From a virus, in the IMG/VR virus record IMGVR_UViG_3300044846_003506, positions 28,455-92,454 of that record: a stretch of 64,000 nt of DNA; one strand, written 5' to 3'. A program made the translations under genes and the position numbers. The notes beneath the pieces are model-generated. The model saw only the letters and a list, made by a program, of their open reading frames with translations, searched no databases and was not told where the DNA came from. Position 1 is the stretch's first letter. Each line of letters opens with the position of its first letter. Below are positions 1-64,000 of the stretch, piece by piece.

Positions 1-2
1 TA

Positions 3-278
3 AATATAGTACCCGAATTTATATCGACATACAATTCAAGGAAATTTGCTTTTCCTGAGTTGGTTAAAGAAAATGATAAAGGTAAATATGTGTTATTTGG
101 AGGATTACCAAAAGACGTTGATAAGAAGATGTTGATATGGGAAAAAGTTGCAAAAAGAGAACCACAAATAAAATGGCAATACACAAGAAACAATACCCTC
201 AAAAAAGAAAACTTTGATCAAACTGACGCATATGCTTGTGTTCTTGGATATATGAAATCAAAAGAAATTTGGAAATAA
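3..278 (+). CDS. C-terminal part of a RuvC/RNase H-like resolvase (partial)
   Basis: The frame is open from the left edge, so the gene starts upstream of the window; only the last 91 residues are visible. Near the end is a DQTDAYACVLGYM segment. It resembles the C-terminal acidic D-x-x-D-A-x-A helix of RuvC-type Holliday junction resolvases, which supplies metal-binding aspartates. Such an enzyme would resolve branched phage DNA before packaging, and the location next to replication and recombination genes fits. The catalytic N-terminus is not visible, so the family call is an inference. A strong terminator follows 28 nt after the stop. Confidence 0.45.
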   Translation, partial: NIVPEFISTYNSRKFAFPELVKENDKGKYVLFGGLPKDVDKKMLIWEKVAKREPQIKWQYTRNNTLKKENFDQTDAYACVLGYMKSKEIWK

Positions 279-305
279 TATCTATTAAAATACCAATAAT
301 TTTAA

Positions 306-335
306 ATATCATCTTTTTAGATGGTATTTTTTTTT
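306..335. terminator. Hairpin terminator between convergent genes
   Basis: A 9-bp stem (306-314 with 319-327, one G-T pair) has a TTTT loop and is followed by a T-run to 335. It ends the + strand resolvase-like gene. It lies directly beside the stop of the convergent minus-strand gene and may serve both. Confidence 0.8.
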
Positions 336-2016
336 ATCCTAAAAGTGAAGAATCACATAAATCAAAAACAGTACCTGCACAATTTGCTGCTCCATTACCT
401 GTTATTGTAAGAGTTGTGTACGGTGCCAAAGTTGTAAATGTGAATATACCTGAACCAACATTACCTTGAGGGGATGTTTGAGGACAAGGAGATGCCTCTA
501 TAATATTACCATTAATTTTAGCACAACAATAAATACAACTTGAAATAGATGGATTACCTGAATTTGTTGTAAACGTAAAGGTTTCATAGTTTGTTGGACT
601 TAAATAATCATAATTATTTATTCTTAAACTTATGTTATTTACGGGTTGACTAAATGTTAAAGTATATGAGAATGGATAATCCACAGGTAAAACACCATTA
701 CCTAAATATAAAAACCCGTCTTGGACCAAAGGACCTGTAAGGCACCAACCTAAGAAACCACCAAATATCCCTTCTTCTATTGCACCTGTTCCGTTACCTG
801 TAATTGTTATACCACCTCCCACTGTTGATAATCCATTACCCAAAGTTAAAGCCTGATTTTGATTAACCGTAATTGAATTACCAACTTGAGGTAAGTTAAT
901 TGTTGATGAACACTCAATACAACCAACCGGAGTGGTTGGTGTAGGTGTTGGGGTTGATGTTGGTGTAGGTGTTGGGGTATTTGAAGGACTCGGAATACAA
1001 TCCAAACACTTACCTTCATTTTCAGGACCAAGTTCTGACACTAATTCTATTTTATCAACACCACTTATGTTATCCACTAAACCTAAGAAAGTCGCACAAA
1101 TAGATTCATCATTAATTATTGTTTTATAAACATAACCTTGTATAGGGATTTCACCATTTATAAGAATTAGATCGGCACTAAAATATTCAGTTCCTGTAAA
1201 ACAATCTCTAAATTTCTTACTATTTGAACATCTTATGTAATCATCAATAATATTAAATGTAACTAAACCTGAAACCAAACAATCTATTGTTGGCGTTGGA
1301 GTTGGACTTGGTGTGTCGCTAGGTGTTGGTGTGGGTGTTGGGGTATATGTTATACCTGTTGCGACAAAATTTAAACTATTACACACATTAGATGGTGTTG
1401 GAGTTACTGTAGGGGTTGGTGTTGGTGTTGATGTTGGAGTGACAGTTGGAGTTGGAGTGACATCACAATTAAATAATGCCTCAAAATCAATTATGTCACA
1501 ACTATTATATGTTGTTGTTGTACTTACAACACAATATCCTTCAGTAAAAAATGTTTCACATAAATCAGGACAATTACTAAGACAAGGCGATTTACCAAAA
1601 AGTTCACAAGGGCCATCTAATACGGAAGAAACGCACCAACAAGTCTCGCCTGTCGAATAGTAAATCAAATAACTCCCACTTTGTCCTGTATAATATGGGA
1701 AACCGTTATAAGATCCATTAAACGTATAGTTATCGTCATACGTGTCTGTACCTGAGATACAGTATTCTGTATTACATTCGGCACAAGGTTCTATGGTTTC
1801 TATGGTTCCACTGTCACTTGTTTCACCAACTGTATATGTATTAATCCCGTCAGAATAAAATCCATTATTTACCAACACTGTACATAAGGAATCTGAATAG
1901 ATTAAGGATCCCAAGTTTAAATCATCACCATAAATTGATATAGTTTTAATTTCGTCACAAAGTAATTTAGGACTAATTGATGAGTAGGAAAACGTTCCAA
2001 GTAAAACACAAGCCAT
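334..2016 (-). CDS. Cys-rich virion protein with Pro-Thr linkers (tail fibre/adhesin-like)
   Basis: 560 aa. Globular Cys-rich stretches are separated by three Pro/Thr(Ser) linkers of the form TPTPTPTP, around residues 180-210, 225-245 and 345-365. The sequence is rich in Asn, Thr, Ser, Gly and aromatic residues and has many C-x-x-C pairs (for example EPCAECNTEYC), unlike the Lys/Glu-rich cytoplasmic proteins around it. This composition is usual for extended phage tail fibres or surface adhesins; the linkers would act as stiff spacers. It follows the small minus-strand gene at 2018-2233 by one base, so the two are probably co-transcribed. No signal peptide is seen. The structural role is inferred from composition only; the receptor or function is unknown. 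Confidence 0.6.
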   Translation of the reverse strand: MACVLLGTFSYSSISPKLLCDEIKTISIYGDDLNLGSLIYSDSLCTVLVNNGFYSDGINTYTVGETSDSGTIETIEPCAECNTEYCISGTDTYDDNYTFNGSYNGFPYYTGQSGSYLIYYSTGETCWCVSSVLDGPCELFGKSPCLSNCPDLCETFFTEGYCVVSTTTTYNSCDIIDFEALFNCDVTPTPTVTPTSTPTPTPTVTPTPSNVCNSLNFVATGITYTPTPTPTPSDTPSPTPTPTIDCLVSGLVTFNIIDDYIRCSNSKKFRDCFTGTEYFSADLILINGEIPIQGYVYKTIINDESICATFLGLVDNISGVDKIELVSELGPENEGKCLDCIPSPSNTPTPTPTSTPTPTPTTPVGCIECSSTINLPQVGNSITVNQNQALTLGNGLSTVGGGITITGNGTGAIEEGIFGGFLGWCLTGPLVQDGFLYLGNGVLPVDYPFSYTLTFSQPVNNISLRINNYDYLSPTNYETFTFTTNSGNPSISSCIYCCAKINGNIIEASPCPQTSPQGNVGSGIFTFTTLAPYTTLTITGNGAANCAGTVFDLCDSSLLG

Positions 2017-2017
2017 A

Positions 2018-2233
2018 TTATACGGTAATGGTATTAGTTTTTATACAATTATTATTGTCAACAATTTTTACAATAAAATCTGTTAAAGAAGAGTATACGT
2101 AAGGAACCTCAAATGTGTAAGGTACCGTACTAAATGTACTAACATATATACAGGTTGTTAAAGTTGTATCACAAACCCACACGTTATAAGGTGAAGATCC
2201 TGTTAAATTTGTTATTGTTACGTTTGTTGGCAT
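2018..2233 (-). CDS. Small beta-rich virion-type protein
   Basis: 71 aa, rich in Thr, Val and Tyr, with alternating hydrophobic residues that suggest one beta-sandwich domain. It contains CDTTLTTC and NNNC cysteine motifs like those in the larger protein immediately downstream. The phrase SSPYNVWVCD followed by a ...YTFEVP strand looks like a single fibre or neck-decoration domain. It lies first in a two-gene minus-strand unit behind a TATTTAT motif (2250-2256). Function unknown; virion location is inferred. Confidence 0.5.
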   Translation of the reverse strand: MPTNVTITNLTGSSPYNVWVCDTTLTTCIYVSTFSTVPYTFEVPYVYSSLTDFIVKIVDNNNCIKTNTITV

Positions 2234-2249
2234 AAATATATTATCTATA

Positions 2250-2256
2250 ATAAATA
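2250..2256 (-). promoter_or_regulatory. TATTTAT motif (candidate phage promoter)
   Basis: TATTTAT on the minus strand ends 16 nt before the start of the 71-aa virion-type gene; a second copy overlaps its start codon at 2232-2238. This is the same motif found before many other genes here. Confidence 0.4.
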
Positions 2257-2317
2257 TAGAAAATTGAAAAAACTTGTGAAGTTGATTAACTTAATTATTT
2301 GGACTATATTTTAGGTA

Positions 2318-3217
2318 ATGGAAGAAAACGAGGCTTTAGTTGAATTATTAGAAGAAATTTTGGGAGACCACGGGTTGCATTATGACAACAGAGGTCAAAT
2401 ATCCTTCAATTGTCCCGTTTGCGATGAAGGTAGAAATAAACATAATTTGGAAATAAATTACATAAGTAATGTTTATAAGTGTTGGTCTTGTGGTGATATT
2501 GAGAATACTCACGGATCTTTGGGTAAGTTATTTGACAAATTTGGTAATAAAAAACAAAAAAAGTTATATTATATTTTAAAACCAGAAACCGTACCCGTAA
2601 AAGAAAAAAAATACAAAAAATTAAAGTTACCTGAAAGTTTTACGTTATTTAAAGACTCTCATAAAATTTATCCTGTTAGAAGACAGGCTTATAATTATTT
2701 ACAAAGTCGTGGAATAACAGATGATATTATTGAAAAATATGGTATTGGTTTTTGTGATAAGGGAAGTCATGTTGGTAGAATAGTTGTTCCATCGTACGAT
2801 AAAAAAGGAGAATTAAATTATTATGTTGCCCGTAGTTGGGACCCACATACTAAATTTAAATATAAAAACCCAGAAGCTGAGAAAGACAAAATAATCTTTA
2901 ATGAAAAACTAATAGATTGGAAAAAAGACATTTACTTGGTTGAGGGAGTATTCGATGGATTTTTCTTAGAGAACTCAATACCAATGTTGGGTAAACATAT
3001 GTCAGAAATGTTATTTGATAAAGTTTATAATAACGCAAAAGGAAATGTGATAATTGCGTTGGATGGGGATGCATGGAATAACGCAATTAAACTTTACCAC
3101 GAATTAAATGGTGGAGAATTATACGAAAAAATAAAAATAGTGAAATTACCTAACGATCAAGATGTTTGTGATTTAAGGGGTAATATAAATGAATACTTTA
3201 TAGAAATAAGAGATTAA
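2318..3217 (+). CDS. DNA primase (zinc finger + Toprim)
   Basis: 299 aa. DnaG-type primase that would make RNA primers for lagging-strand synthesis. Visible parts: a zinc-binding domain with C32/C35 and C55/C58 in the pattern FNCPVC...KCWSCGD, then a catalytic Toprim core with the VEGVFDG glutamate motif near residue 209 and the LDGDAW aspartate motif near 249. It is short compared with cellular DnaG (about 600 aa) because the helicase-binding C-terminus is absent, so it is likely to work with a separate phage helicase outside this window. Its stop codon overlaps the ATG of the next gene (TAATG). First gene of the rightward replication block. Confidence 0.85.
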   Translation: MEENEALVELLEEILGDHGLHYDNRGQISFNCPVCDEGRNKHNLEINYISNVYKCWSCGDIENTHGSLGKLFDKFGNKKQKKLYYILKPETVPVKEKKYKKLKLPESFTLFKDSHKIYPVRRQAYNYLQSRGITDDIIEKYGIGFCDKGSHVGRIVVPSYDKKGELNYYVARSWDPHTKFKYKNPEAEKDKIIFNEKLIDWKKDIYLVEGVFDGFFLENSIPMLGKHMSEMLFDKVYNNAKGNVIIALDGDAWNNAIKLYHELNGGELYEKIKIVKLPNDQDVCDLRGNINEYFIEIRD

Positions 3218-4071
3218 TGGATTTATTATTAATAGCAGAAGAAATAAGACAAATTATTTCAGAAAAACAAAAAGAATTACAATTAACTTTTGAGGAAGAA
3301 TCTCACAAGTACACAATGATTGACCTTGATGGTAATCTAACTTCTAAATTTCCCTCAGTTTCAAAATTAATGAAATTGTTTTATGAGGAATTTGATTCAG
3401 AAGGAATTGCGGAATATAAATCAGGTGGTAATCCTGACGAAAAAGAACGTTTATTAAAAGAATGGTCAGACGCCGGAACATACTCAACAAATATGGGATC
3501 TCGTGTTCACTACATACTTGAAACTCATACATTAAAAGAATTTGGTATTGAAAAAGAAATAAGACAACCAATATTTGAGTGTGATGCCGAACAAATAGTC
3601 AAAGGAGACTCGATGATAGTTGCCGGTAAACGATACATTGATTTAATCAAAGAAAGAGGTTGTATTTTATTGGACACTGAAATTGTTTTGGGACATCCTG
3701 AATTAGGATATACGGGACAACCTGATAAGGTTTGGTTGGTTATTGGGGTTAATGGCAAACTTGGTATTTTAATAACAGATTGGAAAACAAATAAGGAAAA
3801 AAACTTTGTTACCAACAAATACACAAAACCAATGAGAAAACCATTTGAGGACTTACCAAATAACGCTCTCGGACATTATAATACTCAGTTACCATTCTAC
3901 GGTAAACTACTTTTAAAAATGTTAGAAGGGTCTAAGTATGAAGACATACAATTAATGGGTTGTATAGTCGTAAGATTAACGGACGAAAGAGAGTACGTTG
4001 AGTACAGAGTCTCAAGAAAAACAATTAAAACAATCCTTGAAATGGATATGACCAAATACTTGAAAAAATAA
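3217..4071 (+). CDS. PD-(D/E)XK (RecB/Cas4-like) exonuclease
   Basis: 284 aa. The metal-dependent nuclease core is readable: an ILLDTE strand near residue 152, TGQPDKVW with the catalytic Asp near 168, then TDWKTN supplying the D-x-K triad near 188. An upstream GSRVHYILE helix (about residue 93) matches the conserved His helix of RecB-type nucleases. The probable role is 5'-3' or single-strand DNA resection in recombination or host DNA degradation. It is translationally coupled to the primase by TAATG. No iron-sulphur cysteine cluster as in Cas4 is evident. Confident about the fold, not about the exact substrate. Confidence 0.75.
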   Translation: MDLLLIAEEIRQIISEKQKELQLTFEEESHKYTMIDLDGNLTSKFPSVSKLMKLFYEEFDSEGIAEYKSGGNPDEKERLLKEWSDAGTYSTNMGSRVHYILETHTLKEFGIEKEIRQPIFECDAEQIVKGDSMIVAGKRYIDLIKERGCILLDTEIVLGHPELGYTGQPDKVWLVIGVNGKLGILITDWKTNKEKNFVTNKYTKPMRKPFEDLPNNALGHYNTQLPFYGKLLLKMLEGSKYEDIQLMGCIVVRLTDEREYVEYRVSRKTIKTILEMDMTKYLKK

Positions 4072-4093
4072 AATAAAAAACTATATTTTTACC

Positions 4094-4183
4094 ATGGAAA
4101 GTACAATCACACCTATTTGGTATACCAACACTAGTTGGGACCACCCAAAATTTAAAATAAACATAAATTATATTATAAAATAA
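4094..4183 (+). CDS. 29-aa hypothetical peptide
   Basis: Short frame (MESTITPIWYTNTSWDHPK...) that fills the gap between the nuclease and the zinc-ribbon gene. Its TAA overlaps the next ATG in the usual TAATG arrangement of this genome, which supports translation. An AT-rich TATATTTTT stretch just upstream may be promoter-like. No function recognisable. Confidence 0.35.
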   Translation: MESTITPIWYTNTSWDHPKFKININYIIK

Positions 4184-4395
4184 TGGACGATATTATTAAA
4201 CCAAGAATTGATCTTAAAAAACAAGAAACAATTAAATGCGAAAAATGTGAATCTAAATTCTTCAAAGAAGTTACGATGATAAAAAAAGTACCTAAGTTAT
4301 TGACAGGAACCCCAGAGGATACCATTGTACCGTTCCCAACCTATATGTGTGATAGTTGTGGATTCGTAAATGAAGAATTTTTAATTTTTGAATAA
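4183..4395 (+). CDS. Zinc-ribbon small protein
   Basis: 70 aa with two CxxC knuckles, CEKCES (about residue 19) and CDSCGF (about residue 59). This is the layout of a single rubredoxin-like zinc ribbon. Such proteins often bind nucleic acids or partner proteins; no specific family recognised. It overlaps both neighbours by one base (TAATG junctions), so it belongs to the replication operon. Confidence 0.6.
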   Translation: MDDIIKPRIDLKKQETIKCEKCESKFFKEVTMIKKVPKLLTGTPEDTIVPFPTYMCDSCGFVNEEFLIFE

Positions 4396-4541
4396 TGGAA
4401 ATCGGGAAAATGACAATAAATGAGGCATACCCACACCTTAAAAGTGTGGCTTTGGCTTATGGGTTAAACTTAAATAGAGTTAGGGAATTTAGATTTGCTA
4501 GACTTATATTAGTAAACCTTTATAATAGAGAATTGGTATGA
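4395..4541 (+). CDS. 48-aa hypothetical protein
   Basis: Starts on the TAATG junction with the zinc-ribbon gene and ends in an ATGA overlap with the next gene, so it is tiled perfectly between two genes. Predicted mostly helical and basic in its C-terminal half (LNLNRVREFRFARLILVNLYNR). An inverted repeat CCACAC/GTGTGG lies inside it. Function unknown. Confidence 0.5.
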   Translation: MEIGKMTINEAYPHLKSVALAYGLNLNRVREFRFARLILVNLYNRELV

Positions 4542-4777
4542 CACACAAAGAATTTTACGTTTGGTTAGATGGTTTTATGACCAACAGAGATTGGACAACA
4601 ATTAAACAGGTTGATATTGAAAGTATTAAAGAAAAAATGAAAAAAGTTAATAATAACGACCCATTTTTTCCTAACCCAAGAACAATGGTCTCTCCAATTC
4701 AAATACCAATACCACATAACCCTTTTAAAGAAGACGGTTATGATGATTTAGGTTCACCACCAAAAATTGTTATGTAA
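4538..4777 (+). CDS. Hypothetical protein, FYVWLDGFM family-like
   Basis: 79 aa. An N-terminal aromatic helix (EFYVWLDGFM) is followed by a Lys/Glu helix and a Pro-rich tail (PIQIPIPHNPFKEDG). The tail looks disordered and may be a binding peptide. Overlaps the previous gene by ATGA. No catalytic motif; function unknown. Confidence 0.55.
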   Translation: MTHKEFYVWLDGFMTNRDWTTIKQVDIESIKEKMKKVNNNDPFFPNPRTMVSPIQIPIPHNPFKEDGYDDLGSPPKIVM

Positions 4778-4825
4778 TTATTAATTTTTTTAAAGTATTA
4801 ATATACTTATTAATAAATTAAAATT

Positions 4826-5179
4826 ATGAAAAACATACTATCAAGTCTTAATACCTCTGAAAAAAATAGAATTCTTGAAATGCATAAAAGAGCAACATCA
4901 AGATTTTATTTGTTAGAATCAAATTTAGATGGTGAAATTTATTGGCAATCTTGTGATGGAGAAATGAATTTATTATCTGATTCCGCAAAATCTAATATGG
5001 TCCCAACAGGAACTGAAAACGGAAAAGAATTATTCTCTTTTAAAGTTTTACCTGAAGATAAAGCAAAAAATCCACAATACGACATCCAAGGATGTGTTGG
5101 GGTAGAAAACACTGACAGTAAAGTTTATATTATTGATCGGGATGGCCAAAAAATTTTAAGACTTTATGAAGGATTTTAA
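4826..5179 (+). CDS. Hypothetical protein with N-terminal ILE/LLE leader-like segment
   Basis: 117 aa. The first 32 residues are basic/hydrophobic and contain RILE and FYLLE before an ordinary acidic beta-rich domain. The N-terminus resembles the LxE-ended leaders of several other genes here, candidate prohead-protease sites. The upstream region has TACTTATTAATAAA, close to the TATTTAT motif. A strong terminator follows 21 nt after the stop, so this ends the first operon. Function unknown; a virion role is inferred only from the leader. Confidence 0.55.
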   Translation: MKNILSSLNTSEKNRILEMHKRATSRFYLLESNLDGEIYWQSCDGEMNLLSDSAKSNMVPTGTENGKELFSFKVLPEDKAKNPQYDIQGCVGVENTDSKVYIIDRDGQKILRLYEGF

Positions 5180-5200
5180 TTTTTAGTAAAAGAATTATTA

Positions 5201-5227
5201 AACCCACCCCAAAAAGGTGGGTTTTTT
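5201..5227 (+). terminator. Rho-independent terminator
   Basis: 8-bp GC-rich stem AACCCACC/GGTGGGTT (5201-5208, 5216-5223) with a T-run to 5227. Confidence 0.9.
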
Positions 5228-5232
5228 GTTGA

Positions 5233-5264
5233 TTGACAATTAATTTAAAATAGTTTATATTTTG
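5233..5264 (+). promoter_or_regulatory. Host-like promoter (variant spacing)
   Basis: TTG at 5233-5235, about 20 nt, then TATATTTTG (5256-5264). This is a one-base-longer variant of the Bacteroidota TAnnTTTG box. The ATG of the gp47-like gene follows after only 3 nt. Confidence 0.45.
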
Positions 5265-5267
5265 TGT

Positions 5268-6047
5268 ATGATAAAAACTATTATACATTTTTCTGATTTA
5301 CATATAAGATTATTTAAAGATCACGACTTATATAAATCAATTTTAGAAGAGGCTATTAATCAATGGAGAGAACTTGAACCTGATAGAATTGTTTTTACGG
5401 GAGATTTAGTTCATTCAAAAAATCAAATGACACCTGAGCTTATTGAAATGGTTTCTTGGATATTAAAAGAATGTTCATACATTGCGCCAACAATTATAAT
5501 ACCAGGTAATCACGATTTCTTAGTTAATAACACAGAAAGATTAGATGCACTTTCACCCGTAATTAATTCACTAAACAACCCAAATATATTTTATTACAGA
5601 GATAGGGGTGTGTATGAGGATGAAAATATAAGTTGGTGTGTCTATTCTCAATATCAAGGAAACATACCACCTGATTTAAATGTTGCAACTGGAATTAAGG
5701 TTGGATTATTCCATGGACCAATATCAGGACTTAAAACTGATTTAGGTTTTGAATTTGGGGAAGAGGCGTATGATGTTGAAAAGTTTGATGGACTTGATGT
5801 TGTTTTATGTGGAGATATTCACAAAAGAGCGGAATTTAAGTTTAAGACAGGTAAAGGTTATATGATTGGATCAACAATACAAAACAATATTGGTGAAAGT
5901 ATCGGTAGACATGGTTATGGTGTTTATAATGTTGAAACAAACGACTATACTTATAGAGACTTGTTTAACCCAAAACCTTTTTTAAAATTCTCAATGAAGT
6001 CATTTGAAGATATTGAAAAAGGAACGGAAAAAATACAAAATTTTTAA
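5268..6047 (+). CDS. 47: Recombination nuclease subunit, SbcD/gp47-like metallophosphoesterase
   Basis: 259 aa. The calcineurin-like phosphoesterase signature is complete: HFSDLHIR (about 7-14), FTGDLVHS (about 45), PGNHDF (78-83), LFHGP (about 147) and CGDIHKR (about 180). It pairs with the gp46-like ATPase downstream to form a Mre11/Rad50-type complex that processes DNA ends for recombination-dependent replication. An upstream in-frame TTG lies inside the promoter box, so the ATG at 5268 is chosen. T4 has the same 47-46 order. The capping region is short, as in phage gp47 proteins. Confidence 0.85.
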   Translation: MIKTIIHFSDLHIRLFKDHDLYKSILEEAINQWRELEPDRIVFTGDLVHSKNQMTPELIEMVSWILKECSYIAPTIIIPGNHDFLVNNTERLDALSPVINSLNNPNIFYYRDRGVYEDENISWCVYSQYQGNIPPDLNVATGIKVGLFHGPISGLKTDLGFEFGEEAYDVEKFDGLDVVLCGDIHKRAEFKFKTGKGYMIGSTIQNNIGESIGRHGYGVYNVETNDYTYRDLFNPKPFLKFSMKSFEDIEKGTEKIQNF

Positions 6048-6050
6048 TTA

Positions 6051-6809
6051 ATGGAATTACCAAAAGACTTAAAAGACAAAGTTTGGAATTATTGTAGATT
6101 AAATGATATAACCGACGTAAACGGTTTTATTATTAAAACAATAAAAAAAGGGTTAGATGTTGAAGTTTATGGGTTTTTGGGTAAAACACTTAATGAAGGT
6201 GAAAAAGACTTAAAAACGGATAACGAAGGTGAAAAAGACTTAATAGATTCAAGAAAAACGTGCGGGATTGAAGAAAAACGTGCGGAAATTGAGGTAATCC
6301 GAGAAATACGGGTGGAAGTACCCGTTGAAGTTATAAGGGAGGTTGAGAAAATAGTTGAAATTATCAAGGAAATTGAGGTAATCAAGGAAGTTACTGTGGA
6401 AGTACCTGTTGAGAAAATTGTCACAAAAATAGAATATATTAGTGACAAAACAAGTGAGAATGAACTATTGTTAAAAATACAACAGTTGGAAGATAATATT
6501 TTCCACTTAAATGATGAAATAGACACGGAAAGACAAATATTTTCCACTAAGACAGAACAAGTGGAAAATATTTTCCAAAATGAAATGTCTAAAAAGGATA
6601 AAGAGTTAGACGAACTTAGACGTAATTTAGACATTAAAAAAGATGACGACCAAGTAAAGTTACTTCAAGAGACACTACAGAAATTAAGAAAAGAGATTTC
6701 AGAAAAAAATAAAAAAATAGAAGAGTTAGAAAAAATAAACAAAGAACCTAACAATAATGCGATGAACGCATTTTTTATGAAAGGATCAAACTTAAAAGAT
6801 ATATTATGA
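6051..6809 (+). CDS. Repetitive coiled-coil protein between gp47 and gp46 genes
   Basis: 252 aa. Residues 1-40 look like a small folded or helical head. Residues about 43-60 contain a duplicated NEGEKDL phrase and a duplicated K-R-A/T-C-G phrase. Residues about 78-125 are an extreme EV/EI/VPVE repeat (VEVPVE occurs more than once). The rest is a long Lys/Glu heptad coiled coil. DNA repeats underlie the protein repeats, suggesting slippage growth. Position inside the 47-46 unit, with ATGA coupling to the next gene, suggests a structural partner or tether; this is inference. No known family recognised. Confidence 0.6.
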   Translation: MELPKDLKDKVWNYCRLNDITDVNGFIIKTIKKGLDVEVYGFLGKTLNEGEKDLKTDNEGEKDLIDSRKTCGIEEKRAEIEVIREIRVEVPVEVIREVEKIVEIIKEIEVIKEVTVEVPVEKIVTKIEYISDKTSENELLLKIQQLEDNIFHLNDEIDTERQIFSTKTEQVENIFQNEMSKKDKELDELRRNLDIKKDDDQVKLLQETLQKLRKEISEKNKKIEELEKINKEPNNNAMNAFFMKGSNLKDIL

Positions 6810-7207
6810 TAGAATTAGTAATTTGGGCAATGGTTGCCTATGGTATGACAAACATTTTAGTTTATGGGTCAATATTTAACGGATTAAGAAACTCAATCCA
6901 TAAATGGGGAAATAATAAATATGCTCCCTTTAATCACTTTGGTAAATTTTTATCTGAATTAATATCTTGTGTTTTATGTACATCTACTTGGGTAGGGTTC
7001 TTCCTGTCCTTGGCGTACTTTTCTCCGAACACTTGTTTCATTGGACTTAATAAATATTTATCGGTATTTTTTGATGGGATATTATCCGCAGGTTTTGTGT
7101 GGGCAATAAATTCTATAATTGAATGGTTTGAAGAAAACAGACCAATGAAACAAAATCAATATGTTGAAGAAACAACAGAAACTGAAGAACAAATTTTAAA
7201 CGATTAA
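6806..7207 (+). CDS. Inner-membrane protein with CVLCTSTWVG motif
   Basis: 133 aa with about three hydrophobic segments: residues 2-25, 54-75 and 88-108. The middle one starts with a C-x-x-C-T-x-x-W-V-G motif. This recalls DUF1360-type small membrane proteins, but that match is from memory and weak. The C-terminal tail is acidic and cytoplasm-like. Overlaps the coiled-coil gene by ATGA. Role in the recombination operon unknown. Confidence 0.5.
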   Translation: MIELVIWAMVAYGMTNILVYGSIFNGLRNSIHKWGNNKYAPFNHFGKFLSELISCVLCTSTWVGFFLSLAYFSPNTCFIGLNKYLSVFFDGILSAGFVWAINSIIEWFEENRPMKQNQYVEETTETEEQILND

Positions 7208-7219
7208 ATAATAAATAAA

Positions 7220-7453
7220 ATGGGAAAAAAAGATAAAGAACACAGAGCAAAGGTCGCAAAAAGAAATGCAAAAGTAAAAGAACAAAAATCAGGAATGCAA
7301 AAAGCATTTGATATGTTAATGAAACAACAAATAGAAAGATTGCAAGAAAATAATGGGGTTGACGTTAGTTTATCGGGACAACCATTAACTTTTAATGTTG
7401 TTGATCAAGATACTCCTGAAATTAATGAAGAAAATAAGGAAGAAGACAAATAA
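7220..7453 (+). CDS. Small Lys-rich protein
   Basis: 77 aa. The N-terminal half is strongly basic (KKDKEHRAKVAKRNAKVKEQK), the C-terminal half acidic; probably helical and able to bind nucleic acid non-specifically. It sits 3 nt before the gp46-like gene in the same operon. Function unknown. Confidence 0.55.
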   Translation: MGKKDKEHRAKVAKRNAKVKEQKSGMQKAFDMLMKQQIERLQENNGVDVSLSGQPLTFNVVDQDTPEINEENKEEDK

Positions 7454-7456
7454 TAA

Positions 7457-9832
7457 ATGGATCTCTTTAATCCACCAAAAATATACAACTACAAAATTAT
7501 GATAAAAGATTTAGACTTTACTAAGTTTGAAAACCCAACAATACAAGTTGTTTGGGAGGACTTACAAGAAAATTTTACTCAAGATAAAATTAAAAGTGTT
7601 AAATACTATTTTCAAAAAAAATATAATACAACAAACGTCAACGTATTAACAAAAGTTAAAAACGTAGATCAAGAAACAATGCAAACAGTTGATGTGTCTG
7701 TTAATATCACTGATAGTAATTATCAAATAGATCTTTTGAAAAATTTTTTACAATCTAAAGGTTATGATAAAAACTTAGACCAAATATTAGATCTAAACAG
7801 AACTGTAGAACATAAAATGGAAGAAGGTGACGTTGACGTAACCCAATTTAAAAAATGGTACATTAGAAACATTGAGTTCTCAAATTTTCTATCCTATGGT
7901 GAAAATCAAAAATTAGATTTTGATACTTTAAATGGATTAATTGTTGTTGAGTCCGACCCCCCAAATTTTGGAGGGAAAACAGTTTTGTCTGTGGACTTAT
8001 TAATGTTCTTATTCTTTAATGAGACAACAAAAACAACCAAGGCCGAAGAAATCTTTAATCGATTTACCGATAAAGACTCGGTAGTTGTTAAAGGTGAAAT
8101 TACAATTGATGGTGAAGATTATATAATCTTAAGAAAAATTGAAAGAAAGAAATCAAAAAAAGGTGATTGGAATGTAAAAACAGAATTAGATTTCTTTAAA
8201 AAACTTTCCGACGGTAGTTTACAAAATTTTACTGGTGAACAAAGAAGAGAAACCGAAGCTTTCATTAAAAATTCTATTGGAACAAAAGAAGATTTTTTAA
8301 TGACAATACTTACAACTTCGACAAATCTTGAAGAGTTGTTGGAGTCAAAACCAACTGCAAGAGGACAAGTCCTATCAAGATTTATGGGTCTTGAGTTTTT
8401 AAAAAGGAAAGAGGAGGTTGCGAAAGAAATATATAGTTCGTTTGGAAAATCAAAACTATCAAATTTGTATAGTTCTGAACAATTAAAAACGGATATAGAA
8501 ACTTATGTGACTAAAATCGTTGAATACAATGATCAGATTGAGGAAAACAAAAAAGAACTAGAGGACATCGAAGATAAGATATCCAAAGGTAAAGAATATC
8601 GTGACGATATGTTAAAGAAAAAACATAACGACATTGATAAAGAAATTGCTCTGATGAACCCTGATAAAACTCAAGACGAGGTTGTTAAGTTAAAAAAAGA
8701 AAAAGAAGAATTCTTAGTTAAGTTAACCGAACTTAAAGTTATTGAACCATCTTCGTTTTATTATGAGGATGATCACGATAAAGTTAAAGATGAATACAAC
8801 AAATCATTTAAACAAATGGTTGAGGTTGAAAGTAAGATTAAATCAATTGAAGAATTAAAGAGTTCTGTTGACGGTGGAATCAAATGTGAACACTGTGGAA
8901 TTGACTTAATGATGGCCTCAATCACACAATCTAAAATTGCCGAACTTGATGGTTATATCATGCAAAAAGACCAAATTTATACCATAATGCAGGTTTTAAC
9001 CGGCACAGAACAAACATTTGTTAGACTTAAAAAAGAATTTGATGAGTATGAAAAAAACAAATTAATCAAAGAAAAATATGATTTAAGTGTGGAAAGTTGT
9101 GACCTTAAGATTAATGGTTTAAATGATAAATTAAAAAGATGGTCCGAAGTACAAGACAAGATTAAATTAAATACCCAAATAGACGGTCAATTAATAAAGG
9201 CAGATCTTCGTTTAGAGGAATTAGATAGATTAAAAAAGAATAAGAACACTGAAATATCTAACTGTGAATACAATATAAAAACAAATGAAGAAAAAATAGA
9301 ACATAATAAAAAATTAATCGTTAAAATAAAAGAAGAGGACGAAAAAGATAAAATTTATAAAATGTATCTTGAATCTTACGGAAAAAATGGGGTATCAAAA
9401 TCAATAATGAAAACTATGATGCCACTAATTAATTCTGAATTACAAAGATTAATGGAAGATAGTTCATATTTTAAATTGGAGGTGAGAATTAATGATAAAA
9501 GTGAGGTTGAATTTATTATGGTTGATAATGGAACTGGTATTGAAAAATTGATGGTTTCAGGTTCAGGTTACGAAAAAACAATTGCTTCGTTAGCGTTAAG
9601 ATCGGTATTAAGTAAGGTTTGTTCGTTACCAAAACCAAATGTTGTTGTCTTTGATGAGGTATTTGGTAAAATATCTAACGATAATTTAGAAATGGTTTCC
9701 GAATTTTTCATCAAAATTAAGACATATTTTGATAAGATATTCCTTATTTCGCACAATCCTTTGGTTAATCAATGGGCAGACTCAACGGTTAAGATATCCA
9801 AACAAAATAATGTCTCAAGACTATCAAAATAA
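7457..9832 (+). CDS. 46: SbcC/Rad50/gp46-like recombination ATPase
   Basis: 791 aa. The SMC-type ATPase head starts with IEFSNFLSYGENQ (about 134) and a P-loop around residue 165 (PPNFGGKT). Long coiled-coil arms flank a zinc-hook CEHC at about 476. Near the C-terminus are an SGSGYEKT signature-like segment and Walker B VVVFDEVFG at about 728. It partners the gp47-like nuclease upstream. Two oddities: about 130 extra residues before the ATPase head, absent from T4 gp46, and a P-loop reading NFGGKT rather than the usual NGxGKS. Start chosen at the ATG 3 nt after the previous stop; the extension is in frame and normal in composition. Confidence 0.85.
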   Translation: MDLFNPPKIYNYKIMIKDLDFTKFENPTIQVVWEDLQENFTQDKIKSVKYYFQKKYNTTNVNVLTKVKNVDQETMQTVDVSVNITDSNYQIDLLKNFLQSKGYDKNLDQILDLNRTVEHKMEEGDVDVTQFKKWYIRNIEFSNFLSYGENQKLDFDTLNGLIVVESDPPNFGGKTVLSVDLLMFLFFNETTKTTKAEEIFNRFTDKDSVVVKGEITIDGEDYIILRKIERKKSKKGDWNVKTELDFFKKLSDGSLQNFTGEQRRETEAFIKNSIGTKEDFLMTILTTSTNLEELLESKPTARGQVLSRFMGLEFLKRKEEVAKEIYSSFGKSKLSNLYSSEQLKTDIETYVTKIVEYNDQIEENKKELEDIEDKISKGKEYRDDMLKKKHNDIDKEIALMNPDKTQDEVVKLKKEKEEFLVKLTELKVIEPSSFYYEDDHDKVKDEYNKSFKQMVEVESKIKSIEELKSSVDGGIKCEHCGIDLMMASITQSKIAELDGYIMQKDQIYTIMQVLTGTEQTFVRLKKEFDEYEKNKLIKEKYDLSVESCDLKINGLNDKLKRWSEVQDKIKLNTQIDGQLIKADLRLEELDRLKKNKNTEISNCEYNIKTNEEKIEHNKKLIVKIKEEDEKDKIYKMYLESYGKNGVSKSIMKTMMPLINSELQRLMEDSSYFKLEVRINDKSEVEFIMVDNGTGIEKLMVSGSGYEKTIASLALRSVLSKVCSLPKPNVVVFDEVFGKISNDNLEMVSEFFIKIKTYFDKIFLISHNPLVNQWADSTVKISKQNNVSRLSK

Positions 9833-9881
9833 TTAAAAAATATTTATTCATTAAAAATTCTGTAAATCAAAAAAAAACAAC

Positions 9882-9889
9882 TATATTTG
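9882..9889 (+). promoter_or_regulatory. TATATTTG -7 box (host-like promoter)
   Basis: Matches TAnnTTTG. The -33 element is weak (TTCTG about 20 nt upstream). It would transcribe the 176-aa gene and the sigma factor with a leader of about 45 nt. Confidence 0.5.
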
Positions 9890-9937
9890 TACAACAATAA
9901 CAGTATAGTTGTTTTAATTCTTACGAAAATTATAAAA

Positions 9938-10468
9938 ATGAAATATATCTTATTTATCTACCGTTGTGACGATAAAAAAAACAAAACCGAATTTGTCGGA
10001 GGAATTGCTCAAGAATTAAGTCCAATTGTTAAATCAGACGAAATTAAATTTGTTTTTGGTGATACAAACGCGGTTTACCATTTTGAAACAGAAATGTCAT
10101 TTCCTGAATTGAATATCTATTTGGAATTAGTTAGTAAAGACTTTGATGACTTTACGTACTTCTTAATCCCAAAAGGAAGGAATTTTGCAAGTAATATTGA
10201 GAAACAAAATTTAGACCACCTAATGGATCTTTATCCAAATAAGAAAAAAAGAAAAAGTAATAAAGGTATCTTTGAATTACCTAAAATTGAACTCAACGAA
10301 GAGGAGTTTATAAAAAATTATCTATCATCTGTTGATTATAAGGAAAAAAATGAAGATATTTGTATCCTTACAGTTGATGAGATATTAGATAAAATAACAG
10401 ATAATGGTATTAACTCTTTAACTAAATCAGAAAAAAATAAACTTGACGAATATTCTAAAAACGTATAA
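9938..10468 (+). CDS. Hypothetical protein with DUF6576/rhomboid-tail-like C-terminus
   Basis: 176 aa. The first 110 residues form an unknown alpha/beta domain (KYILFIYRCDD..., ...YFLIPKG). The last 30 (DEILDKITDNGINSLTKSEKNKL) resemble a short C-terminal motif known from Bacteroidota rhomboid-family and other proteins (DUF6576 style: ILDKI..G..SLT..EK). This implies host-derived sequence. The ATG is chosen because the upstream in-frame TTG lies inside the promoter box. One base separates it from the sigma-factor ATG, so the two are co-expressed and a regulatory link is possible. Confidence 0.6.
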   Translation: MKYILFIYRCDDKKNKTEFVGGIAQELSPIVKSDEIKFVFGDTNAVYHFETEMSFPELNIYLELVSKDFDDFTYFLIPKGRNFASNIEKQNLDHLMDLYPNKKKRKSNKGIFELPKIELNEEEFIKNYLSSVDYKEKNEDICILTVDEILDKITDNGINSLTKSEKNKLDEYSKNV

Positions 10469-10469
10469 T

Positions 10470-11270
10470 ATGAAAGACAAAAATGTTGGGGCACCAATAA
10501 ACCAAGAAGAAATTCAACACTACCTTAAAGACATTAGGAAAATAAAAGTTATGACTCCCGATAGAGAAAAGGAAATGGCAAAACTTATGAAGTCAGATGA
10601 AATAAGTGTGGACCAAAGAAAACAAATTGAGGAAGAATTACTTAGAGGTAACTTACGTTTTGTGATAACAGTCGCAAAACAATACCAAAACCAAGGATTG
10701 GATCTTTCAGATTTAATCGCTGAAGGTAATTTAGGTCTTATGAAGGCAATTAAACACTTTGATTGGAATAAGGACTTAAGATTTATCTCATACGCAGTGT
10801 GGTGGGTTAAACAATCTATAATCCAATCATTAAATGATAACGCAAGAACAATAAGACTACCAGTTAATGTTGTTCAGGATCTACAAAGAGCAAAGAAAGA
10901 GTTAGAACAAACAGGTAAAAAACTTGAAGATAAGTTCTCATCTTTACCATCAATAATTGATTTAGATATGAAAATTAATGATGAAGGAGATACTTTAATT
11001 GACATGATCTCAAACCCAGATGCCGAACAACCTGATTCAGCATTTAATACTAAAGATTTATTAAAAGATAAATTAATGTCTTTGTTAAATGTTTTAGACG
11101 ATCGTGAAAAAATAATTGTTGGAGATTATTTTGGGTTAACAGGAACACCAAGAACCCTTGAGGACATTGGGACTGATTTTGGCCTAACAAAAGAAAGAGT
11201 TAGACAGATTAAAGAAAAAGCGTTACGAAGACTTAGAAATGGTGGTTCTGTATTATTTGAATATATTTAA
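10470..11270 (+). CDS. RpoD-like sigma-70 factor
   Basis: 266 aa. Region 2 is nearly cellular: NLRFVITVAKQYQNQGL, DLIAEGNLGLMKA, then RFISYAVWWVKQSI (about 107-122), which contacts the -10/-7 element. Region 4 is a full helix-turn-helix, TLEDIGTDFGLTKERVRQIKEKALRRLR (about 228-255). Region 1.1 is absent, and region 3 is about 25 residues shorter than in E. coli RpoD. A group 1/2 sigma in the slot occupied by gp55 in T4 suggests that it programmes phage transcription on host RNA polymerase, possibly at the TAnnTTTG or TATTTAT promoters seen here. The start at 10470 removes an upstream TTG that overlaps the previous gene. Confidence 0.9.
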   Translation: MKDKNVGAPINQEEIQHYLKDIRKIKVMTPDREKEMAKLMKSDEISVDQRKQIEEELLRGNLRFVITVAKQYQNQGLDLSDLIAEGNLGLMKAIKHFDWNKDLRFISYAVWWVKQSIIQSLNDNARTIRLPVNVVQDLQRAKKELEQTGKKLEDKFSSLPSIIDLDMKINDEGDTLIDMISNPDAEQPDSAFNTKDLLKDKLMSLLNVLDDREKIIVGDYFGLTGTPRTLEDIGTDFGLTKERVRQIKEKALRRLRNGGSVLFEYI

Positions 11271-11290
11271 ATAATTTTTCATACTTTTTG

Positions 11291-11321
11291 TTTGGTGGTT
11301 TAAAAAAAATCATTACCTTTG
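11291..11321 (+). promoter_or_regulatory. Strong Bacteroidota-type promoter
   Basis: TTTG at 11291-11294, 19 nt, TACCTTTG at 11314-11321. Full match to TTTG-N19-TAnnTTTG. The downstream ATG at 11345 leaves a leader of about 17 nt. Confidence 0.75.
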
Positions 11322-11344
11322 TAATGTATCTAAAACGAAATATT

Positions 11345-11791
11345 ATGACAACTGACATCATCAAAGTAACTGAAGGGACAATGTCCGGAGATGTATTCTA
11401 CGGATCTTTTAACACAAACATCAAAGGTAAAAGAATTACCGTTGGGGTATCTAACCACCTTAAAGATGTGAACAAAGAATACGAATTCCGTATCGCAAAT
11501 AAATGTCAGGCAGGGTTTATCAATATCCACGACACTAAAGGAACCGCAGAATCAGTAATCCGTGGATACCAAAAAAACTCATTGGTTAATATCCAAGCAA
11601 AAAATGAGTACGGATACTGGATGAACGTTTACACTGTCAAAGGAGGTAAATGGTACTCAATCGACAAAGGGTTCTTGGACGTGTTAACCGTAGGAACTAT
11701 GAGAGAGTCATTCCCTGATATGTGTGACATGGAATTGTGGGGTAGAATGGGAGCAAAAACTTGGGCAGACAAAGCATTTAAACAAAACTAA
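11345..11791 (+). CDS. Hypothetical protein, strongly expressed promoter
   Basis: 148 aa, beta-rich with a Gly/Tyr-rich middle, ending in a Trp-rich helical tail (MELWGRMGAKTWADKAF). GC content is somewhat higher than that of the neighbours (GTTTACACTGTC-like codon choice), which with the full promoter suggests high early expression. Starts at 11327 or earlier would overlap the promoter start site, so 11345 is used. No family recognised. Confidence 0.55.
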   Translation: MTTDIIKVTEGTMSGDVFYGSFNTNIKGKRITVGVSNHLKDVNKEYEFRIANKCQAGFINIHDTKGTAESVIRGYQKNSLVNIQAKNEYGYWMNVYTVKGGKWYSIDKGFLDVLTVGTMRESFPDMCDMELWGRMGAKTWADKAFKQN

Positions 11792-11794
11792 AAA

Positions 11795-12130
11795 ATGGGA
11801 ACTTACATCTATACATACAAGAAAAAATTTGATAAGAACGCAACCTTCAACGGAGAGAAGGTTGTTGTTGGACAAGCAACATTTATGTGTCGTCAAGATT
11901 GGTCAGGTAATTACTCACCATCTGAGAAGAGAGAAATGACAAGAGCTTACGCTTTGACTAAAAATGACCAACCTGAATATATTACATTCGATGGTGAAAT
12001 GGTTTATAAAAATAATAAAAAAGGTGTTTGGTCGGACGGAAGTGGTTTTTATGGTGGTATTAATCACGAAAATGATTTTGTTGGGAAATTAGAAAAAGAA
12101 GGAAGAAAATACGTAGTTGAAACAAAATAA
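11795..12130 (+). CDS. Hypothetical protein
   Basis: 111 aa, 3 nt after the previous gene. Aromatic and Gly-rich beta-type sequence (GTYIYTYKKKF, GVWSDGSGFYGG), no motif. Shares the richer codon choice of the preceding gene at its 5' end and is likely in the same strongly expressed transcript. Confidence 0.5.
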   Translation: MGTYIYTYKKKFDKNATFNGEKVVVGQATFMCRQDWSGNYSPSEKREMTRAYALTKNDQPEYITFDGEMVYKNNKKGVWSDGSGFYGGINHENDFVGKLEKEGRKYVVETK

Positions 12131-12141
12131 AAATAAGTGAT

Positions 12142-12324
12142 ATGGAAAAAGAAACAGTTGAAGAAGCAGCTACTAAAGTATTAGATAGGAAATACCCTTA
12201 CCATCGACCATCAGATGCAAGTTATTGGAAAGATATGTTTATATCAGGTGCTAAATGGATGGAAGAAGAGATGGAGAAGTTAAAAGATTTTGATACTTGG
12301 AAGGAGTGGAAAAATAAAAATTAA
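12142..12324 (+). CDS. Small acidic protein with F-x-x-GAKW motif
   Basis: 60 aa, helical. The DMFISGAKWMEEEMEKL segment resembles a short motif common in many small phage proteins (FxxGAKWxxE). No known activity. Confidence 0.5.
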   Translation: MEKETVEEAATKVLDRKYPYHRPSDASYWKDMFISGAKWMEEEMEKLKDFDTWKEWKNKN

Positions 12325-12344
12325 TAAAAAATATATAAATTAAA

Positions 12345-12791
12345 ATGGGAAGTGTAATTGACTTTATTGAATGTCCAAATTGTAAACAAGAAGCCTTTAG
12401 TGATTTCTATTACAAAACAGGAGAAGAATATTTAAATTGTAACAATTGTGGATATCATAGATCTGGATTTTATAAAAGAGGTGAGGATGGTAAATTTCTT
12501 ACCGAGGATGGTACTGAAAATTACGCTTTTGATAATCTAATATGGGAAACTAATGAATTAAAAAATCCATACGGTTCTTACCGGTTAAAAGTTTATCAAT
12601 CACCAGCAACTCAGTGTGGTTCTTTTGAAACTGAGGAACAATATAATGAATTTAAATCAAATCTTAATGAGGATGTTGAAATTGAATTCTGTTCTGTGTC
12701 AAGATTTGTTGATGGTGAGATCAAAGTTGAAATGTTAATTGACAATGGTCCTGAAGTTGATTCTTCTGGCTTTACGATTGAAGATCGTTAA
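12345..12791 (+). CDS. Zinc-ribbon protein
   Basis: 148 aa. The N-terminal ribbon has ECPNCKQ (about 10-13) and CNNCGYH (about 32-35), followed by an acidic alpha/beta domain of about 100 residues without recognisable catalytic residues. Last gene before a clear terminator, so it closes the operon begun at 11291. Confidence 0.55.
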   Translation: MGSVIDFIECPNCKQEAFSDFYYKTGEEYLNCNNCGYHRSGFYKRGEDGKFLTEDGTENYAFDNLIWETNELKNPYGSYRLKVYQSPATQCGSFETEEQYNEFKSNLNEDVEIEFCSVSRFVDGEIKVEMLIDNGPEVDSSGFTIEDR

Positions 12792-12817
12792 TTTAAACTA
12801 ACAACCCTATCATATAT

Positions 12818-12844
12818 AAACCCCCACCTAAAATGGGGGTTTTT
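12818..12844 (+). terminator. Rho-independent terminator
   Basis: Stem AAACCCCCA/TGGGGGTTT (12818-12826, 12834-12842) with a T-run to 12844. Confidence 0.9.
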
Positions 12845-12856
12845 CTTTATCTTTTA

Positions 12857-12863
12857 TATTTAT
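12857..12863 (+). promoter_or_regulatory. TATTTAT motif (candidate phage promoter)
   Basis: Directly after the terminator; ends 18 nt before the ATG at 12882. Would open the transcript that includes the lysis-like cassette. Confidence 0.45.
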
Positions 12864-12881
12864 TAAGTATAGTTTATTAAT

Positions 12882-14027
12882 ATGAAAGAAAAATTTTTAC
12901 CTTGGTTTATGTTATTTTGTGCGTTGGGTTTATCTGGAACTGCAGCATATTATTCAGTAGTTGGTTTATCAATAGTATTTGTTGGTGTAGCATTACCCGT
13001 TATCATTATGGGATCATTCCTTGAAATATCCAAGATTGCAATTGCAACATACTTACACGATAAATGGAAAGAAACCTATGGTATTCTTAAGATTTACCTA
13101 TCAATTGCTCTTATAGTACTATCTATAATTACCTCTTTAGGGATATACGGACTGTTAAGTACCGGTTTTCAGAGTAATATTGCAAAACTTGAAATAAATG
13201 AAAAACAAGTTAAAAATATTGAAGTCAAAAAGAAACGATTTGATGAAGTTAAAGTTGAGTTAACCAAAGAAAAAAACACTTTAGATGGAGACATTACTAA
13301 GTTAAGAGATGGGGTATCTAATAACACAACAACACAATCTATAGATAGAAGAACCGGACAGGTAATTACAAGAGCCAACGAAGGTAATAGAAAATTATTT
13401 GAATCTCAATTATCGCAAGCACAAGTTAGAAGGGACACTATAGCAAAAAGAATTGATAATATGAATGATAGTATCACACAACTTGATATTGATATTTTAA
13501 ACATGGAATCAAAAGAAATTTCAGGAAGTGAATTGGGAGCTCTAAAGTATGTTAGCGAACTACTTGATTGGGATATTAAAAGAACGGCAAATCTTTTTAT
13601 TTTAATTCTGATATTTGTATTTGATCCATTGGCAATCACGTTAGTTATTGCGACAAACCAAGCGTTTAAAGGAAAAAGAAAAGACGAACTTACCCCCCAA
13701 GTTACCCCCCAAGTTACCCCCCAAGTTATCCCCCAAGTTACCATACATGATGAGGTTGAGATTCCTGAAAGTTATTTAACTCATCATACCCCTCAAGTTA
13801 CCGACGAAGTACCGACTAAGTACCGACTAAGTACCGACGAAGTAAAAAAGGTTTGGGAAAGGGTTAAAAAATTAAGAAAAAAAGGTTTATTACCTCTTGA
13901 ACAAACAGAAGAAGAAAAGATTGATGAACCTACCGCATTGGCATTTACCCCATATGAAATTGAAGATTTGGGGGAAACCGACTATGTTGAAGAAAACAAT
14001 AAGAAAAGATTGATTTATAAAAAATAA
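12882..14027 (+). CDS. Membrane protein with periplasm-size coiled coil and repetitive C-tail
   Basis: 381 aa. Hydrophobic segments at about 7-25, 28-47 and 66-92, then a coiled-coil domain of about 130 residues, a last membrane segment near 238-260, and a charged C-terminal tail. The tail starts with four TPQV-type repeats encoded by a 12-bp tandem DNA repeat (13691-13738), then a region with an 11-bp tandem repeat (13806-13844). The architecture resembles a membrane sensor or envelope-associated lysis protein. Its start of transcription at a TATTTAT motif and its place just before the amidase-like gene (TAATG overlap) support a late envelope role, which is an inference. Confidence 0.6.
   Translation: MKEKFLPWFMLFCALGLSGTAAYYSVVGLSIVFVGVALPVIIMGSFLEISKIAIATYLHDKWKETYGILKIYLSIALIVLSIITSLGIYGLLSTGFQSNIAKLEINEKQVKNIEVKKKRFDEVKVELTKEKNTLDGDITKLRDGVSNNTTTQSIDRRTGQVITRANEGNRKLFESQLSQAQVRRDTIAKRIDNMNDSITQLDIDILNMESKEISGSELGALKYVSELLDWDIKRTANLFILILIFVFDPLAITLVIATNQAFKGKRKDELTPQVTPQVTPQVIPQVTIHDEVEIPESYLTHHTPQVTDEVPTKYRLSTDEVKKVWERVKKLRKKGLLPLEQTEEEKIDEPTALAFTPYEIEDLGETDYVEENNKKRLIYKK
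13691..13738 (+). repeat. 12-bp tandem repeat, four copies
   Basis: Unit TACCCCCCAAGT, copies at 13691, 13703, 13715 and 13727 (the last with one change). In frame; encodes the TPQV tail repeat. Confidence 0.9.
13806..13844 (+). repeat. 11-bp tandem repeat inside a coding region
   Basis: Unit (T/G)AAGTACCGAC, three full copies from 13806, 13817 and 13828 plus a partial copy to 13844. The period is not a multiple of three, so each copy is read in a different frame (VPT, YRL, STD). Confidence 0.9.
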
Positions 14028-14623
14028 TGGTGGACATAATAAAATATGGAAACTTTAAATCTAAAAATGTATCAGATTTAAAAAAACAAATCATATTAAT
14101 ACATTCCTCCAGATATTCTGAAGAATATATTACATCCCTAAAATACAGGCACAACGAGTCATACAATAAAATACCTAACTATTTTATTGATCGGGAAGGT
14201 AAAATAGTTAAGTTATTGGAGGATCAAGAATACTCAAAATTTTTTAATAAAAATGATTTAAATAAAAACGCAATTTTTGTTTGTTTAGAAAATTTAGGTT
14301 GGTTAGAAAAACAACCATTAAAAACTGGTTACATTAACTGGATTGGCAATATTTATAATAGTGAAGTTTTCCAAAGAAGATGGAGAGATTATTATTATTG
14401 GCAACCATATACTGAAGATCAGATGAAATCTACTTCAGACTTATGTTTAAAATTATGTGGTGATAACAATATTGAGGTCAAAATTTTGGGAAACAACACA
14501 AAAATAAATGGTATTGAAAATTTTGAAGGTATTGTCACAAAAAGTAATTATTTAAGTGAGATTACAGACTTAAGTCCGGCCTTTAATTTTGAATTATTTA
14601 GTAAATTATTAGAAAATGAATAG
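14027..14623 (+). CDS. Amidase_2-fold (T7-lysozyme-like) protein, probable endolysin, catalytic ligands partly missing
   Basis: 198 aa. The N-acetylmuramoyl-L-alanine amidase fold is readable: IILIHSS with the first zinc His at about 26, the NKIPNYFIDREGKI strand pair (about 47-60), and IFVCLENLGWL (about 83-93), which matches the family's SIGIELVN segment. At the C-terminus, where active enzymes have H-x-D...DPGPAF with His and Asp/Cys ligands, this protein has KSNYLSEITDLSPAF, so the second and third ligands are not evident. It may cleave with a shifted ligand or be a non-catalytic wall binder. Followed by spanin-like genes, so lysis is the likely context. Overlaps its neighbours (TAATG, and 8 nt with the next gene). 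Confidence 0.6.
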   Translation: MVDIIKYGNFKSKNVSDLKKQIILIHSSRYSEEYITSLKYRHNESYNKIPNYFIDREGKIVKLLEDQEYSKFFNKNDLNKNAIFVCLENLGWLEKQPLKTGYINWIGNIYNSEVFQRRWRDYYYWQPYTEDQMKSTSDLCLKLCGDNNIEVKILGNNTKINGIENFEGIVTKSNYLSEITDLSPAFNFELFSKLLENE

Positions 14624-15191
14624 ACAGGAAGAAATAAAAAAATTATTGTCAGCATCAAGAAATCTTCTTAACAAAGATATGGTGAAGGAATCAACAGACA
14701 TACTTAATAAGTATTACGGTATAATTAAGGAATCTGATGATGAATATGAAACCGCAGAACCCAACGACGAAGATAATGAAGAAACTCCTGAAGATAGAAA
14801 GTTTGAAAAGAAAACAACCTATAGGATTTCAGGAGGACTTATGACAATAAATGGTAAAGATAAAAAAGAATTACAATTAACAACAGACGATAAAAACGCA
14901 TTTCAGGAATCAATGGACGAGTTTGTTGGTGAAGTATCTGAATTAGTTGATTTTAATACTCTTAATTTATACCCAAATAACGTAGAATGGTCAGGTAAAA
15001 TACAAGACTTAGATATTGAATTTTTCTTCTCTATTGGTGAAACAAATGGGGTTTACATAAACGGAGATATGATAAACATTAATGATGAATTTGTTGAATT
15101 TACCACTAAGTTAAGAACTTATTACGAAAAGTTTAAGGCAAAATGGTCAAAAGTTATCGCTAACAGAAAAAAAACACCAAAAGAAAAATGA
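14616..15191 (+). CDS. Hypothetical acidic protein
   Basis: 191 aa. Helical N-terminus with an IIKESDDEYE junction, an acidic low-complexity linker (about 40-60), then an alpha/beta domain ending in a basic tail (NRKKTPKEK). The IIKE boundary resembles the LxxE leaders of other candidate packaged proteins. Lies between the amidase-like and spanin-like genes with overlaps at both ends. Function unknown. Confidence 0.5.
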   Translation: MNRQEEIKKLLSASRNLLNKDMVKESTDILNKYYGIIKESDDEYETAEPNDEDNEETPEDRKFEKKTTYRISGGLMTINGKDKKELQLTTDDKNAFQESMDEFVGEVSELVDFNTLNLYPNNVEWSGKIQDLDIEFFFSIGETNGVYINGDMININDEFVEFTTKLRTYYEKFKAKWSKVIANRKKTPKEK

Positions 15192-15541
15192 AAAATTTTT
15201 TAGTTAAATATTATAAAGAAATCTTATTAGTAGTATTAACATTATTATTAACAATAATTCTAATTAAGATATTTAAACCAATTGAAGATAGGTCTGAATT
15301 ATTAAATTATAAGTTAGATCAATTAGATCAAAACATTAGTAAAGTTAAAAACTTACAACTACAATTAAATGATTCTATCACATCATATAAAAAAGATATT
15401 GAAAAGATTGATGAAAATATATTAAAAATAAAAAGTGAAAAAACAACCGTAAATAATTATTACGAACAAAAGAAAGATCAAATAAAAGGAATGGACAAAA
15501 AAGAAATTGACAGTTCGTTCAAACAAAGATACAAATATTAA
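15188..15541 (+). CDS. Inner-membrane anchored coiled coil (i-spanin-like)
   Basis: 117 aa. One N-terminal transmembrane helix (about 11-30, LLVVLTLLLTIILI) with a short basic cytoplasmic start, then a periplasmic coiled coil of about 65 residues and a basic end. This is the topology of Rz-type i-spanins, which link inner and outer membranes at lysis. It lies between the amidase-like gene and a second envelope coiled-coil gene. The spanin assignment is by topology and context, not by sequence identity. Confidence 0.5.
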   Translation: MKNFLVKYYKEILLVVLTLLLTIILIKIFKPIEDRSELLNYKLDQLDQNISKVKNLQLQLNDSITSYKKDIEKIDENILKIKSEKTTVNNYYEQKKDQIKGMDKKEIDSSFKQRYKY

Positions 15542-15543
15542 TT

Positions 15544-15960
15544 ATGAAAAAAATTATTTTATTAACATTTTTTATGGTGTCTTTTATAGGTTTTAGTCAA
15601 ACTAAACCACAAAAAGAAGATACCACTACAATATGTTTTCCTGTTAATGTGGGGAAACAAATACTATTAGATCTTAATGACTTAGATAAATTAAAAAAAC
15701 AATCTATTTTAGATCAAAAAGAAATAAAAGAATTAGAAACCAAAGTAATTAAAGAAGAGGGTGTTGTTAAATTTTTGGAACAAAAAGATAAAAATAGTGA
15801 AATAATAATAAAAGATACCGAAGAAAAGGTAACACTATTAGATACTGAAAACAAAGAGTTAAGAAAAGATATTAAAAAAATAAAAACAAAAAACACAATT
15901 ATTGAAATAGTTTCAGGATCAATAGTTGGAGCATTAACATATATTTTAATTTTTAAATAA
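15544..15960 (+). CDS. Secreted coiled-coil protein with C-terminal anchor (lysis partner candidate)
   Basis: 138 aa. Sec signal peptide (residues 1-19, ending GFSQ as in flavobacterial exported proteins), then a C-F-P-V-N-V-G-x-x-I-L-L-D-L-x-x-L-D segment, a long coiled coil, and a C-terminal transmembrane helix (about 118-136). The cysteine motif plus coiled coil after a signal peptide recurs in lysis regions of phages of Bacteroidota, from memory. Starts 2 nt after the i-spanin-like gene. Together they could form a two-part spanin complex. Confidence 0.5.
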   Translation: MKKIILLTFFMVSFIGFSQTKPQKEDTTTICFPVNVGKQILLDLNDLDKLKKQSILDQKEIKELETKVIKEEGVVKFLEQKDKNSEIIIKDTEEKVTLLDTENKELRKDIKKIKTKNTIIEIVSGSIVGALTYILIFK

Positions 15961-15962
15961 AA

Positions 15963-16688
15963 ATGGAAGATTGGAAAGGGGCAATACAAAAAAGTTTTTC
16001 CGAAGTAATTGCAAATGCTAGAGGTTATGAGGGTGGAGGTCAATTAGACCCTACCTCTGCCATCCAATCAAAAAACGATTTATTATCAACAATACAAACA
16101 GAAGAAGATAACGGAGAAAATACAAAAAATCATTATATGGATTTTTTAAAAGATAAGAAGGATATAATTGAAATGTACAAACTTATTAGAAACAAAAAGT
16201 TATCAAAAAACAAGATAAAACAGGAGATGAAAAAATATTTAAAAGATCCTGAAGAATTAAAGGATTTTTTAGAAATGGTAGTTACTACTAAAAAAAATAA
16301 TACGGAAACCAAAGAGGCAACCGCAACAGGAGGATCAGGATCCTTTGAACCTTTATTTTCAGGTGAAGAACCTAAAAAAATTGAGGCCACGGAAGCGACT
16401 TCATCTTCATCTTCAGGATCATATGAAACAACAGGAGCTTGGGCCAAATCTATGAGTAAGAAAGATTGGAGAGGTAAATCCAAAACACAATTACCTGGAG
16501 GAAAATTCGTTCAGGTTAAAAAAAAATGTAAACGTTTTCCATATTGTAACCAAGGCGATATTAAAGCTCTTAACATTTTTGAGAATCAATCGGTAGAAAA
16601 TGTAATAAAAAAGATAAGTGGTAAATATAAAATTCATGAGGATATTATTAAAGATATTATCTTAAGTGAAATGAATAAACTTGGATAA
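15963..16688 (+). CDS. Virion-type protein with Gly/Ser/Glu-rich linkers
   Basis: 241 aa. A helical N-terminal third is followed by two low-complexity linkers with EAT motifs (KEATATGGSGS, IEATEATSSSSSGS). A basic region comes next (KKDWRGKSKTQLPGGKFVQVKKKCKRFPYCNQGD, about 160-195), then a short helical tail. It resembles modular, disordered phage structural or scaffold-type proteins. No enzyme motif. Two bases separate it from the lysis-like genes, so late expression is likely. Function not certain. Confidence 0.5.
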   Translation: MEDWKGAIQKSFSEVIANARGYEGGGQLDPTSAIQSKNDLLSTIQTEEDNGENTKNHYMDFLKDKKDIIEMYKLIRNKKLSKNKIKQEMKKYLKDPEELKDFLEMVVTTKKNNTETKEATATGGSGSFEPLFSGEEPKKIEATEATSSSSSGSYETTGAWAKSMSKKDWRGKSKTQLPGGKFVQVKKKCKRFPYCNQGDIKALNIFENQSVENVIKKISGKYKIHEDIIKDIILSEMNKLG

Positions 16689-16693
16689 TCATA

Positions 16694-16700
16694 TATTTAT
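16694..16700 (+). promoter_or_regulatory. TATTTAT motif (candidate phage promoter)
   Basis: Begins 6 nt after the preceding stop and ends 13 nt before ATG 16714. Confidence 0.5.
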
Positions 16701-16713
16701 AATAAAAAAAGAA

Positions 16714-17820
16714 ATGAAAAACTATAGAGGAGAAATGTCCAAAAAATACGATACAATGAAATTCAATAAAGCAGGGAATTCTTTTGATTATGTTGAGGAA
16801 GAGATGGAAGAAGGAAACGCTTTTACTGATGCTCTTAGAAAAACAAAAAAAGGTGAAAAATTTAAATTAGGAAATAAAGAATATATGGATAGATCTTCTT
16901 TAGAGGAGGATGAGACAATCTACGAATTTGAAGTTAATGAAAGTGACATCTGTGAGTGTGGTGGATTAAAAATGGAGGGAGAATGTTCTGAGTGTGGAAT
17001 GAACGAATCTAGTCTTTTAGAAATTGAAGAAGACATGTATGACAATATGGAAAAAACATCTGATTTTTGGAATAAGGGAGAAAAAACATTTAGAACAAAA
17101 ATGTATGAGTACGAAATATTCAACGATAAATTAGGTAGAACTGTAAGATTAAGTGAAGAACAAGTTGTTAATTTAATTGAGACTTTAGCTGAAGAGAAAT
17201 TAAAACCATCTAAAAAAACAAGAGGTTATTCTGAATATGAAAGATCTTTTGATAAATCAGGAAAAGAAAATCAAGATTACTACAAAGAAGTCTCTAAAAA
17301 AATGAAAGATTATATGAAAGATGGATCTAAAGAGTCATTTACTATGGAACCTAAACATTTCCCAATGGGTAATGGGGAGATAGAAGAAATGGATAAGATG
17401 GCTTATGTTCCTTCAGATAGTGTTGCAGAATACGTTGAAAACTTTACTGCCGCAGCATTAGAAAATATTGAATACGATGAATTCGCACCTAATAAAGAGT
17501 GGGTTGAAGATAATGTTCTTGGATCGTCAAGAACAGGAAACAACCCTAAATGGGCAAATGCGGTAGAAACACCAACAAACAAAAGAAGAAATGAAATTAG
17601 AGAAAAGAATTTGTTAGGTCAAATTAAGAAAAAGGCTTATAATAAATCTCCACAACCTATTGTTAAAGATAGACCAGGAAGTGATGATGCTTCTGATCTT
17701 TTAAATAAAGTTGAAAGTGGGGAAAAAAGAAGTAAAAGAAGTAGTAAAAAGTCTAAAAAAATTAACGAGGATTTAGAAAGAATCGGAAATTTAATTTCAT
17801 ACGGTAGAAAAACACAATAA
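16714..17820 (+). CDS. Acidic virion-type protein with CxxC pair
   Basis: 368 aa, highly charged. Contains GNAFTDALRKTKKGEKFKLGNKEY (about 34-57), a phrase of the form EGNAF..AL found in phage structural proteins, then CECGG...CSECG (about 80-98), a possible zinc knuckle. The C-terminal half is helical and ends in a basic segment (KRSKRSSKKSKK). The start at ATG 16714 follows the TATTTAT motif; ATG 16735 is an alternative. A perfect 13-bp terminator hairpin follows. Late structural role inferred from composition and promoter type. Confidence 0.55.
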   Translation: MKNYRGEMSKKYDTMKFNKAGNSFDYVEEEMEEGNAFTDALRKTKKGEKFKLGNKEYMDRSSLEEDETIYEFEVNESDICECGGLKMEGECSECGMNESSLLEIEEDMYDNMEKTSDFWNKGEKTFRTKMYEYEIFNDKLGRTVRLSEEQVVNLIETLAEEKLKPSKKTRGYSEYERSFDKSGKENQDYYKEVSKKMKDYMKDGSKESFTMEPKHFPMGNGEIEEMDKMAYVPSDSVAEYVENFTAAALENIEYDEFAPNKEWVEDNVLGSSRTGNNPKWANAVETPTNKRRNEIREKNLLGQIKKKAYNKSPQPIVKDRPGSDDASDLLNKVESGEKRSKRSSKKSKKINEDLERIGNLISYGRKTQ

Positions 17821-17845
17821 TTTACATAAAAATATAATAACCTAT

Positions 17846-17882
17846 AATTATCCATAGATGAACTCTATGGATAATTTTTTTA
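17846..17882 (+). terminator. Terminator hairpin that contains the next gene's start codons
   Basis: Perfect 13-bp stem (17846-17858 with 17864-17876), loop TGAAC, T-run to 17880. The ATG at 17858 is the stem/loop boundary and the in-frame ATG at 17867 is inside the stem. Confidence 0.8.
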
Positions 17883-18331
17883 ACTATATCTCTAAACCTA
17901 TCAATAAAGAAGATATTGATACTTGGTTTAAAATTAACAATATTTTACCGGAAAAATTAGAATTGTATTATGATTTTTCATATTCATTATATGATTTAAT
18001 TAAAAAAACATTTTTAGGGGAGGAAGATAATTCTGAAACCAAAATAAAAATGTCGGAAGAAGATATAGTCAATCATTTTAAATGGTGTTGGAATAAAACA
18101 ATAGATAATTTTGGTAAAGAAGGTATATTTTTTACCAACGAGGGAAAACACTACGAATACTTCGTATTATTTTTTATAGAGATCTTTTATAATCAAAACG
18201 ATAAAAAAATTAAAGAATCAATAGGGGAGTTTTTTGATGACATATTCAGCATAGAAAAAACTTTCACACAATCAGATCTTGACATAATGTTAAATATATA
18301 CAAATCATTAGATAACAATTTAACTGTTTAA
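17858..18331 (+). CDS. Hypothetical helical protein
   Basis: 157 aa, helical and rich in aromatic residues (FNYISKPINKEDIDTWFKINNILPEKLELYYDF), no catalytic motif. The start is either ATG 17858 or the in-frame ATG 17867. Both lie in the terminator hairpin of the preceding gene, and the T-run is read as Phe-Phe, so translation could be reduced when the hairpin is folded. Function unknown. Confidence 0.55.
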   Translation: MNSMDNFFNYISKPINKEDIDTWFKINNILPEKLELYYDFSYSLYDLIKKTFLGEEDNSETKIKMSEEDIVNHFKWCWNKTIDNFGKEGIFFTNEGKHYEYFVLFFIEIFYNQNDKKIKESIGEFFDDIFSIEKTFTQSDLDIMLNIYKSLDNNLTV

Positions 18332-18391
18332 TATTTACTAAGATCTTAAAATTGATATTTTTAATATTAAATAAACATATAATAATAAAAA

Positions 18392-18562
18392 ATGGAAACA
18401 CTTGAAAAAATCAAAGTTTTAACAGAACAACTTAGCGTAGATACCACAAAATTTTTTGAGGGTAATAAAAGTGCGGGAACAAGAGCAAGAAAATCGGCTC
18501 AGGAGTTAAAGGCTTTAATGCAACAACTAAGAGGTGAAATTTTAGAAAGTAAAAAAGTATAA
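18392..18562 (+). CDS. Histone H1-like protein, Hc1 family (Bacteroidota type)
   Basis: 56 aa. The centre of the sequence, GNKSAGTRARKSAQELKALMQQLR, is almost the family signature of Bacteroidota Hc1-like histone H1 proteins, GNKAAGTRARK(S/A)xxEL...LMKxFR, preceded by a short helical start. These are small basic nucleoid proteins that compact DNA. The length fits the family (about 55-60 aa). The final residues (ESKKV) are shorter than the Lys-rich host tails. Probably acquired from a host; it could compact phage or host DNA. Two bases separate it from the next gene. Confidence 0.85.
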   Translation: METLEKIKVLTEQLSVDTTKFFEGNKSAGTRARKSAQELKALMQQLRGEILESKKV

Positions 18563-18563
18563 T

Positions 18564-18758
18564 ATGACAAACATTAATACATTATATCTTTTTGTATTTA
18601 TATTTTCAATATTATCAATATTTAGAATTTTTCTAAAATTTGTTATTTCCCTACTACATAGTAATCCTAAACCAATTGATTTAAGTGGTAGGGAAATATT
18701 TTTGTATGGTTTATCTTTAACTTATATAATAACATTTTTAATACAAACAAACGAATGA
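18564..18758 (+). CDS. Small membrane protein
   Basis: 64 aa, two transmembrane helices (about 5-28 and 43-61) around a short polar loop (HSNPKPIDLSGRE). ATGA overlap with the next gene. Holin-like in size and topology, but nothing in the sequence proves this. Confidence 0.5.
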   Translation: MTNINTLYLFVFIFSILSIFRIFLKFVISLLHSNPKPIDLSGREIFLYGLSLTYIITFLIQTNE

Positions 18759-19171
18759 GCATGTTCCAAGAATTTAATATCTTATTTCCGTACTTACAAT
18801 CGGTAAGAAAATTAAAAAATTATCTATCATTTGACATAGAATTTCCAGACACTTGGAAATTACCTAAAAAATTTGTCGATGAAAAAAGCGTACTAGAAAG
18901 TAAAACCCAAAACCCTAACGTAAGGTTGTTTTCTTTTGTTAGTGAATTTAATGAACAATTAATTGATAATCAGATCACTAATATAAAAAATATAATTGCT
19001 TACAATAAGGAAAGAGAAGACAAAGACAAACTATTCCAACAAAAGATAGACGAACTAAAACATATTTTTGAAAAACAAAAATTAAATGATCTACAAGGAT
19101 TGAAATTTGAAATAAAATCACCTAAAATTGAGTTAGAAGATGATGAAGAAGAAAAGCAAATTGGAGGCTGA
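18755..19171 (+). CDS. Conserved-looking hypothetical protein (FPYLQSVRKL type)
   Basis: 138 aa. The N-terminal FNILFPYLQSVRKLKNYLSFDIEFPDTWKLPKKF segment looks like a conserved phage signature, from memory of other Bacteroidota phages. The middle is a coiled coil, the end acidic. Overlaps the next frame by 32 nt. Confidence 0.55.
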   Translation: MSMFQEFNILFPYLQSVRKLKNYLSFDIEFPDTWKLPKKFVDEKSVLESKTQNPNVRLFSFVSEFNEQLIDNQITNIKNIIAYNKEREDKDKLFQQKIDELKHIFEKQKLNDLQGLKFEIKSPKIELEDDEEEKQIGG

Positions 19172-19340
19172 GATTGATTGGTTAAAAAATGAAATAGAAA
19201 GAGACTCTAAAGATTTAAATTTTGAAAAAAATAACTTTATCAATAAGATCAAAGAATTAAAAAAAGAGGATATATTACCAAAAAAACCTAAGAAACTTAC
19301 TTTATGGGAGAAACTGAAAAAAATATTAATGATATCTTAG
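19140..19340 (+). CDS. Small coiled-coil protein
   Basis: 66 aa, almost entirely Lys/Glu helix, ending in a KKLTLWEKLKKILM amphipathic segment. Overlaps both neighbours (32 and 37 nt), an unusually tight arrangement, so expression depends on coupling. A similar phrase (FWERLF) ends the next protein. Confidence 0.45.
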   Translation: MMKKKSKLEAEIDWLKNEIERDSKDLNFEKNNFINKIKELKKEDILPKKPKKLTLWEKLKKILMIS

Positions 19341-19633
19341 AAAAATTAGTTATTGTTACTGATGCCGCTAATAATATTTTTCCTTCAGGAAAAACAATTT
19401 TGGTGTATGAATTAGACAATGAAGATTTTAAAGAAGTACAAAAAAATTTTAGAAAAGTTGATAGTAATAGATTAAGATTTAAAGTTGAAATTTCAGGGAC
19501 AGAAATTGTTTTTATCAATAATAAAATTTACGAGGAAGAAGTTCTTGAAGAAGAAGTTATTGAAAAGAAAAAAATAAGTTTTTGGGAAAGACTATTCCCT
19601 AGTAAACGTAGTAAACCTTCTATAAAGAAATGA
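19304..19633 (+). CDS. Hypothetical protein
   Basis: 109 aa. A folded N-terminal domain (LEKLVIVTDAANNIFPSGKTILVYEL) is followed by beta strands ending ISGTEIVFINNKIY, an acidic linker and a basic amphipathic tail (ISFWERLFPSKRSKPS). Its last 42 nt are also coding on the opposite strand (gene ending at 19592). Function unknown. Confidence 0.5.
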   Translation: MGETEKNINDILEKLVIVTDAANNIFPSGKTILVYELDNEDFKEVQKNFRKVDSNRLRFKVEISGTEIVFINNKIYEEEVLEEEVIEKKKISFWERLFPSKRSKPSIKK

Positions 19634-20230
19634 TTTATCAATACCTTTAGACTCTAAAATAGTATAAAGGTATTTTTTTTGTTGTTTAGAGGTATCCTTA
19701 ACCAAGATACAATCCAACCTACCATTTTTTATTAAATAATCCTCAAGAACATCTATAAATCTTGAACATTCATCAATAGATTTTAAAGAAACCAAATTTA
19801 CCTTATCATCATTTTGTATTGCGACTTTATTATTAAGTTTAGATATTAATTTTATTCCTGACCTTGTTAGATACTTTTTAATAAAACCACCGAAAGATAT
19901 TTTATTCTTTTCATCAACATCATATAGTAACTCTTCAATGTTATAATCAACAATCTTAGTAAGACGGTAATCAGGATCGTCAATATCCACTTTTATTTGT
20001 CTTCCTAGTTCGTCTTTAACGAAATATAAATTAAAGTCTGTTGAACCGGATTCTAAAAACCCAATCTCATACTTACAAGGTTTACCATTCTCGAATGATT
20101 TTGAAAATAAAACATTGTTACTTGTTTTAAGGGTATCGTTAAAATATTTGTTTGCCCTCTCTAATGTTTTAAATTTATTTAAAATCTTTTTTCTTTTCTT
20201 ATTTTTAAATAAGACTATTAGATATTTCAT
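19592..20230 (-). CDS. Hypothetical protein, minus strand
   Basis: 212 aa. Begins MKYLIVLFKNKKRKKILNKF, then a charged alpha/beta protein with several NGKPCKYEIGF-like strands. Transcribed against its neighbours, divergent from dnaJ with 44 nt between the starts. The last 42 nt overlap the 3' end of the + strand gene. It looks like a conserved phage family but no activity can be assigned. Confidence 0.6.
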   Translation of the reverse strand: MKYLIVLFKNKKRKKILNKFKTLERANKYFNDTLKTSNNVLFSKSFENGKPCKYEIGFLESGSTDFNLYFVKDELGRQIKVDIDDPDYRLTKIVDYNIEELLYDVDEKNKISFGGFIKKYLTRSGIKLISKLNNKVAIQNDDKVNLVSLKSIDECSRFIDVLEDYLIKNGRLDCILVKDTSKQQKKYLYTILESKGIDKSFLYRRFTTFTRE

Positions 20231-20274
20231 ATTTTTTATCCTATATTACAAATAATACAACAAAAAATTAATAA

Positions 20275-21198
20275 ATGAACTCTGAAAATTATTATAACAT
20301 ATTAGGCGTTGAGGAGACGGCAACACAAGACGAAATTAAGAAGGCCTATAGAAGTTTAGCAAAGGAAAACCACCCAGATAAAGGCGGGGATGAAGAATTG
20401 TTTAAGAAAATATCTGGTGCTTATGATGTGATTGGAGATGACAATAAACGTAGAGAGTACGACATCCAAAGAAAGAACCCATTTGGTAATTCAAAGTTCA
20501 ATCAATTTTCGGATATGTATGAGATGTTTAATAATCAATTTAGACAACAAAGAAAACCATCAAGAGTAATCAACTTAAGTGTGGATGTTTTAAAAAGTTT
20601 CACTAATGAAAAAGTTTCGTTAAATTATAAAAGAAAAGAAAAGTGTGATCCTTGTAATGGTACTGGTGGTGATAAAAAAGTTTGTGAAACATGTAAAGGA
20701 GAAGGGATTACTTGGAAACAAATGGGGAGTGGAATGTTCGTACAAATGGTACAATCTCCATGTGACTCTTGTCGAGGATTTGGAACAATTATAACGAATG
20801 CTTGTTATGCTTGTCATGGATCTGGTACAAAAGATGAGGTAAAGTCAGTTGAAGTTAAAGTACCACATGGTATTGATGATGGACAAATGTTGAGACTAAA
20901 TGATATGGGCGATTATGGTAATGGAATATACGGGGATTTATTATTAAAAATTAGTTTAACAAATGAGAGTGGATTTGAAAAATTTGGGGAACATTTAATT
21001 TATAATAAGTTTTTTAATTTAGAAGAGATTAACAAGGATAATTTTATAGTTCCACACCCTGATGGGGACATATCGGTCAATTTCCCAAAACATATGGATA
21101 CATCTAAACCATTGAGAATTAAGAGTAAAGGATTTAGATTGCAGACTGTTATAGGAGATCTGTTAATAAGACCATATTTGAAATATGATAGGGATTAA
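20275..21198 (+). CDS. dnaJ: DnaJ (Hsp40) co-chaperone
   Basis: 307 aa. J-domain with the HPD motif at 33-35, then a zinc domain of four CxxCxGxG repeats (about C124, C137, C163, C177), then a substrate-binding C-terminal domain. Compared with E. coli DnaJ (376 aa), the Gly/Phe linker is very short (about 70-100, FNQFSDMYEMFNNQF) and the C-terminal dimerisation part is reduced. It would recruit host DnaK, for example to remodel replication complexes or fold capsid proteins. Its TAA and the TAA of the opposite-strand gene share the palindrome TTAA. Confidence 0.9.
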   Translation: MNSENYYNILGVEETATQDEIKKAYRSLAKENHPDKGGDEELFKKISGAYDVIGDDNKRREYDIQRKNPFGNSKFNQFSDMYEMFNNQFRQQRKPSRVINLSVDVLKSFTNEKVSLNYKRKEKCDPCNGTGGDKKVCETCKGEGITWKQMGSGMFVQMVQSPCDSCRGFGTIITNACYACHGSGTKDEVKSVEVKVPHGIDDGQMLRLNDMGDYGNGIYGDLLLKISLTNESGFEKFGEHLIYNKFFNLEEINKDNFIVPHPDGDISVNFPKHMDTSKPLRIKSKGFRLQTVIGDLLIRPYLKYDRD

Positions 21199-21353
21199 AA
21201 CCAAGATATGATGTCTTGAACCAATCTAACGGCTCCGTAAATCGCCAAAGAAAATAATAATCCACCTGAGATTACTAAAAACATTTGTAAATTTTCTTGT
21301 CCTTTATTACATTTACGACATCCTGTGACTTTAGTTGCTTCTTTCTTTTCCAT
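21195..21353 (-). CDS. Small membrane protein with CxxC
   Basis: 52 aa. A short cytoplasmic start with CRKCNKGQ (a CxxC knuckle), then one transmembrane helix (about 24-45) and an amphipathic end. The stop overlaps the dnaJ stop on the opposite strand. Located 7 nt downstream of the 168-aa minus-strand gene, likely the same transcript. Function unknown. Confidence 0.5.
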   Translation of the reverse strand: MEKKEATKVTGCRKCNKGQENLQMFLVISGGLLFSLAIYGAVRLVQDIISWF

Positions 21354-21360
21354 AAATTAA

Positions 21361-21867
21361 TTATAATAACACGGTTCTTAAATGAAAATACTTTTCTATT
21401 ATAACTTTTCTTGCTTGGACAGCATCTCTACCGTAAAGTTTTAAATAATTACCATTATCGGAAAAAGTACTTGACACCACTAAAAAAGTATTATCTTCAT
21501 CACGACTAAGGATAAATTCAATGTAGTCAAAAACTTCCTCATCTTCATTATTATTTCTTTTGTGTACAAATTTTATTTTTTTCTCTTCCGAATTTAAGGA
21601 AAATTCATTAAGTATTTTTCTATATTTGTCTCTTATTAGTTTTGAAATCATAAGGTTAGGAACCCCAACTCGTGTATGTGTATTACTATTTGAGTTAATT
21701 GCGGTTAGAATTATGTCTTTTATTTCGTCATAACTTAAATTACTTTTTCTATCTTCTGTTTGATGAGTTGTTGCGATAAATTTAACTCCTTCAGGAGAAG
21801 TAAATAACCTATGGTATTTACCCCTATTTTCTAAAATTAAATTTTTAAGAATATTTAATGTTTTCAT
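21361..21867 (-). CDS. Hypothetical protein with LxE-type leader
   Basis: 168 aa. Starts with a short basic/hydrophobic helix ending NLILEN, then an alpha/beta domain. A TATTTAT motif lies 5 nt upstream of the ATG. The leader fits a prohead-protease-like cleavage site (LILE/N). No family recognised; packaging into the virion is an inference. Confidence 0.6.
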   Translation of the reverse strand: MKTLNILKNLILENRGKYHRLFTSPEGVKFIATTHQTEDRKSNLSYDEIKDIILTAINSNSNTHTRVGVPNLMISKLIRDKYRKILNEFSLNSEEKKIKFVHKRNNNEDEEVFDYIEFILSRDEDNTFLVVSSTFSDNGNYLKLYGRDAVQARKVIIEKYFHLRTVLL

Positions 21868-21872
21868 TATTA

Positions 21873-21879
21873 ATAAATA
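21873..21879 (-). promoter_or_regulatory. TATTTAT motif (candidate phage promoter)
   Basis: Minus-strand copy ending 5 nt before the ATG at 21867; part of ATATTTATTAAT, shared with the motif at 22995. Confidence 0.55.
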
Positions 21880-21888
21880 TAATGAAAT

Positions 21889-21912
21889 AAAAAAAGGGGA
21901 CCAAAAGTCCCC
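21889..21912 (-). terminator. Rho-independent terminator (minus strand)
   Basis: GGGGAC/GTCCCC stem (21896-21901, 21907-21912) followed by seven Ts on the minus strand. It ends the 32-aa gene. Confidence 0.85.
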
Positions 21913-21915
21913 TCT

Positions 21916-22014
21916 TTATATTTTTCCTGTTAGGAAGGTATTTTGACCTGTCTCTAATAACCGTAAGATGACATCACGACTTGCGTTTTTTAAATGGTGT
22001 ACCAAATCATCCAT
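21916..22014 (-). CDS. 32-aa peptide gene with its own promoter and terminator
   Basis: Sequence MDDLVHHLKNASRDVILRLL... followed by ETGQNTFLTGKI; amphipathic helix then a polar tail. The stop is immediately before a strong terminator, and a full host-like promoter lies 31 nt upstream of the ATG, so this is a complete one-gene transcription unit. Its short size and independent control suggest an early regulator or host-takeover peptide, which is inference. Confidence 0.6.
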   Translation of the reverse strand: MDDLVHHLKNASRDVILRLLETGQNTFLTGKI

Positions 22015-22022
22015 TTTGTTTA

Positions 22023-22034
22023 GTGGTTAACCAC
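22023..22034. promoter_or_regulatory. 12-bp perfect palindrome in a 5' leader
   Basis: GTGGTTAACCAC lies just downstream of the predicted minus-strand start site and 8 nt before the ATG of the 32-aa gene. Candidate operator or mRNA hairpin. Confidence 0.4.
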
Positions 22035-22044
22035 ATCCACAATA

Positions 22045-22076
22045 CAAATATAGTTGTTTTATATTTATCCACCAAA
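22045..22076 (-). promoter_or_regulatory. Strong Bacteroidota-type promoter (minus strand)
   Basis: TTTG (complement of 22073-22076), 20 nt, TATATTTG (complement of 22045-22052). Confidence 0.75.
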
Positions 22077-22133
22077 GTTTTTTTATATTTTTTTCTTGTT
22101 GATTAATTACGATAAGTTTATTATTTTTTGAAT

Positions 22134-22973
22134 ATGTTAAGTTATATCGGAGGAAAAAGTAAAATAGGAAAGTGGATCGTCCCTTTCTATGATAAGAATA
22201 TGGAAACGTATGTTGAGACGTTTGGAGGGATGTTTTGGTGTTTTTATAATATGGACTTAAAAGAGTTCCCCAACCTAAAGAAAGTTGTTTACAACGACTT
22301 TAACCCATTAAACTACAACTTATTTAAGTGTATCCAAAACCCAACGGAGTTATTGAAGGCAATCAACTCAATTGATTGTCAAAAATTTGGTGAGGTGACA
22401 ACTCCACCATTATATAAAGAACAATTTATCAGGTTCCAAGCTGAAATATTTAATGAAGGTTTCAGCGTAAAACCTGGCGATTATGAAGTTGCGGCAAAAT
22501 ATGTTTACGTTTTAACTCAAGTATTTAGTGGATCAAAACCTGAAACAAGTTCTTTTATTGACCTTAAAGGTAAGTACAAGTCAAAGTATTTGACGTTTAG
22601 AGATAAACTATCAAAGCCTGATTGGATTGATCATTTTATTAAGATCACAGAAGTGGAAAATATGGACTTTGCGGATGTAATTGAAAAATATGACTCACCA
22701 TCCACATACATTTATTTGGATCCACCATATTGGAAAACAGAAAACTATTATTCTAACCATGATTTTGATAGACAAGACCATGAAAGATTGGCAAACACGT
22801 TGAAAAACATTGAAGGTAAGTTTTCTTTATCGTATTATGATTTCCCTTTATTATCCGAATGGTTCCCTAAAAATGAATACAGATGGGAATCAAAGGAGTT
22901 TGCAAAGGCCGCGGCAGCAAAAAAAGGTAAAAAACAAAATATGGGAGAAGAGATATTAATAATGAACTATTAA
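22134..22973 (+). CDS. D12-class DNA adenine-N6 methyltransferase
   Basis: 279 aa. Dam/D12 family: YIGGKSKIGKWI (AdoMet-binding start, about 4-15), VYNDFN (about 64), and catalytic DPPYW near 194. The order motif X-I first, IV late, is alpha class. It would methylate adenine in phage DNA, likely against host restriction. The C-terminal AKAAAAKKGKKQN stretch is a basic Ala/Lys loop. An in-frame TTG two codons earlier is rejected in favour of ATG. No partner nuclease is adjacent. Confidence 0.85.
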   Translation: MLSYIGGKSKIGKWIVPFYDKNMETYVETFGGMFWCFYNMDLKEFPNLKKVVYNDFNPLNYNLFKCIQNPTELLKAINSIDCQKFGEVTTPPLYKEQFIRFQAEIFNEGFSVKPGDYEVAAKYVYVLTQVFSGSKPETSSFIDLKGKYKSKYLTFRDKLSKPDWIDHFIKITEVENMDFADVIEKYDSPSTYIYLDPPYWKTENYYSNHDFDRQDHERLANTLKNIEGKFSLSYYDFPLLSEWFPKNEYRWESKEFAKAAAAKKGKKQNMGEEILIMNY

Positions 22974-22994
22974 GATTTTTTTTCATAATTCTAA

Positions 22995-23001
22995 TATTTA
23001 T
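22995..23001 (+). promoter_or_regulatory. TATTTAT motif (candidate phage promoter)
   Basis: Within ATATTTATTAAT; ends 15 nt before the ATG at 23017. Confidence 0.5.
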
Positions 23002-23016
23002 TAATAAAAAAATATC

Positions 23017-24951
23017 ATGGAACTTGTTAAATTATTATCAAATATAGTTAAAGAAAATACGAATAAAAAAAATAGGTTATTACTTGAATATCCAGAATCT
23101 ACCGTTAAAAAACTTGTTGGAAAATTTTCTGGCCAAACAGAAGATTCGATTGAGGTTATTAAACAAACAATATCTGATTTTGAAAGATTTAAAGGCACTT
23201 TACAGGGTAATGAGAGAGATATCTTTACTTATGACTATCAAAAACTAAAAGATGTTGTAAACTCTAAGTCTGAGAGTCAAAAGTCTAAAAAATCTTTCGA
23301 TGACATTTATAAGACTTTCATGGAAAAAAATGCCGGAGCAGATAAAAGATTAACAAAGTTAAACATTAAGAAATTTTTTGAAATGAAAGCTTTGGATTCT
23401 AAGAAGTTCAGAAAAGACATTTTAACTATGACATCCATAGAACTTTCTGCTTTAATAAGAAGAGACTTTGAAAATTTTATGAAAGAAAAGTTAACTGAAA
23501 AGTTGGTTAAAGAAAATCCCCAAGAAAATATAGAACAAGTTGTTAATAGGGTTGATAGGTATATTGCAAACTATCCTTTGGTCCCTATTAATACTAAACC
23601 GGCGGGTATGATGACTTTTATTGAGTTTGAACATGTTGTTGACGTTTTACCTATGCAGGATGAATATAAAATGCCTGAAGTTGATGTTAATGATGTTGAT
23701 GTCACATATGAGGATGACACTATATTAATATTTGCACCTGATCAAAAACATAAGTGTATTAATATTAGAAAAAAATTCGCTCCTGATAGAAGATGGTGTA
23801 CATCTTGGGAGGGATCCTCAAACTATTATTACAATTATAGATTAAGACAGAATTTAACTTTATACTATGTAATTAATAAAAATTTAAAAGAAAGTGATGT
23901 TAATTATGCGGTGGTAATCTTAGTCGATAACGATTGGAGAAATAACACACAATTTAGATTGGCGGATGGAACTAACTCAGGTAGATTCGCAGGATCTACG
24001 ATTATGCCTTTTAGTGAGATTGTACAAAAAATACCAAACCTAAACGGAAAAGAAAAATACTTCAAACCTAATCCATACTCAAGTGAACAACAAAGTATGA
24101 TGATGACTTTTGAAAGAAAAAATTTAACAACAGACGATGCGATAAAGGAATTAGGATCAGAAGAGAATGTTGAATTATGGTTAGAATTAAGAACACCTGA
24201 CTTAACAACTGTTGGTAATGGTGATCAAATATGGGCAAACTTTACACCATACTTAAGACACAAATACATTGGTATGGATGGTAAGATTAATGGTGAAATG
24301 CTTAAAGTAAGTGACAAAGAAAGTAAGGATTATTACCTTTCAAAGAAAAGAAAATCGTTGTTGTTAACAGATATTGACAAATTAAGTGAAGCGGATGTTT
24401 CCTTAATTATGAGTGATGAGATGGCTCCTTACCATGAGGCACTTATTAATTCATACGCAAAACAATTGGATAAGAAAAATCTTGACCTGTCATATTTACC
24501 TATTTCTTTCCCTAATGATTCTGTTGCCAAATTTGCTATGATGTTTGGGTTAGAAACTTTATTCGAAATGTTACCTAAAGATACTCAGTTTATTAACTTA
24601 GAAAACAAATCAGATAAAGTAAAACCATTTGATGTGCCAGCAAATATATCAAGATTTAAAAATTTAAAGACCTTTGTTGCTGACAACATAATAAAAAGTT
24701 TACCTGAATCTATTGGTGAGTGTGGAGTATTATCATTCCTAAACGTTACCGGGAATAAGGAACTTAAAACTTTACCAAAATCATTATCAACATTATACTG
24801 TCTGACATTTGTGTCAGTGTTAGATTCTGGTATTGATGTTGATAGACTACCTAAAGAGTTATTTAAATACATGATACCAACCGAAGACTTCTTTATTGTT
24901 AATTTCCCACCGGAACTTAAAAAGAAAAGAGGTTGTAAAAGCGAAGACTAA
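23017..24951 (+). CDS. Large WCT-domain protein with C-terminal leucine-rich repeats
   Basis: 644 aa. N-terminal leader-like segment ending NRLLLEY (about 27), a long helical region, then an alpha/beta domain with RRWCTSWEG at about 260 followed by LTLYYVINKNL and VVILVDNDW strands. The C-terminal third contains LRR-type repeats (SLPESIGECGVLSFLNVTGNKELKTLP, about 555-620). The WCT domain reappears in the protein at 42599. The TATTTAT promoter motif and the LLLE leader suggest late expression and virion packaging. Possibly a host-interaction effector; no proven activity. Confidence 0.65.
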   Translation: MELVKLLSNIVKENTNKKNRLLLEYPESTVKKLVGKFSGQTEDSIEVIKQTISDFERFKGTLQGNERDIFTYDYQKLKDVVNSKSESQKSKKSFDDIYKTFMEKNAGADKRLTKLNIKKFFEMKALDSKKFRKDILTMTSIELSALIRRDFENFMKEKLTEKLVKENPQENIEQVVNRVDRYIANYPLVPINTKPAGMMTFIEFEHVVDVLPMQDEYKMPEVDVNDVDVTYEDDTILIFAPDQKHKCINIRKKFAPDRRWCTSWEGSSNYYYNYRLRQNLTLYYVINKNLKESDVNYAVVILVDNDWRNNTQFRLADGTNSGRFAGSTIMPFSEIVQKIPNLNGKEKYFKPNPYSSEQQSMMMTFERKNLTTDDAIKELGSEENVELWLELRTPDLTTVGNGDQIWANFTPYLRHKYIGMDGKINGEMLKVSDKESKDYYLSKKRKSLLLTDIDKLSEADVSLIMSDEMAPYHEALINSYAKQLDKKNLDLSYLPISFPNDSVAKFAMMFGLETLFEMLPKDTQFINLENKSDKVKPFDVPANISRFKNLKTFVADNIIKSLPESIGECGVLSFLNVTGNKELKTLPKSLSTLYCLTFVSVLDSGIDVDRLPKELFKYMIPTEDFFIVNFPPELKKKRGCKSED

Positions 24952-24952
24952 A

Positions 24953-25243
24953 ATGAAAAACGTAGACATAGAGGTTTATATTAGTAACCTCATTAATTTT
25001 TTTGAAAAAAATCCTAATGATTTGCTTGTTTTAATAGGTGACTTACAAAAGGATGAATTCTATGTAAAATTAAAAGAAAGAGCTATTTCTAATTTTGAAA
25101 AGGGTCAGGATTATATTTTAACAAAGTCACAAATTGTTGAGGTGGTATTGGAATTAAAATTACCTATCATTAAGGGAGAAAAAAAACCTTATATTGATAA
25201 GATAATACAAAGAACAAAATTTGGTGATATTATTTTAAATTAA
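24953..25243 (+). CDS. Hypothetical protein
   Basis: 96 aa, helical, no motif (ISNLINFFEKNPNDLLVLIGDLQKDEF). The ATG one base after the previous stop is chosen over an upstream TTG inside that gene. Ends just before a strong promoter. Confidence 0.55.
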   Translation: MKNVDIEVYISNLINFFEKNPNDLLVLIGDLQKDEFYVKLKERAISNFEKGQDYILTKSQIVEVVLELKLPIIKGEKKPYIDKIIQRTKFGDIILN

Positions 25244-25244
25244 T

Positions 25245-25275
25245 TTTGTTTATTTAAAATAAACCATTACATTTG
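25245..25275 (+). promoter_or_regulatory. Strong Bacteroidota-type promoter
   Basis: TTTG 25245-25248, 19 nt, TACATTTG 25268-25275. Leader of about 18-20 nt to ATG 25300. Confidence 0.75.
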
Positions 25276-25299
25276 TTTTATAATTTTAAATCTAAAGAC

Positions 25300-26055
25300 A
25301 TGATCTACACACCAGAACTTATTAAAACACAAGCACCTTCAGTATTTGCAACTTCAGCCTCACCTAAGATGACAGAAAAGTACACATTTGTACCAACAGA
25401 CCAGGTTTTGGAATTCTTTGATAGAGAAGGTTGGCAAATCGCATCAGTAAAACAAACAGGGAAGGGAGTACATTCTCTACACGAGATCAGATTCCGTAAT
25501 AGTGAACTACCAAAAGTAGGTGACACTTTGGTTGAGGCGATCGTAAAAAACTCACACAACGGTTCATCGGCATTTTCATTGAGTGCAGGACTATTCAGAC
25601 TTGTGTGTTCAAACGGATTAACAGTACCAACCGCAGTCGCTGAGAGATTCACAATGAGACATAACCACTTTCAATTAGACGACGTTAAAGAGTTGGCAGA
25701 CAACTTTTCTAAAAAACTTCCATTTATTGAACAATCTGTTGGTCGTATGATGTCTCGAGAACTAACGGTTGATGAAAAAATAAATTTTGTACGTGAATCT
25801 GCAAAAATTAGATTTAATGCTGAAAAAACATTAAATGATATGGAAATCTTGGGTCTTCTAACACCTAATCGACAAGAAGATGAAGGAGATGACCTTTGGA
25901 GAGTTTTTAACACCGTACAAGAGAAATTTATCCGTGGTGGGGTACAAGTGTCAAACCAAAGAGGTAAAATGGCAAAGATGCGAAAAATAGATAACATAAT
26001 CGCACAAAACACAATCAATACAAAACTTTGGGAATTGGCCGAAGAAATGATTTAA
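25300..26055 (+). CDS. DUF932 protein
   Basis: 251 aa. The sequence follows the DUF932 (phage/plasmid-like TIGR03299) pattern: FVPTDQVLEFFDREGW, then SLHEIRFRN, a conserved SSAFSLSAGLFRLVCSNGL core (about 87-106), and a C-terminal helical part with an RGGVQVSNQRGKMAKMRKI loop. The family is common on phages and plasmids; its function is not known, with possible DNA-related roles. It has its own strong promoter and terminator, so it is a single-gene unit, and its codon choice is GC-richer than its neighbours. Confidence 0.8.
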   Translation: MIYTPELIKTQAPSVFATSASPKMTEKYTFVPTDQVLEFFDREGWQIASVKQTGKGVHSLHEIRFRNSELPKVGDTLVEAIVKNSHNGSSAFSLSAGLFRLVCSNGLTVPTAVAERFTMRHNHFQLDDVKELADNFSKKLPFIEQSVGRMMSRELTVDEKINFVRESAKIRFNAEKTLNDMEILGLLTPNRQEDEGDDLWRVFNTVQEKFIRGGVQVSNQRGKMAKMRKIDNIIAQNTINTKLWELAEEMI

Positions 26056-26060
26056 TAAAG

Positions 26061-26088
26061 AAGTGGTGACTTTTTCACCACTTTTTTT
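26061..26088 (+). terminator. Rho-independent terminator
   Basis: Stem AAGTGGTGA/TCACCACTT (26061-26069, 26075-26083), T-run to 26088. Confidence 0.9.
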
Positions 26089-26099
26089 ATTCTTATATT

Positions 26100-26438
26100 A
26101 TGGATAAAAAAGATTATTTTGGAAAGGAAGATGAGTTCTTAAAATCAATTTACGATAAAGAAGGTAAACTATTATCTAAAAATAGGATACAGGGAACTCT
26201 TAATTTAACTCCTGAATTATTACTTGAAAAAAATTTTAAGATAGAGTATTGTGATATGTTAACATATGAAAATGGGTTTTTTTATACGGATACCATTTTT
26301 AGAAATAAGTCTGACATATTCATATATTTATCAAAAAAGGAAACAAATGAAGTTGGTTATCAAACCATGATATATTTTGACCCTGAAAGATTAGAAGAAA
26401 TAAAATTCTTCATAAAAAATTTAATAAAATTAAAATAA
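26100..26438 (+). CDS. Hypothetical protein
   Basis: 112 aa, alpha/beta, no motif. Overlaps the thioredoxin ATG by one base (TAATG). May be a redox-operon partner by position only. Confidence 0.5.
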   Translation: MDKKDYFGKEDEFLKSIYDKEGKLLSKNRIQGTLNLTPELLLEKNFKIEYCDMLTYENGFFYTDTIFRNKSDIFIYLSKKETNEVGYQTMIYFDPERLEEIKFFIKNLIKLK

Positions 26439-26752
26439 TGGAAATTAGTGGTGATGAACTAACAAAAAAAATAAACTCAGGTAAAAAAGTTATTGTTGAG
26501 TTTTGGGCGGAATGGTGTGGACCATGTAAGATGATGAAACCAGTTTTTGAAAAAGTATCAACGGAAAATGAAACAGAAGTTGAAATGTATACGATGAATG
26601 TGGATCTTAATAAAGAGATTAGTTCAACTCTAGGGATTAGAAGCATCCCTACTGTAAAAATTTTCAATGAGGGAAATGTTGTTGATACACGAGTTGGTGT
26701 TATGGCTGAAAACAACATAAAAAGTTTAGTTAAAAATCTTTTATTAAATTAA
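26438..26752 (+). CDS. Thioredoxin
   Basis: 104 aa, full-length thioredoxin fold. Active site WCGPC (Cys27, Cys30) and cis-proline SIPTV near 74. Reduces disulphides; in phages it can supply ribonucleotide reductase or act as a polymerase factor. Followed by a lipoprotein and a glutaredoxin, so this is a redox gene cluster. No signal peptide, so cytoplasmic. Confidence 0.9.
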   Translation: MEISGDELTKKINSGKKVIVEFWAEWCGPCKMMKPVFEKVSTENETEVEMYTMNVDLNKEISSTLGIRSIPTVKIFNEGNVVDTRVGVMAENNIKSLVKNLLLN

Positions 26753-26753
26753 T

Positions 26754-26894
26754 ATGTATAGAATAATTTTATCAGTTTTGTTAACCTTTGTTTTATTTTC
26801 ATGTAAGACAACAAAATCCGCTAATTGCGATGCTTATGGGTCGAACCAAAATAAAAACTATTATAATGATAGTATAAATTACTTAAATAAATAA
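26754..26894 (+). CDS. 46-aa lipoprotein
   Basis: N-terminal signal sequence with lipobox LFSC (Cys at residue 17), then a short polar Asn/Tyr-rich mature peptide of about 30 residues. It fits between thioredoxin and glutaredoxin with 1-nt and 3-nt gaps. Small phage lipoproteins of this kind can serve superinfection exclusion or act as o-spanins; neither is proven here. Confidence 0.55.
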   Translation: MYRIILSVLLTFVLFSCKTTKSANCDAYGSNQNKNYYNDSINYLNK

Positions 26895-26897
26895 AAT

Positions 26898-27185
26898 ATG
26901 GATAAGATAGTTGTACTATATACCATGAAAAGTTGTTCTTATTGTCACGACTTAAAAAATATGTTGGATAAAGAAAACATTAAATACTTTGATAGGGATA
27001 TTGACGATTATAAAGAGGAGTATGATATTTTTACAGAAATAACAAAGAATGAATACGTACCATCTTTTATGACAATAGAGGACCCAAACTCAAAAAGACC
27101 AAAAACTAAATTATTTGCTCCTGAAAGAGATTTTGACGAAATTGAAGATGGGGTGAAAATAATAAAAGAATTTTTTAAGAAATAA
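26898..27185 (+). CDS. Glutaredoxin-like protein
   Basis: 95 aa. KIVVLYTMKSCSYCHDLK places the active-site CxxC at 13-16 after the first beta strand; EYVPSFMTI near 54 supplies the cis-proline. The active site reads CSYC rather than the classical CPYC. Probably reduces small disulphides or ribonucleotide reductase. Ends at a shared terminator. Confidence 0.8.
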   Translation: MDKIVVLYTMKSCSYCHDLKNMLDKENIKYFDRDIDDYKEEYDIFTEITKNEYVPSFMTIEDPNSKRPKTKLFAPERDFDEIEDGVKIIKEFFKK

Positions 27186-27209
27186 AAAAACCACCTAATG
27201 GTGGTTTTT
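27184..27209. terminator. Bidirectional terminator
   Basis: Stem AAACCACC/GGTGGTTT (27188-27195, 27200-27207), with A-run before and T-run after. Lies between the convergent glutaredoxin and the minus-strand gene. Confidence 0.85.
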
Positions 27210-27211
27210 CT

Positions 27212-27907
27212 TTATAATAAAACTACATGTTCTAATCTGTCCTGTACCATGTATGGCTTATTGTTATCTTGATATAAAATGTCTTCAATAAGGTTATAGT
27301 TAGTTAATTTATTATTGAACTCATTTAGGTTAAAATCAAAAACATCCAAAATCAAAGATTTAATTTCATTAGGACTAACTTTAGATTTAGATAAAATTTC
27401 AATTTTAAAATCTTCATCAGAGTCAACCTCAGTTGTGAAATAAAATTTTAAATCTTTTACACCAAGCAAACTATACATATGATTGAATATGTAGTTAGAG
27501 TAATACACCATAGATCTACCACAACTTAAACTATGTCCGTAAGGAAATTCTGAAGTCGTTATAATGTTTGTCACAGGTTCAGGAACATTATAATACAGAT
27601 CTTTAGTAACATTCACCCAACCACATTCTAATGGTTCTAAAGTTGCACCATAGGTGATTATATCAATTATATTCATGTGATCAATACCAACGTCATCTAA
27701 ATAAGATTTAAATTTAATAAAGAACTCTCCTTTTATTGATTGTAGATCAAGTATCTCCTTACTGGTACTTTTACCTGCGACAACAATAAAGCTATTACAG
27801 TCAGAAACTTGTATTATAGTTTTTTCTGTTTTATCTATCTTTGAAAGAATAAAATCAGAAAATAAATTTACTATAAATCTTTTTGAATTTTTGTTTAATA
27901 ATCTCAT
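27212..27907 (-). CDS. Hypothetical protein
   Basis: 231 aa, alpha/beta. Contains a GVNVTKDLYYNVPEP-like stretch and SEFPYGHSLSCGRSMVYY (about 133-150), which look conserved but match no family I can name. Minus strand, last gene before the bidirectional terminator; a TATTTAT lies about 50 nt upstream of its start. Function unknown. Confidence 0.55.
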   Translation of the reverse strand: MRLLNKNSKRFIVNLFSDFILSKIDKTEKTIIQVSDCNSFIVVAGKSTSKEILDLQSIKGEFFIKFKSYLDDVGIDHMNIIDIITYGATLEPLECGWVNVTKDLYYNVPEPVTNIITTSEFPYGHSLSCGRSMVYYSNYIFNHMYSLLGVKDLKFYFTTEVDSDEDFKIEILSKSKVSPNEIKSLILDVFDFNLNEFNNKLTNYNLIEDILYQDNNKPYMVQDRLEHVVLL

Positions 27908-27982
27908 AATCTATTTTTTTATAATGGATATGAGTTTTATTTTAATATATAAATAGTTAAGTGATTTAGTTTAAAAAACGTA

Positions 27983-29095
27983 TTATATATAGTCTGTAAA
28001 AAGATCGTTTATATTTTTTCTAATATAGGTCCAATCTGCATAATCAGGTACTCTAAAGTCAATTTCGTCATATACATCATTATCCATTAGATGTCCTAAC
28101 ATATTAACATAACCACCCCAGTATTCTAAATTTGATTCATTATATCCACTACCACCCTCAAGGCCAATAAATTCCATAATATCCCTTTTAAAATCCCCGA
28201 TCTTAATATACGATGACCATTTTGTTTTATCTCCTGACTTAATCTGAACGTCCTCAATCTTAGAGGAAAAAAATTCCTCAAGACCACCATAAACAAGTTC
28301 GTAACATTCATCTTGATATGCATTATTATAGGCGTTATTATGTATAGAATATAATTCACTTTTTAAATCGGATAGATCACCATCAAGAAGTTCGTTCATT
28401 GCCTCAGAATCCTTTAGTAACTCATTAACATCATTTTGGGTTATCATAAAAAACTCGCCTCTATTTTGAGACTTTGCCAAATCATGAAAAAAATCAGAAC
28501 TATAATCGTCAACAACCAAATCCTGATTACCGATCATTTTTAAAATATAATTTTCTAAATGTCTATAGTTAGATTCATCAAGTTCCTCAATTACATCACT
28601 ATATACGTCAGATGTTGTGTCCCAATAAGGTTCCCACATATCTTCACCAAAAACATGTTCGGCAACATTTCTAGCCGTCGCATTACGACCTCTACCATCA
28701 AAAAGAGGGGCCAATTCATCTCGATCCCTTAAATATAACCAAAATCCATCATCTCTAATTTCTACATCGGTTATAATATTATCCGTTATATATTTAAATG
28801 CGTTATTTGGAGCAACTGAAATCCAATAAGATAAAAAGTAATTTCTAAGTTCATTATCAAAGTCATCATATTCTTTTCCTTTTAAATAACCATTCTCATT
28901 TAAAAACCCAAAAAAATCAGGACCTTCATTATAATCTTCACTATCTAATACCTCAACACTAATTTCTTCAGATAAACCTTTTACTGCAACGTACTTTAAA
29001 AAAGTACGGACTCTTTTAAAGTATGGTTTTACGCTCTTTTCCCAATACCCATTATTGAATAGTTCAATTAGTTCTTTTAAGTTTGAATTGTCCAT
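27983..29095 (-). CDS. Large acidic hypothetical protein
   Basis: 370 aa, strongly acidic (many DD/EE/DY clusters), mostly helical, no catalytic motif. Starts MDNSNLKELIELFNNGYW. The ATG at 29095 is chosen because TATTTAT ends 4 nt upstream and because the region further upstream is a terminator hairpin. Its composition resembles the divergent acidic protein at 29385; both could be DNA-mimic or virion-internal proteins, which is speculation. Confidence 0.6.
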   Translation of the reverse strand: MDNSNLKELIELFNNGYWEKSVKPYFKRVRTFLKYVAVKGLSEEISVEVLDSEDYNEGPDFFGFLNENGYLKGKEYDDFDNELRNYFLSYWISVAPNNAFKYITDNIITDVEIRDDGFWLYLRDRDELAPLFDGRGRNATARNVAEHVFGEDMWEPYWDTTSDVYSDVIEELDESNYRHLENYILKMIGNQDLVVDDYSSDFFHDLAKSQNRGEFFMITQNDVNELLKDSEAMNELLDGDLSDLKSELYSIHNNAYNNAYQDECYELVYGGLEEFFSSKIEDVQIKSGDKTKWSSYIKIGDFKRDIMEFIGLEGGSGYNESNLEYWGGYVNMLGHLMDNDVYDEIDFRVPDYADWTYIRKNINDLFTDYI

Positions 29096-29099
29096 AATT

Positions 29100-29106
29100 A
29101 TAAATA
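29100..29106 (-). promoter_or_regulatory. TATTTAT motif (candidate phage promoter)
   Basis: Minus-strand copy ending 4 nt before ATG 29095, just after the terminator of the preceding minus-strand gene. Confidence 0.55.
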
Positions 29107-29107
29107 C

Positions 29108-29134
29108 AAAAAAGGTGGAAAAAAAATCCACCTT
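29108..29134 (-). terminator. Rho-independent terminator (minus strand)
   Basis: Stem AAGGTGGA/TCCACCTT (29112-29119, 29127-29134), followed by Ts on the minus strand. Ends the 47-aa gene. Confidence 0.8.
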
Positions 29135-29159
29135 AATTTCTTTGGCCAAAGGAAATTAA

Positions 29160-29303
29160 TTACTTTTTATTATAATATTTTTCAACTATCTTCTTTACTG
29201 ACTCTTGAACTGATTGATTTTTAACCTGTTCATTTTGAGGTCTTGCCGCCTGTTGAGGAGCTGAAGCTTGTTGATTTCCTTTATTTTTACAACCACATCC
29301 CAT
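29160..29303 (-). CDS. 47-aa protein with MGCGCK start
   Basis: Begins MGCGCKNKG, a possible metal-binding Cys pair, then a Gln/Ala-rich linker and a helical SVKKIVEKYYNKK end. Bounded by its own terminator downstream. Small MGCGC-type proteins recur in phage structural regions, from memory. Function unknown. Confidence 0.55.
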   Translation of the reverse strand: MGCGCKNKGNQQASAPQQAARPQNEQVKNQSVQESVKKIVEKYYNKK

Positions 29304-29371
29304 AACAAATTGTTTTTTAATGTTTATTTAAACATAAATATCAGTCTATTGTCTTATTTGTAAATGTTTCA

Positions 29372-29378
29372 TATTTAT
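29372..29378 (+). promoter_or_regulatory. TATTTAT motif (candidate phage promoter)
   Basis: Ends 6 nt before ATG 29385. Confidence 0.55.
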
Positions 29379-29384
29379 TGTTAT

Positions 29385-30890
29385 ATGAAAAAGAAAATAA
29401 GACTTACTGAAAATAAACTTGTTAGTATTATTCTTAAATTAATTAAAGAAGATGAAATTGAAAAAGTTTATATTTCACCTGAACAATATATGCAATATTT
29501 AAGACAAGTTGGTTTTATGGCTCATGCAATACCTTATTTACCAAAATTTAGGGGTAAAAAACTTGTTGTTAAAGGTGACCTTAATCTTAGTAATGTTGAT
29601 GGTAAACAAAAGATTTATAAAATTGGGGACATTGAGGTTGAAGGAGGTTTGAATGTTTCATACACAAATGTTAAATCATTGGATGATGTTAAGGTTACGG
29701 GACATAAAACTTTTTGGCAAACCCCTTACGAAAAGGTTATTGAAAGAAGACAACTACAAGCCAAATATAATGAACAAAATGAAAAAAGAGAAGATGGTGA
29801 TTGGGATATAGAAAATACTGGTTACGAAAGTCCAAGAGCCAATGCGGTTTTTCAATATGCGGTAAATGACGGTCATTTACAATCTCTTGATGATGATGAT
29901 AAAGAAAGGGTAAGAGAAATAGAAGAAGAAATACAATCACTTGAGGAAGAACAAGAAAATTTAGATTCTGGTGACGAAAACTATAGTGAAAAATTTGATG
30001 AGATTACAGACAAACAATCAGAACTTGAAGAAGAAAGAGATGATTTATTATCAGATAGAGTTGATGTATATGATCTATATCCGGCAGGTTCCCATTATAA
30101 TTTGGCCGAGTTTGAGTCATTGTCAACACAAATGAGATTTGCGGTTGGTGAATATAGGGAAGCCGATGATTCATTGGAGGATTATTATGAACAACAAATT
30201 GATGACCTTGATAATTATTTTTCTAAAGAAACTCTATCAAGTTATGTTGATGAAGATAAAATAAAAGAATATTATAGGGATTCTGTAGAAGAATGGATAA
30301 GAGATGAACCTGATAGTTACGGGGTTGAAAAAGAATTAAGTAATTCTCAAGAAGAAGAAATTTGGTTACTAGAAATGGAAAAATGGGTTTACGAAAACGA
30401 AGGAGTAAGGGCTCCAATTATGTACCCATCAAAAGAAAAAGACGGAACATTTGATTTTTATGATTCTGAGGATAATGAATTACAATATAGAAGAGAAGGA
30501 AATAATTCGATATTATATAAGGAGGGTCAAGTTGTTCCACCAAGACAATTATATGACGATGAGGACACCGAAGAACATGAAACCGATCGTGAAAATAGGA
30601 TTAGTGAAATAGACTCAGAGATAGATGATATAAAAGAAAGTCCTGATGGGGATCCTGACGAAAGTAGTATTGAAGAGGCGGTTGATAATTACTTAGAAAA
30701 TGAGATAGGTTATGATCCAGCCGGATGGTTAGATAATATGGGTGGGGATATTTTCGATTTTATTGATACAAGAGAGTTATTAGATGATTTAGTTAGAAAT
30801 GGGGATTATGGTGATTTAAATGGTTATGATGGTACTTATGATACAGTTAACATCAATGGTACTGATTATGTTGTAATGAGAATAGACTAA
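29385..30890 (+). CDS. Large acidic protein with LIKE leader and LRR-like segment
   Basis: 501 aa. N-terminal helix KIRLTENKLVSIILKLIKED, a classic member of the LxxE-ended leaders in this window. Residues about 50-105 hold repeats of the form L-x-V-x-G-D/G-L-N-V/L-S-x-T/N, as in phage LRR-type beta solenoids. The rest is extremely acidic, with long Asp/Glu/Tyr runs and a coiled coil (about 175-230). The ATG at 29385 is chosen over an upstream TTG because of the promoter spacing. Possibly packaged and host-directed; not proven. Confidence 0.6.
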   Translation: MKKKIRLTENKLVSIILKLIKEDEIEKVYISPEQYMQYLRQVGFMAHAIPYLPKFRGKKLVVKGDLNLSNVDGKQKIYKIGDIEVEGGLNVSYTNVKSLDDVKVTGHKTFWQTPYEKVIERRQLQAKYNEQNEKREDGDWDIENTGYESPRANAVFQYAVNDGHLQSLDDDDKERVREIEEEIQSLEEEQENLDSGDENYSEKFDEITDKQSELEEERDDLLSDRVDVYDLYPAGSHYNLAEFESLSTQMRFAVGEYREADDSLEDYYEQQIDDLDNYFSKETLSSYVDEDKIKEYYRDSVEEWIRDEPDSYGVEKELSNSQEEEIWLLEMEKWVYENEGVRAPIMYPSKEKDGTFDFYDSEDNELQYRREGNNSILYKEGQVVPPRQLYDDEDTEEHETDRENRISEIDSEIDDIKESPDGDPDESSIEEAVDNYLENEIGYDPAGWLDNMGGDIFDFIDTRELLDDLVRNGDYGDLNGYDGTYDTVNINGTDYVVMRID

Positions 30891-30929
30891 TATTTACTGA
30901 TTAACAAATTATGATTATTATTATGTCAA

Positions 30930-31700
30930 ATGAGAAGAAAAAAGAAAATAGAATTTTTGATGGACACCGATTGGATGTTCGAAAAACCAATTGACAGAGA
31001 ACACAAAGAATATAAATTATTGTCGTACTTTCAAAAAATGGGAGATAAACTCGATAAGATGGAACTTTATCCTGGGTTTATAGAACTTTCATTACATCTC
31101 GCAAATTTGCAGACACTTATTAAAGATAAAAAAATTATCTACACAAATAAGAAATTAGACTCAGTAGACGATGAGTTATTAGTTAAGGATCTAAAGTTAA
31201 AAGAGATACCCGAACTAAATGATGATGAATCAAAAGAATTTATACAAATATTAAGTTATAGTGCCCCTAGAATGTTAGAGTATTTTAACATAGCAAAATC
31301 TGTTTGGACAATAGTTTATGAGAATGTGGACATAAAACCAAATAGAAGAGCAAAAGAAACCCTGTCAGACACCGGGTACTTCTACTTCAACAACACATCA
31401 GATAATAAAATACATGTTTGGGAATATAACATAAAACCGGCGGCCAAAGGTTCCATGGAAAGTAAAACAAAGGTAAATTTAATTTATTCTGACGTTAAAG
31501 ATTTGACATTTACGAAAATAATTAATAATTTTTCAATATGGAATTCTGAAAATAATAAGTTACCGGTTTTTGAAATGACAAGTAAAGGGATTTTTCCAAT
31601 ACAGGAAACATTGTTACCTATCTTTAAAAGAAAACTGATTTCATATATTAATCAGAAAAAAATCTCAGAAAATTTTAAAAAAGAAAAAGAAACGATTTAA
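30930..31700 (+). CDS. Hypothetical protein with WMFEKPIDREHK motif
   Basis: 256 aa. The N-terminal TDWMFEKPIDREHKEYKLLSYFQKM looks like a conserved start of a phage family seen next to structural genes, from memory. The rest is alpha/beta with a KPAAKGSMESKTKVNLIY strand pair. An alternative ATG at 30960 exists. It precedes the DUF3310 gene without a gap. Function unknown. Confidence 0.55.
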   Translation: MRRKKKIEFLMDTDWMFEKPIDREHKEYKLLSYFQKMGDKLDKMELYPGFIELSLHLANLQTLIKDKKIIYTNKKLDSVDDELLVKDLKLKEIPELNDDESKEFIQILSYSAPRMLEYFNIAKSVWTIVYENVDIKPNRRAKETLSDTGYFYFNNTSDNKIHVWEYNIKPAAKGSMESKTKVNLIYSDVKDLTFTKIINNFSIWNSENNKLPVFEMTSKGIFPIQETLLPIFKRKLISYINQKKISENFKKEKETI

Positions 31701-31916
31701 ATGGAACAAGTTAATCACCCCAACCATTACGGTGGTGAAGAAAATCCATACGAAGCAATCAAAGTCATTGATGCTTGGGATTTGGGTTTTAGTTTAGGGA
31801 ACACCGTAAAATACATATCAAGAGCAGGTAAAAAAAATAAAGACAAAGAACTTGAGGACCTTAAAAAGGCTCTTTGGTATTTGCAACATCATATTGAAAC
31901 ATTAGAGAAAAAATGA
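31701..31916 (+). CDS. DUF3310 protein (SaV-like)
   Basis: 71 aa, full length for the family. VNHPNHYGG...YEAIKVIDAWDLGFSLGNTVKYISRAGKK is the DUF3310 signature. The family is frequent in phages and sometimes fused to nucleotide-metabolism enzymes; its activity is not established. ATGA overlap with the dTDP-glucose dehydratase gene. Confidence 0.85.
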   Translation: MEQVNHPNHYGGEENPYEAIKVIDAWDLGFSLGNTVKYISRAGKKNKDKELEDLKKALWYLQHHIETLEKK

Positions 31917-32842
31917 GAATAGTAGTAACAGGAGGTGCCGGATTTATAGGTTCCGCATTTATAAATCACCTATTAGATAACTTTGAATGTGATGTTCTTT
32001 GTGTTGATAAACTTACATATGCTGGTCGTAGAAAAAACCTTAAACACAATGTACCATTTTTACATAAAGACATATGTAATGTTACAAGTGAGGATCTTGG
32101 TGAGTTTGATTACATTGTTCACTTTGCTGCCGAATCACATGTAGATAACTCAATTACTAATGGGTTACCGTTTGTTAGAACAAATGTTGAAGGAACCTTT
32201 AATCTACTTGAGATATCAAGAAAAAATAAAAAACTTAAAAAGTTTATACATATCTCAACCGATGAGGTATATGGTGATATGGATGAACATATTGCAATTA
32301 ACCATACTGCGTTAGAAACTGACCATTTAAAACCAAGTTCATATTATTCCGCAACTAAAACCGCATCAGATATGTTGGTTTTGGCAGCAAATAGGACTTA
32401 TGGGTTACCATACTTAATTACAAGAACATGTAATAATTTTGGCGAACACCAGTTTGAGGAGAAATTTTTACCAACAATTGCTAGATCCATTAATAATGGA
32501 AACTCAATACCGGTATACGGTGATGGTAAACAAGTAAGGGAGTGGATGTATGTTTATGATAATGTTAAAGTTATTTGTGATCTTTTATTTGATGATGAGG
32601 TTGTAAATGACATATATAATATTGGGACAACTTTTAGATTAACAAATTTGGACATTATTAAAAAGATTTCTTATATTCTAAATAAAGAAGTTGAAATTAA
32701 ACACGTTGAGGATAGGTTAGGTCATGATAGAAAGTACGGACTTAATTGTTTTAAAATGGGGGATTATTACCTTAAAAAAGATGGAGAAACACCAAAGTTT
32801 TTAAATTTGTTCGATTACTTGGAAAGACAATATAAAAAATAA
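31913..32842 (+). CDS. rfbB: dTDP-glucose 4,6-dehydratase-like SDR enzyme
   Basis: 309 aa. Rossmann start GGAGFIGS (7-14) for NAD, then the RfbB-type motif STDEVYGD near 116 (active-site Thr-Asp-Glu) and catalytic YSATK near 144-148. RfbB converts dTDP-glucose to dTDP-4-keto-6-deoxyglucose, the first step of rhamnose and related sugars. It is shorter than RfbB (about 355 aa), missing part of the C-terminus. No sugar transferase is adjacent. It may modify host surface glycans, virion or DNA sugars; which one cannot be told. Confidence 0.85.
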   Translation: MRIVVTGGAGFIGSAFINHLLDNFECDVLCVDKLTYAGRRKNLKHNVPFLHKDICNVTSEDLGEFDYIVHFAAESHVDNSITNGLPFVRTNVEGTFNLLEISRKNKKLKKFIHISTDEVYGDMDEHIAINHTALETDHLKPSSYYSATKTASDMLVLAANRTYGLPYLITRTCNNFGEHQFEEKFLPTIARSINNGNSIPVYGDGKQVREWMYVYDNVKVICDLLFDDEVVNDIYNIGTTFRLTNLDIIKKISYILNKEVEIKHVEDRLGHDRKYGLNCFKMGDYYLKKDGETPKFLNLFDYLERQYKK

Positions 32843-32843
32843 T

Positions 32844-33695
32844 ATGATAGAAACAGGAAAAATAATAACTGGAGATTGTGTTGAAGTGATGAAAACCTTA
32901 CCTGAAGGTTGTGTTGATTTAATTGTTACCTCACCACCATACGGTGTTGGTATTGCTTATGATACTCATGATGATGACGTGGAGTTTCAAGAATACTTGG
33001 TCTTTGCAAGGAATTGGTTAACTGAAGCCTATAATGTGTTAAAAGATGATGGTAGAATTGCGTTAAACATACCGTATGAAATTAACAGACAAAAGAAAGG
33101 AGGAAGAATCTTTTTTGTTTCTGAGATGTATCAAATAATGAAAGAGATAGGGTTTGGGTTCTTTGGTATTGTTGACCTTGAAGAACAATCACCTCATCGT
33201 AGTAAAACAACTGCGTGGGGATCTTGGATGTCACCGTCAAGTCCTTATATATATAATCCAAAAGAATGTGTTATTTTGGCGTATAAAAAATTACACATAA
33301 AAAAGGTTAAAGGAGAACCACAGTGGAAGGGAACACCAACTGAAATTATTCAGGAGGATGGAACCATAAAAAATAAAGTGGTATATGAAGAACAAGATAA
33401 GAAAGAATTTATGGAACTTGTTTTTGGTCAGTGGAATTACTTTGCAGATACTAAATCACTCACCAAGGCGACCTTCTCAATGGACATCCCAACAAAGGCG
33501 ATTAAAATATTGTCCTACAAAAACGATGTAGTATTAGACCCATTTGCTGGGTCAGGAACAAGTTTGGTAGCTGCAGAGATATTGGGGCGTAGATGGTTGG
33601 GTATTGAGTTATCGCCAAATTATACTGAGATTGCCAAAACAAGAGTTGAATATTTTAAAACATTAGGTCAAATAAAAGAAATCCCATTTTCATAA
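32844..33695 (+). CDS. Beta-class DNA (adenine-N6 or cytosine-N4) methyltransferase
   Basis: 283 aa. Motif IV TSPPYG comes first (about 29-34) and motif I DPFAGSGTS late (about 232), which is the beta-class order. The SPPY form leaves adenine-N6 or cytosine-N4 specificity open. A solitary phage methylase, second in this window after the D12 enzyme, likely protecting DNA from restriction. The stop lies inside the terminator hairpin. Confidence 0.85.
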   Translation: MIETGKIITGDCVEVMKTLPEGCVDLIVTSPPYGVGIAYDTHDDDVEFQEYLVFARNWLTEAYNVLKDDGRIALNIPYEINRQKKGGRIFFVSEMYQIMKEIGFGFFGIVDLEEQSPHRSKTTAWGSWMSPSSPYIYNPKECVILAYKKLHIKKVKGEPQWKGTPTEIIQEDGTIKNKVVYEEQDKKEFMELVFGQWNYFADTKSLTKATFSMDIPTKAIKILSYKNDVVLDPFAGSGTSLVAAEILGRRWLGIELSPNYTEIAKTRVEYFKTLGQIKEIPFS

Positions 33696-33708
33696 ATGGG
33701 ATTTTTTA
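33680..33708 (+). terminator. Rho-independent terminator
   Basis: 10-bp stem AATCCCATTT/AAATGGGATT (33680-33689, 33694-33703) with a T-run. Contains the methylase stop codon. Confidence 0.85.
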
Positions 33709-33718
33709 TTTTATATGG

Positions 33719-33725
33719 TATTTAT
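33719..33725 (+). promoter_or_regulatory. TATTTAT motif (candidate phage promoter)
   Basis: Ends 5 nt before ATG 33731. Confidence 0.55.
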
Positions 33726-33730
33726 TTAGT

Positions 33731-35110
33731 ATGAAAAGACTAATTAAAGAATCGGGGATTAGAGACATCAAAAATTTATCAAAAAGATACCCTAAAGCAA
33801 AAATTTATTTTCATCAAGATTTAGATGGTGTAACAACCGCCATTGCGATGAAAGAATATTTAGAGTCAAATAACATAAATGTTGTGGATGCTGAAATTAT
33901 TCAATATGGAGATAAAGAGTTTGCAATTAAAAAATTAGACGCTAAAGGTGATATAATGCCTGTTTTAGTTGATTTTGCTCACGGTAAACCAATGTTTGTT
34001 ATTCATACAGATCACCACGACACTCAAGCCGGAGTTGAGGACGGAACTGCAACTTCTTTTAGAAGTTCAAGATCTAATGTAGAGACAATATCTCAAAGTG
34101 TTTCACCTAAAGAAATATTCCCTAATGAAGATATTACATTAATTTCTACCGTAGACTCCGCAAATTTTGCTCAATATAATATTTCTGTTGATGAAGTTAT
34201 AAATTATCTATTTAAGATAGATAGAAATTCTGACGTTAAAAGAAATAAAATGTTAATGGGATTAGTTGCAAACAAATTACTATTGGCATTTAAAAACAAA
34301 CCAGGATTCTTAGAGGAATTAGTTTTAGATTGTAAACCTTCTTTACTTAATATACTACTTAAGATAAAATCTATAATGAAAAGAGAAGGTTTTGATAATG
34401 AAGAAAAACTAACACAAAACCAACAAAAATATATTCAAAGTATGAATGTTAGCCCTAACGTAAATGTTAGTGGAAACATATTAGTACAATACGGTGGAGG
34501 TTATATGACACCACAAGGATCTTACGATAGATACACACCTTTTAAAAATAATCCTGACGCTGACTTTTTAGTTATTGCTTGGCCAATGGGATTAGTTCAG
34601 GCTTCCTGTAACCCATATAAAAAAGAAAGAGCACTTAAAGGTGTTGATTTAGGTGAAATAAAAAATGAGGTTTTGGATGAGATGAATCCAGAATTAGAAA
34701 GTATTATAGTCCCATTATCAACATTAAAAGTTGTTTCAGAACAAAAAGCAACATTCAAATCAGTCGGATTTACATTCAAAGACTTTATGGCGATATATGG
34801 CAAAAGTCCTTCCTTAAAAGTTTTTGGTAGAAAAGAGACATTGTTCCCGATTATAGAAAATATAATGGATAGACCTTACAGAAATTTAAGTGTAAAACAA
34901 GTTGCACTATTGGACAAAGTTGTGTTAAATGGTAGAGACATCATAAATGCTAATTCAGGTGGACATAAATGTATTACTAATATTTCAGGTATTAATTCTT
35001 TATATAGAAAAAAAGATGGGAATGGACAAAAAAGTTATGTTGATCTAACAAAAGAAATACAACAGAAGTTTTACGAAATTTTACAAACAAAGATTAATAG
35101 TGAAAAGTAA
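33731..35110 (+). CDS. DHH-family phosphoesterase-like protein with LIKE leader
   Basis: 459 aa. The start MKRLIKESG gives an LIKE/S leader-type junction. DHH-type motifs follow: FHQDLDGVTTA (about 27-37), VLVDFAHG (about 79), HTDHHDTQ (about 92-98) and STVDSANFAQY (about 138). The DHH superfamily includes RecJ exonucleases, nanoRNases and cyclic-dinucleotide phosphodiesterases, so a possible role is degrading short oligonucleotides or signalling nucleotides such as defence messengers. Its length allows a C-terminal DHHA1-like domain, not clearly seen. The last 17 nt overlap the opposite-strand DUF192 gene. Confidence 0.7.
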   Translation: MKRLIKESGIRDIKNLSKRYPKAKIYFHQDLDGVTTAIAMKEYLESNNINVVDAEIIQYGDKEFAIKKLDAKGDIMPVLVDFAHGKPMFVIHTDHHDTQAGVEDGTATSFRSSRSNVETISQSVSPKEIFPNEDITLISTVDSANFAQYNISVDEVINYLFKIDRNSDVKRNKMLMGLVANKLLLAFKNKPGFLEELVLDCKPSLLNILLKIKSIMKREGFDNEEKLTQNQQKYIQSMNVSPNVNVSGNILVQYGGGYMTPQGSYDRYTPFKNNPDADFLVIAWPMGLVQASCNPYKKERALKGVDLGEIKNEVLDEMNPELESIIVPLSTLKVVSEQKATFKSVGFTFKDFMAIYGKSPSLKVFGRKETLFPIIENIMDRPYRNLSVKQVALLDKVVLNGRDIINANSGGHKCITNISGINSLYRKKDGNGQKSYVDLTKEIQQKFYEILQTKINSEK

Positions 35111-35441
35111 TCTTATTACCCTCAACGATATTATATTCTTCACAATGTCCTGCCGGTATTTCTAATATCATATCACCATACCCTTCAAATCTTTCACACT
35201 CTTCTTCTTTACAAGGAAGACAGTTGTGGTGTATTTCCGTTACTTCGTTATTTTTTATGAATATAATATCTAAAGGGATTATACAGTTTTTCATCCAAAA
35301 ACTATGATCACCATCTTCCATAATAAATAACATACCATCAAAAGAATTATTGAATTTTTTATTCATCATTCCATTTGAGATATCTTTTTGTGTGATAACA
35401 GGTTTAACTGTGTATTTGTTATTATTTATGATTATATCCAT
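35094..35441 (-). CDS. DUF192 protein
   Basis: 115 aa. GMMNKKF...GMLFIMEDGDHSFWMKNCIIPLDIIFI and the C-terminal EIPAG(H) segment match DUF192, a small beta-barrel family usually exported in bacteria. Here no signal peptide is present, so it is cytoplasmic or virion-associated. CLPCKEEEC adds three cysteines. Transcribed leftward from a TATTTAT palindrome shared with the Nudix gene. Confidence 0.8.
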   Translation of the reverse strand: MDIIINNNKYTVKPVITQKDISNGMMNKKFNNSFDGMLFIMEDGDHSFWMKNCIIPLDIIFIKNNEVTEIHHNCLPCKEEECERFEGYGDMILEIPAGHCEEYNIVEGNKITFHY

Positions 35442-35453
35442 ATTTATAAATAT
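35440..35453. promoter_or_regulatory. Palindromic divergent promoter candidate
   Basis: ATATTTATAAATAT puts a TATTTAT 4 nt before the minus-strand DUF192 ATG and 12 nt before the + strand Nudix ATG. Only 18 nt separate the two start codons. Confidence 0.55.
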
Positions 35454-35459
35454 ATTAAC

Positions 35460-35885
35460 ATGGCAGAATTTAACAGATATTCAGGTGTGGTGGTAAAAAA
35501 CAAAGATAAAGTTTTACTTTGTAAAAGGTCACCGAATAAAACTTTACCAAATGAATGGTCCATACCATCTGGTAAGGTTGAAGGAAATGAAACCCCAAAA
35601 GAGGCGGCTATAAGGGAGTTTTATGAGGAAACTAATATTAAATTAAAAGGTGATTTAAATATTGTTGACATTCTTAATATGTACAAAAGAGATGGAGAAA
35701 CTAAAAAAGGTCTTATGTATGTATATCAATACAATACAAATCAAGAAATTAATCCGGATCTAAAAAAAGCTAGAGATGGGTTTGAACATACTAAATGTGG
35801 GTATTTTACAAAAACAAATAACCCATTAAATGAAAAAAACAAAGATTTTAAGAAAATAATTATGAATATCTTTAATAAAGATTGA
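35460..35885 (+). CDS. Nudix hydrolase
   Basis: 141 aa. A perfect Nudix box Gx5Ex7REUxEExGU-type sequence lies at 38-58 (GKVEGNETPKEAAIREFYEET). Hydrolyses nucleoside diphosphates linked to X: oxidised dNTPs, NAD, dinucleoside polyphosphates or RNA caps; the substrate is not visible. A longer in-frame start at 35388 would run through the opposite gene and the promoter, so ATG 35460 is chosen. Confidence 0.85.
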   Translation: MAEFNRYSGVVVKNKDKVLLCKRSPNKTLPNEWSIPSGKVEGNETPKEAAIREFYEETNIKLKGDLNIVDILNMYKRDGETKKGLMYVYQYNTNQEINPDLKKARDGFEHTKCGYFTKTNNPLNEKNKDFKKIIMNIFNKD

Positions 35886-35904
35886 TTTTTGTTAAAGTAC
35901 CATA

Positions 35905-35911
35905 TATTTAT
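35905..35911 (+). promoter_or_regulatory. TATTTAT motif with no gene behind it
   Basis: ATATTTATTTA followed by about 90 nt without an open frame and then a terminator; candidate promoter for a small RNA. Confidence 0.5.
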
Positions 35912-35916
35912 TTAAC

Positions 35917-36004
35917 ACAAAAAGCATTACCCCTTTCAAAACTAGTAATGGTTTATCAAAATTAAATCCACAAAATTGTAAAATTTATTTGTGGATTTTT
36001 TTTT
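35917..36004 (+). ncRNA. Candidate small structured RNA
   Basis: About 88 nt between a TATTTAT promoter motif and a T-run terminator. It holds two hairpins, CATTAC/GTAATG (35925-35930, 35945-35950) and AAATCCACAAA/TTTGTGGATTT (35964-35974, 35988-35998). No start codon with a useful frame exists in it. The exact 5' end is a guess from the promoter spacing. Confidence 0.4.
35964..36004 (+). terminator. Rho-independent terminator
   Basis: 11-bp stem (35964-35974, 35988-35998), 13-nt loop, T-run to 36004. Confidence 0.75.
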
Positions 36005-36020
36005 ATCTAATATTTTCTTT

Positions 36021-36028
36021 TATATTTG
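36021..36028 (+). promoter_or_regulatory. TATATTTG -7 box
   Basis: Matches TAnnTTTG, 14 nt before ATG 36043. The nearest TTTG is 29 nt upstream, so the -33 element is poor. Confidence 0.5.
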
Positions 36029-36042
36029 TCTAAATAAAAAAT

Positions 36043-36234
36043 ATGAGAAGTACTAAATTGTATATTGCCGTGAATAGTCATCTTAGCGACGCATTGATTG
36101 AAATGGGATTTAATCCTGAGTTGGCAAAAGAAAGAATTCGGTTTGTTAAAATCCTAACAAACAGATACGAAGACCTTAGTCAGGAGATCTCAATTGACAA
36201 GTTGAATGAAATTTGGTTAGAAATGAAAAATTAA
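36043..36234 (+). CDS. 63-aa hypothetical protein
   Basis: Helical (LSDALIEMGFNPELAKERIRFVKIL), resembling a UBA-like or small helical binding domain in general pattern only. Own -7 box upstream. Function unknown. Confidence 0.5.
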   Translation: MRSTKLYIAVNSHLSDALIEMGFNPELAKERIRFVKILTNRYEDLSQEISIDKLNEIWLEMKN

Positions 36235-36245
36235 TTATAATAAAA

Positions 36246-36277
36246 TTTGTGGTTTTTAAATAAATAATGTATATTTG
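36246..36277 (+). promoter_or_regulatory. Bacteroidota-type promoter, leaderless geometry
   Basis: TTTG 36246-36249, 20 nt, TATATTTG 36270-36277, then 4 nt to ATG 36282. Confidence 0.7.
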
Positions 36278-36281
36278 TGGT

Positions 36282-36557
36282 ATGAATAAGACGGGTTTTA
36301 ATATTAGAGTTATGAATGAAAAGTTTGGTGATCTTATCAACGAAACTTTCATGGACCAAATACAATTTAAATTGTTCCTTAAAATGATACACGGGTGTGT
36401 TGAATTAGGAGAAGACCTTACGTTCTTCAATGGGGATACATTTTTTGTGAATATACCTAATAGAATTCTAAAAGACTCTGTTATTGTTACAAACATAAAG
36501 GAAATAACAATGGTAGAACAAGTTAAAAGTAAAATTGAGGCACTCGTAACAAAATAG
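36282..36557 (+). CDS. Hypothetical protein
   Basis: 91 aa alpha/beta protein (MNKTGFNIRVMNEKFGDL...). An ATG at 36267 overlaps the promoter box, so 36282 is chosen. ENGDTFFVNIPNRIL-type strands resemble a small DNA- or nucleotide-binding beta domain, but nothing specific is recognised. Confidence 0.5.
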   Translation: MNKTGFNIRVMNEKFGDLINETFMDQIQFKLFLKMIHGCVELGEDLTFFNGDTFFVNIPNRILKDSVIVTNIKEITMVEQVKSKIEALVTK

Positions 36558-36620
36558 TTTTTTTGTTAACTTTAAAACAAAATGGTGGAAGATCGACACA
36601 ATCCTTGTGCGACCCTAAAA

Positions 36621-36647
36621 AGGAATCAGAAATGGTTCCTTTTTTTT
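36621..36647 (+). terminator. Rho-independent terminator
   Basis: AGGAATCA/TGGTTCCT stem (36621-36628, 36633-36640), GAAA loop, T-run to 36647. The end of the T-run merges into the next promoter's TTTG. Confidence 0.8.
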
Positions 36648-36676
36648 GTTTTATTAAAAAATTATTCTTAAATTTG
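36645..36676 (+). promoter_or_regulatory. Bacteroidota-type promoter, leaderless geometry
   Basis: TTTG 36645-36648, 20 nt, TAAATTTG 36669-36676, then 4 nt to ATG 36681. Confidence 0.7.
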
Positions 36677-36680
36677 TCTT

Positions 36681-37070
36681 ATGGAAAAAGTATTATATAT
36701 CGTTAGAGGAATTCCGGGATCCGGAAAATCAACATTTGCCAAAACATTAGGTGGACAACACTATGAAGCGGATATGTTCTTCATTAATGAGAATGGGGAA
36801 TATAATTTTGATGTAACCAAAATCAAAGATGCTCACCAATGGTGCCAAGGAATGGTTAAAGCACATATGATATTAGAGTACCCAAAGATTGTTGTGTCAA
36901 ATACGTCAACTCAAGAGTGGGAACTTGAAGCATACTTTGAATTGGCAAAAGAATATGGGTATACTGTTTTTTCAGTGGTAGTTGAAAACAGGCATGGGGG
37001 AGTAAACCAACACGGAGTACCTGAAGATAAGTTAGAACAAATGCGTAATCGTTTTAATATAAAATTATGA
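36681..37070 (+). CDS. Small P-loop kinase (polynucleotide-kinase-like, AAA_33 type)
   Basis: 129 aa. Walker A GIPGSGKST at 10-18 directly after the first strand, an EADMFF (D-x-F/Y) segment at about 29-34, and IVVSNTSTQEWELEAYFELAKEYGY (about 73-97), the pattern of the phage/eukaryotic AAA_33 (N4BP2/PNK-type) kinase family. RNRFN supplies possible lid arginines. Its stop overlaps the start of a metallophosphoesterase (ATGA), the same pair of activities fused in bacterial Pnkp RNA-repair enzymes. RNA or DNA 5'-OH kinase activity is therefore likely but inferred. Confidence 0.7.
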   Translation: MEKVLYIVRGIPGSGKSTFAKTLGGQHYEADMFFINENGEYNFDVTKIKDAHQWCQGMVKAHMILEYPKIVVSNTSTQEWELEAYFELAKEYGYTVFSVVVENRHGGVNQHGVPEDKLEQMRNRFNIKL

Positions 37071-37720
37071 GTTTTAAAAAAATATTGACAACAGGAAAAG
37101 TGTGGATTACAAGTGATACACACTACGGTCACAAAAATATTGTAAGAGGAACTACCAATTGGAGAACACAAGATGGTGAAGTACCGGTGGGTTCTACTCG
37201 TGACTTTCAAACTATTGAACAGATGAATGAACGTTTGATTGATGGTATAAATCATTTTGTGGGTCAGGAAGACACTCTAATTATGTTGGGCGATGTTTCA
37301 TTTGGTGGATTTGATAATATTGGAATCTTTCTTGAAAGGTTGGTTTGTCACAACATTCACTTAATATTAGGGAATCACGATCACCATATTGACAGAAACT
37401 ATGATTTTGTTCAAAAAAGGTTTTTAAGTGTTCAACACTATTTGGAAGTGAACATTGAAGGTAAAGATTTTGTGTTATGTCACTACCCACTACAAAGTTG
37501 GAATGGACTAAACAAAGGTGTAATACACCTTCATGGACACGTCCATTTACCGGAAAATAGAAAATTTGGTAATGGTAGAAGAATGGACGTTGGTGTTGAT
37601 GGTAATAGAATGGATCCATATAGTATTTCTGATATCATTAAAATAATGGATAAAAGAACGGTTGGTTCTGATATGTCAGGAGATCATCACTTGGATGGAT
37701 TAGTTGGTGTTGTGGGTTAA
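37067..37720 (+). CDS. Metallophosphoesterase (possible RNA 3'-end phosphatase)
   Basis: 217 aa. Calcineurin-like motifs: TSDTHYGHKN (15-24), MLGDVSFG (about 71), LGNHDHH (about 103), CHYPLQSW (about 139) and HLHGHVHL (about 153). DTHYGHKNI is typical of the phage/bacterial phosphoesterase group with D-x-H...GHxN. Coupled by ATGA to the P-loop kinase, so it is likely a two-enzyme unit. In Clostridium-type Pnkp the middle domain is such a phosphoesterase that removes 2',3'-cyclic phosphates and 3'-phosphates. Confidence 0.8.
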   Translation: MSFKKILTTGKVWITSDTHYGHKNIVRGTTNWRTQDGEVPVGSTRDFQTIEQMNERLIDGINHFVGQEDTLIMLGDVSFGGFDNIGIFLERLVCHNIHLILGNHDHHIDRNYDFVQKRFLSVQHYLEVNIEGKDFVLCHYPLQSWNGLNKGVIHLHGHVHLPENRKFGNGRRMDVGVDGNRMDPYSISDIIKIMDKRTVGSDMSGDHHLDGLVGVVG

Positions 37721-37735
37721 ATTGCAACACCATAA

Positions 37736-37742
37736 TATTTAT
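37736..37742 (+). promoter_or_regulatory. TATTTAT motif (candidate phage promoter)
   Basis: Ends 4 nt before ATG 37747. Confidence 0.55.
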
Positions 37743-37746
37743 ATGT

Positions 37747-38997
37747 ATGACAAAAATTATTATTACAGAAAGACAAATGGATTTGATAGTAAAAAATCTA
37801 TTAAGTGAGGCAGTTGGTGTTCCAGAAGGTATTATTGAATCGGCAGAAAAATTATATGAAATCATTTTGAATCTATTAAAAGGTATGGACGATTACAATA
37901 CCACACAAACATTTACTGAAAACAATTTAGATTTAACAATATCTGATTATAAAATACACGAGTTAGAATTACGAGTTGAAATTAACGAAATGGATGATTA
38001 TGATGGACCTCTTGTTATGATGTCTGCTGGAGTTGCAAGCCAATTTAATTTTGATAAAAAAATATTAATGAAGGTACATAAATTAGATAATAGTATTGAA
38101 TTATCTTTAAATTTTGGATCAAATGAGGATAATTGGGATTCTGAAGACATTTATAACTATTTTAGTAAAGATAAGGTTGAATTTATATCTGTAATTGCTC
38201 ACGAAATTAAACATAAGTTTGATAAACAAAAAAAAGAAACGGATTTGATAGGTAAAGATGCTGATTACCAAGCATACACTAGTTCAGGATTAAACTTTGG
38301 AATTCCAGTGATTAATGAATTTATGAGACACAGTTATTTTATTCAACACGTTGAGAACCTTGTTAGACCAACTGAAATGGCAACAAGAATGAAATTAACC
38401 GGTATTACAAAAGAAAAGTTTAGAGAATTTTTTGAAAACGATAAAGTAGTTAAAGAACTAAAAGAAATTAGAGATTTTAGTTATACTAATTTAGTTAAAA
38501 AACTACACGAACAAATGGATAGAATTGATTCTTTATTATCACATGCTGGAGTACCTTATGAAGATATGTCTGAAGATAAAAAAATATATGTACTTATGGA
38601 TTTGGTTTATATTAATCTAATAAGTGCTAAAAAAGATATTTTTGATAGAATGACAGAGGATATGAATGATAGAGCCGCGGCATTTATGAGAATGATGGGT
38701 ATGGGGCATATGGTTAAAGATAATAATAGTGAAGGATTGGAGAAAGTTAGAAATAAGTTTTTAAACCACATTGCTAGATACCGAAATAAAGAAGAACAGT
38801 TCTTTGTTGACGAGTGCGAAAGATTTAATTATGTTGCAACAAAATTAATTAAAAGACTTTCTAAAATTTATTCACTTATTCCTGACGAAAAGGAAACCAC
38901 AAATGAATCAATAATTGATTGGGATCTACACCAAAAAATGATGGAGAAAAAACATGGAAAAAGAAAAATAGAAACCGAGTTTAAATTCAAACGTTAA
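37747..38997 (+). CDS. HExxH zinc metallopeptidase-like protein with LLSE leader
   Basis: 416 aa. N-terminal leader-type helix MTKIIITERQMDLIVKNLLSEA. A zinc-peptidase motif HEIKH lies near 152-156 (VIAHEIKHKFDKQ), the HExxH consensus. A later HVENLVRPTEMATR stretch (about 201) gives a candidate third ligand Glu, as in gluzincins. The second half is helical. Transcribed from a TATTTAT motif. Candidate packaged protease or peptidase cutting host or virion proteins; the leader and motif are seen, the role is inferred. Confidence 0.65.
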   Translation: MTKIIITERQMDLIVKNLLSEAVGVPEGIIESAEKLYEIILNLLKGMDDYNTTQTFTENNLDLTISDYKIHELELRVEINEMDDYDGPLVMMSAGVASQFNFDKKILMKVHKLDNSIELSLNFGSNEDNWDSEDIYNYFSKDKVEFISVIAHEIKHKFDKQKKETDLIGKDADYQAYTSSGLNFGIPVINEFMRHSYFIQHVENLVRPTEMATRMKLTGITKEKFREFFENDKVVKELKEIRDFSYTNLVKKLHEQMDRIDSLLSHAGVPYEDMSEDKKIYVLMDLVYINLISAKKDIFDRMTEDMNDRAAAFMRMMGMGHMVKDNNSEGLEKVRNKFLNHIARYRNKEEQFFVDECERFNYVATKLIKRLSKIYSLIPDEKETTNESIIDWDLHQKMMEKKHGKRKIETEFKFKR

Positions 38998-39001
38998 ATT
39001 G

Positions 39002-39033
39002 AAATCCTTTACTTTTTGTAAGGGATTTTTTAT
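39002..39033 (+). terminator. Rho-independent terminator
   Basis: 11-bp stem (39002-39012, 39018-39028) with G-T pair and T-run. Confidence 0.8.
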
Positions 39034-39042
39034 TTTAACTAT

Positions 39043-39408
39043 ATGAGAAAAATTATATTAGTTATATCGTTATTTACATTATCATTTATTAGTACCCCTA
39101 AAATATATAAAGGAACCGCAACATATTATGGTAAAAACTATACAGGTAGATTAACCGCATCAGGAGAAAAATTTCATAAAGATAGTCTAACTGCCGCACA
39201 CAAAACATTCAAGTTTGGAACTGTTGTAAAAGTAACAAACCTTATTAATGACTCTGTTAGATATGTTAAAATTAACGACAGATTGCCTAAATCATCAAGT
39301 CACATTATTGATCTATCCTACGGTACCGCCAAACAAATGGATTTCTTAAGAAGAGGAGTAATACCAGTCTCACTTGAAATTGTGGATACGGTACCAATTA
39401 AAAAATAA
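39043..39408 (+). CDS. RlpA-like double-psi beta-barrel protein, exported
   Basis: 121 aa. Signal peptide (1-18), then the RlpA signature: KGTATYYGKNYTGRLTASGE, LTAAHKTFKFGTVVKVTN, KINDR and IIDLSYGTAKQM. RlpA family proteins are lytic transglycosylases acting on peptidoglycan, or wall-binding DPBB domains; the catalytic Asp of the INDR and IDLS positions is present. A phage copy could aid wall degradation at entry or lysis. No SPOR domain. Confidence 0.85.
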   Translation: MRKIILVISLFTLSFISTPKIYKGTATYYGKNYTGRLTASGEKFHKDSLTAAHKTFKFGTVVKVTNLINDSVRYVKINDRLPKSSSHIIDLSYGTAKQMDFLRRGVIPVSLEIVDTVPIKK

Positions 39409-39411
39409 ATT

Positions 39412-39439
39412 AAATCCCTTCTTTACGGAGGGATTTTTT
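39412..39439 (+). terminator. Rho-independent terminator
   Basis: Stem AAATCCCTTC/GGAGGGATTT-type (39412-39421, 39427-39436) and T-run. Its end also supplies the next promoter's TTTG. Confidence 0.8.
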
Positions 39440-39468
39440 GTTTTATTAAAAAAACTTTTATATCTTTG
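39437..39468 (+). promoter_or_regulatory. Bacteroidota-type promoter, leaderless geometry
   Basis: TTTG 39437-39440, 20 nt, TATCTTTG 39461-39468, then 4 nt to GTG 39473. Confidence 0.7.
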
Positions 39469-39472
39469 TAAG

Positions 39473-39646
39473 GTGAAAAAGCCTTGTAAAGAATGCCCCC
39501 ACTTCATTCGTAATCGTCACAACGATACTATTGTTGATTTTGCTGAGAGAACCGGTAAGAAACACAATTGTCATATGACAGAGGGAAAAAAAGATTTGTG
39601 GAATGTTAAAGATAAAAAATTAGAATGTTATGGAAGTAAAAACTAA
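39473..39646 (+). CDS. 57-aa Cys/His protein
   Basis: Starts with GTG at 39473, 4 nt after the -7 box; longer starts would cross the terminator. Contains PCKECPHFIRNRHND...KKHNCHM and a final ECYG, a likely small zinc-binding protein (CxxC plus HxxCH). The look is that of a phage zinc-knuckle protein; partner unknown. Confidence 0.6.
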   Translation: MKKPCKECPHFIRNRHNDTIVDFAERTGKKHNCHMTEGKKDLWNVKDKKLECYGSKN

Positions 39647-39941
39647 ATTTGGAACATATATAAAAATGGAAACAGAAACAAGTACAAAACTAACTGGTGA
39701 TAAAATCACAGTATTTGTAGAAAGATTGAAAAAAATTGGAATTGATGTAAAACTATCAGGGAACTTTCCTTGGGTTTATATTACTGAGATCTGTGGTAAA
39801 AGAGTAACTGAAAAGTTTGAAGGAAATCACGGATTTACAATAATCTTTCTTCCTGGAAGAAACGATAGTCCACCATCTAATTTTACAGATATTACAGAGA
39901 TATTCAAACTATTAAGAAAATATACAAATGAAACTAATTAA
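39630..39941 (+). CDS. Hypothetical protein (METETSTKLTGDKI type)
   Basis: 103 aa. METETSTKLTGDKITVFVERLKKIGIDVKLSGNFPWVYI looks like a conserved start of a phage family, from memory; alpha/beta with no enzyme motif. ATG 39630 overlaps the upstream gene by 17 nt; ATG 39666 is an alternative. Overlaps the next gene by 14 nt. Confidence 0.55.
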   Translation: MEVKTKFGTYIKMETETSTKLTGDKITVFVERLKKIGIDVKLSGNFPWVYITEICGKRVTEKFEGNHGFTIIFLPGRNDSPPSNFTDITEIFKLLRKYTNETN

Positions 39942-40176
39942 ATTAACATCACATAGTGACAATAGTCCCATCTATATTAACATAGATGAAATCGGACATT
40001 TCAACGAAGGAGAAGTATCCAAAATGAATTCTAATGGTGTATTCAAACCGGAAAAATTTACCACAGTTGGTGTAACAACACATAATAATGGTGGGTTTAG
40101 AGTTAAAGAAACCCCAGAAGAAATTATTGTAAAAATTAAAATGATTAAAAACGCAAACAGTACACGAACAATATGA
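39928..40176 (+). CDS. Small FlbD-like beta protein
   Basis: 82 aa. MKLIKLTSHSDNSPIYINIDEIGHF...GVTTHNNGGFRVKETPEEI has the order of the FlbD/YkvI-type small beta family (PIYIN..I...G..V.E..EEI), often found in phages. Function unknown. ATGA overlap with the next gene. Confidence 0.5.
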   Translation: MKLIKLTSHSDNSPIYINIDEIGHFNEGEVSKMNSNGVFKPEKFTTVGVTTHNNGGFRVKETPEEIIVKIKMIKNANSTRTI

Positions 40177-40697
40177 ATTTAGACAAATTAACAATGGACG
40201 AACTTATTTCATTAAGAAATGAGATACAAGGAAGAATACATTCCTACACAGATGGGTATTTGTATATCTGTTCTGTCCGTCAGTTCGGTAGTGTATGGGA
40301 AGAAACCCCAAGTAGTTTATATGGTTTGAAAGAACTTTGTGATTCATATTACGGAGACAATGGTATTGTTGATGTTTATACTAACAACCCAAATTTGGAA
40401 TTTCCTGAGATGGAGTTTGAAAATTATGGTGACGTTATGTTTATTAAATCCGAGGATGATTACAGAGAGTGGATTAAACATACTAAGACTAAAAACCTTA
40501 TTGAAGATGTAACAAAACGACTTGATGAATGGGATGAAAGTAAAAATTTACCATTTAAGTACCGTCCTTCTTTTGCTCCACATTGGACAAGAGAAGATGT
40601 TAGTGAATGGGTTACAGAGTTTGAAAGTAAGAAGTGGGATTTTACTGAACCAAGATCTATGAAGATAAATTATCTTGAAGAAGATGGTGATAATTAA
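40173..40697 (+). CDS. Hypothetical protein
   Basis: 174 aa. Helical start (LDKLTMDELISLRNEIQGR), an alpha/beta middle (YLYICSVRQFG, YGLKELCDSYYGDNGIVDVYTNNP), Trp-rich acidic end (APHWTREDVSEWVTEF). No motif recognised; in the RNA-ligase transcription region. Confidence 0.5.
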   Translation: MNLDKLTMDELISLRNEIQGRIHSYTDGYLYICSVRQFGSVWEETPSSLYGLKELCDSYYGDNGIVDVYTNNPNLEFPEMEFENYGDVMFIKSEDDYREWIKHTKTKNLIEDVTKRLDEWDESKNLPFKYRPSFAPHWTREDVSEWVTEFESKKWDFTEPRSMKINYLEEDGDN

Positions 40698-40709
40698 AAA
40701 AATAATTTA

Positions 40710-40717
40710 TACCTTTG
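40710..40717 (+). promoter_or_regulatory. TACCTTTG -7 box, leaderless geometry
   Basis: Matches TAnnTTTG and ends 4 nt before ATG 40722; no clear TTTG at -33. Confidence 0.5.
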
Positions 40718-40721
40718 TATT

Positions 40722-40982
40722 ATGGAATTAGAAAAATTTGAACAAGCAAAAAAAATAAAAGAAACACTTGATAGGTTGGAAACACAAAAATCTAAATTAG
40801 AATATGCACTTAAATCTTGTTCTTTGGGGGCAACAATTGCATACTCAAGAGGTGGAGAATTCCGAAGTAAAGGTGAAATCAATCTTTATGACACAGGAGC
40901 AATTAGGGGGATGTTAACTAAAGAACTTGAGAGAATAAATGGGGAAATAGAGTTAGTGAACAAAGAATTTGAAAATATATAA
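40722..40982 (+). CDS. Small coiled-coil protein
   Basis: 86 aa: helix, a central SLGATIAYSRGGEFRSKGEINLYDTG beta hairpin, helix. Two bases separate it from the RNA ligase gene; possibly co-expressed with it from the promoter at 40710. Confidence 0.5.
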   Translation: MELEKFEQAKKIKETLDRLETQKSKLEYALKSCSLGATIAYSRGGEFRSKGEINLYDTGAIRGMLTKELERINGEIELVNKEFENI

Positions 40983-40984
40983 AT

Positions 40985-42112
40985 ATGGAAAATCAAAATA
41001 GTGTATCATACGTAGGGGTAATAGGTTCAGTATCTGAAATACCAGGTGCCGACAACATAGAATTAGTAACTGTTGGTGGTTGGAATGCCATAACTAAAAA
41101 AGGTGAATATAAGGTTGATGATCTTGTAGTTGTTGCAACTACTGATGCGGTAATACCAAAAGAATTATCAGATAAATTGGGGGTTACTAATTATTTACGT
41201 AAAGGTCAAAGAGTTAGGACTGTAAAACTTCGCGGGGTTTATTCTGAATGTCTTTTAATACCTAACAAATACATACCAGGTTTTGGGGATGTATATTATG
41301 TGGGGATGGACTTAATGGAAAAAATGGGAATACATAAGTATGAACCACCTGTAAAAACTATACAGTTAAGTGTAGGTGGACGTAAAGTGAAATACCACCA
41401 AAATCCTAACTTCAAAGTTTACTACAAGTTTCCTAATCAAAAGAACGTACCTGATATGTTCAGTGAGGAAGATGAGGTTGTTATAACTCGTAAGTTACAC
41501 GGAACCAATGCTCGTTACGGGATAGTTAGAAAGAAAACACTTTCTTTGTGGGACCGAGTTAAAATGTTTTTTGGAAATGAGTGGGTGGCATTTGAGTATG
41601 TTTATGGTTCCCATAACGTTGAAAAAGGTTCAGACTCACAAGGGTTTTATGATACTAACGTATGGGAAAACATATCAAACAAATACAACATACGTCAAAA
41701 ATTATGGGATCACGTAAAAGATACTTACTATCCAGATAAGTTAACTGAAGGTGTTGTTATATATGGTGAGATATACGGTGCCGGTATACAAAAAAACTAT
41801 GAATACGGTTTAACTGATGTTAAGTTTGTTGGGTTTGATGTTGAAGTTGATGGTGAATACCAACCATACATAAATGAAACTGTACACTTTGATTGCCTAC
41901 AATTACCACAAGTAGAATTATTATACCAAGGTAATTGGAATAAGGAGGAACAAGATAAGTTTGTGTTCAATAATAACATAGAAGGTACCAAAGTACCACA
42001 CGAAGGTATAGTAGTTAAATCAGTAACTGGTGATCGTAGAAAAGTATCCAAAGTGATAAATCCCGACTACTTAATATACGGTGAAAAAAATAATGTTGGT
42101 GACTCTCACTAA
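40985..42112 (+). CDS. RNA ligase (Rnl2/DRB0094-like)
   Basis: 375 aa. Nucleotidyltransferase motif I KLHGTN with the adenylated Lys near 170, motif III/IIIa WVAFEYVYGSHN (about 199), motif IV EGVVIYGEIYGAG (about 255) and motif V HEGIVVKS (about 339). About 110 N-terminal residues (VGVIGSVSEIPGADNIELVTVGGW...) resemble the OB-type N-terminal domain of the DRB0094/Rnl5 group. Seals RNA ends using ATP. With the kinase and phosphatase at 36.7-37.7 kb, it completes the three activities of tRNA/RNA repair. Ends with a strong terminator. Confidence 0.85.
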   Translation: MENQNSVSYVGVIGSVSEIPGADNIELVTVGGWNAITKKGEYKVDDLVVVATTDAVIPKELSDKLGVTNYLRKGQRVRTVKLRGVYSECLLIPNKYIPGFGDVYYVGMDLMEKMGIHKYEPPVKTIQLSVGGRKVKYHQNPNFKVYYKFPNQKNVPDMFSEEDEVVITRKLHGTNARYGIVRKKTLSLWDRVKMFFGNEWVAFEYVYGSHNVEKGSDSQGFYDTNVWENISNKYNIRQKLWDHVKDTYYPDKLTEGVVIYGEIYGAGIQKNYEYGLTDVKFVGFDVEVDGEYQPYINETVHFDCLQLPQVELLYQGNWNKEEQDKFVFNNNIEGTKVPHEGIVVKSVTGDRRKVSKVINPDYLIYGEKNNVGDSH

Positions 42113-42127
42113 GAGTCACCTTTTTTT
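42098..42127 (+). terminator. Rho-independent terminator
   Basis: Perfect stem GGTGACTCT/AGAGTCACC (42098-42106, 42112-42120), T-run to 42127. The ligase stop codon is inside it. Confidence 0.9.
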
Positions 42128-42160
42128 ATTAACTTTATAAAAATATATAAATAAACAATT

Positions 42161-42403
42161 ATGATACAAACGGCAAGAGACATCATTTATGGTGTGTGCG
42201 ATAAAACAGGAAAATGTGATTCGTACTTTGGATTCTTCAAAAATGAAGATGATGCAAAAAAAGAAATTAAAATCCAAGCAAACAGATTAAAAGAAGATCT
42301 TGGATATATGGACATTGTGGTTAAAGAAGATAGAGCCGTTATACTGAAAACAGATAGAGTAGAGGAGTTATTAATCGTTATACATAATTTTGTTTTAAGA
42401 TGA
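42161..42403 (+). CDS. Hypothetical protein
   Basis: 80 aa alpha/beta (IIYGVCDKTGKCDSYFGFFKNEDDAKKEI), possible Cys pair CDKTGKC. ATATATAAATA precedes it, a reverse-oriented TATTTAT. ATGA overlap with the next gene. Confidence 0.5.
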   Translation: MIQTARDIIYGVCDKTGKCDSYFGFFKNEDDAKKEIKIQANRLKEDLGYMDIVVKEDRAVILKTDRVEELLIVIHNFVLR

Positions 42404-42609
42404 TGAATAAAAAATTTAACTTAGATCTAATACCGTTCCTATCAAAAAACCTTTTTTGGTATTCCATCATGGTATTAGTTAATAAATCATTTAACCCAAT
42501 AGATTGGTGGATCTCCCAATATTTTTGGGGTGGGGTATTGTTTGTTATATTTGAATTTTTTATATTTAGTTCATGTCTAATAGAAAATAAAGAAGAAAAT
42601 GGGAATTAA
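42400..42609 (+). CDS. Small membrane protein
   Basis: 69 aa, two hydrophobic segments (about 14-28 and 38-60) with a Trp-rich middle (IDWWISQYFWGGVLF). The last 11 nt overlap the WCT-domain gene. Function unknown. Confidence 0.5.
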   Translation: MMNKKFNLDLIPFLSKNLFWYSIMVLVNKSFNPIDWWISQYFWGGVLFVIFEFFIFSSCLIENKEENGN

Positions 42610-43639
42610 ACAATTAAAAAAAGAAAATGATTATCTTAACATGACATTAGTTGAAATGTTAGGAAAGTTCGATACAAGTAAGACCAAAAAATATACTCAA
42701 TTTTTGGTTAAAATGATAAATAAAAGAAGGGAGATTTTTAATAATGAAACTAAAGAAAATTACATACGTAATTTACAAAATAATCATTTGGATGAAGTTA
42801 TTCCTAGTTCTGATTTTGATAATAATATGATAAGACATTATGTTTGTGATAGTCTTTTTAGTCATGATGCTATGGAAAGATTTGTTGAATTTTGTAAATT
42901 AATGGATAAAGGATTAGTTGATGAAAAAGACATTAGTAAATACGATTCTTGGGATATGTTAGAAATGCAACTTTTTGAGGCTAAGAATAAAGACATGTTC
43001 AAAAAGTCAAAAAAAGAAATTAGTATTATTTTTGAGGACGAGAATTATTTAATTTTTAGACCATTAAGTTATATGGCATCTTGTTCTTACGGGTATCAAA
43101 CAAAATGGTGTACTGCAATGGTTAATGACGCATCGTATTTCTACAGTCATTCAAGAGGAGTTTTAATTTATTTAATTGATAAAAAAGAAAATAGAAAATT
43201 TGCATTCCATAGTCCTGTTAAAGAATTTTACGACATGGATTCACATGAAAATCTTGTATTTAAAACGTATAATCAAGAAGATAAACAAATAGACACAATC
43301 CAAACAGGTCTACCAATTAATATTATTAAGATCATTTTAATGGAGGCGGACACTAGTTTACCAACAACATTACCTAACTATAAGTTATTTTCGGAAGAGG
43401 AAAAAATTATTTTTAGAAAATACAATGGTTATGATACTGTAACAGAAGAATTGGTTGATGAATTACCAATGCCGACACAGGTGGAAGACTTTGCACCACG
43501 ACTACGAGTTGTACCAAGATTAAGAAGACATGCTGGATCAATGATTCCTTTTCCTACTATTGTTAGAAGAGAAGAAACAACGGAAGAATATCTAACCAAA
43601 TGTATCGTTGACCATATTAACGAGGACAATGATGATTAA
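42599..43639 (+). CDS. WCT-domain protein
   Basis: 346 aa. Helical N-terminal part, then a domain with TKWCTAMVNDASYFYSHSRGVLIYLIDKKE (about 168-197) and a FAFHSPVKEFYDMDSHENL strand region. The W-C-T-A/S core followed by a Y-x-Y/H...G-V/L-L-I/Y-Y-L/V-I strand is the same as in the 644-aa protein at 23017. The C-terminus contains PAPRLRVVPRLRRH-like basic residues. Catalysis is possible (conserved Cys, His) but unproven. Confidence 0.55.
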   Translation: MGIKQLKKENDYLNMTLVEMLGKFDTSKTKKYTQFLVKMINKRREIFNNETKENYIRNLQNNHLDEVIPSSDFDNNMIRHYVCDSLFSHDAMERFVEFCKLMDKGLVDEKDISKYDSWDMLEMQLFEAKNKDMFKKSKKEISIIFEDENYLIFRPLSYMASCSYGYQTKWCTAMVNDASYFYSHSRGVLIYLIDKKENRKFAFHSPVKEFYDMDSHENLVFKTYNQEDKQIDTIQTGLPINIIKIILMEADTSLPTTLPNYKLFSEEEKIIFRKYNGYDTVTEELVDELPMPTQVEDFAPRLRVVPRLRRHAGSMIPFPTIVRREETTEEYLTKCIVDHINEDNDD

Positions 43640-43655
43640 ATAATTGAAATAAAGA

Positions 43656-43862
43656 ATGGAAAATAATACATATAAAAAAGTAACTTGGGAATGTGGTGAA
43701 TGTAAAACACAACACGAGTCATTCTCAAATAGACGTTGGGACATGCAAATATGTGACTGCGGTAAAAGTGGTTATGATCTTGAAGAACATTACTCAAGAA
43801 CTATGGGTAGTGTTAAATTAATAAAGGAAGAAACATTAATAGAAAATACAAATGAGGACTAA
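43656..43862 (+). CDS. Small zinc-ribbon protein
   Basis: 68 aa with WECGECKTQHES (about 9-18) and MQICDCGKSGYD (about 30-40), a CxxC...CxC zinc ribbon. Overlaps the next gene by 11 nt. Function unknown. Confidence 0.55.
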   Translation: MENNTYKKVTWECGECKTQHESFSNRRWDMQICDCGKSGYDLEEHYSRTMGSVKLIKEETLIENTNED

Positions 43863-44385
43863 AGAAGAATGGGAAAATAGATATCAATGTGTTAGAAGAT
43901 TGATGTCAGTTATGGATTCATTAACTGAGGACTTTAATGATAACCATCAAATCTTGGAGACTTGTGCCACAATGTTAAGAAACCCTATTATATTTGATAA
44001 TAACGTTAAAGAGGTTAAATCAAAATTACCATTCCATGTTGAGAATATGGAAAAAGAAACGGATGATCACCTGATTGGAATGAGTAATATTGTTTTATAT
44101 ATACACAAAAAAGGTTTACATAAAAAATGGAAATCGGTAGAAGACTTTAAGAAAACTTTAAAGGCTTTAAATGTTTTATTACCGATAGAAAAGGCATTGA
44201 ATAACAGTAAAATATTCAAACATGAATGGAATTTTAATTACGATAATATAGAGTCCTGTATTGAATGGGATAAAAAATTAGAATCTGTTGGGATCAAAGA
44301 ATTGGTTTGTGATACAACAAAAGAAAAAATATCGGTCAAAAAAATAAAAGAACTTTGGTTCGAAGAAAATAAACATTATCTTTAA
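43852..44385 (+). CDS. Hypothetical helical protein
   Basis: 177 aa, all-helical (ENRYQCVRRLMSVMDSLTEDFNDNHQILE...), no motif. Coupled to the zinc-ribbon gene by overlap. Confidence 0.5.
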   Translation: MRTKEEWENRYQCVRRLMSVMDSLTEDFNDNHQILETCATMLRNPIIFDNNVKEVKSKLPFHVENMEKETDDHLIGMSNIVLYIHKKGLHKKWKSVEDFKKTLKALNVLLPIEKALNNSKIFKHEWNFNYDNIESCIEWDKKLESVGIKELVCDTTKEKISVKKIKELWFEENKHYL

Positions 44386-44388
44386 ATT

Positions 44389-44538
44389 ATGAATAGAAAA
44401 ATTGAAACATTTTTGGCAATACTTTATGTATTAAACGTTGGAATGTGTATTGTATTAGAGAATTGGATTGCTATTGGAGGTTGGGGTTGTGCATTACTTG
44501 CACAATTAAGAATTATGGGCGTTATTAAAATTGATTAA
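44389..44538 (+). CDS. 49-aa membrane protein
   Basis: Hydrophobic throughout (FLAILYVLNVGMCIVLENWIAIGGWGCALLAQ), two short transmembrane helices. Sits exactly between neighbours with a TAAATG junction. Function unknown. Confidence 0.5.
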   Translation: MNRKIETFLAILYVLNVGMCIVLENWIAIGGWGCALLAQLRIMGVIKID

Positions 44539-44967
44539 ATGAGACATCACGTAAACTTTTACACGAATAGGTTAGTTACCGAATGGTTAAAAAATGGTAA
44601 GATTATAATTGGTTGTGATCTTGATGATACAATTATTCCTTATAATGAAGAAATTAAAGACAACTGTAAAAAAATGGTCGATTTAATTTTGGAATGCCAA
44701 AAGGAAGGTATTATATTTTTAATCAATACCGCAAGAAGTGAATACCAATTAGAAAAAGCAAAAGAACAAGTTGAAGAACTTGGGATCACCGTACACGGAG
44801 TAAATAAAATGCATCCTGAATGGGATAAACCATATGGCGTAAATGGTAAGATATACGCTAATATATTCCTTGATGATAGAGGTGGTTTTTGGGACACTTA
44901 TTGGATATTGACAAACGCTTTAACCATGGTTAAAATAGAAAGAAAAAATGGGGGTAAGAATGAATGA
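44539..44967 (+). CDS. HAD-superfamily phosphatase-like protein
   Basis: 142 aa. Motif I GCDLDDTI (about 22-29; DxDxT), motif II NTARSE (about 60) and a late FLDDRG (about 114) acidic motif III/IV. No cap domain. Could act on nucleotides or nucleic-acid ends, like T4 phosphatase folds. First of three small HAD proteins in this region. Confidence 0.7.
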   Translation: MRHHVNFYTNRLVTEWLKNGKIIIGCDLDDTIIPYNEEIKDNCKKMVDLILECQKEGIIFLINTARSEYQLEKAKEQVEELGITVHGVNKMHPEWDKPYGVNGKIYANIFLDDRGGFWDTYWILTNALTMVKIERKNGGKNE

Positions 44968-45502
44968 TAATCACAGGACAGATCAGGAATTTGAAAACTT
45001 TTTGAAAAATATTGGTGGTATAAAAATTTCACATAAACCACACTTGGAATCAATAACAGAAAGAAAACGATTTGGTGTTGGAAATGGATGGTTAGGGATA
45101 CTCCAAAGACTTTTTGAGGTATTAATAAAAATGGGATGGGACAAAAGTTTTATTAACGTTAAAGAAAAATTTGGTGGTATGAGCATATTTTTGGATAACC
45201 TACCAGAAAATGGGTTTTACTTTGTGGTGGAAGCGGAAAAAGAAACATTTTCTGTTTGTGAAGTTTGTGGAGAACCGGGAGAACAAAATAGTATTAAAGG
45301 TTGGGTTTATACTTTATGTGAAAATCATAGAGACGAAAAACTATATATTGAATACCAAGGAAAAACATATTTGACAAAATTATTGGAACCAATAAATAAT
45401 GGTGATTTATATTACAACGCCAAGACTAATGAAATTATGGTTTGTGATGTTAATAATTTTTTTGATCCTTGGTCTTTAAAAGCCCATGAAGTTATAAAAT
45501 AA
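44960..45502 (+). CDS. Hypothetical protein with KEKFGGM and CxxC motifs
   Basis: 180 aa. GVGNGWLGILQRLFEVLIKMGWDKSFINVKEKFGGMSIFLD followed by CEVCGEPGEQ...GWVYTLCENH (about 95-120) is a pattern common in many phages: a KEKFGGLRFY segment plus a zinc finger C-x-x-C...C-x-x-H. Known only as a conserved hypothetical. Starts inside the HAD gene (8-nt overlap); ATG 44948 is an alternative. Confidence 0.65.
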   Translation: MNDNHRTDQEFENFLKNIGGIKISHKPHLESITERKRFGVGNGWLGILQRLFEVLIKMGWDKSFINVKEKFGGMSIFLDNLPENGFYFVVEAEKETFSVCEVCGEPGEQNSIKGWVYTLCENHRDEKLYIEYQGKTYLTKLLEPINNGDLYYNAKTNEIMVCDVNNFFDPWSLKAHEVIK

Positions 45503-45519
45503 AAATATTAACAAAATAC

Positions 45520-45551
45520 TTGACACATATTAAAAAATAGTATATGTTTTG
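45520..45551 (+). promoter_or_regulatory. TTGACA ... TATGTTTTG promoter-like sequence
   Basis: TTGACA at 45520-45525 and TATGTTTTG at 45543-45551, the same one-base-longer -7 variant as before the gp47-like gene. Confidence 0.4.
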
Positions 45552-45569
45552 AAAACAATTAATGAAATT

Positions 45570-46004
45570 ATGAATATTAAACAAGCACTTAAGTTAAAAA
45601 ACAAATTGATTAAATCAATTAGTGATAACACAAAATTACTTCAAGAGTATAATACGGTTGAAGTCGGAAATGAAAGACCATATTCACCTGTATTATTGAT
45701 GGGTAATATAACAAAATCAACATATGAGTTGATTGAATTAAAATCAAAAATTCATAGATCAAACGCTCCGATGTTTGAAAAGATTTTTGAAATGTCTGAA
45801 TTAAAATCAAACATCAAAGCACTTCAAAAGTTGGATTGTACTGAAGGTAAATCTAATAGAGATCGTTACCGAATGGAAAGTGAATTAGTATTAACGTCGG
45901 AAGTTTCTTTGGTTGAAAGAAATGAAATTATTAGAGAAATGGAAGATAGAATTGAGGAACTCCAAGATGAAATGGATGTGTTCAATTCAAATACAGAAAT
46001 ATAA
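45570..46004 (+). CDS. DIP1984/septicolysin-like helical protein
   Basis: 144 aa. NIKQALKLKNKLIKSISDNTKLLQEYNTVEVGNERPYSP...ELIELKSKIHRSNAPM and the RMESELVLTSEVSLVERNEIIREMEDRIEELQDEMDVFN end follow the DIP1984 family layout (EAL.xRk.Lk.ri..L..rl; li..iN.tN; D.l...vs). Helical, no known enzyme activity. TTG 45549 lies inside the promoter box, so ATG 45570 is chosen. Confidence 0.55.
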   Translation: MNIKQALKLKNKLIKSISDNTKLLQEYNTVEVGNERPYSPVLLMGNITKSTYELIELKSKIHRSNAPMFEKIFEMSELKSNIKALQKLDCTEGKSNRDRYRMESELVLTSEVSLVERNEIIREMEDRIEELQDEMDVFNSNTEI

Positions 46005-46200
46005 TTTGAGGATAAGATTAAAGTTAAACTGTATCTACTTAGAAAACCGAATGGTTAGGTGAATGATTCTGATAATGTATAGTCCCAAACTCAATAATCA
46101 ACTCTTGAAAATTCATTACTCTCATTATTTAAACTTCTTTATTTTTGCGGTTTTTAATCTTTGAATCAAATTATATAAAACCCCACTTAGGTGGGGTTTT
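46005..46200 (+). ncRNA. Gene-free interval, candidate untranslated RNA
   Basis: 220 bp separate the genes here, unusual in this window. It holds a TATAATTTG box at 46000-46008, a stretch resembling a tRNA D- and anticodon-arm without a T-arm (46045-46075), and a terminator at 46177-46201. No credible ORF. It could be a small RNA or simply a long 3' UTR. Confidence 0.25.
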
Positions 46201-46201
46201 T
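46177..46201 (+). terminator. Rho-independent terminator
   Basis: AAAACCCCAC/GTGGGGTTTT (46177-46186, 46191-46200), TTAG loop. Confidence 0.9.
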
Positions 46202-46213
46202 AATTTTATACCA

Positions 46214-46220
46214 TATTTAT
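46214..46220 (+). promoter_or_regulatory. TATTTAT motif (candidate phage promoter)
   Basis: Ends 4 nt before ATG 46225. Confidence 0.55.
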
Positions 46221-46224
46221 TGTT

Positions 46225-46830
46225 ATGAAATATGTTCTTAATGAATCACAAGCAAATGAGATATCAAAACAACTGATTAAAATGTCAGAGAATGTTGGTT
46301 ATTATGAAACATTAAGTAGATTTAAATTACCTTTATCGGCTGCCAAAATTTTCTTAAAACCAAAAAATAGAAACAACTTTAGTTGTCAAGAACTAACTGA
46401 GATAATGTTCTATTACATTTTTCAAACTAAAGATATACCAGAAGTATTAAAAGTTGGTGAAATGGTAATAACAAATGAACCATATGATGGTGACGGGTTT
46501 CATTGGAATACATCAATTGTTGATAGATCTGGAGTTGTAGAATCTACTTACGGTTACGCCCAACCGTTTCTATGTTCAAATGAAGAGAATAAAATGATAA
46601 TTAGTTTTCGTTTTGATTATTATACGAGAGGTAATTGGCAAGAACCTGATGATGATTATATTGAAGAAGATGAATTTCATCTTGAATTCACATACGATAT
46701 GAGTGACATTGAGTTTAAAACTTTAGATCAGGTAATATCTTGGTATTTAAACGAATACCCAAAAATAGTTAAAATGTCCGCAAAGGAGTATTTTAAAAAG
46801 GCAAAAAGTTATAACGAAAAACATTCGTAA
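46225..46830 (+). CDS. Hypothetical protein with VLNE leader
   Basis: 201 aa. Starts MKYVLNESQANEISKQLI, a short LxE/S leader-type N-terminus, then an alpha/beta domain with SCQELTEIMFYYIFQ and FHWNTSIVDRSGVVESTYGYAQPF (about 92-115), where a Cys, His and Asp could form a papain-like triad (C53...H93...D99). That idea is speculative. Own TATTTAT promoter. Confidence 0.55.
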   Translation: MKYVLNESQANEISKQLIKMSENVGYYETLSRFKLPLSAAKIFLKPKNRNNFSCQELTEIMFYYIFQTKDIPEVLKVGEMVITNEPYDGDGFHWNTSIVDRSGVVESTYGYAQPFLCSNEENKMIISFRFDYYTRGNWQEPDDDYIEEDEFHLEFTYDMSDIEFKTLDQVISWYLNEYPKIVKMSAKEYFKKAKSYNEKHS

Positions 46831-46838
46831 TTATTTTA

Positions 46839-46870
46839 TTTGTAAAATCAAAATTTTTTTACTATATTTG
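46839..46870 (+). promoter_or_regulatory. Strong Bacteroidota-type promoter, leaderless geometry
   Basis: TTTG 46839-46842, 20 nt, TATATTTG 46863-46870, then 5 nt to ATG 46876. Confidence 0.75.
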
Positions 46871-46875
46871 TATCT

Positions 46876-47454
46876 ATGAAAGTTATATTTTTAGACAACG
46901 ACGGAGTTATATGTCTCTCCAACAATTGGGGTGGACGAACTAAGAAATGGGCAAAATACCGTAGTGAAAACCCTGATGGTAGTAAAGAAAAAAAAGACGC
47001 ACCTGTTGAGTATCGTTTTGATGATTTTGACACAAAGGCTATTAAGGTACTTAATGAGATACTTGAAGAAACTGGAGCTGAAATTGTTGTAAGTTCAGAT
47101 TGGAAATTACACGCAACTCTTGAAGAACTTGGTGACTACTACGAAAGTCAGGGTATTATCAAACGACCAATTGCTTTAACACCTAATATACAACATTGTA
47201 CCGTTCATGGTGATTTATTTATGTGGTCACCACGATGGGAGTCAGAACAATTACGAACTATTGAAATTAAACAATATCTTCACGATCACCCTGAAATAAC
47301 TCACTGGGTTTCTATAGATGATTTAAATATGGGTAAGATTGGGGAGCCTTGGAAGGATGAATGGGCAATTGATAATTTTGTATTAACACCAAAATCAAAT
47401 GAAGGAATTAAACAATCAGGAGTAAAAGAAAAGATTATAAACTACTTAGGATGA
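46876..47454 (+). CDS. HAD protein of the Swiss-Army-Knife RNA-repair type
   Basis: 192 aa. Starts MKVIFLDNDGVIC (DxDG motif I at 7-10), then LEETGAEIVVSSDWKLHATLEEL (motif II Ser near 73), and HWVSIDDLNMG with acidic motif IV (about 153). This is the layout of the HAD domain found in Swiss-Army-Knife RNA-repair proteins. If so, it would remove a phosphate from RNA ends. It is promoted from a strong host-like promoter, consistent with early expression. Confidence 0.65.
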   Translation: MKVIFLDNDGVICLSNNWGGRTKKWAKYRSENPDGSKEKKDAPVEYRFDDFDTKAIKVLNEILEETGAEIVVSSDWKLHATLEELGDYYESQGIIKRPIALTPNIQHCTVHGDLFMWSPRWESEQLRTIEIKQYLHDHPEITHWVSIDDLNMGKIGEPWKDEWAIDNFVLTPKSNEGIKQSGVKEKIINYLG

Positions 47455-47514
47455 AAAATAAAAAAATAATAAATTAAAAACTTTTTTTAAAAGAATAATT
47501 GAGGTAATTAAAAT

Positions 47515-47865
47515 ATGGTAAATATAAATAATCTTTTAATCGGTATTGTTTTTGGGGGTTTGGCTCAGATACTAACATTTTTTCAACTACAAGGACAACT
47601 AAAATTTGATTGGATTAAAGATCACTATTGGTTGACAGTATTAACAGGTATACCAATATCTATGTTATTTATGTTTTCAGTAAAAAATATGATTTCTGCG
47701 TTTGGTGGTGAAATGTGGCCCTCCAGATTAATAGGTTTTAGTATAGGGGCAATGGTATTTACGTGGTTAAGTTGGGCGGTATTTAGTGAACCTCTAACAA
47801 CAAAAACATACGTTTGTTTATTTTTATCATTTATGATATTAATAATACAACTACTTTGGAAGTGA
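47515..47865 (+). CDS. Four-helix membrane protein
   Basis: 116 aa, four transmembrane segments (about 5-24, 40-57, 72-91, 96-114). No transporter signature. Overlaps a possible GTG-start peptide by 4 nt. Function unknown. Confidence 0.55.
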   Translation: MVNINNLLIGIVFGGLAQILTFFQLQGQLKFDWIKDHYWLTVLTGIPISMLFMFSVKNMISAFGGEMWPSRLIGFSIGAMVFTWLSWAVFSEPLTTKTYVCLFLSFMILIIQLLWK

Positions 47866-47948
47866 AAAGACAGATATTAAAATTAATGTTATGGTTTTAT
47901 TATAAATTCCCTAATAAAAAAAGAAAAAAAAGTATTTGGGAACTATAA
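47862..47948 (+). CDS. 28-aa basic peptide (GTG start)
   Basis: GTGA overlap with the previous gene; VKRQILKLMLWFYYKFPNKK then RKKSIWEL, an amphipathic, very basic peptide that could sit on the membrane. The arrangement supports it, but the length makes it uncertain. Confidence 0.3.
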   Translation: MKRQILKLMLWFYYKFPNKKRKKSIWEL

Positions 47949-47958
47949 AATTTTTTAA

Positions 47959-48273
47959 ATGAAAAATATAAGACAAATATTCAAAAATAATGAACATCTA
48001 ATGGATCTAACTCCTGTTGATGAGTTAATAGAATATACTCAAGAACTTGAAGGTAAGGTGTTTGAAAAAAACATTGAGGACAATTATAGTAAGGAACATA
48101 TGTTAAAATCTATGTTGCAGGATATATTAAATAGTTGTCGTGATATGGAGGAAACAAACAAACTTGCTGAAAGATACCCTGGTATGTATGAAAAAAGTGA
48201 TGCAGAATCTTTAGTAAAAAATTTAAAAGATTATATTTTAGATATGAGTTTTATGAATAATTTAGGTTTATGA
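47959..48273 (+). CDS. Hypothetical helical protein
   Basis: 104 aa. Starts MKNIRQIFKNNEHLMDLTPVDELIEY; a helical acidic protein, no motif. ATGA overlap with the HAD gene downstream. Confidence 0.5.
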   Translation: MKNIRQIFKNNEHLMDLTPVDELIEYTQELEGKVFEKNIEDNYSKEHMLKSMLQDILNSCRDMEETNKLAERYPGMYEKSDAESLVKNLKDYILDMSFMNNLGL

Positions 48274-48650
48274 AAAAAAGAGTTTATTTGATTGATATTG
48301 ACGGAACGGTATGTGATGACATAAAAAACGAGGATAGTGATCTATACTCAATTGCAAAACCATACGAAGGATCCAAGGAAGAGATAAATAAACTTTACGA
48401 TGAAGGAAACAAAATTGTTTTTTTTACTGCTAGAGAGTATAAAGATAAAGGGACCACTCTTGCTTGGTTGTGGAGACACGGATTCAAGTTTCATGACTTG
48501 ATTACAGATAAACCAAGGTGTTTAGAGGATGAAGAATATGTTTGGATTGATAATAAACCAGTAAGAGGTATTACCTATAAAGGCGAATGGGGACCGATAA
48601 CGGAAACAAAAAACCAAGAAGTTGGTATTTTATTAAACTTTAAAAAATGA
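48270..48650 (+). CDS. HAD-superfamily phosphatase-like protein
   Basis: 126 aa. KRVYLIDIDGTVCDDI gives motif I DxDGT (8-12); FFTAREYKDKG gives motif II Thr near 52; VWIDNKP near 91 the late acidic motif. Capless, similar in size to NLI/5'-nucleotidase-like phage HADs. Third HAD in 4 kb. Confidence 0.7.
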   Translation: MKKRVYLIDIDGTVCDDIKNEDSDLYSIAKPYEGSKEEINKLYDEGNKIVFFTAREYKDKGTTLAWLWRHGFKFHDLITDKPRCLEDEEYVWIDNKPVRGITYKGEWGPITETKNQEVGILLNFKK

Positions 48651-48949
48651 AAGAAATTATTTTAAAGGAAAATTGTTTTGGCCCTGACGTAGAAATTGAC
48701 GGAGAGTCTTTGTTCGTACACGAATACGACAATAGAGACCCAAAGGTAGTTGAAACAATACAAGATGAGTTAATCTCAAGACTACACGAATTAAAAGGTG
48801 GAATGGGGATGAATTATTGGACTGTGATTGCCGAAATTATTGTTAATTTGTCTGATGAATATGAATATAATGTTGAGGAATCCGATGAAGGAACATCTTG
48901 CGATCAATGCGGAAACTACAACCATAAATACGTATATAATAAAAAATAA
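48647..48949 (+). CDS. Hypothetical acidic protein with terminal CxxC
   Basis: 100 aa alpha/beta, ending TSCDQCGNYNH with a lone CxxC-H pattern that may bind metal or form dimers. ATGA overlap with the HAD gene. Function unknown. Confidence 0.5.
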   Translation: MKEIILKENCFGPDVEIDGESLFVHEYDNRDPKVVETIQDELISRLHELKGGMGMNYWTVIAEIIVNLSDEYEYNVEESDEGTSCDQCGNYNHKYVYNKK

Positions 48950-49306
48950 ATGAAAAAAACAGTAAGATTATTCAACATAGATCAAAAAACTTATTTAGTT
49001 TCTGCTGATCCAATAAAAGTAGGGGACAATGCGGTTGTTACCGTAGGAGGAGAATTCCCAAGTGTGGTTAAATGTGAAAACGAACAAGTCCTGAACTTAA
49101 TTATCGATTCAAAATTATCACTAACAAAGGCATTTAAAATTGTCGCTTTACCTGAACAACTTGACATAACAGATCAAGAAATGGTAATAATCGAACAAAA
49201 TCAATGGTTTTGTCAAATAGATGAAGAAGAAAGTAAAGAAGAAGTAAAAAAAGATTGGGGAGTATCATTTGCACCAACCAAAAAAGTAAAAATAATTGTT
49301 GAATAA
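48950..49306 (+). CDS. Hypothetical beta-rich protein
   Basis: 118 aa. TVRLFNIDQKTYLVSADPIKVGDNAVVTVGGEFPSVVKC suggests a small beta barrel; ends in a Lys-rich tail. TAAATG junction with the previous gene. No family assigned. Confidence 0.5.
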   Translation: MKKTVRLFNIDQKTYLVSADPIKVGDNAVVTVGGEFPSVVKCENEQVLNLIIDSKLSLTKAFKIVALPEQLDITDQEMVIIEQNQWFCQIDEEESKEEVKKDWGVSFAPTKKVKIIVE

Positions 49307-49307
49307 T

Positions 49308-49502
49308 ATGAAAGATCCGGTTCTAATAGAAACAATTAAAGGATTAGGTACGGTTGATAAAATTTATGTTTCTGAATTAGGTTATCTAATGTTGAGAATA
49401 TACTTTGAAAATGGTACATTTACAACATATAACTTAGGGAAACATGATCCTGAAAATAATATGTTTACAGATAAAATAATGAAAGATGAAAAAGTTAATT
49501 AG
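49308..49502 (+). CDS. 64-aa hypothetical protein
   Basis: Beta-hairpin type (IKGLGTVDKIYVSELGYLMLRIYFENGTFTTYNLG). The ATG one base after the previous stop is chosen. Overlaps the lipoprotein gene by 17 nt. Confidence 0.5.
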   Translation: MKDPVLIETIKGLGTVDKIYVSELGYLMLRIYFENGTFTTYNLGKHDPENNMFTDKIMKDEKVN

Positions 49503-49716
49503 TGTTCTTATTGTATTACTTGTAGTTTCCTGTGGAAGAAACGATTATAGGTATAAAATAAAAGGTAGTGTTATTACCAATAAAGGTCCTCATCCGGCTA
49601 TTTGGTATACAGATACAATTAGTTTTGATGGTGATACCGCATATTACTTTAATAGTGACGGATCTGAGGTAAGAATTAATCCACCTTATGTTTTAAAAGA
49701 TAATAGATTTAAATAA
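49486..49716 (+). CDS. Small lipoprotein
   Basis: 76 aa. Signal sequence MKKLISVLIVLLVVSC with lipobox VVSC (Cys16), then a Tyr/Asp-rich beta domain. The lipid anchor would place it in the cell envelope. One of three phage lipoproteins here; possible roles are superinfection exclusion or envelope change, not shown. Confidence 0.6.
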   Translation: MKKLISVLIVLLVVSCGRNDYRYKIKGSVITNKGPHPAIWYTDTISFDGDTAYYFNSDGSEVRINPPYVLKDNRFK

Positions 49717-49727
49717 AAAATAGTAAA

Positions 49728-49991
49728 ATGAAGAAAGTATTATTGGCAATTATGTTGGGTGTTATGGTAACATCTTGTACAGAAAACAGTAGAGTAAAAA
49801 GTTGGGGAGGAGACGGAACAATTACATTACCAAAAGGACAAAAATTAATTAATGTTACTTGGAAGGAAACCCAAGTTTGGTATTTGACAAGAGAAATGTC
49901 ACCACAAGATTCTTGTCAGATTTATAAATTTCACGAAGAATCTTCTTGGGGAGTAATTGAAGGAACATATACAATTATTGAAACTAAATAA
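49728..49991 (+). CDS. Small lipoprotein
   Basis: 87 aa. Lipobox VTSC (Cys17) after a clear signal sequence, then WGGDGTITLPKGQKLINVTWKETQVWYLTREM, which looks like a conserved phage lipoprotein family, from memory (GxxTIxLPKGQKLxNVTWKE). Adjacent to another lipoprotein gene. Function unknown. Confidence 0.65.
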   Translation: MKKVLLAIMLGVMVTSCTENSRVKSWGGDGTITLPKGQKLINVTWKETQVWYLTREMSPQDSCQIYKFHEESSWGVIEGTYTIIETK

Positions 49992-49992
49992 T

Positions 49993-50208
49993 ATGAGTAG
50001 GGAATTTGATAACACAAAACTTAATTACATTGCAAACTCATTAAAAGAAACCGTTAACAGAATGAACTATACAGGTGATATTTTGGATCTTGGTAATGAA
50101 ATTGGTGTTGTTGTTGGATTGACATTTAAAGATATGACTGATGAGGATATAACCGATTTTATTCACGGTTTTAAACATGGGGTAAGTTTAACAAATGGAA
50201 CACATTAA
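49993..50208 (+). CDS. 71-aa hypothetical protein
   Basis: MSREFDNTKLNYIANSLKETVNRM..., helical with a ...LTFKDMTDEDITDFIHGFKHG end. One base after the lipoprotein stop. No motif. Confidence 0.5.
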   Translation: MSREFDNTKLNYIANSLKETVNRMNYTGDILDLGNEIGVVVGLTFKDMTDEDITDFIHGFKHGVSLTNGTH

Positions 50209-50220
50209 AAAATAAATAAT

Positions 50221-50469
50221 ATGACAGAAAAAGAACTAATCCTTTTAGGATTTAAAAGTGAGCTAATAGAAGATCACGATGAAGATGACTCTTATTACTA
50301 CGTGTTGGACATTGTTGATGGGTTGACATTCATTACACCAACTAACGAGGAAATAAAGGAAGGGAATTGGTATGTTGAGTTTTTTAATACGGATCCATCA
50401 GTAAGATTCCACGAATTTGGTGAGTTACAAACTTTAATAAATCAACTCACACTGGCAATAGTTAAATGA
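50221..50469 (+). CDS. Hypothetical phage protein (ELILLGFK type)
   Basis: 82 aa. MTEKELILLGFKSELIEDHDEDDSYYYVLDIVDGLTFIT resembles a widespread small phage family with an N-terminal ELxxLGFK and a YYY strand, from memory. Function unknown. Confidence 0.55.
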   Translation: MTEKELILLGFKSELIEDHDEDDSYYYVLDIVDGLTFITPTNEEIKEGNWYVEFFNTDPSVRFHEFGELQTLINQLTLAIVK

Positions 50470-50488
50470 TAAAAAATAAATAAAAAAC

Positions 50489-50674
50489 ATGAGTGAAGAT
50501 AAAAAAATATTACAGGGTAAATTAATGAATACCCATAGACTTATATTAAATGAGGTTTCTGAAATAAGAGCAGCTAGTACTGAAACCACTTTAGAAGAAG
50601 ATAGAAAAAAAATTGCACAACTTGAAAGAGAATTAAAGTTAATTGCAAATAGTTTATATAATCTTTATAAATAA
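50489..50674 (+). CDS. Small helical protein
   Basis: 61 aa, two amphipathic helices (LMNTHRLILNEVSEIRAA; DRKKIAQLERELKLIANSLYNLY). Shares one base with the next start (TAATG). Function unknown. Confidence 0.5.
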   Translation: MSEDKKILQGKLMNTHRLILNEVSEIRAASTETTLEEDRKKIAQLERELKLIANSLYNLYK

Positions 50675-51051
50675 TGAAAACAGAAATACCTACACATGAT
50701 CCATATACTGGTGAGTTAAATCCGTACTATGAGGAATTAACAGGTAAAAAAAATCCATTAATATCCGATAACAAGGATGATAACTATTGTTTTGATTTGT
50801 CATCACTCATTGGTAAAGAGTTTAGATATGACGGTAAGTACGGGTTATCCAATTGGACCGACAAGGTTAAAAATGTTGAAACAATAATGGGAATTCATAC
50901 CAATTTTAAGGAATCATTAAAACCTGTTAAAGAAGGTGAAGAACGTAAAAAGTTTGAAATATATGGACATATAGTAAATTTATATGTAAGATCGACAAGA
51001 GGAAGAAATCACCTTTATGAATTAGAGAATTGTGTATTTATAAATTATTAA
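50674..51051 (+). CDS. Hypothetical protein
   Basis: 125 aa, beta-rich middle (LIGKEFRYDGKYGLSNWTDKVKNV; FEIYGHIVNLYVRSTRGRNHLYELENCVFI). A TAAATG-spaced member of the small-gene operon. Function unknown. Confidence 0.5.
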   Translation: MKTEIPTHDPYTGELNPYYEELTGKKNPLISDNKDDNYCFDLSSLIGKEFRYDGKYGLSNWTDKVKNVETIMGIHTNFKESLKPVKEGEERKKFEIYGHIVNLYVRSTRGRNHLYELENCVFINY

Positions 51052-51054
51052 TAA

Positions 51055-51282
51055 ATGACAGATTTTAGTAAAACAAAAAAATGGATAGAAAAGGTTATTA
51101 AGTCCTGTAATACTTGGGATCAAATAACTACTTGTGAAAAACTAATAAAAAATTTCAAAACACAAATGAGTAAGTGTGATTATGATGATATGATATCCTT
51201 ACCTTATATTGTTGATTTAAACTATAAGATTACTTTAAAACGTAAAGAACTTGTGGAAATAAATAATACCTTTAATAACTAA
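51055..51282 (+). CDS. Small helical protein
   Basis: 75 aa, helical with spaced cysteines (SCNTWDQITTCEKL; SKCDYDD). No family. Function unknown. Confidence 0.5.
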   Translation: MTDFSKTKKWIEKVIKSCNTWDQITTCEKLIKNFKTQMSKCDYDDMISLPYIVDLNYKITLKRKELVEINNTFNN

Positions 51283-51285
51283 AAA

Positions 51286-51531
51286 ATGGAAGAAAACACT
51301 ACCCCTGAAAATCAAAATGAAGAATTAAACCAAGAGACTCAAGAAAACGAGCAAGAAGAAGTATCAAAGATTGATCTAATGAATTGCCCTTCTTGTGGGG
51401 AAAACAATAAAATAAAAATCCAAAGTCTAAGAAGAATTGACGGAAATAAAGTAAAACCTTTGGACATTTTAGTTTGTACCCAATGTGGAACTATGTACAC
51501 AGATCCCGAAAAATTATTTGATAGTATCTAA
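51286..51531 (+). CDS. Zinc-ribbon protein with acidic start
   Basis: 81 aa: Glu/Gln-rich disordered N-terminus of 26 residues, then NCPSCGENN (about 35) and CTQCGTMY (about 65), a TFIIS-like small ribbon. Could bind RNA polymerase or nucleic acid. It precedes the UvrC promoter. Confidence 0.55.
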   Translation: MEENTTPENQNEELNQETQENEQEEVSKIDLMNCPSCGENNKIKIQSLRRIDGNKVKPLDILVCTQCGTMYTDPEKLFDSI

Positions 51532-51548
51532 AAAAAATTGTATCTTTG
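51517..51548 (+). promoter_or_regulatory. Strong Bacteroidota-type promoter, leaderless geometry
   Basis: TTTG 51517-51520, 20 nt, TATCTTTG 51541-51548, then 4 nt to ATG 51553. The -33 element lies inside the end of the preceding gene. Confidence 0.75.
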
Positions 51549-51552
51549 TGAT

Positions 51553-52821
51553 ATGATTTTAGAAAGACTTAAGGACATACCAAAAAATTCAGGTTGCTAT
51601 TTGTTTAAAAACAACAAAGGGCAAATAATTTATGTTGGTATGTCAAAGTTCTTACCAAAAAGAGTCTCCTCTTATTTCCAAAAAAATCAAACTGGTAAAA
51701 CAAAAACCCTTGTTGAGAACATTCACGATGTTGAGTTTAAAATTACCTCATCAGAACAAGAGGCAATAATCCTTGAAGAAGAATTAATTAAACTATACAA
51801 ACCAAAGTTTAATATCAAGGGTAAAGATGATAAGACTAGAAAATGGTCCTTATGTTTTACGGACGAAGAATTTCCTAAACTTGAAATAGTAAGAGATAAA
51901 CAAGACGATAGAGTAAGTCTTGATTTTACTTCAGGAATGTTGTGTCGTGAAGTATATATTCTTATTCATGATATCTTTGAACTTCGTAGTTGTTCTTACG
52001 ATCTTACAGAAGAAAATATTCTAAAAGAAAAATTTAAAAATTGTTTAGAATTTCATCTTGGTAGATGTAATGCCCCTTGCGTAAATGGTATTAAAAAGTT
52101 TTACTATAATGAAATAGTTCGTGACGTTAAAAAAGTTCTTTCTCTTGATTTGGATGGACTAAAGTCAAAGATAAAAAAATTAATGAAACATTATTCAAAT
52201 AATACGGAATATGAAAAAGCTCAGACTATATTATCAAAACTTACAGTATTGGAAACAATTGATAATAAGTTAGAGGTAATAAGAATTCAGAAACGCAAAA
52301 AAAATATCTTTGAAATAAAGGATATTTTAAATCTGAAAAATATACCACAGGTTATTGAGGCTTTTGATAATTCACATAACCAAGGAGATTCTAATGTTGC
52401 GGCTTCAGTTAGGTTTGATGATGGGGTACCATTAAAATCTGAGTATCGTAAGTACAATATTAAAAGTTTTGTTGGTATTGATGACTACGCATCTTTTGAT
52501 GAGGTCTTACAAAGAAGATTAAAAAGACTTATTGATGAAAAACAAAAACTACCTGATCTTATTTTAATTGATGGAGGTAAAGGACAATTAGGTGTTGCAA
52601 AAAGAGTATTTGAAAAACTTAATTTAACTGATAAGATAGACTTAATTTCAATATCTAAGGACTCTAATCATAAGTCTTCAGTTATTCATAAGATAGACGG
52701 TACGGAATTTAATATAAAGGATCATAAGAACTTTACACTTTTTGGTAAAATACAAGAAGAAGTACACAGATTTGCCATTAAATTCCACAGACAAAAACAA
52801 TCTAAGAAAATATTTTCTTAA
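51553..52821 (+). CDS. uvrC: UvrC-like excision endonuclease, short form
   Basis: 422 aa. GIY-YIG nuclease domain (GCYLFKNNKGQIIYVGMSK, 14-32), a Cys-containing middle (FHLGRCNAPCVNGI, about 168), a UVR-like helix pair (about 200-230), and the UvrC C-terminal RNase H-like nuclease with FDNSHNQGDSNVAASVRF (about 272) and LILIDGGKGQLGVA (about 335). Cellular UvrC is about 600 aa and ends in a helix-hairpin-helix pair, which is missing here. It could work with host UvrAB in phage DNA repair or act alone. Start chosen at ATG after the promoter box. Confidence 0.85.
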   Translation: MILERLKDIPKNSGCYLFKNNKGQIIYVGMSKFLPKRVSSYFQKNQTGKTKTLVENIHDVEFKITSSEQEAIILEEELIKLYKPKFNIKGKDDKTRKWSLCFTDEEFPKLEIVRDKQDDRVSLDFTSGMLCREVYILIHDIFELRSCSYDLTEENILKEKFKNCLEFHLGRCNAPCVNGIKKFYYNEIVRDVKKVLSLDLDGLKSKIKKLMKHYSNNTEYEKAQTILSKLTVLETIDNKLEVIRIQKRKKNIFEIKDILNLKNIPQVIEAFDNSHNQGDSNVAASVRFDDGVPLKSEYRKYNIKSFVGIDDYASFDEVLQRRLKRLIDEKQKLPDLILIDGGKGQLGVAKRVFEKLNLTDKIDLISISKDSNHKSSVIHKIDGTEFNIKDHKNFTLFGKIQEEVHRFAIKFHRQKQSKKIFS

Positions 52822-52860
52822 TAATTGAATTTAATTTAAATTATTGTTATTTTTTACCAA

Positions 52861-53043
52861 ATGGGTTTTAATAAAAGATTTTTAAGAAAAGAAGGAATAT
52901 TGTTAAACGTTGACAATATTATGAAATATTTGGACTCAGATGCGGTTTATCTGACTGACGAATTCTCAAGGGAAGTTTATAAGTTATTTAATGAAGGAAA
53001 AACTGAAGAAGAAATAATGGATTACATAAATAAAAATAAATGA
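52861..53043 (+). CDS. 60-aa hypothetical protein
   Basis: Helical; FLRKEGILLNVDNIMKYLDSDAVYLTDEFSREVYKLFNEGKTEEEIMDYI looks like a small regulator-type fold but has no recognised motif. Confidence 0.45.
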   Translation: MGFNKRFLRKEGILLNVDNIMKYLDSDAVYLTDEFSREVYKLFNEGKTEEEIMDYINKNK

Positions 53044-53103
53044 AAGTTAGATTAGAATACACATTATTTAATTGATCAATGACTTAAATAAATAAATAAT
53101 AAT

Positions 53104-53220
53104 ATGAGAAAAATTGTAAAATGGTTTGAGATGAACTTTGGGTGGTTCTTCGTTAATGGTAGGAAACAAGCTGCGTGGGCAGAATACTTAAGAAAAAAAT
53201 ATGGAAATGAAAAAAATTGA
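53104..53220 (+). CDS. 38-aa hypothetical protein
   Basis: MRKIVKWFEMNFGWFFVNGRKQ, then AAWAEYLRKKYGNEKN. Trp/Phe-rich amphipathic helix. Overlaps the AT-hook gene by 14 nt, the usual tiling here. Function unknown. Confidence 0.4.
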   Translation: MRKIVKWFEMNFGWFFVNGRKQAAWAEYLRKKYGNEKN

Positions 53221-53362
53221 AGTGAATTTAGGAGTCGGGATGAATATGTTTTTTCCTGAACCGGTAACGATTGTTATTGAAGATGAGGTTAATGACGAAC
53301 CAGTAAAAAAACGAGGACGTAAACCAAAGGTTAAAAAAGAAATTGATATTGAAAAACAATAA
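53207..53362 (+). CDS. 51-aa AT-hook-like protein
   Basis: An N-terminal beta-type segment (MKKIEVNLGVGMNMFFPEPVT) and a C-terminal KKRGRKPKVKK tract. R-G-R-K-P is close to the AT-hook core (RGRP) that binds the minor groove of AT-rich DNA, apt for this AT-rich genome. Possibly a DNA-binding accessory peptide. Confidence 0.5.
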   Translation: MKKIEVNLGVGMNMFFPEPVTIVIEDEVNDEPVKKRGRKPKVKKEIDIEKQ

Positions 53363-53365
53363 GTT

Positions 53366-53650
53366 ATGTCTTACTATAGAATTAAAATTGAAGAACGTAA
53401 CAACGGACAAAAACTTTATATACCACAAGTTTGTAAATTAGAAATTAAAAAAAGATTGTTCAAACAAACACAAGAACTTGTCTGGTATAATATCCATAAG
53501 ATTGGGGTAGCCTTTGGTATATCAACTACAATTACTGCTAAATATGGTAATGAGGAAGACGCATTGAAAGTTATTGAGAGTTATAAAAATAAACATCAGG
53601 TGGAGAAAGATAACGAAGTTAAATCAACAACTTATAAAACAATTGACTGA
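53366..53650 (+). CDS. Hypothetical protein
   Basis: 94 aa alpha/beta (YYRIKIEERNNGQKLYIPQVCKLEIKKRLF; EDALKVIESYKNKHQ). Its TGA overlaps the next ATG. No motif. Confidence 0.5.
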   Translation: MSYYRIKIEERNNGQKLYIPQVCKLEIKKRLFKQTQELVWYNIHKIGVAFGISTTITAKYGNEEDALKVIESYKNKHQVEKDNEVKSTTYKTID

Positions 53651-53739
53651 TGAAAAAAATTTACATATTTTTTTGGTGGTTACGGAATTATCCTGAAATT
53701 GTTTGGATGAAATTTAAATTAATTTTTAAAAGAAAATGA
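53650..53739 (+). CDS. 29-aa Trp-rich membrane-active-type peptide
   Basis: MKKIYIFFWWLRNYPEIVWM then KFKLIFKRK, hydrophobic and basic. Perfectly tiled (ATGA-type overlaps on both sides), so probably translated. Could be membrane-associated. Confidence 0.4.
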   Translation: MKKIYIFFWWLRNYPEIVWMKFKLIFKRK

Positions 53740-54347
53740 TAGATAACATTGAACAAATAAAACAACTTTTGAACTTTGCCGATAAAGGTGATTTCTATAT
53801 GTTGTATGTCTTCAAAAGAAAAAAGGATCAACCTGAAGGTGAAAGAGATAATCACCAGTCAGTTAGAACCATCAAAAGTTATTGTGTTGACTCAATTGAA
53901 TATCTTGAAAAGAGATATGATGAGATTAAACAATTATGTGAAATGTTCAAGGCAAGAGCATATATCCACGTTCAGAAACAAAATCATTTTGATGTTAGTT
54001 TGAATATGATGGTTGATCTTGCTCAGAGAATACAGGATGGAAATCATAAACAACAAGGATTATTTGATTCTGTTGTTGGACAATTAAAAACTTATGAGAA
54101 ACGATGGATTGTTGATGTTGATACAAAAGACGAAGTTATTGTTCATAGGGTTGCTCACGTAATAGATTCTGTAAAACCTGAAGAGACGAAGATCATCACT
54201 GTTATACCAACTAAAAATGGATACCACTTCATAACAAAAAAGTTTGATGTAATGGAATTCAACGATAGGATGAAACATTTTGGTGACGTACCTGATATTC
54301 AAAAGAAAAATCCGACGTTACTTTATTTACCAAACAGTTTAGATTAA
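53736..54347 (+). CDS. Hypothetical protein
   Basis: 203 aa alpha/beta. Pattern ...VDVDTKDEVIVHRVAHVIDSVKPEETKIITVIPTKNGYHFITKKFD (about 122-170) resembles the primase/PriCT-like or archaeal-primase small-subunit strand arrangement (D-x-D...K-N-G-Y-H), but there is not enough for a family call. HVQKQNHFDVSLNMM near 80. Function unknown; nucleic-acid synthesis role possible. Confidence 0.5.
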   Translation: MIDNIEQIKQLLNFADKGDFYMLYVFKRKKDQPEGERDNHQSVRTIKSYCVDSIEYLEKRYDEIKQLCEMFKARAYIHVQKQNHFDVSLNMMVDLAQRIQDGNHKQQGLFDSVVGQLKTYEKRWIVDVDTKDEVIVHRVAHVIDSVKPEETKIITVIPTKNGYHFITKKFDVMEFNDRMKHFGDVPDIQKKNPTLLYLPNSLD

Positions 54348-54351
54348 AAAG

Positions 54352-54513
54352 ATGACATCAGAGCTTTACGAATGGTTACACGAAATTTGGGTTAAACACA
54401 ATCATGCAAAATACAGAAAATATTTTGAGGAATGGATTGAAAATCTAACCGAAGGACAAATTAAAGGTTTTAGTAAAATGGAACAAAGAAGAAACGTATA
54501 TGACAAAAATTAA
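54352..54513 (+). CDS. 53-aa hypothetical protein
   Basis: Helical, aromatic and basic (LYEWLHEIWVKHNHAKYRKYFEEWIENL). Overlaps the next gene by 14 nt. Function unknown. Confidence 0.45.
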   Translation: MTSELYEWLHEIWVKHNHAKYRKYFEEWIENLTEGQIKGFSKMEQRRNVYDKN

Positions 54514-54682
54514 TAGACAAACCAATTTTGATAAAATCTACGATAAAGTAGTTGAGGAACTACGAGGTAATTTAACCAATGAGGAATATAGGGAACTGAT
54601 CACCCTTGAATATGTTGTAACACAAGGATATGATAAACCTGGTGATGTTGAAAGATATATGGAATTAAGTGAGAAAAGATGA
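54500..54682 (+). CDS. 60-aa hypothetical protein
   Basis: Helical; NFDKIYDKVVEELRGNLTNEEYRELITLEYVVTQGYDKPGDVERYMEL. ATGA overlap with the next gene. Function unknown. Confidence 0.45.
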   Translation: MTKINRQTNFDKIYDKVVEELRGNLTNEEYRELITLEYVVTQGYDKPGDVERYMELSEKR

Positions 54683-54879
54683 GTAAAGAACCACCAATAA
54701 TAGGGAGAATAATATATTCTGAAATAAAAGAGATTGATCATTCTATAATAACAAATACGGATGATATGTCTATTGATGAACAAATAGAGTATATTAAAGA
54801 TTTATTTGAATTTGAAAAAGACAAAACAGTAATGAATCAAATGATAGAAGAACTATTAAACCAAAACAAAGATGAGTAA
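54679..54879 (+). CDS. 66-aa hypothetical protein ending NKDE
   Basis: MSKEPPIIGRIIYSEIKEIDHSI..., helical end ...LLNQNKDE. The last codons are part of the 17-nt junction sequence repeated at several gene joints in this region. Confidence 0.45.
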   Translation: MSKEPPIIGRIIYSEIKEIDHSIITNTDDMSIDEQIEYIKDLFEFEKDKTVMNQMIEELLNQNKDE

Positions 54880-55039
54880 ACGAGAAATCAAAAAATGTGT
54901 TTTAGAAATTTTAGATGCATTATATGTTAGAAACGACGGATTTGATGATTGGTGGTATAACTTGGATGATGACATTGAGGAAGAAATAATAACAGAACTT
55001 GAATCTATAATTGAAAGAAGATTAAACAAAGATGAGTAA
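54872..55039 (+). CDS. 55-aa hypothetical protein ending NKDE
   Basis: MSKREIKKCVLEILDALYVRND..., acidic helical, ends ERRLNKDE. Both start and end lie on copies of the junction AAACAAAGATGAGTAAA. Function unknown. Confidence 0.45.
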   Translation: MSKREIKKCVLEILDALYVRNDGFDDWWYNLDDDIEEEIITELESIIERRLNKDE

Positions 55040-55229
55040 AATTATTTATAGGTTTGAGTATGGTGGTGGATCTAATTACATAAAATATTGGGTAATTCAA
55101 AAAAGATTTTTATGGATATTATGGAGAAATTATAAAAAAATGTCCTATAAAATCTTAGATGATGGGTACCCCAACATTAATGAGGTTATGGATTATGTTG
55201 AACAATTAAATAAAAACAAAGATGAATAA
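55032..55229 (+). CDS. 65-aa hypothetical protein ending NKDE
   Basis: MSKIIYRFEYGGGSNYIKYWVIQKRFLWILWRNYKK, a strongly aromatic beta/helix segment, then ...YVEQLNKNKDE. Third gene in the cassette row with the same joint sequence. A following 17-codon frame from 55222 (MNKEQAKNGRF...) may only couple translation to the next gene. Confidence 0.45.
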   Translation: MSKIIYRFEYGGGSNYIKYWVIQKRFLWILWRNYKKMSYKILDDGYPNINEVMDYVEQLNKNKDE

Positions 55230-55258
55230 AGAACAAGCAAAAAACGGTAGATTTGTCA

Positions 55259-55513
55259 ATGATGTCCAAGATTGAATTGGGAACTGATGTGATTGATGAA
55301 ATCAGACGACTAAAAGGTATCATTAATAAAACTGAAACAAAATTTAAGGTTGGTGATAAAGTGCATAAACCAAAAGGATATAAATTTCCTTGTACAATCG
55401 TAGGTGTATTTGAAACAATCGGTGGTGAAACTCGTGTGATCGGAGAAATGGACGAATACGGATTGTTACACATCTTCAACGAAAATCAGTTGGAACATTA
55501 TGAAGAAAAATAA
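55259..55513 (+). CDS. Small KOW/SH3-like protein
   Basis: 84 aa. Helical start, then FKVGDKVHKPKGYKFPCTIVGVFETIGGETRVIGEM (about 40-75), the layout of a small SH3/KOW-type barrel (GDxVxxP.G...GxV...). Starts at 55259 or 55262. Overlaps the next gene by 14 nt. Function unknown. Confidence 0.5.
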   Translation: MMSKIELGTDVIDEIRRLKGIINKTETKFKVGDKVHKPKGYKFPCTIVGVFETIGGETRVIGEMDEYGLLHIFNENQLEHYEEK

Positions 55514-55958
55514 GGTAATATCGGATTGGTTGGATAAATACAATGATCTTGAAATAGATAAAAAAGTGAAAATGAAACTTGAAGAAATCACAAAAGAAAG
55601 ATCCAATCAAATCATTGATGAGGTGTATAACAAATACACAAACAAGTATGTGGGTTATGAGGACATCCCATCAAAAGAATTGTTTTTATTTGAGATTAAA
55701 AATAATCCTGAGTTCTCTGAAAGGTGGGGATTAAAGATTGAAGAACGAGAGTTGAGTTGGGAAGACCGTAAAAATTTGTTAACTCCAGAACAATATGACG
55801 GCACTGCATTAAATAAATATGGACATAAAGATTGTGGTTTTGGTGACATAAGTCCATTTACAGATAAAGTAATTCATTATTGGATGAATTTACATAATAT
55901 TCCAACCAAACTAATCACAATAACATACAACGATACAAAAATCCAAAGTTATGAGTGA
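55500..55958 (+). CDS. Hypothetical protein
   Basis: 152 aa. Charged helical N-terminus; the C-terminal half has LTPEQYDGTALNKYGHKDCGFGDISPFTDKVIHYW. No known motif. Overlaps both neighbours. Confidence 0.5.
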   Translation: MKKNKVISDWLDKYNDLEIDKKVKMKLEEITKERSNQIIDEVYNKYTNKYVGYEDIPSKELFLFEIKNNPEFSERWGLKIEERELSWEDRKNLLTPEQYDGTALNKYGHKDCGFGDISPFTDKVIHYWMNLHNIPTKLITITYNDTKIQSYE

Positions 55959-56088
55959 CGAAGAAAAAGATAAAAGAATAAAAGAACTTGAGGAATTTAT
56001 TGAAAATATCATTAACGATGTTTATTATTATGGATCACCAATATGGAGAGAGGGGCGTAAATTACTAAACAAAAACGAAGATGAATAA
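55951..56088 (+). CDS. 45-aa hypothetical protein ending NEDE
   Basis: MSDEEKDKRIKELEEFIENI..., one helix then YYYGSPIWREGRKLLNKNEDE. Ends on a variant of the repeated junction (AAACGAAGATGAATAAA) that also starts thyA. Function unknown. Confidence 0.45.
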   Translation: MSDEEKDKRIKELEEFIENIINDVYYYGSPIWREGRKLLNKNEDE

Positions 56089-57196
56089 ATTAGACAAACA
56101 ATACACAGATTTATTACAGGACATTTTAGATAATGGTACCCGTAAAATGGATCGTACTGGTACGGGAACACTTTCTGTATTCGGAAGACAGATCCGACAC
56201 AAAATGAGTGATGGGTTTCCATTACTTACAACCAAGAAGATGGCTTGGAAAACTATGGTGACTGAATTACTATGGTTCTTACGTGGTGATACAAACATCA
56301 AGTTCCTTGTTGATAATAATTGTCATATTTGGGATGGTGATGCATATAAGAACTATTGTAAAATTGTAGGGTCTATTGAAGAACCTGATTATAGTGTTCA
56401 TGTTGATGACCCTAACCAAAATTGTACTAGGTTAATGACTATGGAAGAGTTCATCGACAAAATCAAGACAGATGATGAGTTTGCTAAGAAGTGGGGTGAC
56501 CTCGGACCTGTGTATGGTAAGCAGTGGAGAAGTTGGGACTATTGGCCTGGATTAAAACTAGGAGATAGAGTATTAAATGATAAAAAATCAATTGACCAAA
56601 TCCAAAACCTAATCAACGACCTTAAAACAAACCCAGACAGTAGACGACTTATGGTTAATGCTTATAATGTTGGAGAATTGGATTCAATGGTTCTTCCTCC
56701 TTGTCATTATGGATTTCAAGTTTATACAAGAGAGTTGAGTGAGAAAGAAAGATATAGAATATTTGATGAAAGGGGTTATGAATTTATGATGAATGACTGG
56801 TCTAAAGAAGAACAATACAATAAAGCAGGAATCCCAACCCGAGCAATCTCATTAATGTATAATTGTAGAAGCCAAGATTTACCATTGGGGACTCCATTCA
56901 ATATCAGTTCATATGCACTACTATTAGAAATTATAGGAAAAATGGTTAATATGGTTCCTGACGAATTGATTGCCAATATGGGTGATTGTCACATTTATCT
57001 TAATCAAATAGATGGGGTTAAGGAACAATTAACAAGAGAACCATATCCACTACCAACATTGAAACATATGAAGACAGATGAATTTTACAAATCACTATCT
57101 GAAGATTTGACTTTATTAACACATTTGGATAACATTGATTTTGTTGTTGAAAACTATCAATCACACCCAACCATAAAAATGCCATTATCAAATTAA
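56081..57196 (+). CDS. thyA: Thymidylate synthase ThyA
   Basis: 371 aa. All ThyA landmarks: RTGTGTLSVFGRQIRH (phosphate loop Arg, about 26-40), LLWFLRGDTN, the GPVYGKQWR stretch, catalytic Cys208 in LPPCHYGFQ, RRLMVNAYNVGELDSM, and ANMGDCHIYLNQ. Converts dUMP to dTMP with methylene-tetrahydrofolate, supplying dTTP for an AT-rich genome. About 100 residues longer than E. coli ThyA (264), through insertions near 95-130 and 215-245. Confidence 0.95.
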   Translation: MNKLDKQYTDLLQDILDNGTRKMDRTGTGTLSVFGRQIRHKMSDGFPLLTTKKMAWKTMVTELLWFLRGDTNIKFLVDNNCHIWDGDAYKNYCKIVGSIEEPDYSVHVDDPNQNCTRLMTMEEFIDKIKTDDEFAKKWGDLGPVYGKQWRSWDYWPGLKLGDRVLNDKKSIDQIQNLINDLKTNPDSRRLMVNAYNVGELDSMVLPPCHYGFQVYTRELSEKERYRIFDERGYEFMMNDWSKEEQYNKAGIPTRAISLMYNCRSQDLPLGTPFNISSYALLLEIIGKMVNMVPDELIANMGDCHIYLNQIDGVKEQLTREPYPLPTLKHMKTDEFYKSLSEDLTLLTHLDNIDFVVENYQSHPTIKMPLSN

Positions 57197-57201
57197 AAAT
57201 T

Positions 57202-57447
57202 ATGAATAGAGACACATCGTGGGATGATCCACAATTATCAGATGGTGATATGCCAATCAGACAACAGAACGCAATTAAAAATACATTTCCCGACTTAGAA
57301 ATTCAAAAGGAAGTTGAACCACAAACACAACTTGAGGAATTAAACGATTACTTGAAAATGTTGGCGGATATGGATAAGATTGGTATTAGAAGAAAGATGG
57401 TATTACTTGAAGGTTATATAAATAAATTAAAAAATGGTATAAAATGA
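57202..57447 (+). CDS. Hypothetical protein
   Basis: 81 aa, disordered polar start (SWDDPQLSDGDMPIRQQNAIKNTFPD) and a helical end. ATGA overlap with the next gene. Function unknown. Confidence 0.45.
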   Translation: MNRDTSWDDPQLSDGDMPIRQQNAIKNTFPDLEIQKEVEPQTQLEELNDYLKMLADMDKIGIRRKMVLLEGYINKLKNGIK

Positions 57448-57614
57448 AAAGAATACACGTAAAATTTATCAAATGGTTGTCAAATTGTTTTGGTTATAAA
57501 ATAATAATGTTAAAGGCTGTAAATGGAACAACAACCATTGAAGGTGATAAAGAAGTGATGAGATATATGGATATTTCAGGATATTTCTTTAAAAAAGAAC
57601 CGTTAAAAAGATAA
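57444..57614 (+). CDS. 56-aa hypothetical protein
   Basis: Basic helical start (MKRIHVKFIKWLSNCFGYKI) and a small beta part (AVNGTTTIEGDKEVMRYMDISGYFF). ATGA coupling upstream. Function unknown. Confidence 0.45.
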   Translation: MKRIHVKFIKWLSNCFGYKIIMLKAVNGTTTIEGDKEVMRYMDISGYFFKKEPLKR

Positions 57615-57629
57615 AAAAAAATAAATAAA

Positions 57630-58052
57630 ATGATAACAAAAGTATATTCAGCATTCCCAGGTGTAGGGAAAACAACTTATTTTAACACCACAGATAAAAA
57701 TGTATTGGATAGTGATAGCTCAAAATTTGACAAGAAGAACTTTCCAGCAAATTACATTGAGCACATTGAAAGAAACATTCAAGATCCAAAGGTGGATAAG
57801 ATTCTTGTATCATCACATAAGGATGTCAGAGACGCACTTCTTAAACGAGGAATACCTTATGTATTGGTTTATCCAAATAGAGACATCAAGGATGAGTATA
57901 TCCAAAGATATAAGGACAGAGGTAATAACGATGCGTTTGTTGACTTATTGGATAAAAATTGGGATAATTGGATGGATGAAATGGACAATCAAGAAGGTTG
58001 TCATAAAATTAAAATTGATTCAGGACAATATTTGGCTGATGTAATTGATTAA
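57630..58052 (+). CDS. P-loop nucleotide kinase-like protein
   Basis: 140 aa. Walker A AFPGVGKTT (8-16), LDSDSSKFD (about 26-34; substrate-site Asp), KILVSSHKDVRDALLKRGIPYVLVYPN (about 57-84) and RYKDRG lid (about 93). Looks like the small phage adenylate/nucleotide-kinase-like P-loop family. It may phosphorylate nucleotides, fitting its place after thyA. The substrate is not visible. Confidence 0.65.
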   Translation: MITKVYSAFPGVGKTTYFNTTDKNVLDSDSSKFDKKNFPANYIEHIERNIQDPKVDKILVSSHKDVRDALLKRGIPYVLVYPNRDIKDEYIQRYKDRGNNDAFVDLLDKNWDNWMDEMDNQEGCHKIKIDSGQYLADVID

Positions 58053-58056
58053 GAAT

Positions 58057-58611
58057 ATGCAAGAAAAAGGAAAAGAAATAACACAAGAAGAAATCCAAGA
58101 AATTGAAAGATTAACGGGAGGAAAAATTGGGACACATACATTCGGTCCTGATAATTTCAAATTGGAAAATTCATTTTTATCACCTGATGGAACATTAATT
58201 GGAAGAATAGATGATGCTCGTTGGTATGTTAAAAATAAATTGATTGTTGATGAAGATTACCCACACGGAGTTGCTGCAGTTATTACTCCTGAAACATATG
58301 GAACAGACAATCCTGTAATTGAAGGAATGTATGGATATACACATAGAGGTGGACAGATGTTTAAAATTGGTGATAGATTGTTTGATGGGGATTACGAGCC
58401 AGTCAAAGAAGATTACGATGAAGAACAATGGAACGAGTGGGAAACAAAATACAATGAACTTTATGAAACTGAAGATGAGTTGGGTAGAAGATGGATGGAT
58501 GCTGACGGCATTTCATATGTTATACCATTTAAGTTAAGAGGTTCAAAGTTAATTGAAACAATGGAAGAAGCATTCGTGGCGGCAAAAAATATGTCAAATT
58601 ATTTAAGTTAA
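58057..58611 (+). CDS. Hypothetical acidic protein
   Basis: 184 aa, acidic. Contains GTLIGRIDDARWYVKNKLIV and a Gly/Tyr-rich middle (PVIEGMYGYTHRGGQMFKIGDRLF). The C-terminal EEAFVAAKNMSNYL helix. No motif. ATG 58057 chosen 4 nt after the kinase stop. Confidence 0.5.
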   Translation: MQEKGKEITQEEIQEIERLTGGKIGTHTFGPDNFKLENSFLSPDGTLIGRIDDARWYVKNKLIVDEDYPHGVAAVITPETYGTDNPVIEGMYGYTHRGGQMFKIGDRLFDGDYEPVKEDYDEEQWNEWETKYNELYETEDELGRRWMDADGISYVIPFKLRGSKLIETMEEAFVAAKNMSNYLS

Positions 58612-58618
58612 AAAAAAA

Positions 58619-58858
58619 ATGTTAATACATATATCACCAGAAGAATTTGAAGAAGGAATGTCCGAACCTTGGAAATCAGAGTTAATTAAAAGTCCATCAA
58701 TTGATTACGCAACAAATTGTGTTCACGGTTGGTTTGAAGGTAATGATGTGATTGTTTTTAGATTTAAACCGTATGGGTTTATTAATGATAATAGATTTAA
58801 CGCATATGAAATATCGTATGGGAGAGCGGGAATAACAATTAATATCAAAAAAACATAA
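58619..58858 (+). CDS. Hypothetical protein
   Basis: 79 aa. MLIHISPEEFEEGMSEPWKSELIKSP, then beta strands (NDVIVFRFKPYGFINDNRFNAYEISYG). Overlaps the next start by one base (TAATG). Function unknown. Confidence 0.5.
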   Translation: MLIHISPEEFEEGMSEPWKSELIKSPSIDYATNCVHGWFEGNDVIVFRFKPYGFINDNRFNAYEISYGRAGITINIKKT

Positions 58859-59094
58859 TGTCAAAAACAAGAATCCACGTCAACCAACATCACATTAGGT
58901 CCAATAAAACAAAGGACACGGATCTTCCTGTTATCACAATTAAACAGGGAAAGAAAAACACATATTGTAATGAGGTTGAAATTCTTGGTCCAAGCAAGAT
59001 AATCTATTGTGGAAGTGGTGATGAAAAACCATTGTTATCTTGTGGCGCAAGGGTGGTAATTGAAACAGAAAGTGAAATTAGAATTATAAGTTAA
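58858..59094 (+). CDS. Small phage protein (RIHVNQH type)
   Basis: 78 aa. RIHVNQHHIRSNKTKD...PVITIKQG and EVEILGPSKIIYC...LSCGARVVIETES match a small phage family I recall with the RIHVNQHxIRSN start; function not known. All-beta prediction. Confidence 0.6.
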   Translation: MSKTRIHVNQHHIRSNKTKDTDLPVITIKQGKKNTYCNEVEILGPSKIIYCGSGDEKPLLSCGARVVIETESEIRIIS

Positions 59095-59095
59095 A

Positions 59096-59728
59096 ATGAA
59101 AAATTTAGAAAAAATTGTTTTTAAACTGATTGATAGAAAAATTGTTGATTGTGATAAATACAATAACAAAGGATCCCTTTGGTTAATTTTTACCGATAAA
59201 AAACGTTGGGTTTTGGAATATACCGATCAAGGTGTTTTGTGGTATAATTATACTTTTTTTAGTGACATATTTTCTTTATTGGGAATTAATACAAGTGGTG
59301 ATAGAAATGAATATATCACCAAATGGTTTGAATCAAGATTTTTAAATAAACCAAAGGTTGAAGATACCATTCAAAATTGGGTGAAACACACCAAGGCCTG
59401 TGGACGTTTGCCGTCGTGTTCAGTTGAAGACACCATTAAAAATGGTGTAAAACGCACCTACCTTGATGATAGCGACAAACGGATGTGGATCGTTGAAGAT
59501 ACCATCCAAAATGGGGTGAAACACACCAACGGACAACACCTTAATCTCTGGCGCCTTGTTGAAGATGTCATTCAAAATGGGGTTAAGGATACCAAAAGTA
59601 TGTGTGGAAAACGTGGTGGTAGAGTTGATAATATCATTGAAAATGGTGTAAAACATACCGAAGATGGTGATTGGTTAGATAATGATGAAAGAATTGATGA
59701 AATTATTGAAAATGGTTTGAAAGTGTAA
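59096..59728 (+). CDS. Repeat protein with six VEDTIxNGVKHT units
   Basis: 210 aa. An N-terminal domain of about 85 residues (KIVFKLIDRKIVDCDKYNNKGSLWLIF...) is followed by six copies of a 12-residue unit V-E/D-D-T/I-I-x-N-G-V-K-H/R/D-T. The units are separated by variable 9-16 residue spacers rich in Arg, Cys, Asp and Trp. The DNA under the units forms short inverted repeats of the type ACCATTnnnAATGGT. Regular helix-turn units suggest a binding surface. Function unknown. Confidence 0.6.
   Translation: MKNLEKIVFKLIDRKIVDCDKYNNKGSLWLIFTDKKRWVLEYTDQGVLWYNYTFFSDIFSLLGINTSGDRNEYITKWFESRFLNKPKVEDTIQNWVKHTKACGRLPSCSVEDTIKNGVKRTYLDDSDKRMWIVEDTIQNGVKHTNGQHLNLWRLVEDVIQNGVKDTKSMCGKRGGRVDNIIENGVKHTEDGDWLDNDERIDEIIENGLKV
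59357..59728 (+). repeat. Six-copy coding repeat with embedded inverted repeats
   Basis: Units start near 59357, 59423, 59492, 59561, 59627 and 59693. Clearest hairpin is CACCATT/AATGGTG at 59431-59437 and 59441-59447 with loop AAA. Confidence 0.75.
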
Positions 59729-59746
59729 AAAAATATAGTATATTTG
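59716..59746 (+). promoter_or_regulatory. Strong Bacteroidota-type promoter, leaderless geometry
   Basis: TTTG 59716-59719 (inside the preceding gene), 19 nt, TATATTTG 59739-59746, then 4 nt to ATG 59751. Confidence 0.75.
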
Positions 59747-59750
59747 TAAT

Positions 59751-60449
59751 ATGAAATACAAATTAACATTAATATCAGATACTCACAACAAACACAAAGT
59801 GTTAAATGGTGATTTACTTGGAGGTGATATAATCCTTCACGCAGGTGATATTTCATCAATGGGATACGAACACGAAATTACCGAATTTGCAAAATGGTAT
59901 GATGGTTTAAATAACTATGATCATAAAGTGTTTATTGCGGGAAATCACGACTGGGGTTTCCAAAACAACGCAGAAAAAGTTAACGGAATATTGTCAGGTT
60001 ATAAAACTATTAATTATATTCAGGATGAAATGATAACAATCCAAGATGGGGATAAACCTGAAGTTAAAATTTGGGGTAGTCCTTGGCAACCTGAGTTCTA
60101 TCAATGGGCATTTAACTTACAAAAAAATGGTGAAGAGTTAAAAGCTAAATGGGATATGATTCCTGAAGATGTTGATATCTTAATCACTCACGGACCAGCT
60201 TGGGGATTGTTGGATGATGTTGAAGGGCGCAGAGGGATACATTTGGGTTGTGAGTTGTTAGCAGACAGAATTAAAAAGATTAAACCTAAGATTCATATCT
60301 GTGGACATATCCATAGTGGTCATGGTCACTATTTTGATGGGCACACTCACTACTTCAATGCGTCAGTATTGAATGAAAGTTATTTATACGGACATACTCC
60401 TTGGCAAATTGAGTGGAATCCAATCACAAATGAAATTGATTTTTTGTGA
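59751..60449 (+). CDS. Metallophosphoesterase (MPPED/UPF0046-like)
   Basis: 232 aa. Motifs LISDTHNKHK (8-17), HAGDISSMG (about 31), AGNHDWGF (about 63), LITHGPAWG (about 144) and ICGHIHSGHG (about 182). Single-domain phosphoesterase similar to the MPPED/UPF0046 group, probably a phosphodiesterase on nucleotides. Third such enzyme in the window. Expressed from its own strong promoter. Confidence 0.8.
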   Translation: MKYKLTLISDTHNKHKVLNGDLLGGDIILHAGDISSMGYEHEITEFAKWYDGLNNYDHKVFIAGNHDWGFQNNAEKVNGILSGYKTINYIQDEMITIQDGDKPEVKIWGSPWQPEFYQWAFNLQKNGEELKAKWDMIPEDVDILITHGPAWGLLDDVEGRRGIHLGCELLADRIKKIKPKIHICGHIHSGHGHYFDGHTHYFNASVLNESYLYGHTPWQIEWNPITNEIDFL

Positions 60450-60456
60450 TATTTAT
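60450..60456 (+). promoter_or_regulatory. TATTTAT motif (candidate phage promoter)
   Basis: Overlaps the preceding stop and ends 5 nt before ATG 60462. Confidence 0.55.
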
Positions 60457-60461
60457 ATGTT

Positions 60462-60824
60462 ATGAAAAATAGATTGTTAATTGAAGATGATAAAAACGAT
60501 ATATTAAATCAACACGAGGATATTGATCACAAGTTATTTAATTTCTTATTGAGAAGAATCAAAATTATTGAAAGAGAGTTAGGTGGTAATTGGGAGGATA
60601 CGGAACCATTAAAAGTTAAGGAATACAGATTTGAAGGGTTACCTGGTTATGGGTTTACAGGTTATATGTCAAAAAAAGATATGGAAAGAAGTATTATTAT
60701 TATGTTATATGAAAATGATGTAACCGATTATATTTACGATATGAATGAAAACGACCCTGAAAGAAAAAAGATTATCAAAACAATTAGAAAATTTTTAAAT
60801 TTTATTTTGATAGATCAGAAATAA
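60462..60824 (+). CDS. Hypothetical protein with LLIE leader
   Basis: 120 aa. Begins MKNRLLIEDDKNDIL, a short LxE leader with following acidic residues, then a helical domain with PLKVKEYRFEGLPGYGFTGYMSK. No family. TATTTAT promoter. Candidate packaged protein by leader and promoter. Confidence 0.5.
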   Translation: MKNRLLIEDDKNDILNQHEDIDHKLFNFLLRRIKIIERELGGNWEDTEPLKVKEYRFEGLPGYGFTGYMSKKDMERSIIIMLYENDVTDYIYDMNENDPERKKIIKTIRKFLNFILIDQK

Positions 60825-60837
60825 AATACTATATTTG
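60806..60837 (+). promoter_or_regulatory. Bacteroidota-type promoter
   Basis: TTTG 60806-60809 (inside the preceding gene), 20 nt, TATATTTG 60830-60837; leader of about 26 nt to ATG 60870. Confidence 0.7.
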
Positions 60838-60869
60838 TAGAAATGTTTAACTAAATAATAAAAGAAAAA

Positions 60870-61121
60870 ATGGCAACAAAATCAGGATTAAAAGGACGCT
60901 ACATTTGTAAAGTTGGTTTTTACGATGTTTATGCAAAGGACACAATGAAACCAAAGAAAGATCGTAGACCTGGATCTACAGAAACTGAAGTAGGGTCTAC
61001 GGTTTACAACATCTATCACTCCAAGAAATTGGTTGATAAGGGAATGAAAACCAAAGATGAGGCGGTTGATAAAGCCAAATCACTCTTAGGTGATAAAAAA
61101 GAAATTTACGGATTGGTATAA
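60870..61121 (+). CDS. Small basic hypothetical protein
   Basis: 83 aa, basic. KSGLKGRYICKVGFYDVYAKDTMKPKKDRRPGSTETEVGSTVYNIYHSKKLV suggests a small beta-rich fold, possibly nucleic-acid binding. Single-gene unit with its own promoter and terminator, which suggests strong independent expression. Confidence 0.55.
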   Translation: MATKSGLKGRYICKVGFYDVYAKDTMKPKKDRRPGSTETEVGSTVYNIYHSKKLVDKGMKTKDEAVDKAKSLLGDKKEIYGLV

Positions 61122-61123
61122 AA

Positions 61124-61148
61124 AAAAGTCGGATTTATTCCGACTTTT
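61124..61148 (+). terminator. Rho-independent terminator
   Basis: Perfect stem AAAAGTCGGA/TCCGACTTTT (61124-61133, 61139-61148), loop TTTAT. Confidence 0.9.
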
Positions 61149-61149
61149 A

Positions 61150-61156
61150 TATTTAT
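61150..61156 (+). promoter_or_regulatory. TATTTAT motif (candidate phage promoter)
   Basis: Immediately after the terminator; ends 4 nt before ATG 61161. Confidence 0.55.
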
Positions 61157-61160
61157 ATGT

Positions 61161-61529
61161 ATGGAACAAAACAAAATCACTAATGCTCTTGAAAAATTAA
61201 TACAAAAATTATATTCGGGAGAACAAACATACCACGATGTAATATTTGATTGGGATGATAATGCAACAAACATTGTAATTACATATACATTATCCGATAG
61301 AACTAAAGTCACATATTCAGAAGAAACTAAATATTATGAAGCGGAAATCATTTTAGACATTCAAAAAATTGAAAAAGATGACGATAACGTGTATTATCAT
61401 CTTCAACATGATGTTCCAGAATATATTTGGGATGATTTAATTCAATATGAGGATGGTAAAATATATGTTCTCCTATCAAAGATTGTAGGTAATATTGATG
61501 TTGATTTTAATATAACTTTTATTGATTGA
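61161..61529 (+). CDS. Hypothetical protein
   Basis: 122 aa. Helical start MEQNKITNALEKLIQKLYSGE, partly like the leaders of neighbouring late genes, then a beta-rich acidic domain (YHDVIFDWDDNATNIVITYTLSD). Converges with the minus-strand gene at 61534 with 4 nt between. Function unknown. Confidence 0.5.
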   Translation: MEQNKITNALEKLIQKLYSGEQTYHDVIFDWDDNATNIVITYTLSDRTKVTYSEETKYYEAEIILDIQKIEKDDDNVYYHLQHDVPEYIWDDLIQYEDGKIYVLLSKIVGNIDVDFNITFID

Positions 61530-61533
61530 TCAT

Positions 61534-62490
61534 TTAATTACCTCTAAACAATACATCTATATTATAGAAATCACTATTTAAACCTTGGAAGTTTTGACTT
61601 GTTAATTGACTGAAGTAATCATTCATATATTTTTTAATTAGATTTTTGTCCATACCAACGATACCACCCTCAAAGAAATCACCTGATTCTCTATCTAATT
61701 TATTGTTATCAAATTTATCAACATCAACAACATCAATTAGAATTTTATAACCATTTCTAACTTTCCTAACACTTGAAACTTTAAATTTAATTCTTGCTCG
61801 TGGGTTCCAACCCATTCTAAATGTTGTTAATTCACCTGATCTTTGTTTTTTCTTCATATCAGTAATGAAGTTATCGGTTCTTGTGGTTAATAAATCTTCA
61901 GGTTTCAAACTACCTGATATGACCTTTTCAATTTCATTTCTATCAACATTAATTGCCATTACACCTAAATCACTATTATAACTTACTGGATCTGAATTTC
62001 TTATTTGTTTTGCGGTTGAAGAAGAATACGTATCTCTAATCTGAAACCATCTATCATATTTAAAAACATATATTGGATACCAACCATATGACGTTATAAT
62101 ATATGCCCATTCATTATCACGAGTCATCTTCCAATAACCCTCAAGATTAGATCCTTTAAAAGGTATTTTTTCTTTACTATATTGTCTAGCGTTGGAGTTT
62201 GTTGTTCTTTGTGGTTTGCCAATTTTTGGATCTTGAAAATTTGATTTGGTCACATTTTCATAATCACCTTCAGGTCTATAATTAAGTGTGTATATCAAAT
62301 GATATTTACCTGCAGAACCCTTTGGTAAATTAAATGAAGGAATTGCGTTTTCAAAAAACTTCCTCATTTTATCTTCAGTCCCAAGTTCCTTTTTAAACTT
62401 ATTCACAAATTTGAATAAACGAATTTCCATTGGGGAAAAAATACTTTCTTCAGTTTCTTCTTTAATTATATACCTTATTAATTGATCCAT
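61534..62490 (-). CDS. Hypothetical protein with YIIKE leader
   Basis: 318 aa. N-terminus MDQLIRYIIKEETEESIF, a leader-type segment ending IIKE. The body is alpha/beta and basic, with NEWAYIITSYGWYPIYVFKYDRWFQIRDTYS (about 126-156), which resembles the WCT-region strands without the Cys. TATTTAT lies 6 nt upstream of the ATG. Candidate virion-packaged protein; no activity assigned. Confidence 0.55.
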   Translation of the reverse strand: MDQLIRYIIKEETEESIFSPMEIRLFKFVNKFKKELGTEDKMRKFFENAIPSFNLPKGSAGKYHLIYTLNYRPEGDYENVTKSNFQDPKIGKPQRTTNSNARQYSKEKIPFKGSNLEGYWKMTRDNEWAYIITSYGWYPIYVFKYDRWFQIRDTYSSSTAKQIRNSDPVSYNSDLGVMAINVDRNEIEKVISGSLKPEDLLTTRTDNFITDMKKKQRSGELTTFRMGWNPRARIKFKVSSVRKVRNGYKILIDVVDVDKFDNNKLDRESGDFFEGGIVGMDKNLIKKYMNDYFSQLTSQNFQGLNSDFYNIDVLFRGN

Positions 62491-62496
62491 AATGAT

Positions 62497-62503
62497 ATAA
62501 ATA
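62497..62503 (-). promoter_or_regulatory. TATTTAT motif (candidate phage promoter)
   Basis: Minus-strand copy ending 6 nt before ATG 62490. Confidence 0.55.
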
Positions 62504-62553
62504 TATCTACAATATCATTTTGTTTTATATTATACTTATAAAAATAAAAATTT

Positions 62554-62907
62554 ATGGCACATCCAATACTACACGCAAAAAGTTCGGCAAAGAAATTCGG
62601 GGGAACTTGGGAAGAATACATTAATATTCATAACTGGTTTGATGAAACCAAGGCGTGGATTGGGCATTCTGATCACAGAATTTTTAGACATCATTCAGAA
62701 GGTATCTTTGAGTGTGAGAAGATCTTTGGATCCCAATTTACAAATAGTGAAGATAAGGTGGTATACACAAGATACCTTGGAGAACAACACGTAAAGGAAG
62801 ATTGTAATAACCATATACCAAGTGCAAAAGATTGGATCATTGCAATGAAGGCAAAAGAAAAACCTTTATGGATGATCAAAACAATTAAGTTAGAATTCAA
62901 CGATTAA
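62554..62907 (+). CDS. DUF6915-like protein
   Basis: 117 aa. MAHPILHAKSSAKKFGGTWEEYINIHNWFDETKA then HRIFRHHSEGIFECEKIFG match the DUF6915 pattern (AHP.HHA.SSx+KFGG..EDY..IHxWFD; FRHRAxRHHxEGI). Its many His residues suggest metal binding. Function not known. Codon use is slightly GC-richer than its neighbours. Confidence 0.75.
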   Translation: MAHPILHAKSSAKKFGGTWEEYINIHNWFDETKAWIGHSDHRIFRHHSEGIFECEKIFGSQFTNSEDKVVYTRYLGEQHVKEDCNNHIPSAKDWIIAMKAKEKPLWMIKTIKLEFND

Positions 62908-62910
62908 TAG

Positions 62911-62917
62911 TATTTAT
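62911..62917 (+). promoter_or_regulatory. TATTTAT motif (candidate phage promoter)
   Basis: TATTTATAAATA; ends 13 nt before ATG 62931. Confidence 0.5.
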
Positions 62918-62930
62918 AAATAAAACACGA

Positions 62931-63611
62931 ATGGACAAGAAATTAGAACTATTACTTAAATTTTTAGGTAAATTAAATATAAATAAAGCATCATTAGATG
63001 TTGATGTGTATGAAGGTGAGATTGAGAATGTTGACGGAGGTATGACTACGGATACAGGATCTTACTTCAATTTACCACAACCATTAAGTTCATATGTTGA
63101 TGATATTGTGGATCCTTACCTTGAAGAATATTTTAAAACATACAAACCAATGAAAGGAGTTAATTATGACGATTTTACAGGTTATGAAATTATAACTTTT
63201 CATTTTTACCCTAAAGAAAGAAAAATTATAATAATCAGTGAAGAAAAATGGTCAGATGTTGAAGGTAGTGAATCAGAAATTAATTTAAATGAATATCCTG
63301 ATTTTAAAAAAGTAGTAGATCAGGTATTTGAAAAGTTTGATTATGAGGGTGAAATTAAGGTTACCTATGAAGGTAGTGGTGATGACGGATATATTAATGA
63401 AACTATGGAATTGGATGGTTATGAAGAAGATTTGGATGATGGTTTAGAAGAAATTGTTAATGAATTACTTAGTACTTTTTATGGAGCTTGGGGGAATGAT
63501 GAGGGTAGTCGTGGTATAGTAAGAATAACGGAAGATATGATAACGATAGAACACAATTGGTATACATCAGAATTTCGTGAATCACACCATAAATTAGAAA
63601 TACAATTATAA
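62931..63611 (+). CDS. Hypothetical acidic protein, first of a tandem paralogous pair
   Basis: 226 aa, acidic. N-terminal LELLLKFLGKL helix, a YEIITFHFYPKERKIIII strand pair near 83-100, and an acidic C-terminal half. The next gene repeats this plan. Behind a TATTTAT motif. Function unknown. Confidence 0.55.
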   Translation: MDKKLELLLKFLGKLNINKASLDVDVYEGEIENVDGGMTTDTGSYFNLPQPLSSYVDDIVDPYLEEYFKTYKPMKGVNYDDFTGYEIITFHFYPKERKIIIISEEKWSDVEGSESEINLNEYPDFKKVVDQVFEKFDYEGEIKVTYEGSGDDGYINETMELDGYEEDLDDGLEEIVNELLSTFYGAWGNDEGSRGIVRITEDMITIEHNWYTSEFRESHHKLEIQL

Positions 63612-63612
63612 T

Positions 63613-64000
63613 ATGAGTTATTATACAAAAATGAATAATTATGTAAAAATTGATGAATCCTTAAAAAAACAATTTGATTTATTATTTAGATTTTTAAGTA
63701 AAATTGATGATAAAGATAATGATGGGGTTCTATACGAAAGATTGGGATACAGTAAACATTTAGAATCTAATTATGATGATGATGCTTTTTGGTTTAATGG
63801 AAAACAAATTCCAATGATTGGAAATTTTGTTAAATTATTTGAAGATATATTTCAAACCTATTTTGATAAATATCTTGCTAGATTTGCGGGAAACGATTAT
63901 GACGAATATTATGAGGTTAAATTTATATGTCTCCCAAGTAAAAAACAAATTTTAATTAGAATATCAAATTACGAACGAACTGAAGAGGTGTATAGTAGTG
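63613..64000 (+). CDS. Paralogue of the preceding gene (partial)
   Basis: At least 129 residues, running off the window. FDLLFRFLSKI, NFVKLFEDIFQTYFDKYLARF and YYEVKFICLPSKKQILI match, in order, the LELLLKFLGKL, DDIVDPYLEEYFKTY and YEIITFHFYPKERKIII parts of the gene upstream. Starts at ATG 63613, or ATG 63631. Function unknown. Confidence 0.55.
   Translation, partial: MSYYTKMNNYVKIDESLKKQFDLLFRFLSKIDDKDNDGVLYERLGYSKHLESNYDDDAFWFNGKQIPMIGNFVKLFEDIFQTYFDKYLARFAGNDYDEYYEVKFICLPSKKQILIRISNYERTEEVYSS

Follow-up and report, generated by a model that had tools for sequence, protein, structure and literature searches.

Recurrent linkage of a stand-alone kinase, a calcineurin-like phosphoesterase and an exchangeable ligase points to a portable RNA-mending kit in phages

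Three genes in a 64,000-nucleotide stretch of the viral record IMGVR_UViG_3300044846_003506 (the window), predicted to encode a polynucleotide kinase (KIN), a metallophosphoesterase (MPE) and an RNA ligase (LIG), quite probably make up a dispersed module that heals and seals the ends of broken RNA. The comparative evidence in favor of this reading is strong: the genes recur in shuffled order, with varied ligases, in phages of unrelated kinds and in the chromosomes of some bacteria, a pattern that points to a portable RNA-mending kit. The reading builds on what was observed: the families and folds to which the proteins belong, active sites that are intact, and linkage that recurs. From these we infer the reaction carried out at each step, most of all the role of MPE as the healer of 3' ends.

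RESULTS

The sequence-only reading of the window had described a four-gene RNA repair set. All four genes lie where it had placed them, and their catalytic motifs are intact and invariant or nearly so among relatives. The kinase, phosphoesterase and ligase are well supported as parts of the set, whereas the fourth member, a HAD protein (HAD1), is only loosely associated with them. A megablast search of the region against phage records gave no match.

KIN (positions 36681 to 37070, plus strand; 129 amino acids) is predicted to be a stand-alone polynucleotide 5'-kinase and consists of the kinase domain only. It matches AAA_33 in Pfam (E = 4e-9) and, over the domain, PHROG 2071 (E = 3.5e-41), and it carries a P-loop (GIPGSGKST), D31, NT at 74-75 and NRH at 103-105. 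CthPnkp and T4 Pnkp are among its few profile matches in the PDB, and the same two kinases (4jt2 and 1ly1) are the top Foldseek matches for its AlphaFold2 model (pLDDT 87.5), ranking above APS, gluconate and other small-molecule kinases. At the level of the fold, KIN is thus a polynucleotide kinase with P-loop and catalytic Asp; we know of no activity for it. Matches to KIN were found by tblastn in 614 phage records, and a scan of bacterial genomes gave at least two matches. Relatives of KIN and MPE in phage records are mostly annotated merely as "ATPase," "phosphoesterase" or hypothetical.

The proposed overlap of the kinase and metallophosphoesterase genes by ATGA is exact, with MPE at positions 37067 to 37720 (plus strand; 217 amino acids), and translation of the two is probably coupled through it. 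A Pfam search with MPE gave no match, and structure and profiles were therefore used to assign it as a predicted calcineurin-like phosphoesterase of PHROG 547 (E = 1.5e-46 over the domain), with the motifs DTH, GD, GNHD, H139 and GHVH. Among solved structures, it comes closest to 1xm7, an uncharacterized protein, and 1s3l, a phosphodiesterase from an archaeon. For PHROG 547 phosphoesterases we are aware of no activity; MPE is a candidate 3'-phosphatase or 2',3'-cyclic phosphodiesterase. Foldseek returned no Pnkp phosphatase for MPE, a result that we set aside as evidence because, to our knowledge, there is no solved CthPnkp phosphatase domain. The gene is common (tblastn matches in 1,449 phage records), and it is found without a nearby kinase or RNA ligase in Flavobacterium immuto, Staphylococcus, PBS1, Delftia and Cellulophaga phages; the family is therefore broader than an RNA repair role. 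In a Stenotrophomonas phage, MPE lies near a T4-type Pnkp that already bears a HAD phosphatase.

LIG (positions 40985 to 42112, plus strand; 375 amino acids) is predicted to be an ATP-dependent RNA ligase. It matches RNA_ligase (PF09414, E = 7e-15), the OB domain PF21189 and PHROG 968, and has the OB domain at its N terminus (about 10 to 125), followed by a nucleotidyltransferase domain. Residues K170-L-H-G-T-N, E262, E340-G...K345 and K356 are in place. What had been called an Rnl2/DRB0094-like ligase can be refined to the DRB0094/Rnl5 kind: the DRB0094 model TIGR02306 matches with an E value of 1e-32, against 2e-6 for the Rnl2 model, and the OB domain matches that of NgrRnl (5cot, E = 9e-22). 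The TIGR02306 score of 113.1 bits is under the equivalog cutoff of 151.15, so that LIG counts as DRB0094-like rather than as a proven equivalog.

HAD1 (positions 46876 to 47454, plus strand; 192 amino acids) had been taken for a HAD phosphatase of the Swiss-army-knife RNA repair type, and the Pfam search agrees: HAD_SAK_2 (PF18143) matches at E = 1.6e-20, with 74.3 bits against a gathering score of 27.5. It also matches PHROG 1818. Its predicted active site comprises D7xD9, S73 and D148-D149, of which the DxD and DD pairs are invariant among relatives. A further HAD gene, at 48270, was considered as a possible T4-type phosphatase; it matches T4 Pnkp only weakly and in part (25% over 63 amino acids, E = 0.06), and its HAD_PNKP score is below the cutoff.

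Host-like promoters had been proposed for the kinase and, less firmly, for the ligase region and the HAD gene. We scanned for the pattern TTG-N20-TAnnTTTG, which occurs at 17 sites on the plus strand, whereas mononucleotide shuffles contain about 4. Predicted promoters of this Bacteroidota type stand on the plus strand 4 nucleotides 5' of the KIN ATG (TTG-N20-TAAATTTG, positions 36646 to 36676) and 5 nucleotides 5' of the HAD1 ATG (TTG-N20-TATATTTG, positions 46840 to 46870). For the ligase region, what stands is a TAnnTTTG box at 40710, 4 nucleotides ahead of the gene at 40722, directly upstream of LIG. The shape of these promoters suggests that the kit may be expressed early.

The sequence-only reading had named conserved linkage in related phages as a check and its absence as a refutation. 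The refuting outcome did not appear: the genes stay linked even where their order changes, where the ligase is replaced and where genes are fused. In 36 of 41 related contigs, KIN has MPE no more than 3 kb away, and in 27 of 36 the pair is within 7 kb of LIG, in four gene orders (KIN-MPE..LIG, MPE-KIN-LIG, KIN-LIG-MPE and LIG-MPE-KIN). Some relatives (L011, L061 and L068) have KIN without MPE or ligase within 20 kb. The genes that resemble the one at 42599 and lie between KIN and MPE were considered as a fourth component and rejected, because further copies of the family occur at other places in these contigs.

Genes for healing and sealing also stay linked across lineages. Among 13 groups of cultured phages sampled via the kinase, MPE is within 5 kb in 11 and an Rnl1-type ligase in 10, where random placement would give about 0.08 per gene; the same KIN and MPE are here accompanied by a different ligase. 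Chromosomes of the genus Neisseria carry a fusion of KIN to Rnl1 (matched in 11 of 46 genomes). At all eight fusion loci inspected, the same MPE follows 0.07 to 1.7 kb downstream, and at seven of them a Ro60/TROVE gene lies upstream.

DISCUSSION

Shared ancestry and the tight spacing of early genes could keep these genes adjacent even if they do not function as a set. Close relatives do retain the order of the whole region, including unrelated NUDIX, DHH and RlpA genes, and the kit genes are 0 to 10 kb apart with many other genes between them. Yet proximity persists while gene order varies, a nonorthologous ligase family is substituted at the same place, and the Neisseria fusion stands beside the same MPE; reordering and fusion would seem largely to refute this explanation, which we hold to be very improbable. 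That KIN and MPE instead heal DNA ends or nicks in repair or replication, with the RNA ligase incidental, is improbable. Pnkp kinases accept DNA, a DNA ligase gene often lies within a few kilobases in cultured phages, and Delftia and Cellulophaga phages have a lone MPE next to genes for DNA replication. However, an ATP-dependent DNA ligase was not found in the 92-kb record (itself possibly a fragment), the fused and constant neighbor is an RNA ligase, and the Neisseria locus holds Ro60/TROVE, an RNA-binding protein.

Two other proposals concern MPE. It might degrade small cyclic nucleotides or dinucleotides made by host immunity, or else NAD-derived products, leaving the kinase to nucleotide metabolism. 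In several cultured phages the triad adjoins PRPP-synthetase-like and NAMPT-like genes of NAD+ reconstitution, and in PAK_P4 a macro-domain gene is near it as well. But these NAD genes are inconstant neighbors, whereas RNA ligase and kinase are constant ones, a NAMPT-like gene was not found in this record, and the KIN model best matches polynucleotide kinases, so that such counter-signaling is improbable. It is also unlikely, if slightly less so, that 3' ends are healed by HAD1 and that MPE has another role. HAD_SAK proteins are the usual stand-alone phosphatases in phage RNA repair (PMC7824862), and HAD1 lies 2 to 4 kb from KIN, in convergent orientation, in some contigs that lack a nearby MPE and LIG (L065, L074 and L302). 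Against this, HAD1 is missing from most rearranged triads and from every cultured-phage triad examined, where MPE is nearly always present, and tblastn finds it in just two cultured phage records. Its membership in the module is uncertain and weaker than that of KIN, MPE and LIG.

Healing and sealing of RNA by KIN, MPE and a ligase thus remains the reading we prefer. ATP-grasp RNA ligases require 5'-phosphate and 3'-hydroxyl ends, which kinases and phosphatases produce (PMC7824862). The order of the steps, the RNA substrate and the role in counter-defense we likewise infer: the likely purpose would be to reverse RNA cutting by host defense nucleases or toxins, with tRNA as a prime candidate substrate. 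No tRNA genes were found in the whole 92-kb record. Anticodon loops cut by host defense are a plausible, if unproven, substrate. The ligase would be the exchangeable part, Rnl5 in this phage group and Rnl1 elsewhere (other phages and the Neisseria fusion). T4 uses an Rnl1-type ligase on anticodon loops; the studied Naegleria relative of LIG, NgrRnl, is a nick-sealing ligase and by analogy would fit such loops less well.

A wider proposal, for and against which we are evenly divided, is that KIN and the PHROG 547 MPE form a portable RNA end-healing cassette of their own, unlike Pnkp and T4 Pnkp, in which MPE would represent a new class of calcineurin-like 3'-end healers. Its interchangeable ligase slot would take Rnl1 for single-stranded loops and Rnl5 where the RNA is a nicked duplex, for example in the stems of tRNA or the helices of rRNA. 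Hundreds of phages would employ the cassette against defenses that cleave RNA, and bacteria of the genus Neisseria would use it with a Ro60 particle. Through their tie to RNA ligases, common phage genes gain a testable function; the tie also suggests that the choice of ligase by phages matches the kind of RNA break, and it links a phage module to the chromosomal Ro60/TROVE locus of Neisseria.

The sequence-only interpretation, partly supported overall, had compared the set with bacterial Pnkp. The comparison stands as functional analogy and for the kinase fold, to which CthPnkp-type Pnkp (which acts with Hen1) is the closest structural match, but it fails as homology: the KIN and MPE profiles had no match at E ≤ 10 to four bacterial Pnkp sequences, and we therefore reject a split Pnkp by descent. 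Both systems combine a kinase, a metallophosphoesterase-superfamily phosphatase and a ligase. Bacterial Pnkp, however, is a single chain, whereas the kit is three separate ORFs; its ligase is PNKP_ligase (PF16542), where LIG carries PF09414 and PF21189; and its phosphatase is of the PPP/lambda type (GDVHG and GDLVDRGP or GDIVDRGP), with motifs that differ from those of MPE.

T4 likewise keeps a 5'-kinase of the same fold, a phosphatase and an ATP-dependent RNA ligase near each other (pseT and rnlA are 1.4 kb apart). In T4, however, the kinase shares a chain with a HAD 3'-phosphatase, whereas KIN stands alone and its linked phosphoesterase is calcineurin-like, and the T4 ligase is Rnl1 (PF09511), as in the cultured-phage versions, not a PF09414/DRB0094-like enzyme. 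The bacterial Pnkp1-Rnl-Hen1 complex, which mends ribotoxin-cleaved tRNA and needs the Hen1 methyltransferase to do so, resembles the kit in having kinase/phosphatase and ligase on separate chains, but in that complex a T4-like phosphatase is part of the kinase chain (PMC4411300). Rnl5 ligases (Deinococcus DRB0094 and Naegleria NgrRnl) share with LIG the N-terminal OB domain, the nucleotidyltransferase core and the KxHG lysine; LIG differs in its lower TIGR02306 score and in its linkage to a kinase and a phosphoesterase in phages.

Modular RNA repair in phages is already known; what would be new is this module and the candidate role of its phosphoesterase. A survey of jumbo phages, to which it was limited, described ATP-grasp ligases, separate kinases and phosphatases, SAK-type HAD proteins and, in a few, a calcineurin-like phosphatase, and its RNA repair section does not include the pair of KIN and PHROG 547 or the ligase swap (PMC7824862). 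Closest to our proposal is a 2025 report on the Pakpunavirus phage Adele, in which a stand-alone kinase adjoining an RNA ligase was assigned, with the RNA ligases, to the restoration of cleaved tRNA, and the kinase was noted to lack a 3'-phosphatase (PMC12846349). PAK_P4, a member of Pakpunavirus, carries the KIN family, Rnl1 and MPE, and we propose that the neighboring MPE may supply the 3'-phosphatase activity that such kinase-only phages are reported to lack.

Genes of the proposed repair set

The sequence-only reading had proposed a dispersed RNA repair set made up of a kinase (36681-37070, + strand), a calcineurin-like phosphoesterase (37067-37720, +), an RNA ligase (40985-42112, +), and an HAD phosphatase, here HAD1 (46876-47454, +). 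All four open reading frames are present, and the ATGA overlap joining the kinase stop to the phosphoesterase start can be seen in the sequence. The record is 92,454 bases long, of which the window covers bases 28455-92454 with a G+C content of 29.8%. No tRNA genes were found in the window or in the remainder of the record, which fits a reliance on host tRNAs without showing it. Immediately upstream of the kinase lie a NUDIX hydrolase (35388-35885) and a weakly DHH-like protein (33731-35110), a position kept in many relatives; a DUF192 gene (35094-35441) lies on the - strand amid this + strand run and overlaps its neighbors at both ends.

The kinase is a bare domain of 129 residues (Pfam AAA_33; PHROG 2071, E = 3.5e-41). 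All 52 relatives compared share the P-loop lysine and serine as well as D31, N74-T75, N103, and H105, and these residues align with T4 Pnkp, the catalytic aspartate of that enzyme among them. A profile search of the PDB gave few matches, Clostridium Pnkp kinase and T4 Pnkp among them, and these two were also the best structural matches of an AlphaFold2 model (pLDDT 87.5), with APS, gluconate, and shikimate kinases ranking lower. TM-scores of about 0.65 for the predicted model indicate a shared fold, which does not thereby make the function identical. Kinase domains of this kind may occur in host defense proteins too, given a match of the kinase to the N-terminal portion of a PADLOC model (CARF/PDDEXK/AAA defense protein; E = 5e-12).

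The phosphoesterase belongs to PHROG 547 and retains the calcineurin-type metal ligands (D17xH19, G75-D76, G102NHD105, H139, and G157HVH160). Its nearest solved structures are aq_1665, whose function is unassigned, an archaeal phosphodiesterase, and lambda phosphatase; a relative in phage PAK_P4 is annotated under cd07390, MPP_AQ1575. Because we know of no established substrate for this family, we infer the role of the protein from linkage.

The ligase combines an N-terminal OB domain (PF21189), which matches the Naegleria gruberi RNA ligase NgrRnl in a profile comparison (E = 9e-22), with an RNA_ligase core (PF09414). Its description as DRB0094-like holds, since the DRB0094 model covers it almost end to end, at a score under the equivalog cut-off. 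K170 (in KLHGTN), E262, E340, K345, and K356 are invariant among its relatives, consistent with the catalytic residues of NgrRnl, which are K170, D172, E227, E312, and K326 (PMC9931718). NgrRnl seals nicks (PMC9931718), which bears on what RNA the phage ligase may act on. The gene at 42599-43639, further downstream, encodes a protein of PHROGs 17056/28193 (no assigned function) that bears a YGYQTKWCTA motif; in about 14 related contigs, its diverged relatives lie exactly between the kinase and phosphoesterase genes.

ATP-grasp RNA ligases require a 5'-phosphate and a 3'-OH (PMC7824862). In the proposed mechanism, for which background is cited from PMC3400036, the kinase would provide the 5'-phosphate end and the phosphoesterase the 3'-OH end, and the ligase would seal the ends so healed.

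Conservation of linkage

Among relatives of the phage, 41 contigs extend 3 kb or more past the kinase in both directions, and in 36 of them the phosphoesterase lies within 3 kb of it. Likewise, 36 contigs extend 7 kb or more past the ligase in both directions, and 27 of them carry kinase and phosphoesterase within 7 kb of the ligase. These counts are not independent, given shared ancestry and the possibility that some contigs represent one virus. Six contigs that seemed to lack the phosphoesterase in tblastn (L208, L209, L212, L214, L216, and L218) proved by profile search to carry a diverged one upstream of the kinase. Besides kinase-phosphoesterase..ligase, the orders found are phosphoesterase-kinase-ligase (L203, L206, L210, and L228), kinase-ligase-phosphoesterase (L211 and L222), and ligase-phosphoesterase-kinase (L227). 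The telling point is that the three genes, hereafter the triad, stay close together despite the changed order, which bears out the expected linkage in related phages.

Cultured phages, sampled as kinase matches spread across the ranking in 13 groups, carry the same kinase and phosphoesterase families but an Rnl1-type ligase. The order is phosphoesterase-Rnl1-kinase in Phapecoctavirus and, with small genes interposed, in Kassivere, PAK_P4, and Mydovirus; it is Rnl1-kinase-phosphoesterase in Ceto and VF16, while in Vequintavirus relatives Rnl1 is divergent from kinase-phosphoesterase. Further cultured phages share this neighborhood, and some of the phosphoesterases, annotated as hypothetical or otherwise, were detected by profile. 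Within 5 kb of the kinase, the phosphoesterase occurs in 11/13 groups and Rnl1 in 10/13, against a mean of 0.076 per gene expected by chance if one copy is placed at random (binomial values of 3e-11 and 1.5e-9, respectively, a rough guide only, as groups were taken as independent). The exceptions are Shewanella phage 1/4, with a kinase fragment, Vibrio phage 1.170.O, and VPALA, which has the phosphoesterase with no ligase in the neighborhood. In several cultured phages the triad adjoins genes for NAD+ reconstitution, a known counterdefense pathway, and this fits a counterdefense neighborhood.

The phosphoesterase family itself is broad. In a control set of matches picked irrespective of the kinase (Flavobacterium immuto, Staphylococcus, PBS1, Delftia, and Cellulophaga phages), no kinase or RNA ligase matches were found nearby, and we therefore limit the RNA repair assignment to kinase-linked members. 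The immuto protein, the closest cultured-phage relative, directly follows four tRNA genes (locus L310:6880-8651). In a Stenotrophomonas phage, a fused T4-type Pnkp lies 0.9 kb from the phosphoesterase.

HAD proteins and promoters

As had been claimed, HAD1 (192 residues) falls clearly within HAD_SAK_2; its DxD and DD motifs are intact. Its membership in the repair set is less secure: it lies about 4-6 kb after the ligase within the clade of this phage but is absent from the rearranged and cultured-phage triads, and we thus regard it as only a possible accessory. It is convergent to the kinase in a few contigs without a close phosphoesterase or ligase. In L243-L246, L286-L288, L302, and L303, an SAK-type HAD is convergent with the kinase at 2-4 kb, no close phosphoesterase or Rnl5 ligase was found, and the HAD may there replace the phosphatase. 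Two more small HAD proteins lie at 48270-48650 and 44539-44967, the former weakly resembling the T4 Pnkp phosphatase family (HAD_PNKP, E = 7e-4; PHROG 415, E = 1e-9).

Bacteroidota-type promoters stand directly at the start codons of the kinase and HAD1 genes and would permit early transcription by the host polymerase; the host-like promoters suggested earlier are thus there for these two genes, the early timing being read from promoter form only. Among 63 + strand cases, 11 have a TAnnTTTG box 2-7 nt ahead of an ATG, compared with 1-3 when the motif was scrambled (boxes at 36669, 46863, 59739, 51541, 40710, and others, all +). These positions suggest that transcripts of this phage are leaderless or almost so.

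A fusion locus in Neisseria

When the kinase alignment was used to scan bacterial genomes, at least two matches were obtained. One of them, 492 residues long and encoded in a Neisseria sp., joins an AAA_33 kinase domain to a T4-type Rnl1 in a single chain. The same locus (L336:5749-11838) encodes a PHROG 547 phosphoesterase (E = 3e-49) and a Ro60/TROVE protein (vWA_Ro60, E = 2e-16, plus TROVE). The fusion was matched in 11 of 46 Neisseria-genus genomes, in some as fragments. In all eight loci compared (the original and seven others, L348-L354), the phosphoesterase is encoded downstream, on the same strand and 0.07 to 1.7 kb away; seven have TROVE upstream, and in some a small gene without assigned function separates TROVE from the fusion. 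Ro60-type proteins serve as RNA-binding scaffolds and are connected to RNA repair (PMC7824862). Of all the observations, this locus argues most strongly for joint action of kinase, phosphoesterase, and ligase on RNA.

Comparison with known systems

The "Pnkp-like" label stands for the working of the set, by analogy, and does not extend to sequence kinship of its parts: the kinase and phosphoesterase profiles gave no match at E ≤ 10 to the bacterial Pnkp chains of four proteobacterial genomes. Those chains carry a PPP-type phosphatase and a PF16542 ligase, both absent from the triad. Likewise, the triad would work as T4 Pnkp plus Rnl1 does, yet it lacks the HAD fusion of T4 and has a ligase of another kind. 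By this analogy, the triad would be Pnkp-like in action, yet no Pnkp.

Published work already describes modular RNA repair in phages, its kinases and phosphatases dispersed and the latter occasionally calcineurin-like (PMC7824862), as well as the proposal that a stand-alone phage kinase and RNA ligases repair tRNA, where the 3'-phosphatase was remarked to be missing (PMC12846349). Our literature search, whose reach did not extend to a 2016 RNA repair survey, returned no report that identifies the missing partner with the phosphoesterase, and none that describes the exchange of ligases or the fusion locus in Neisseria.
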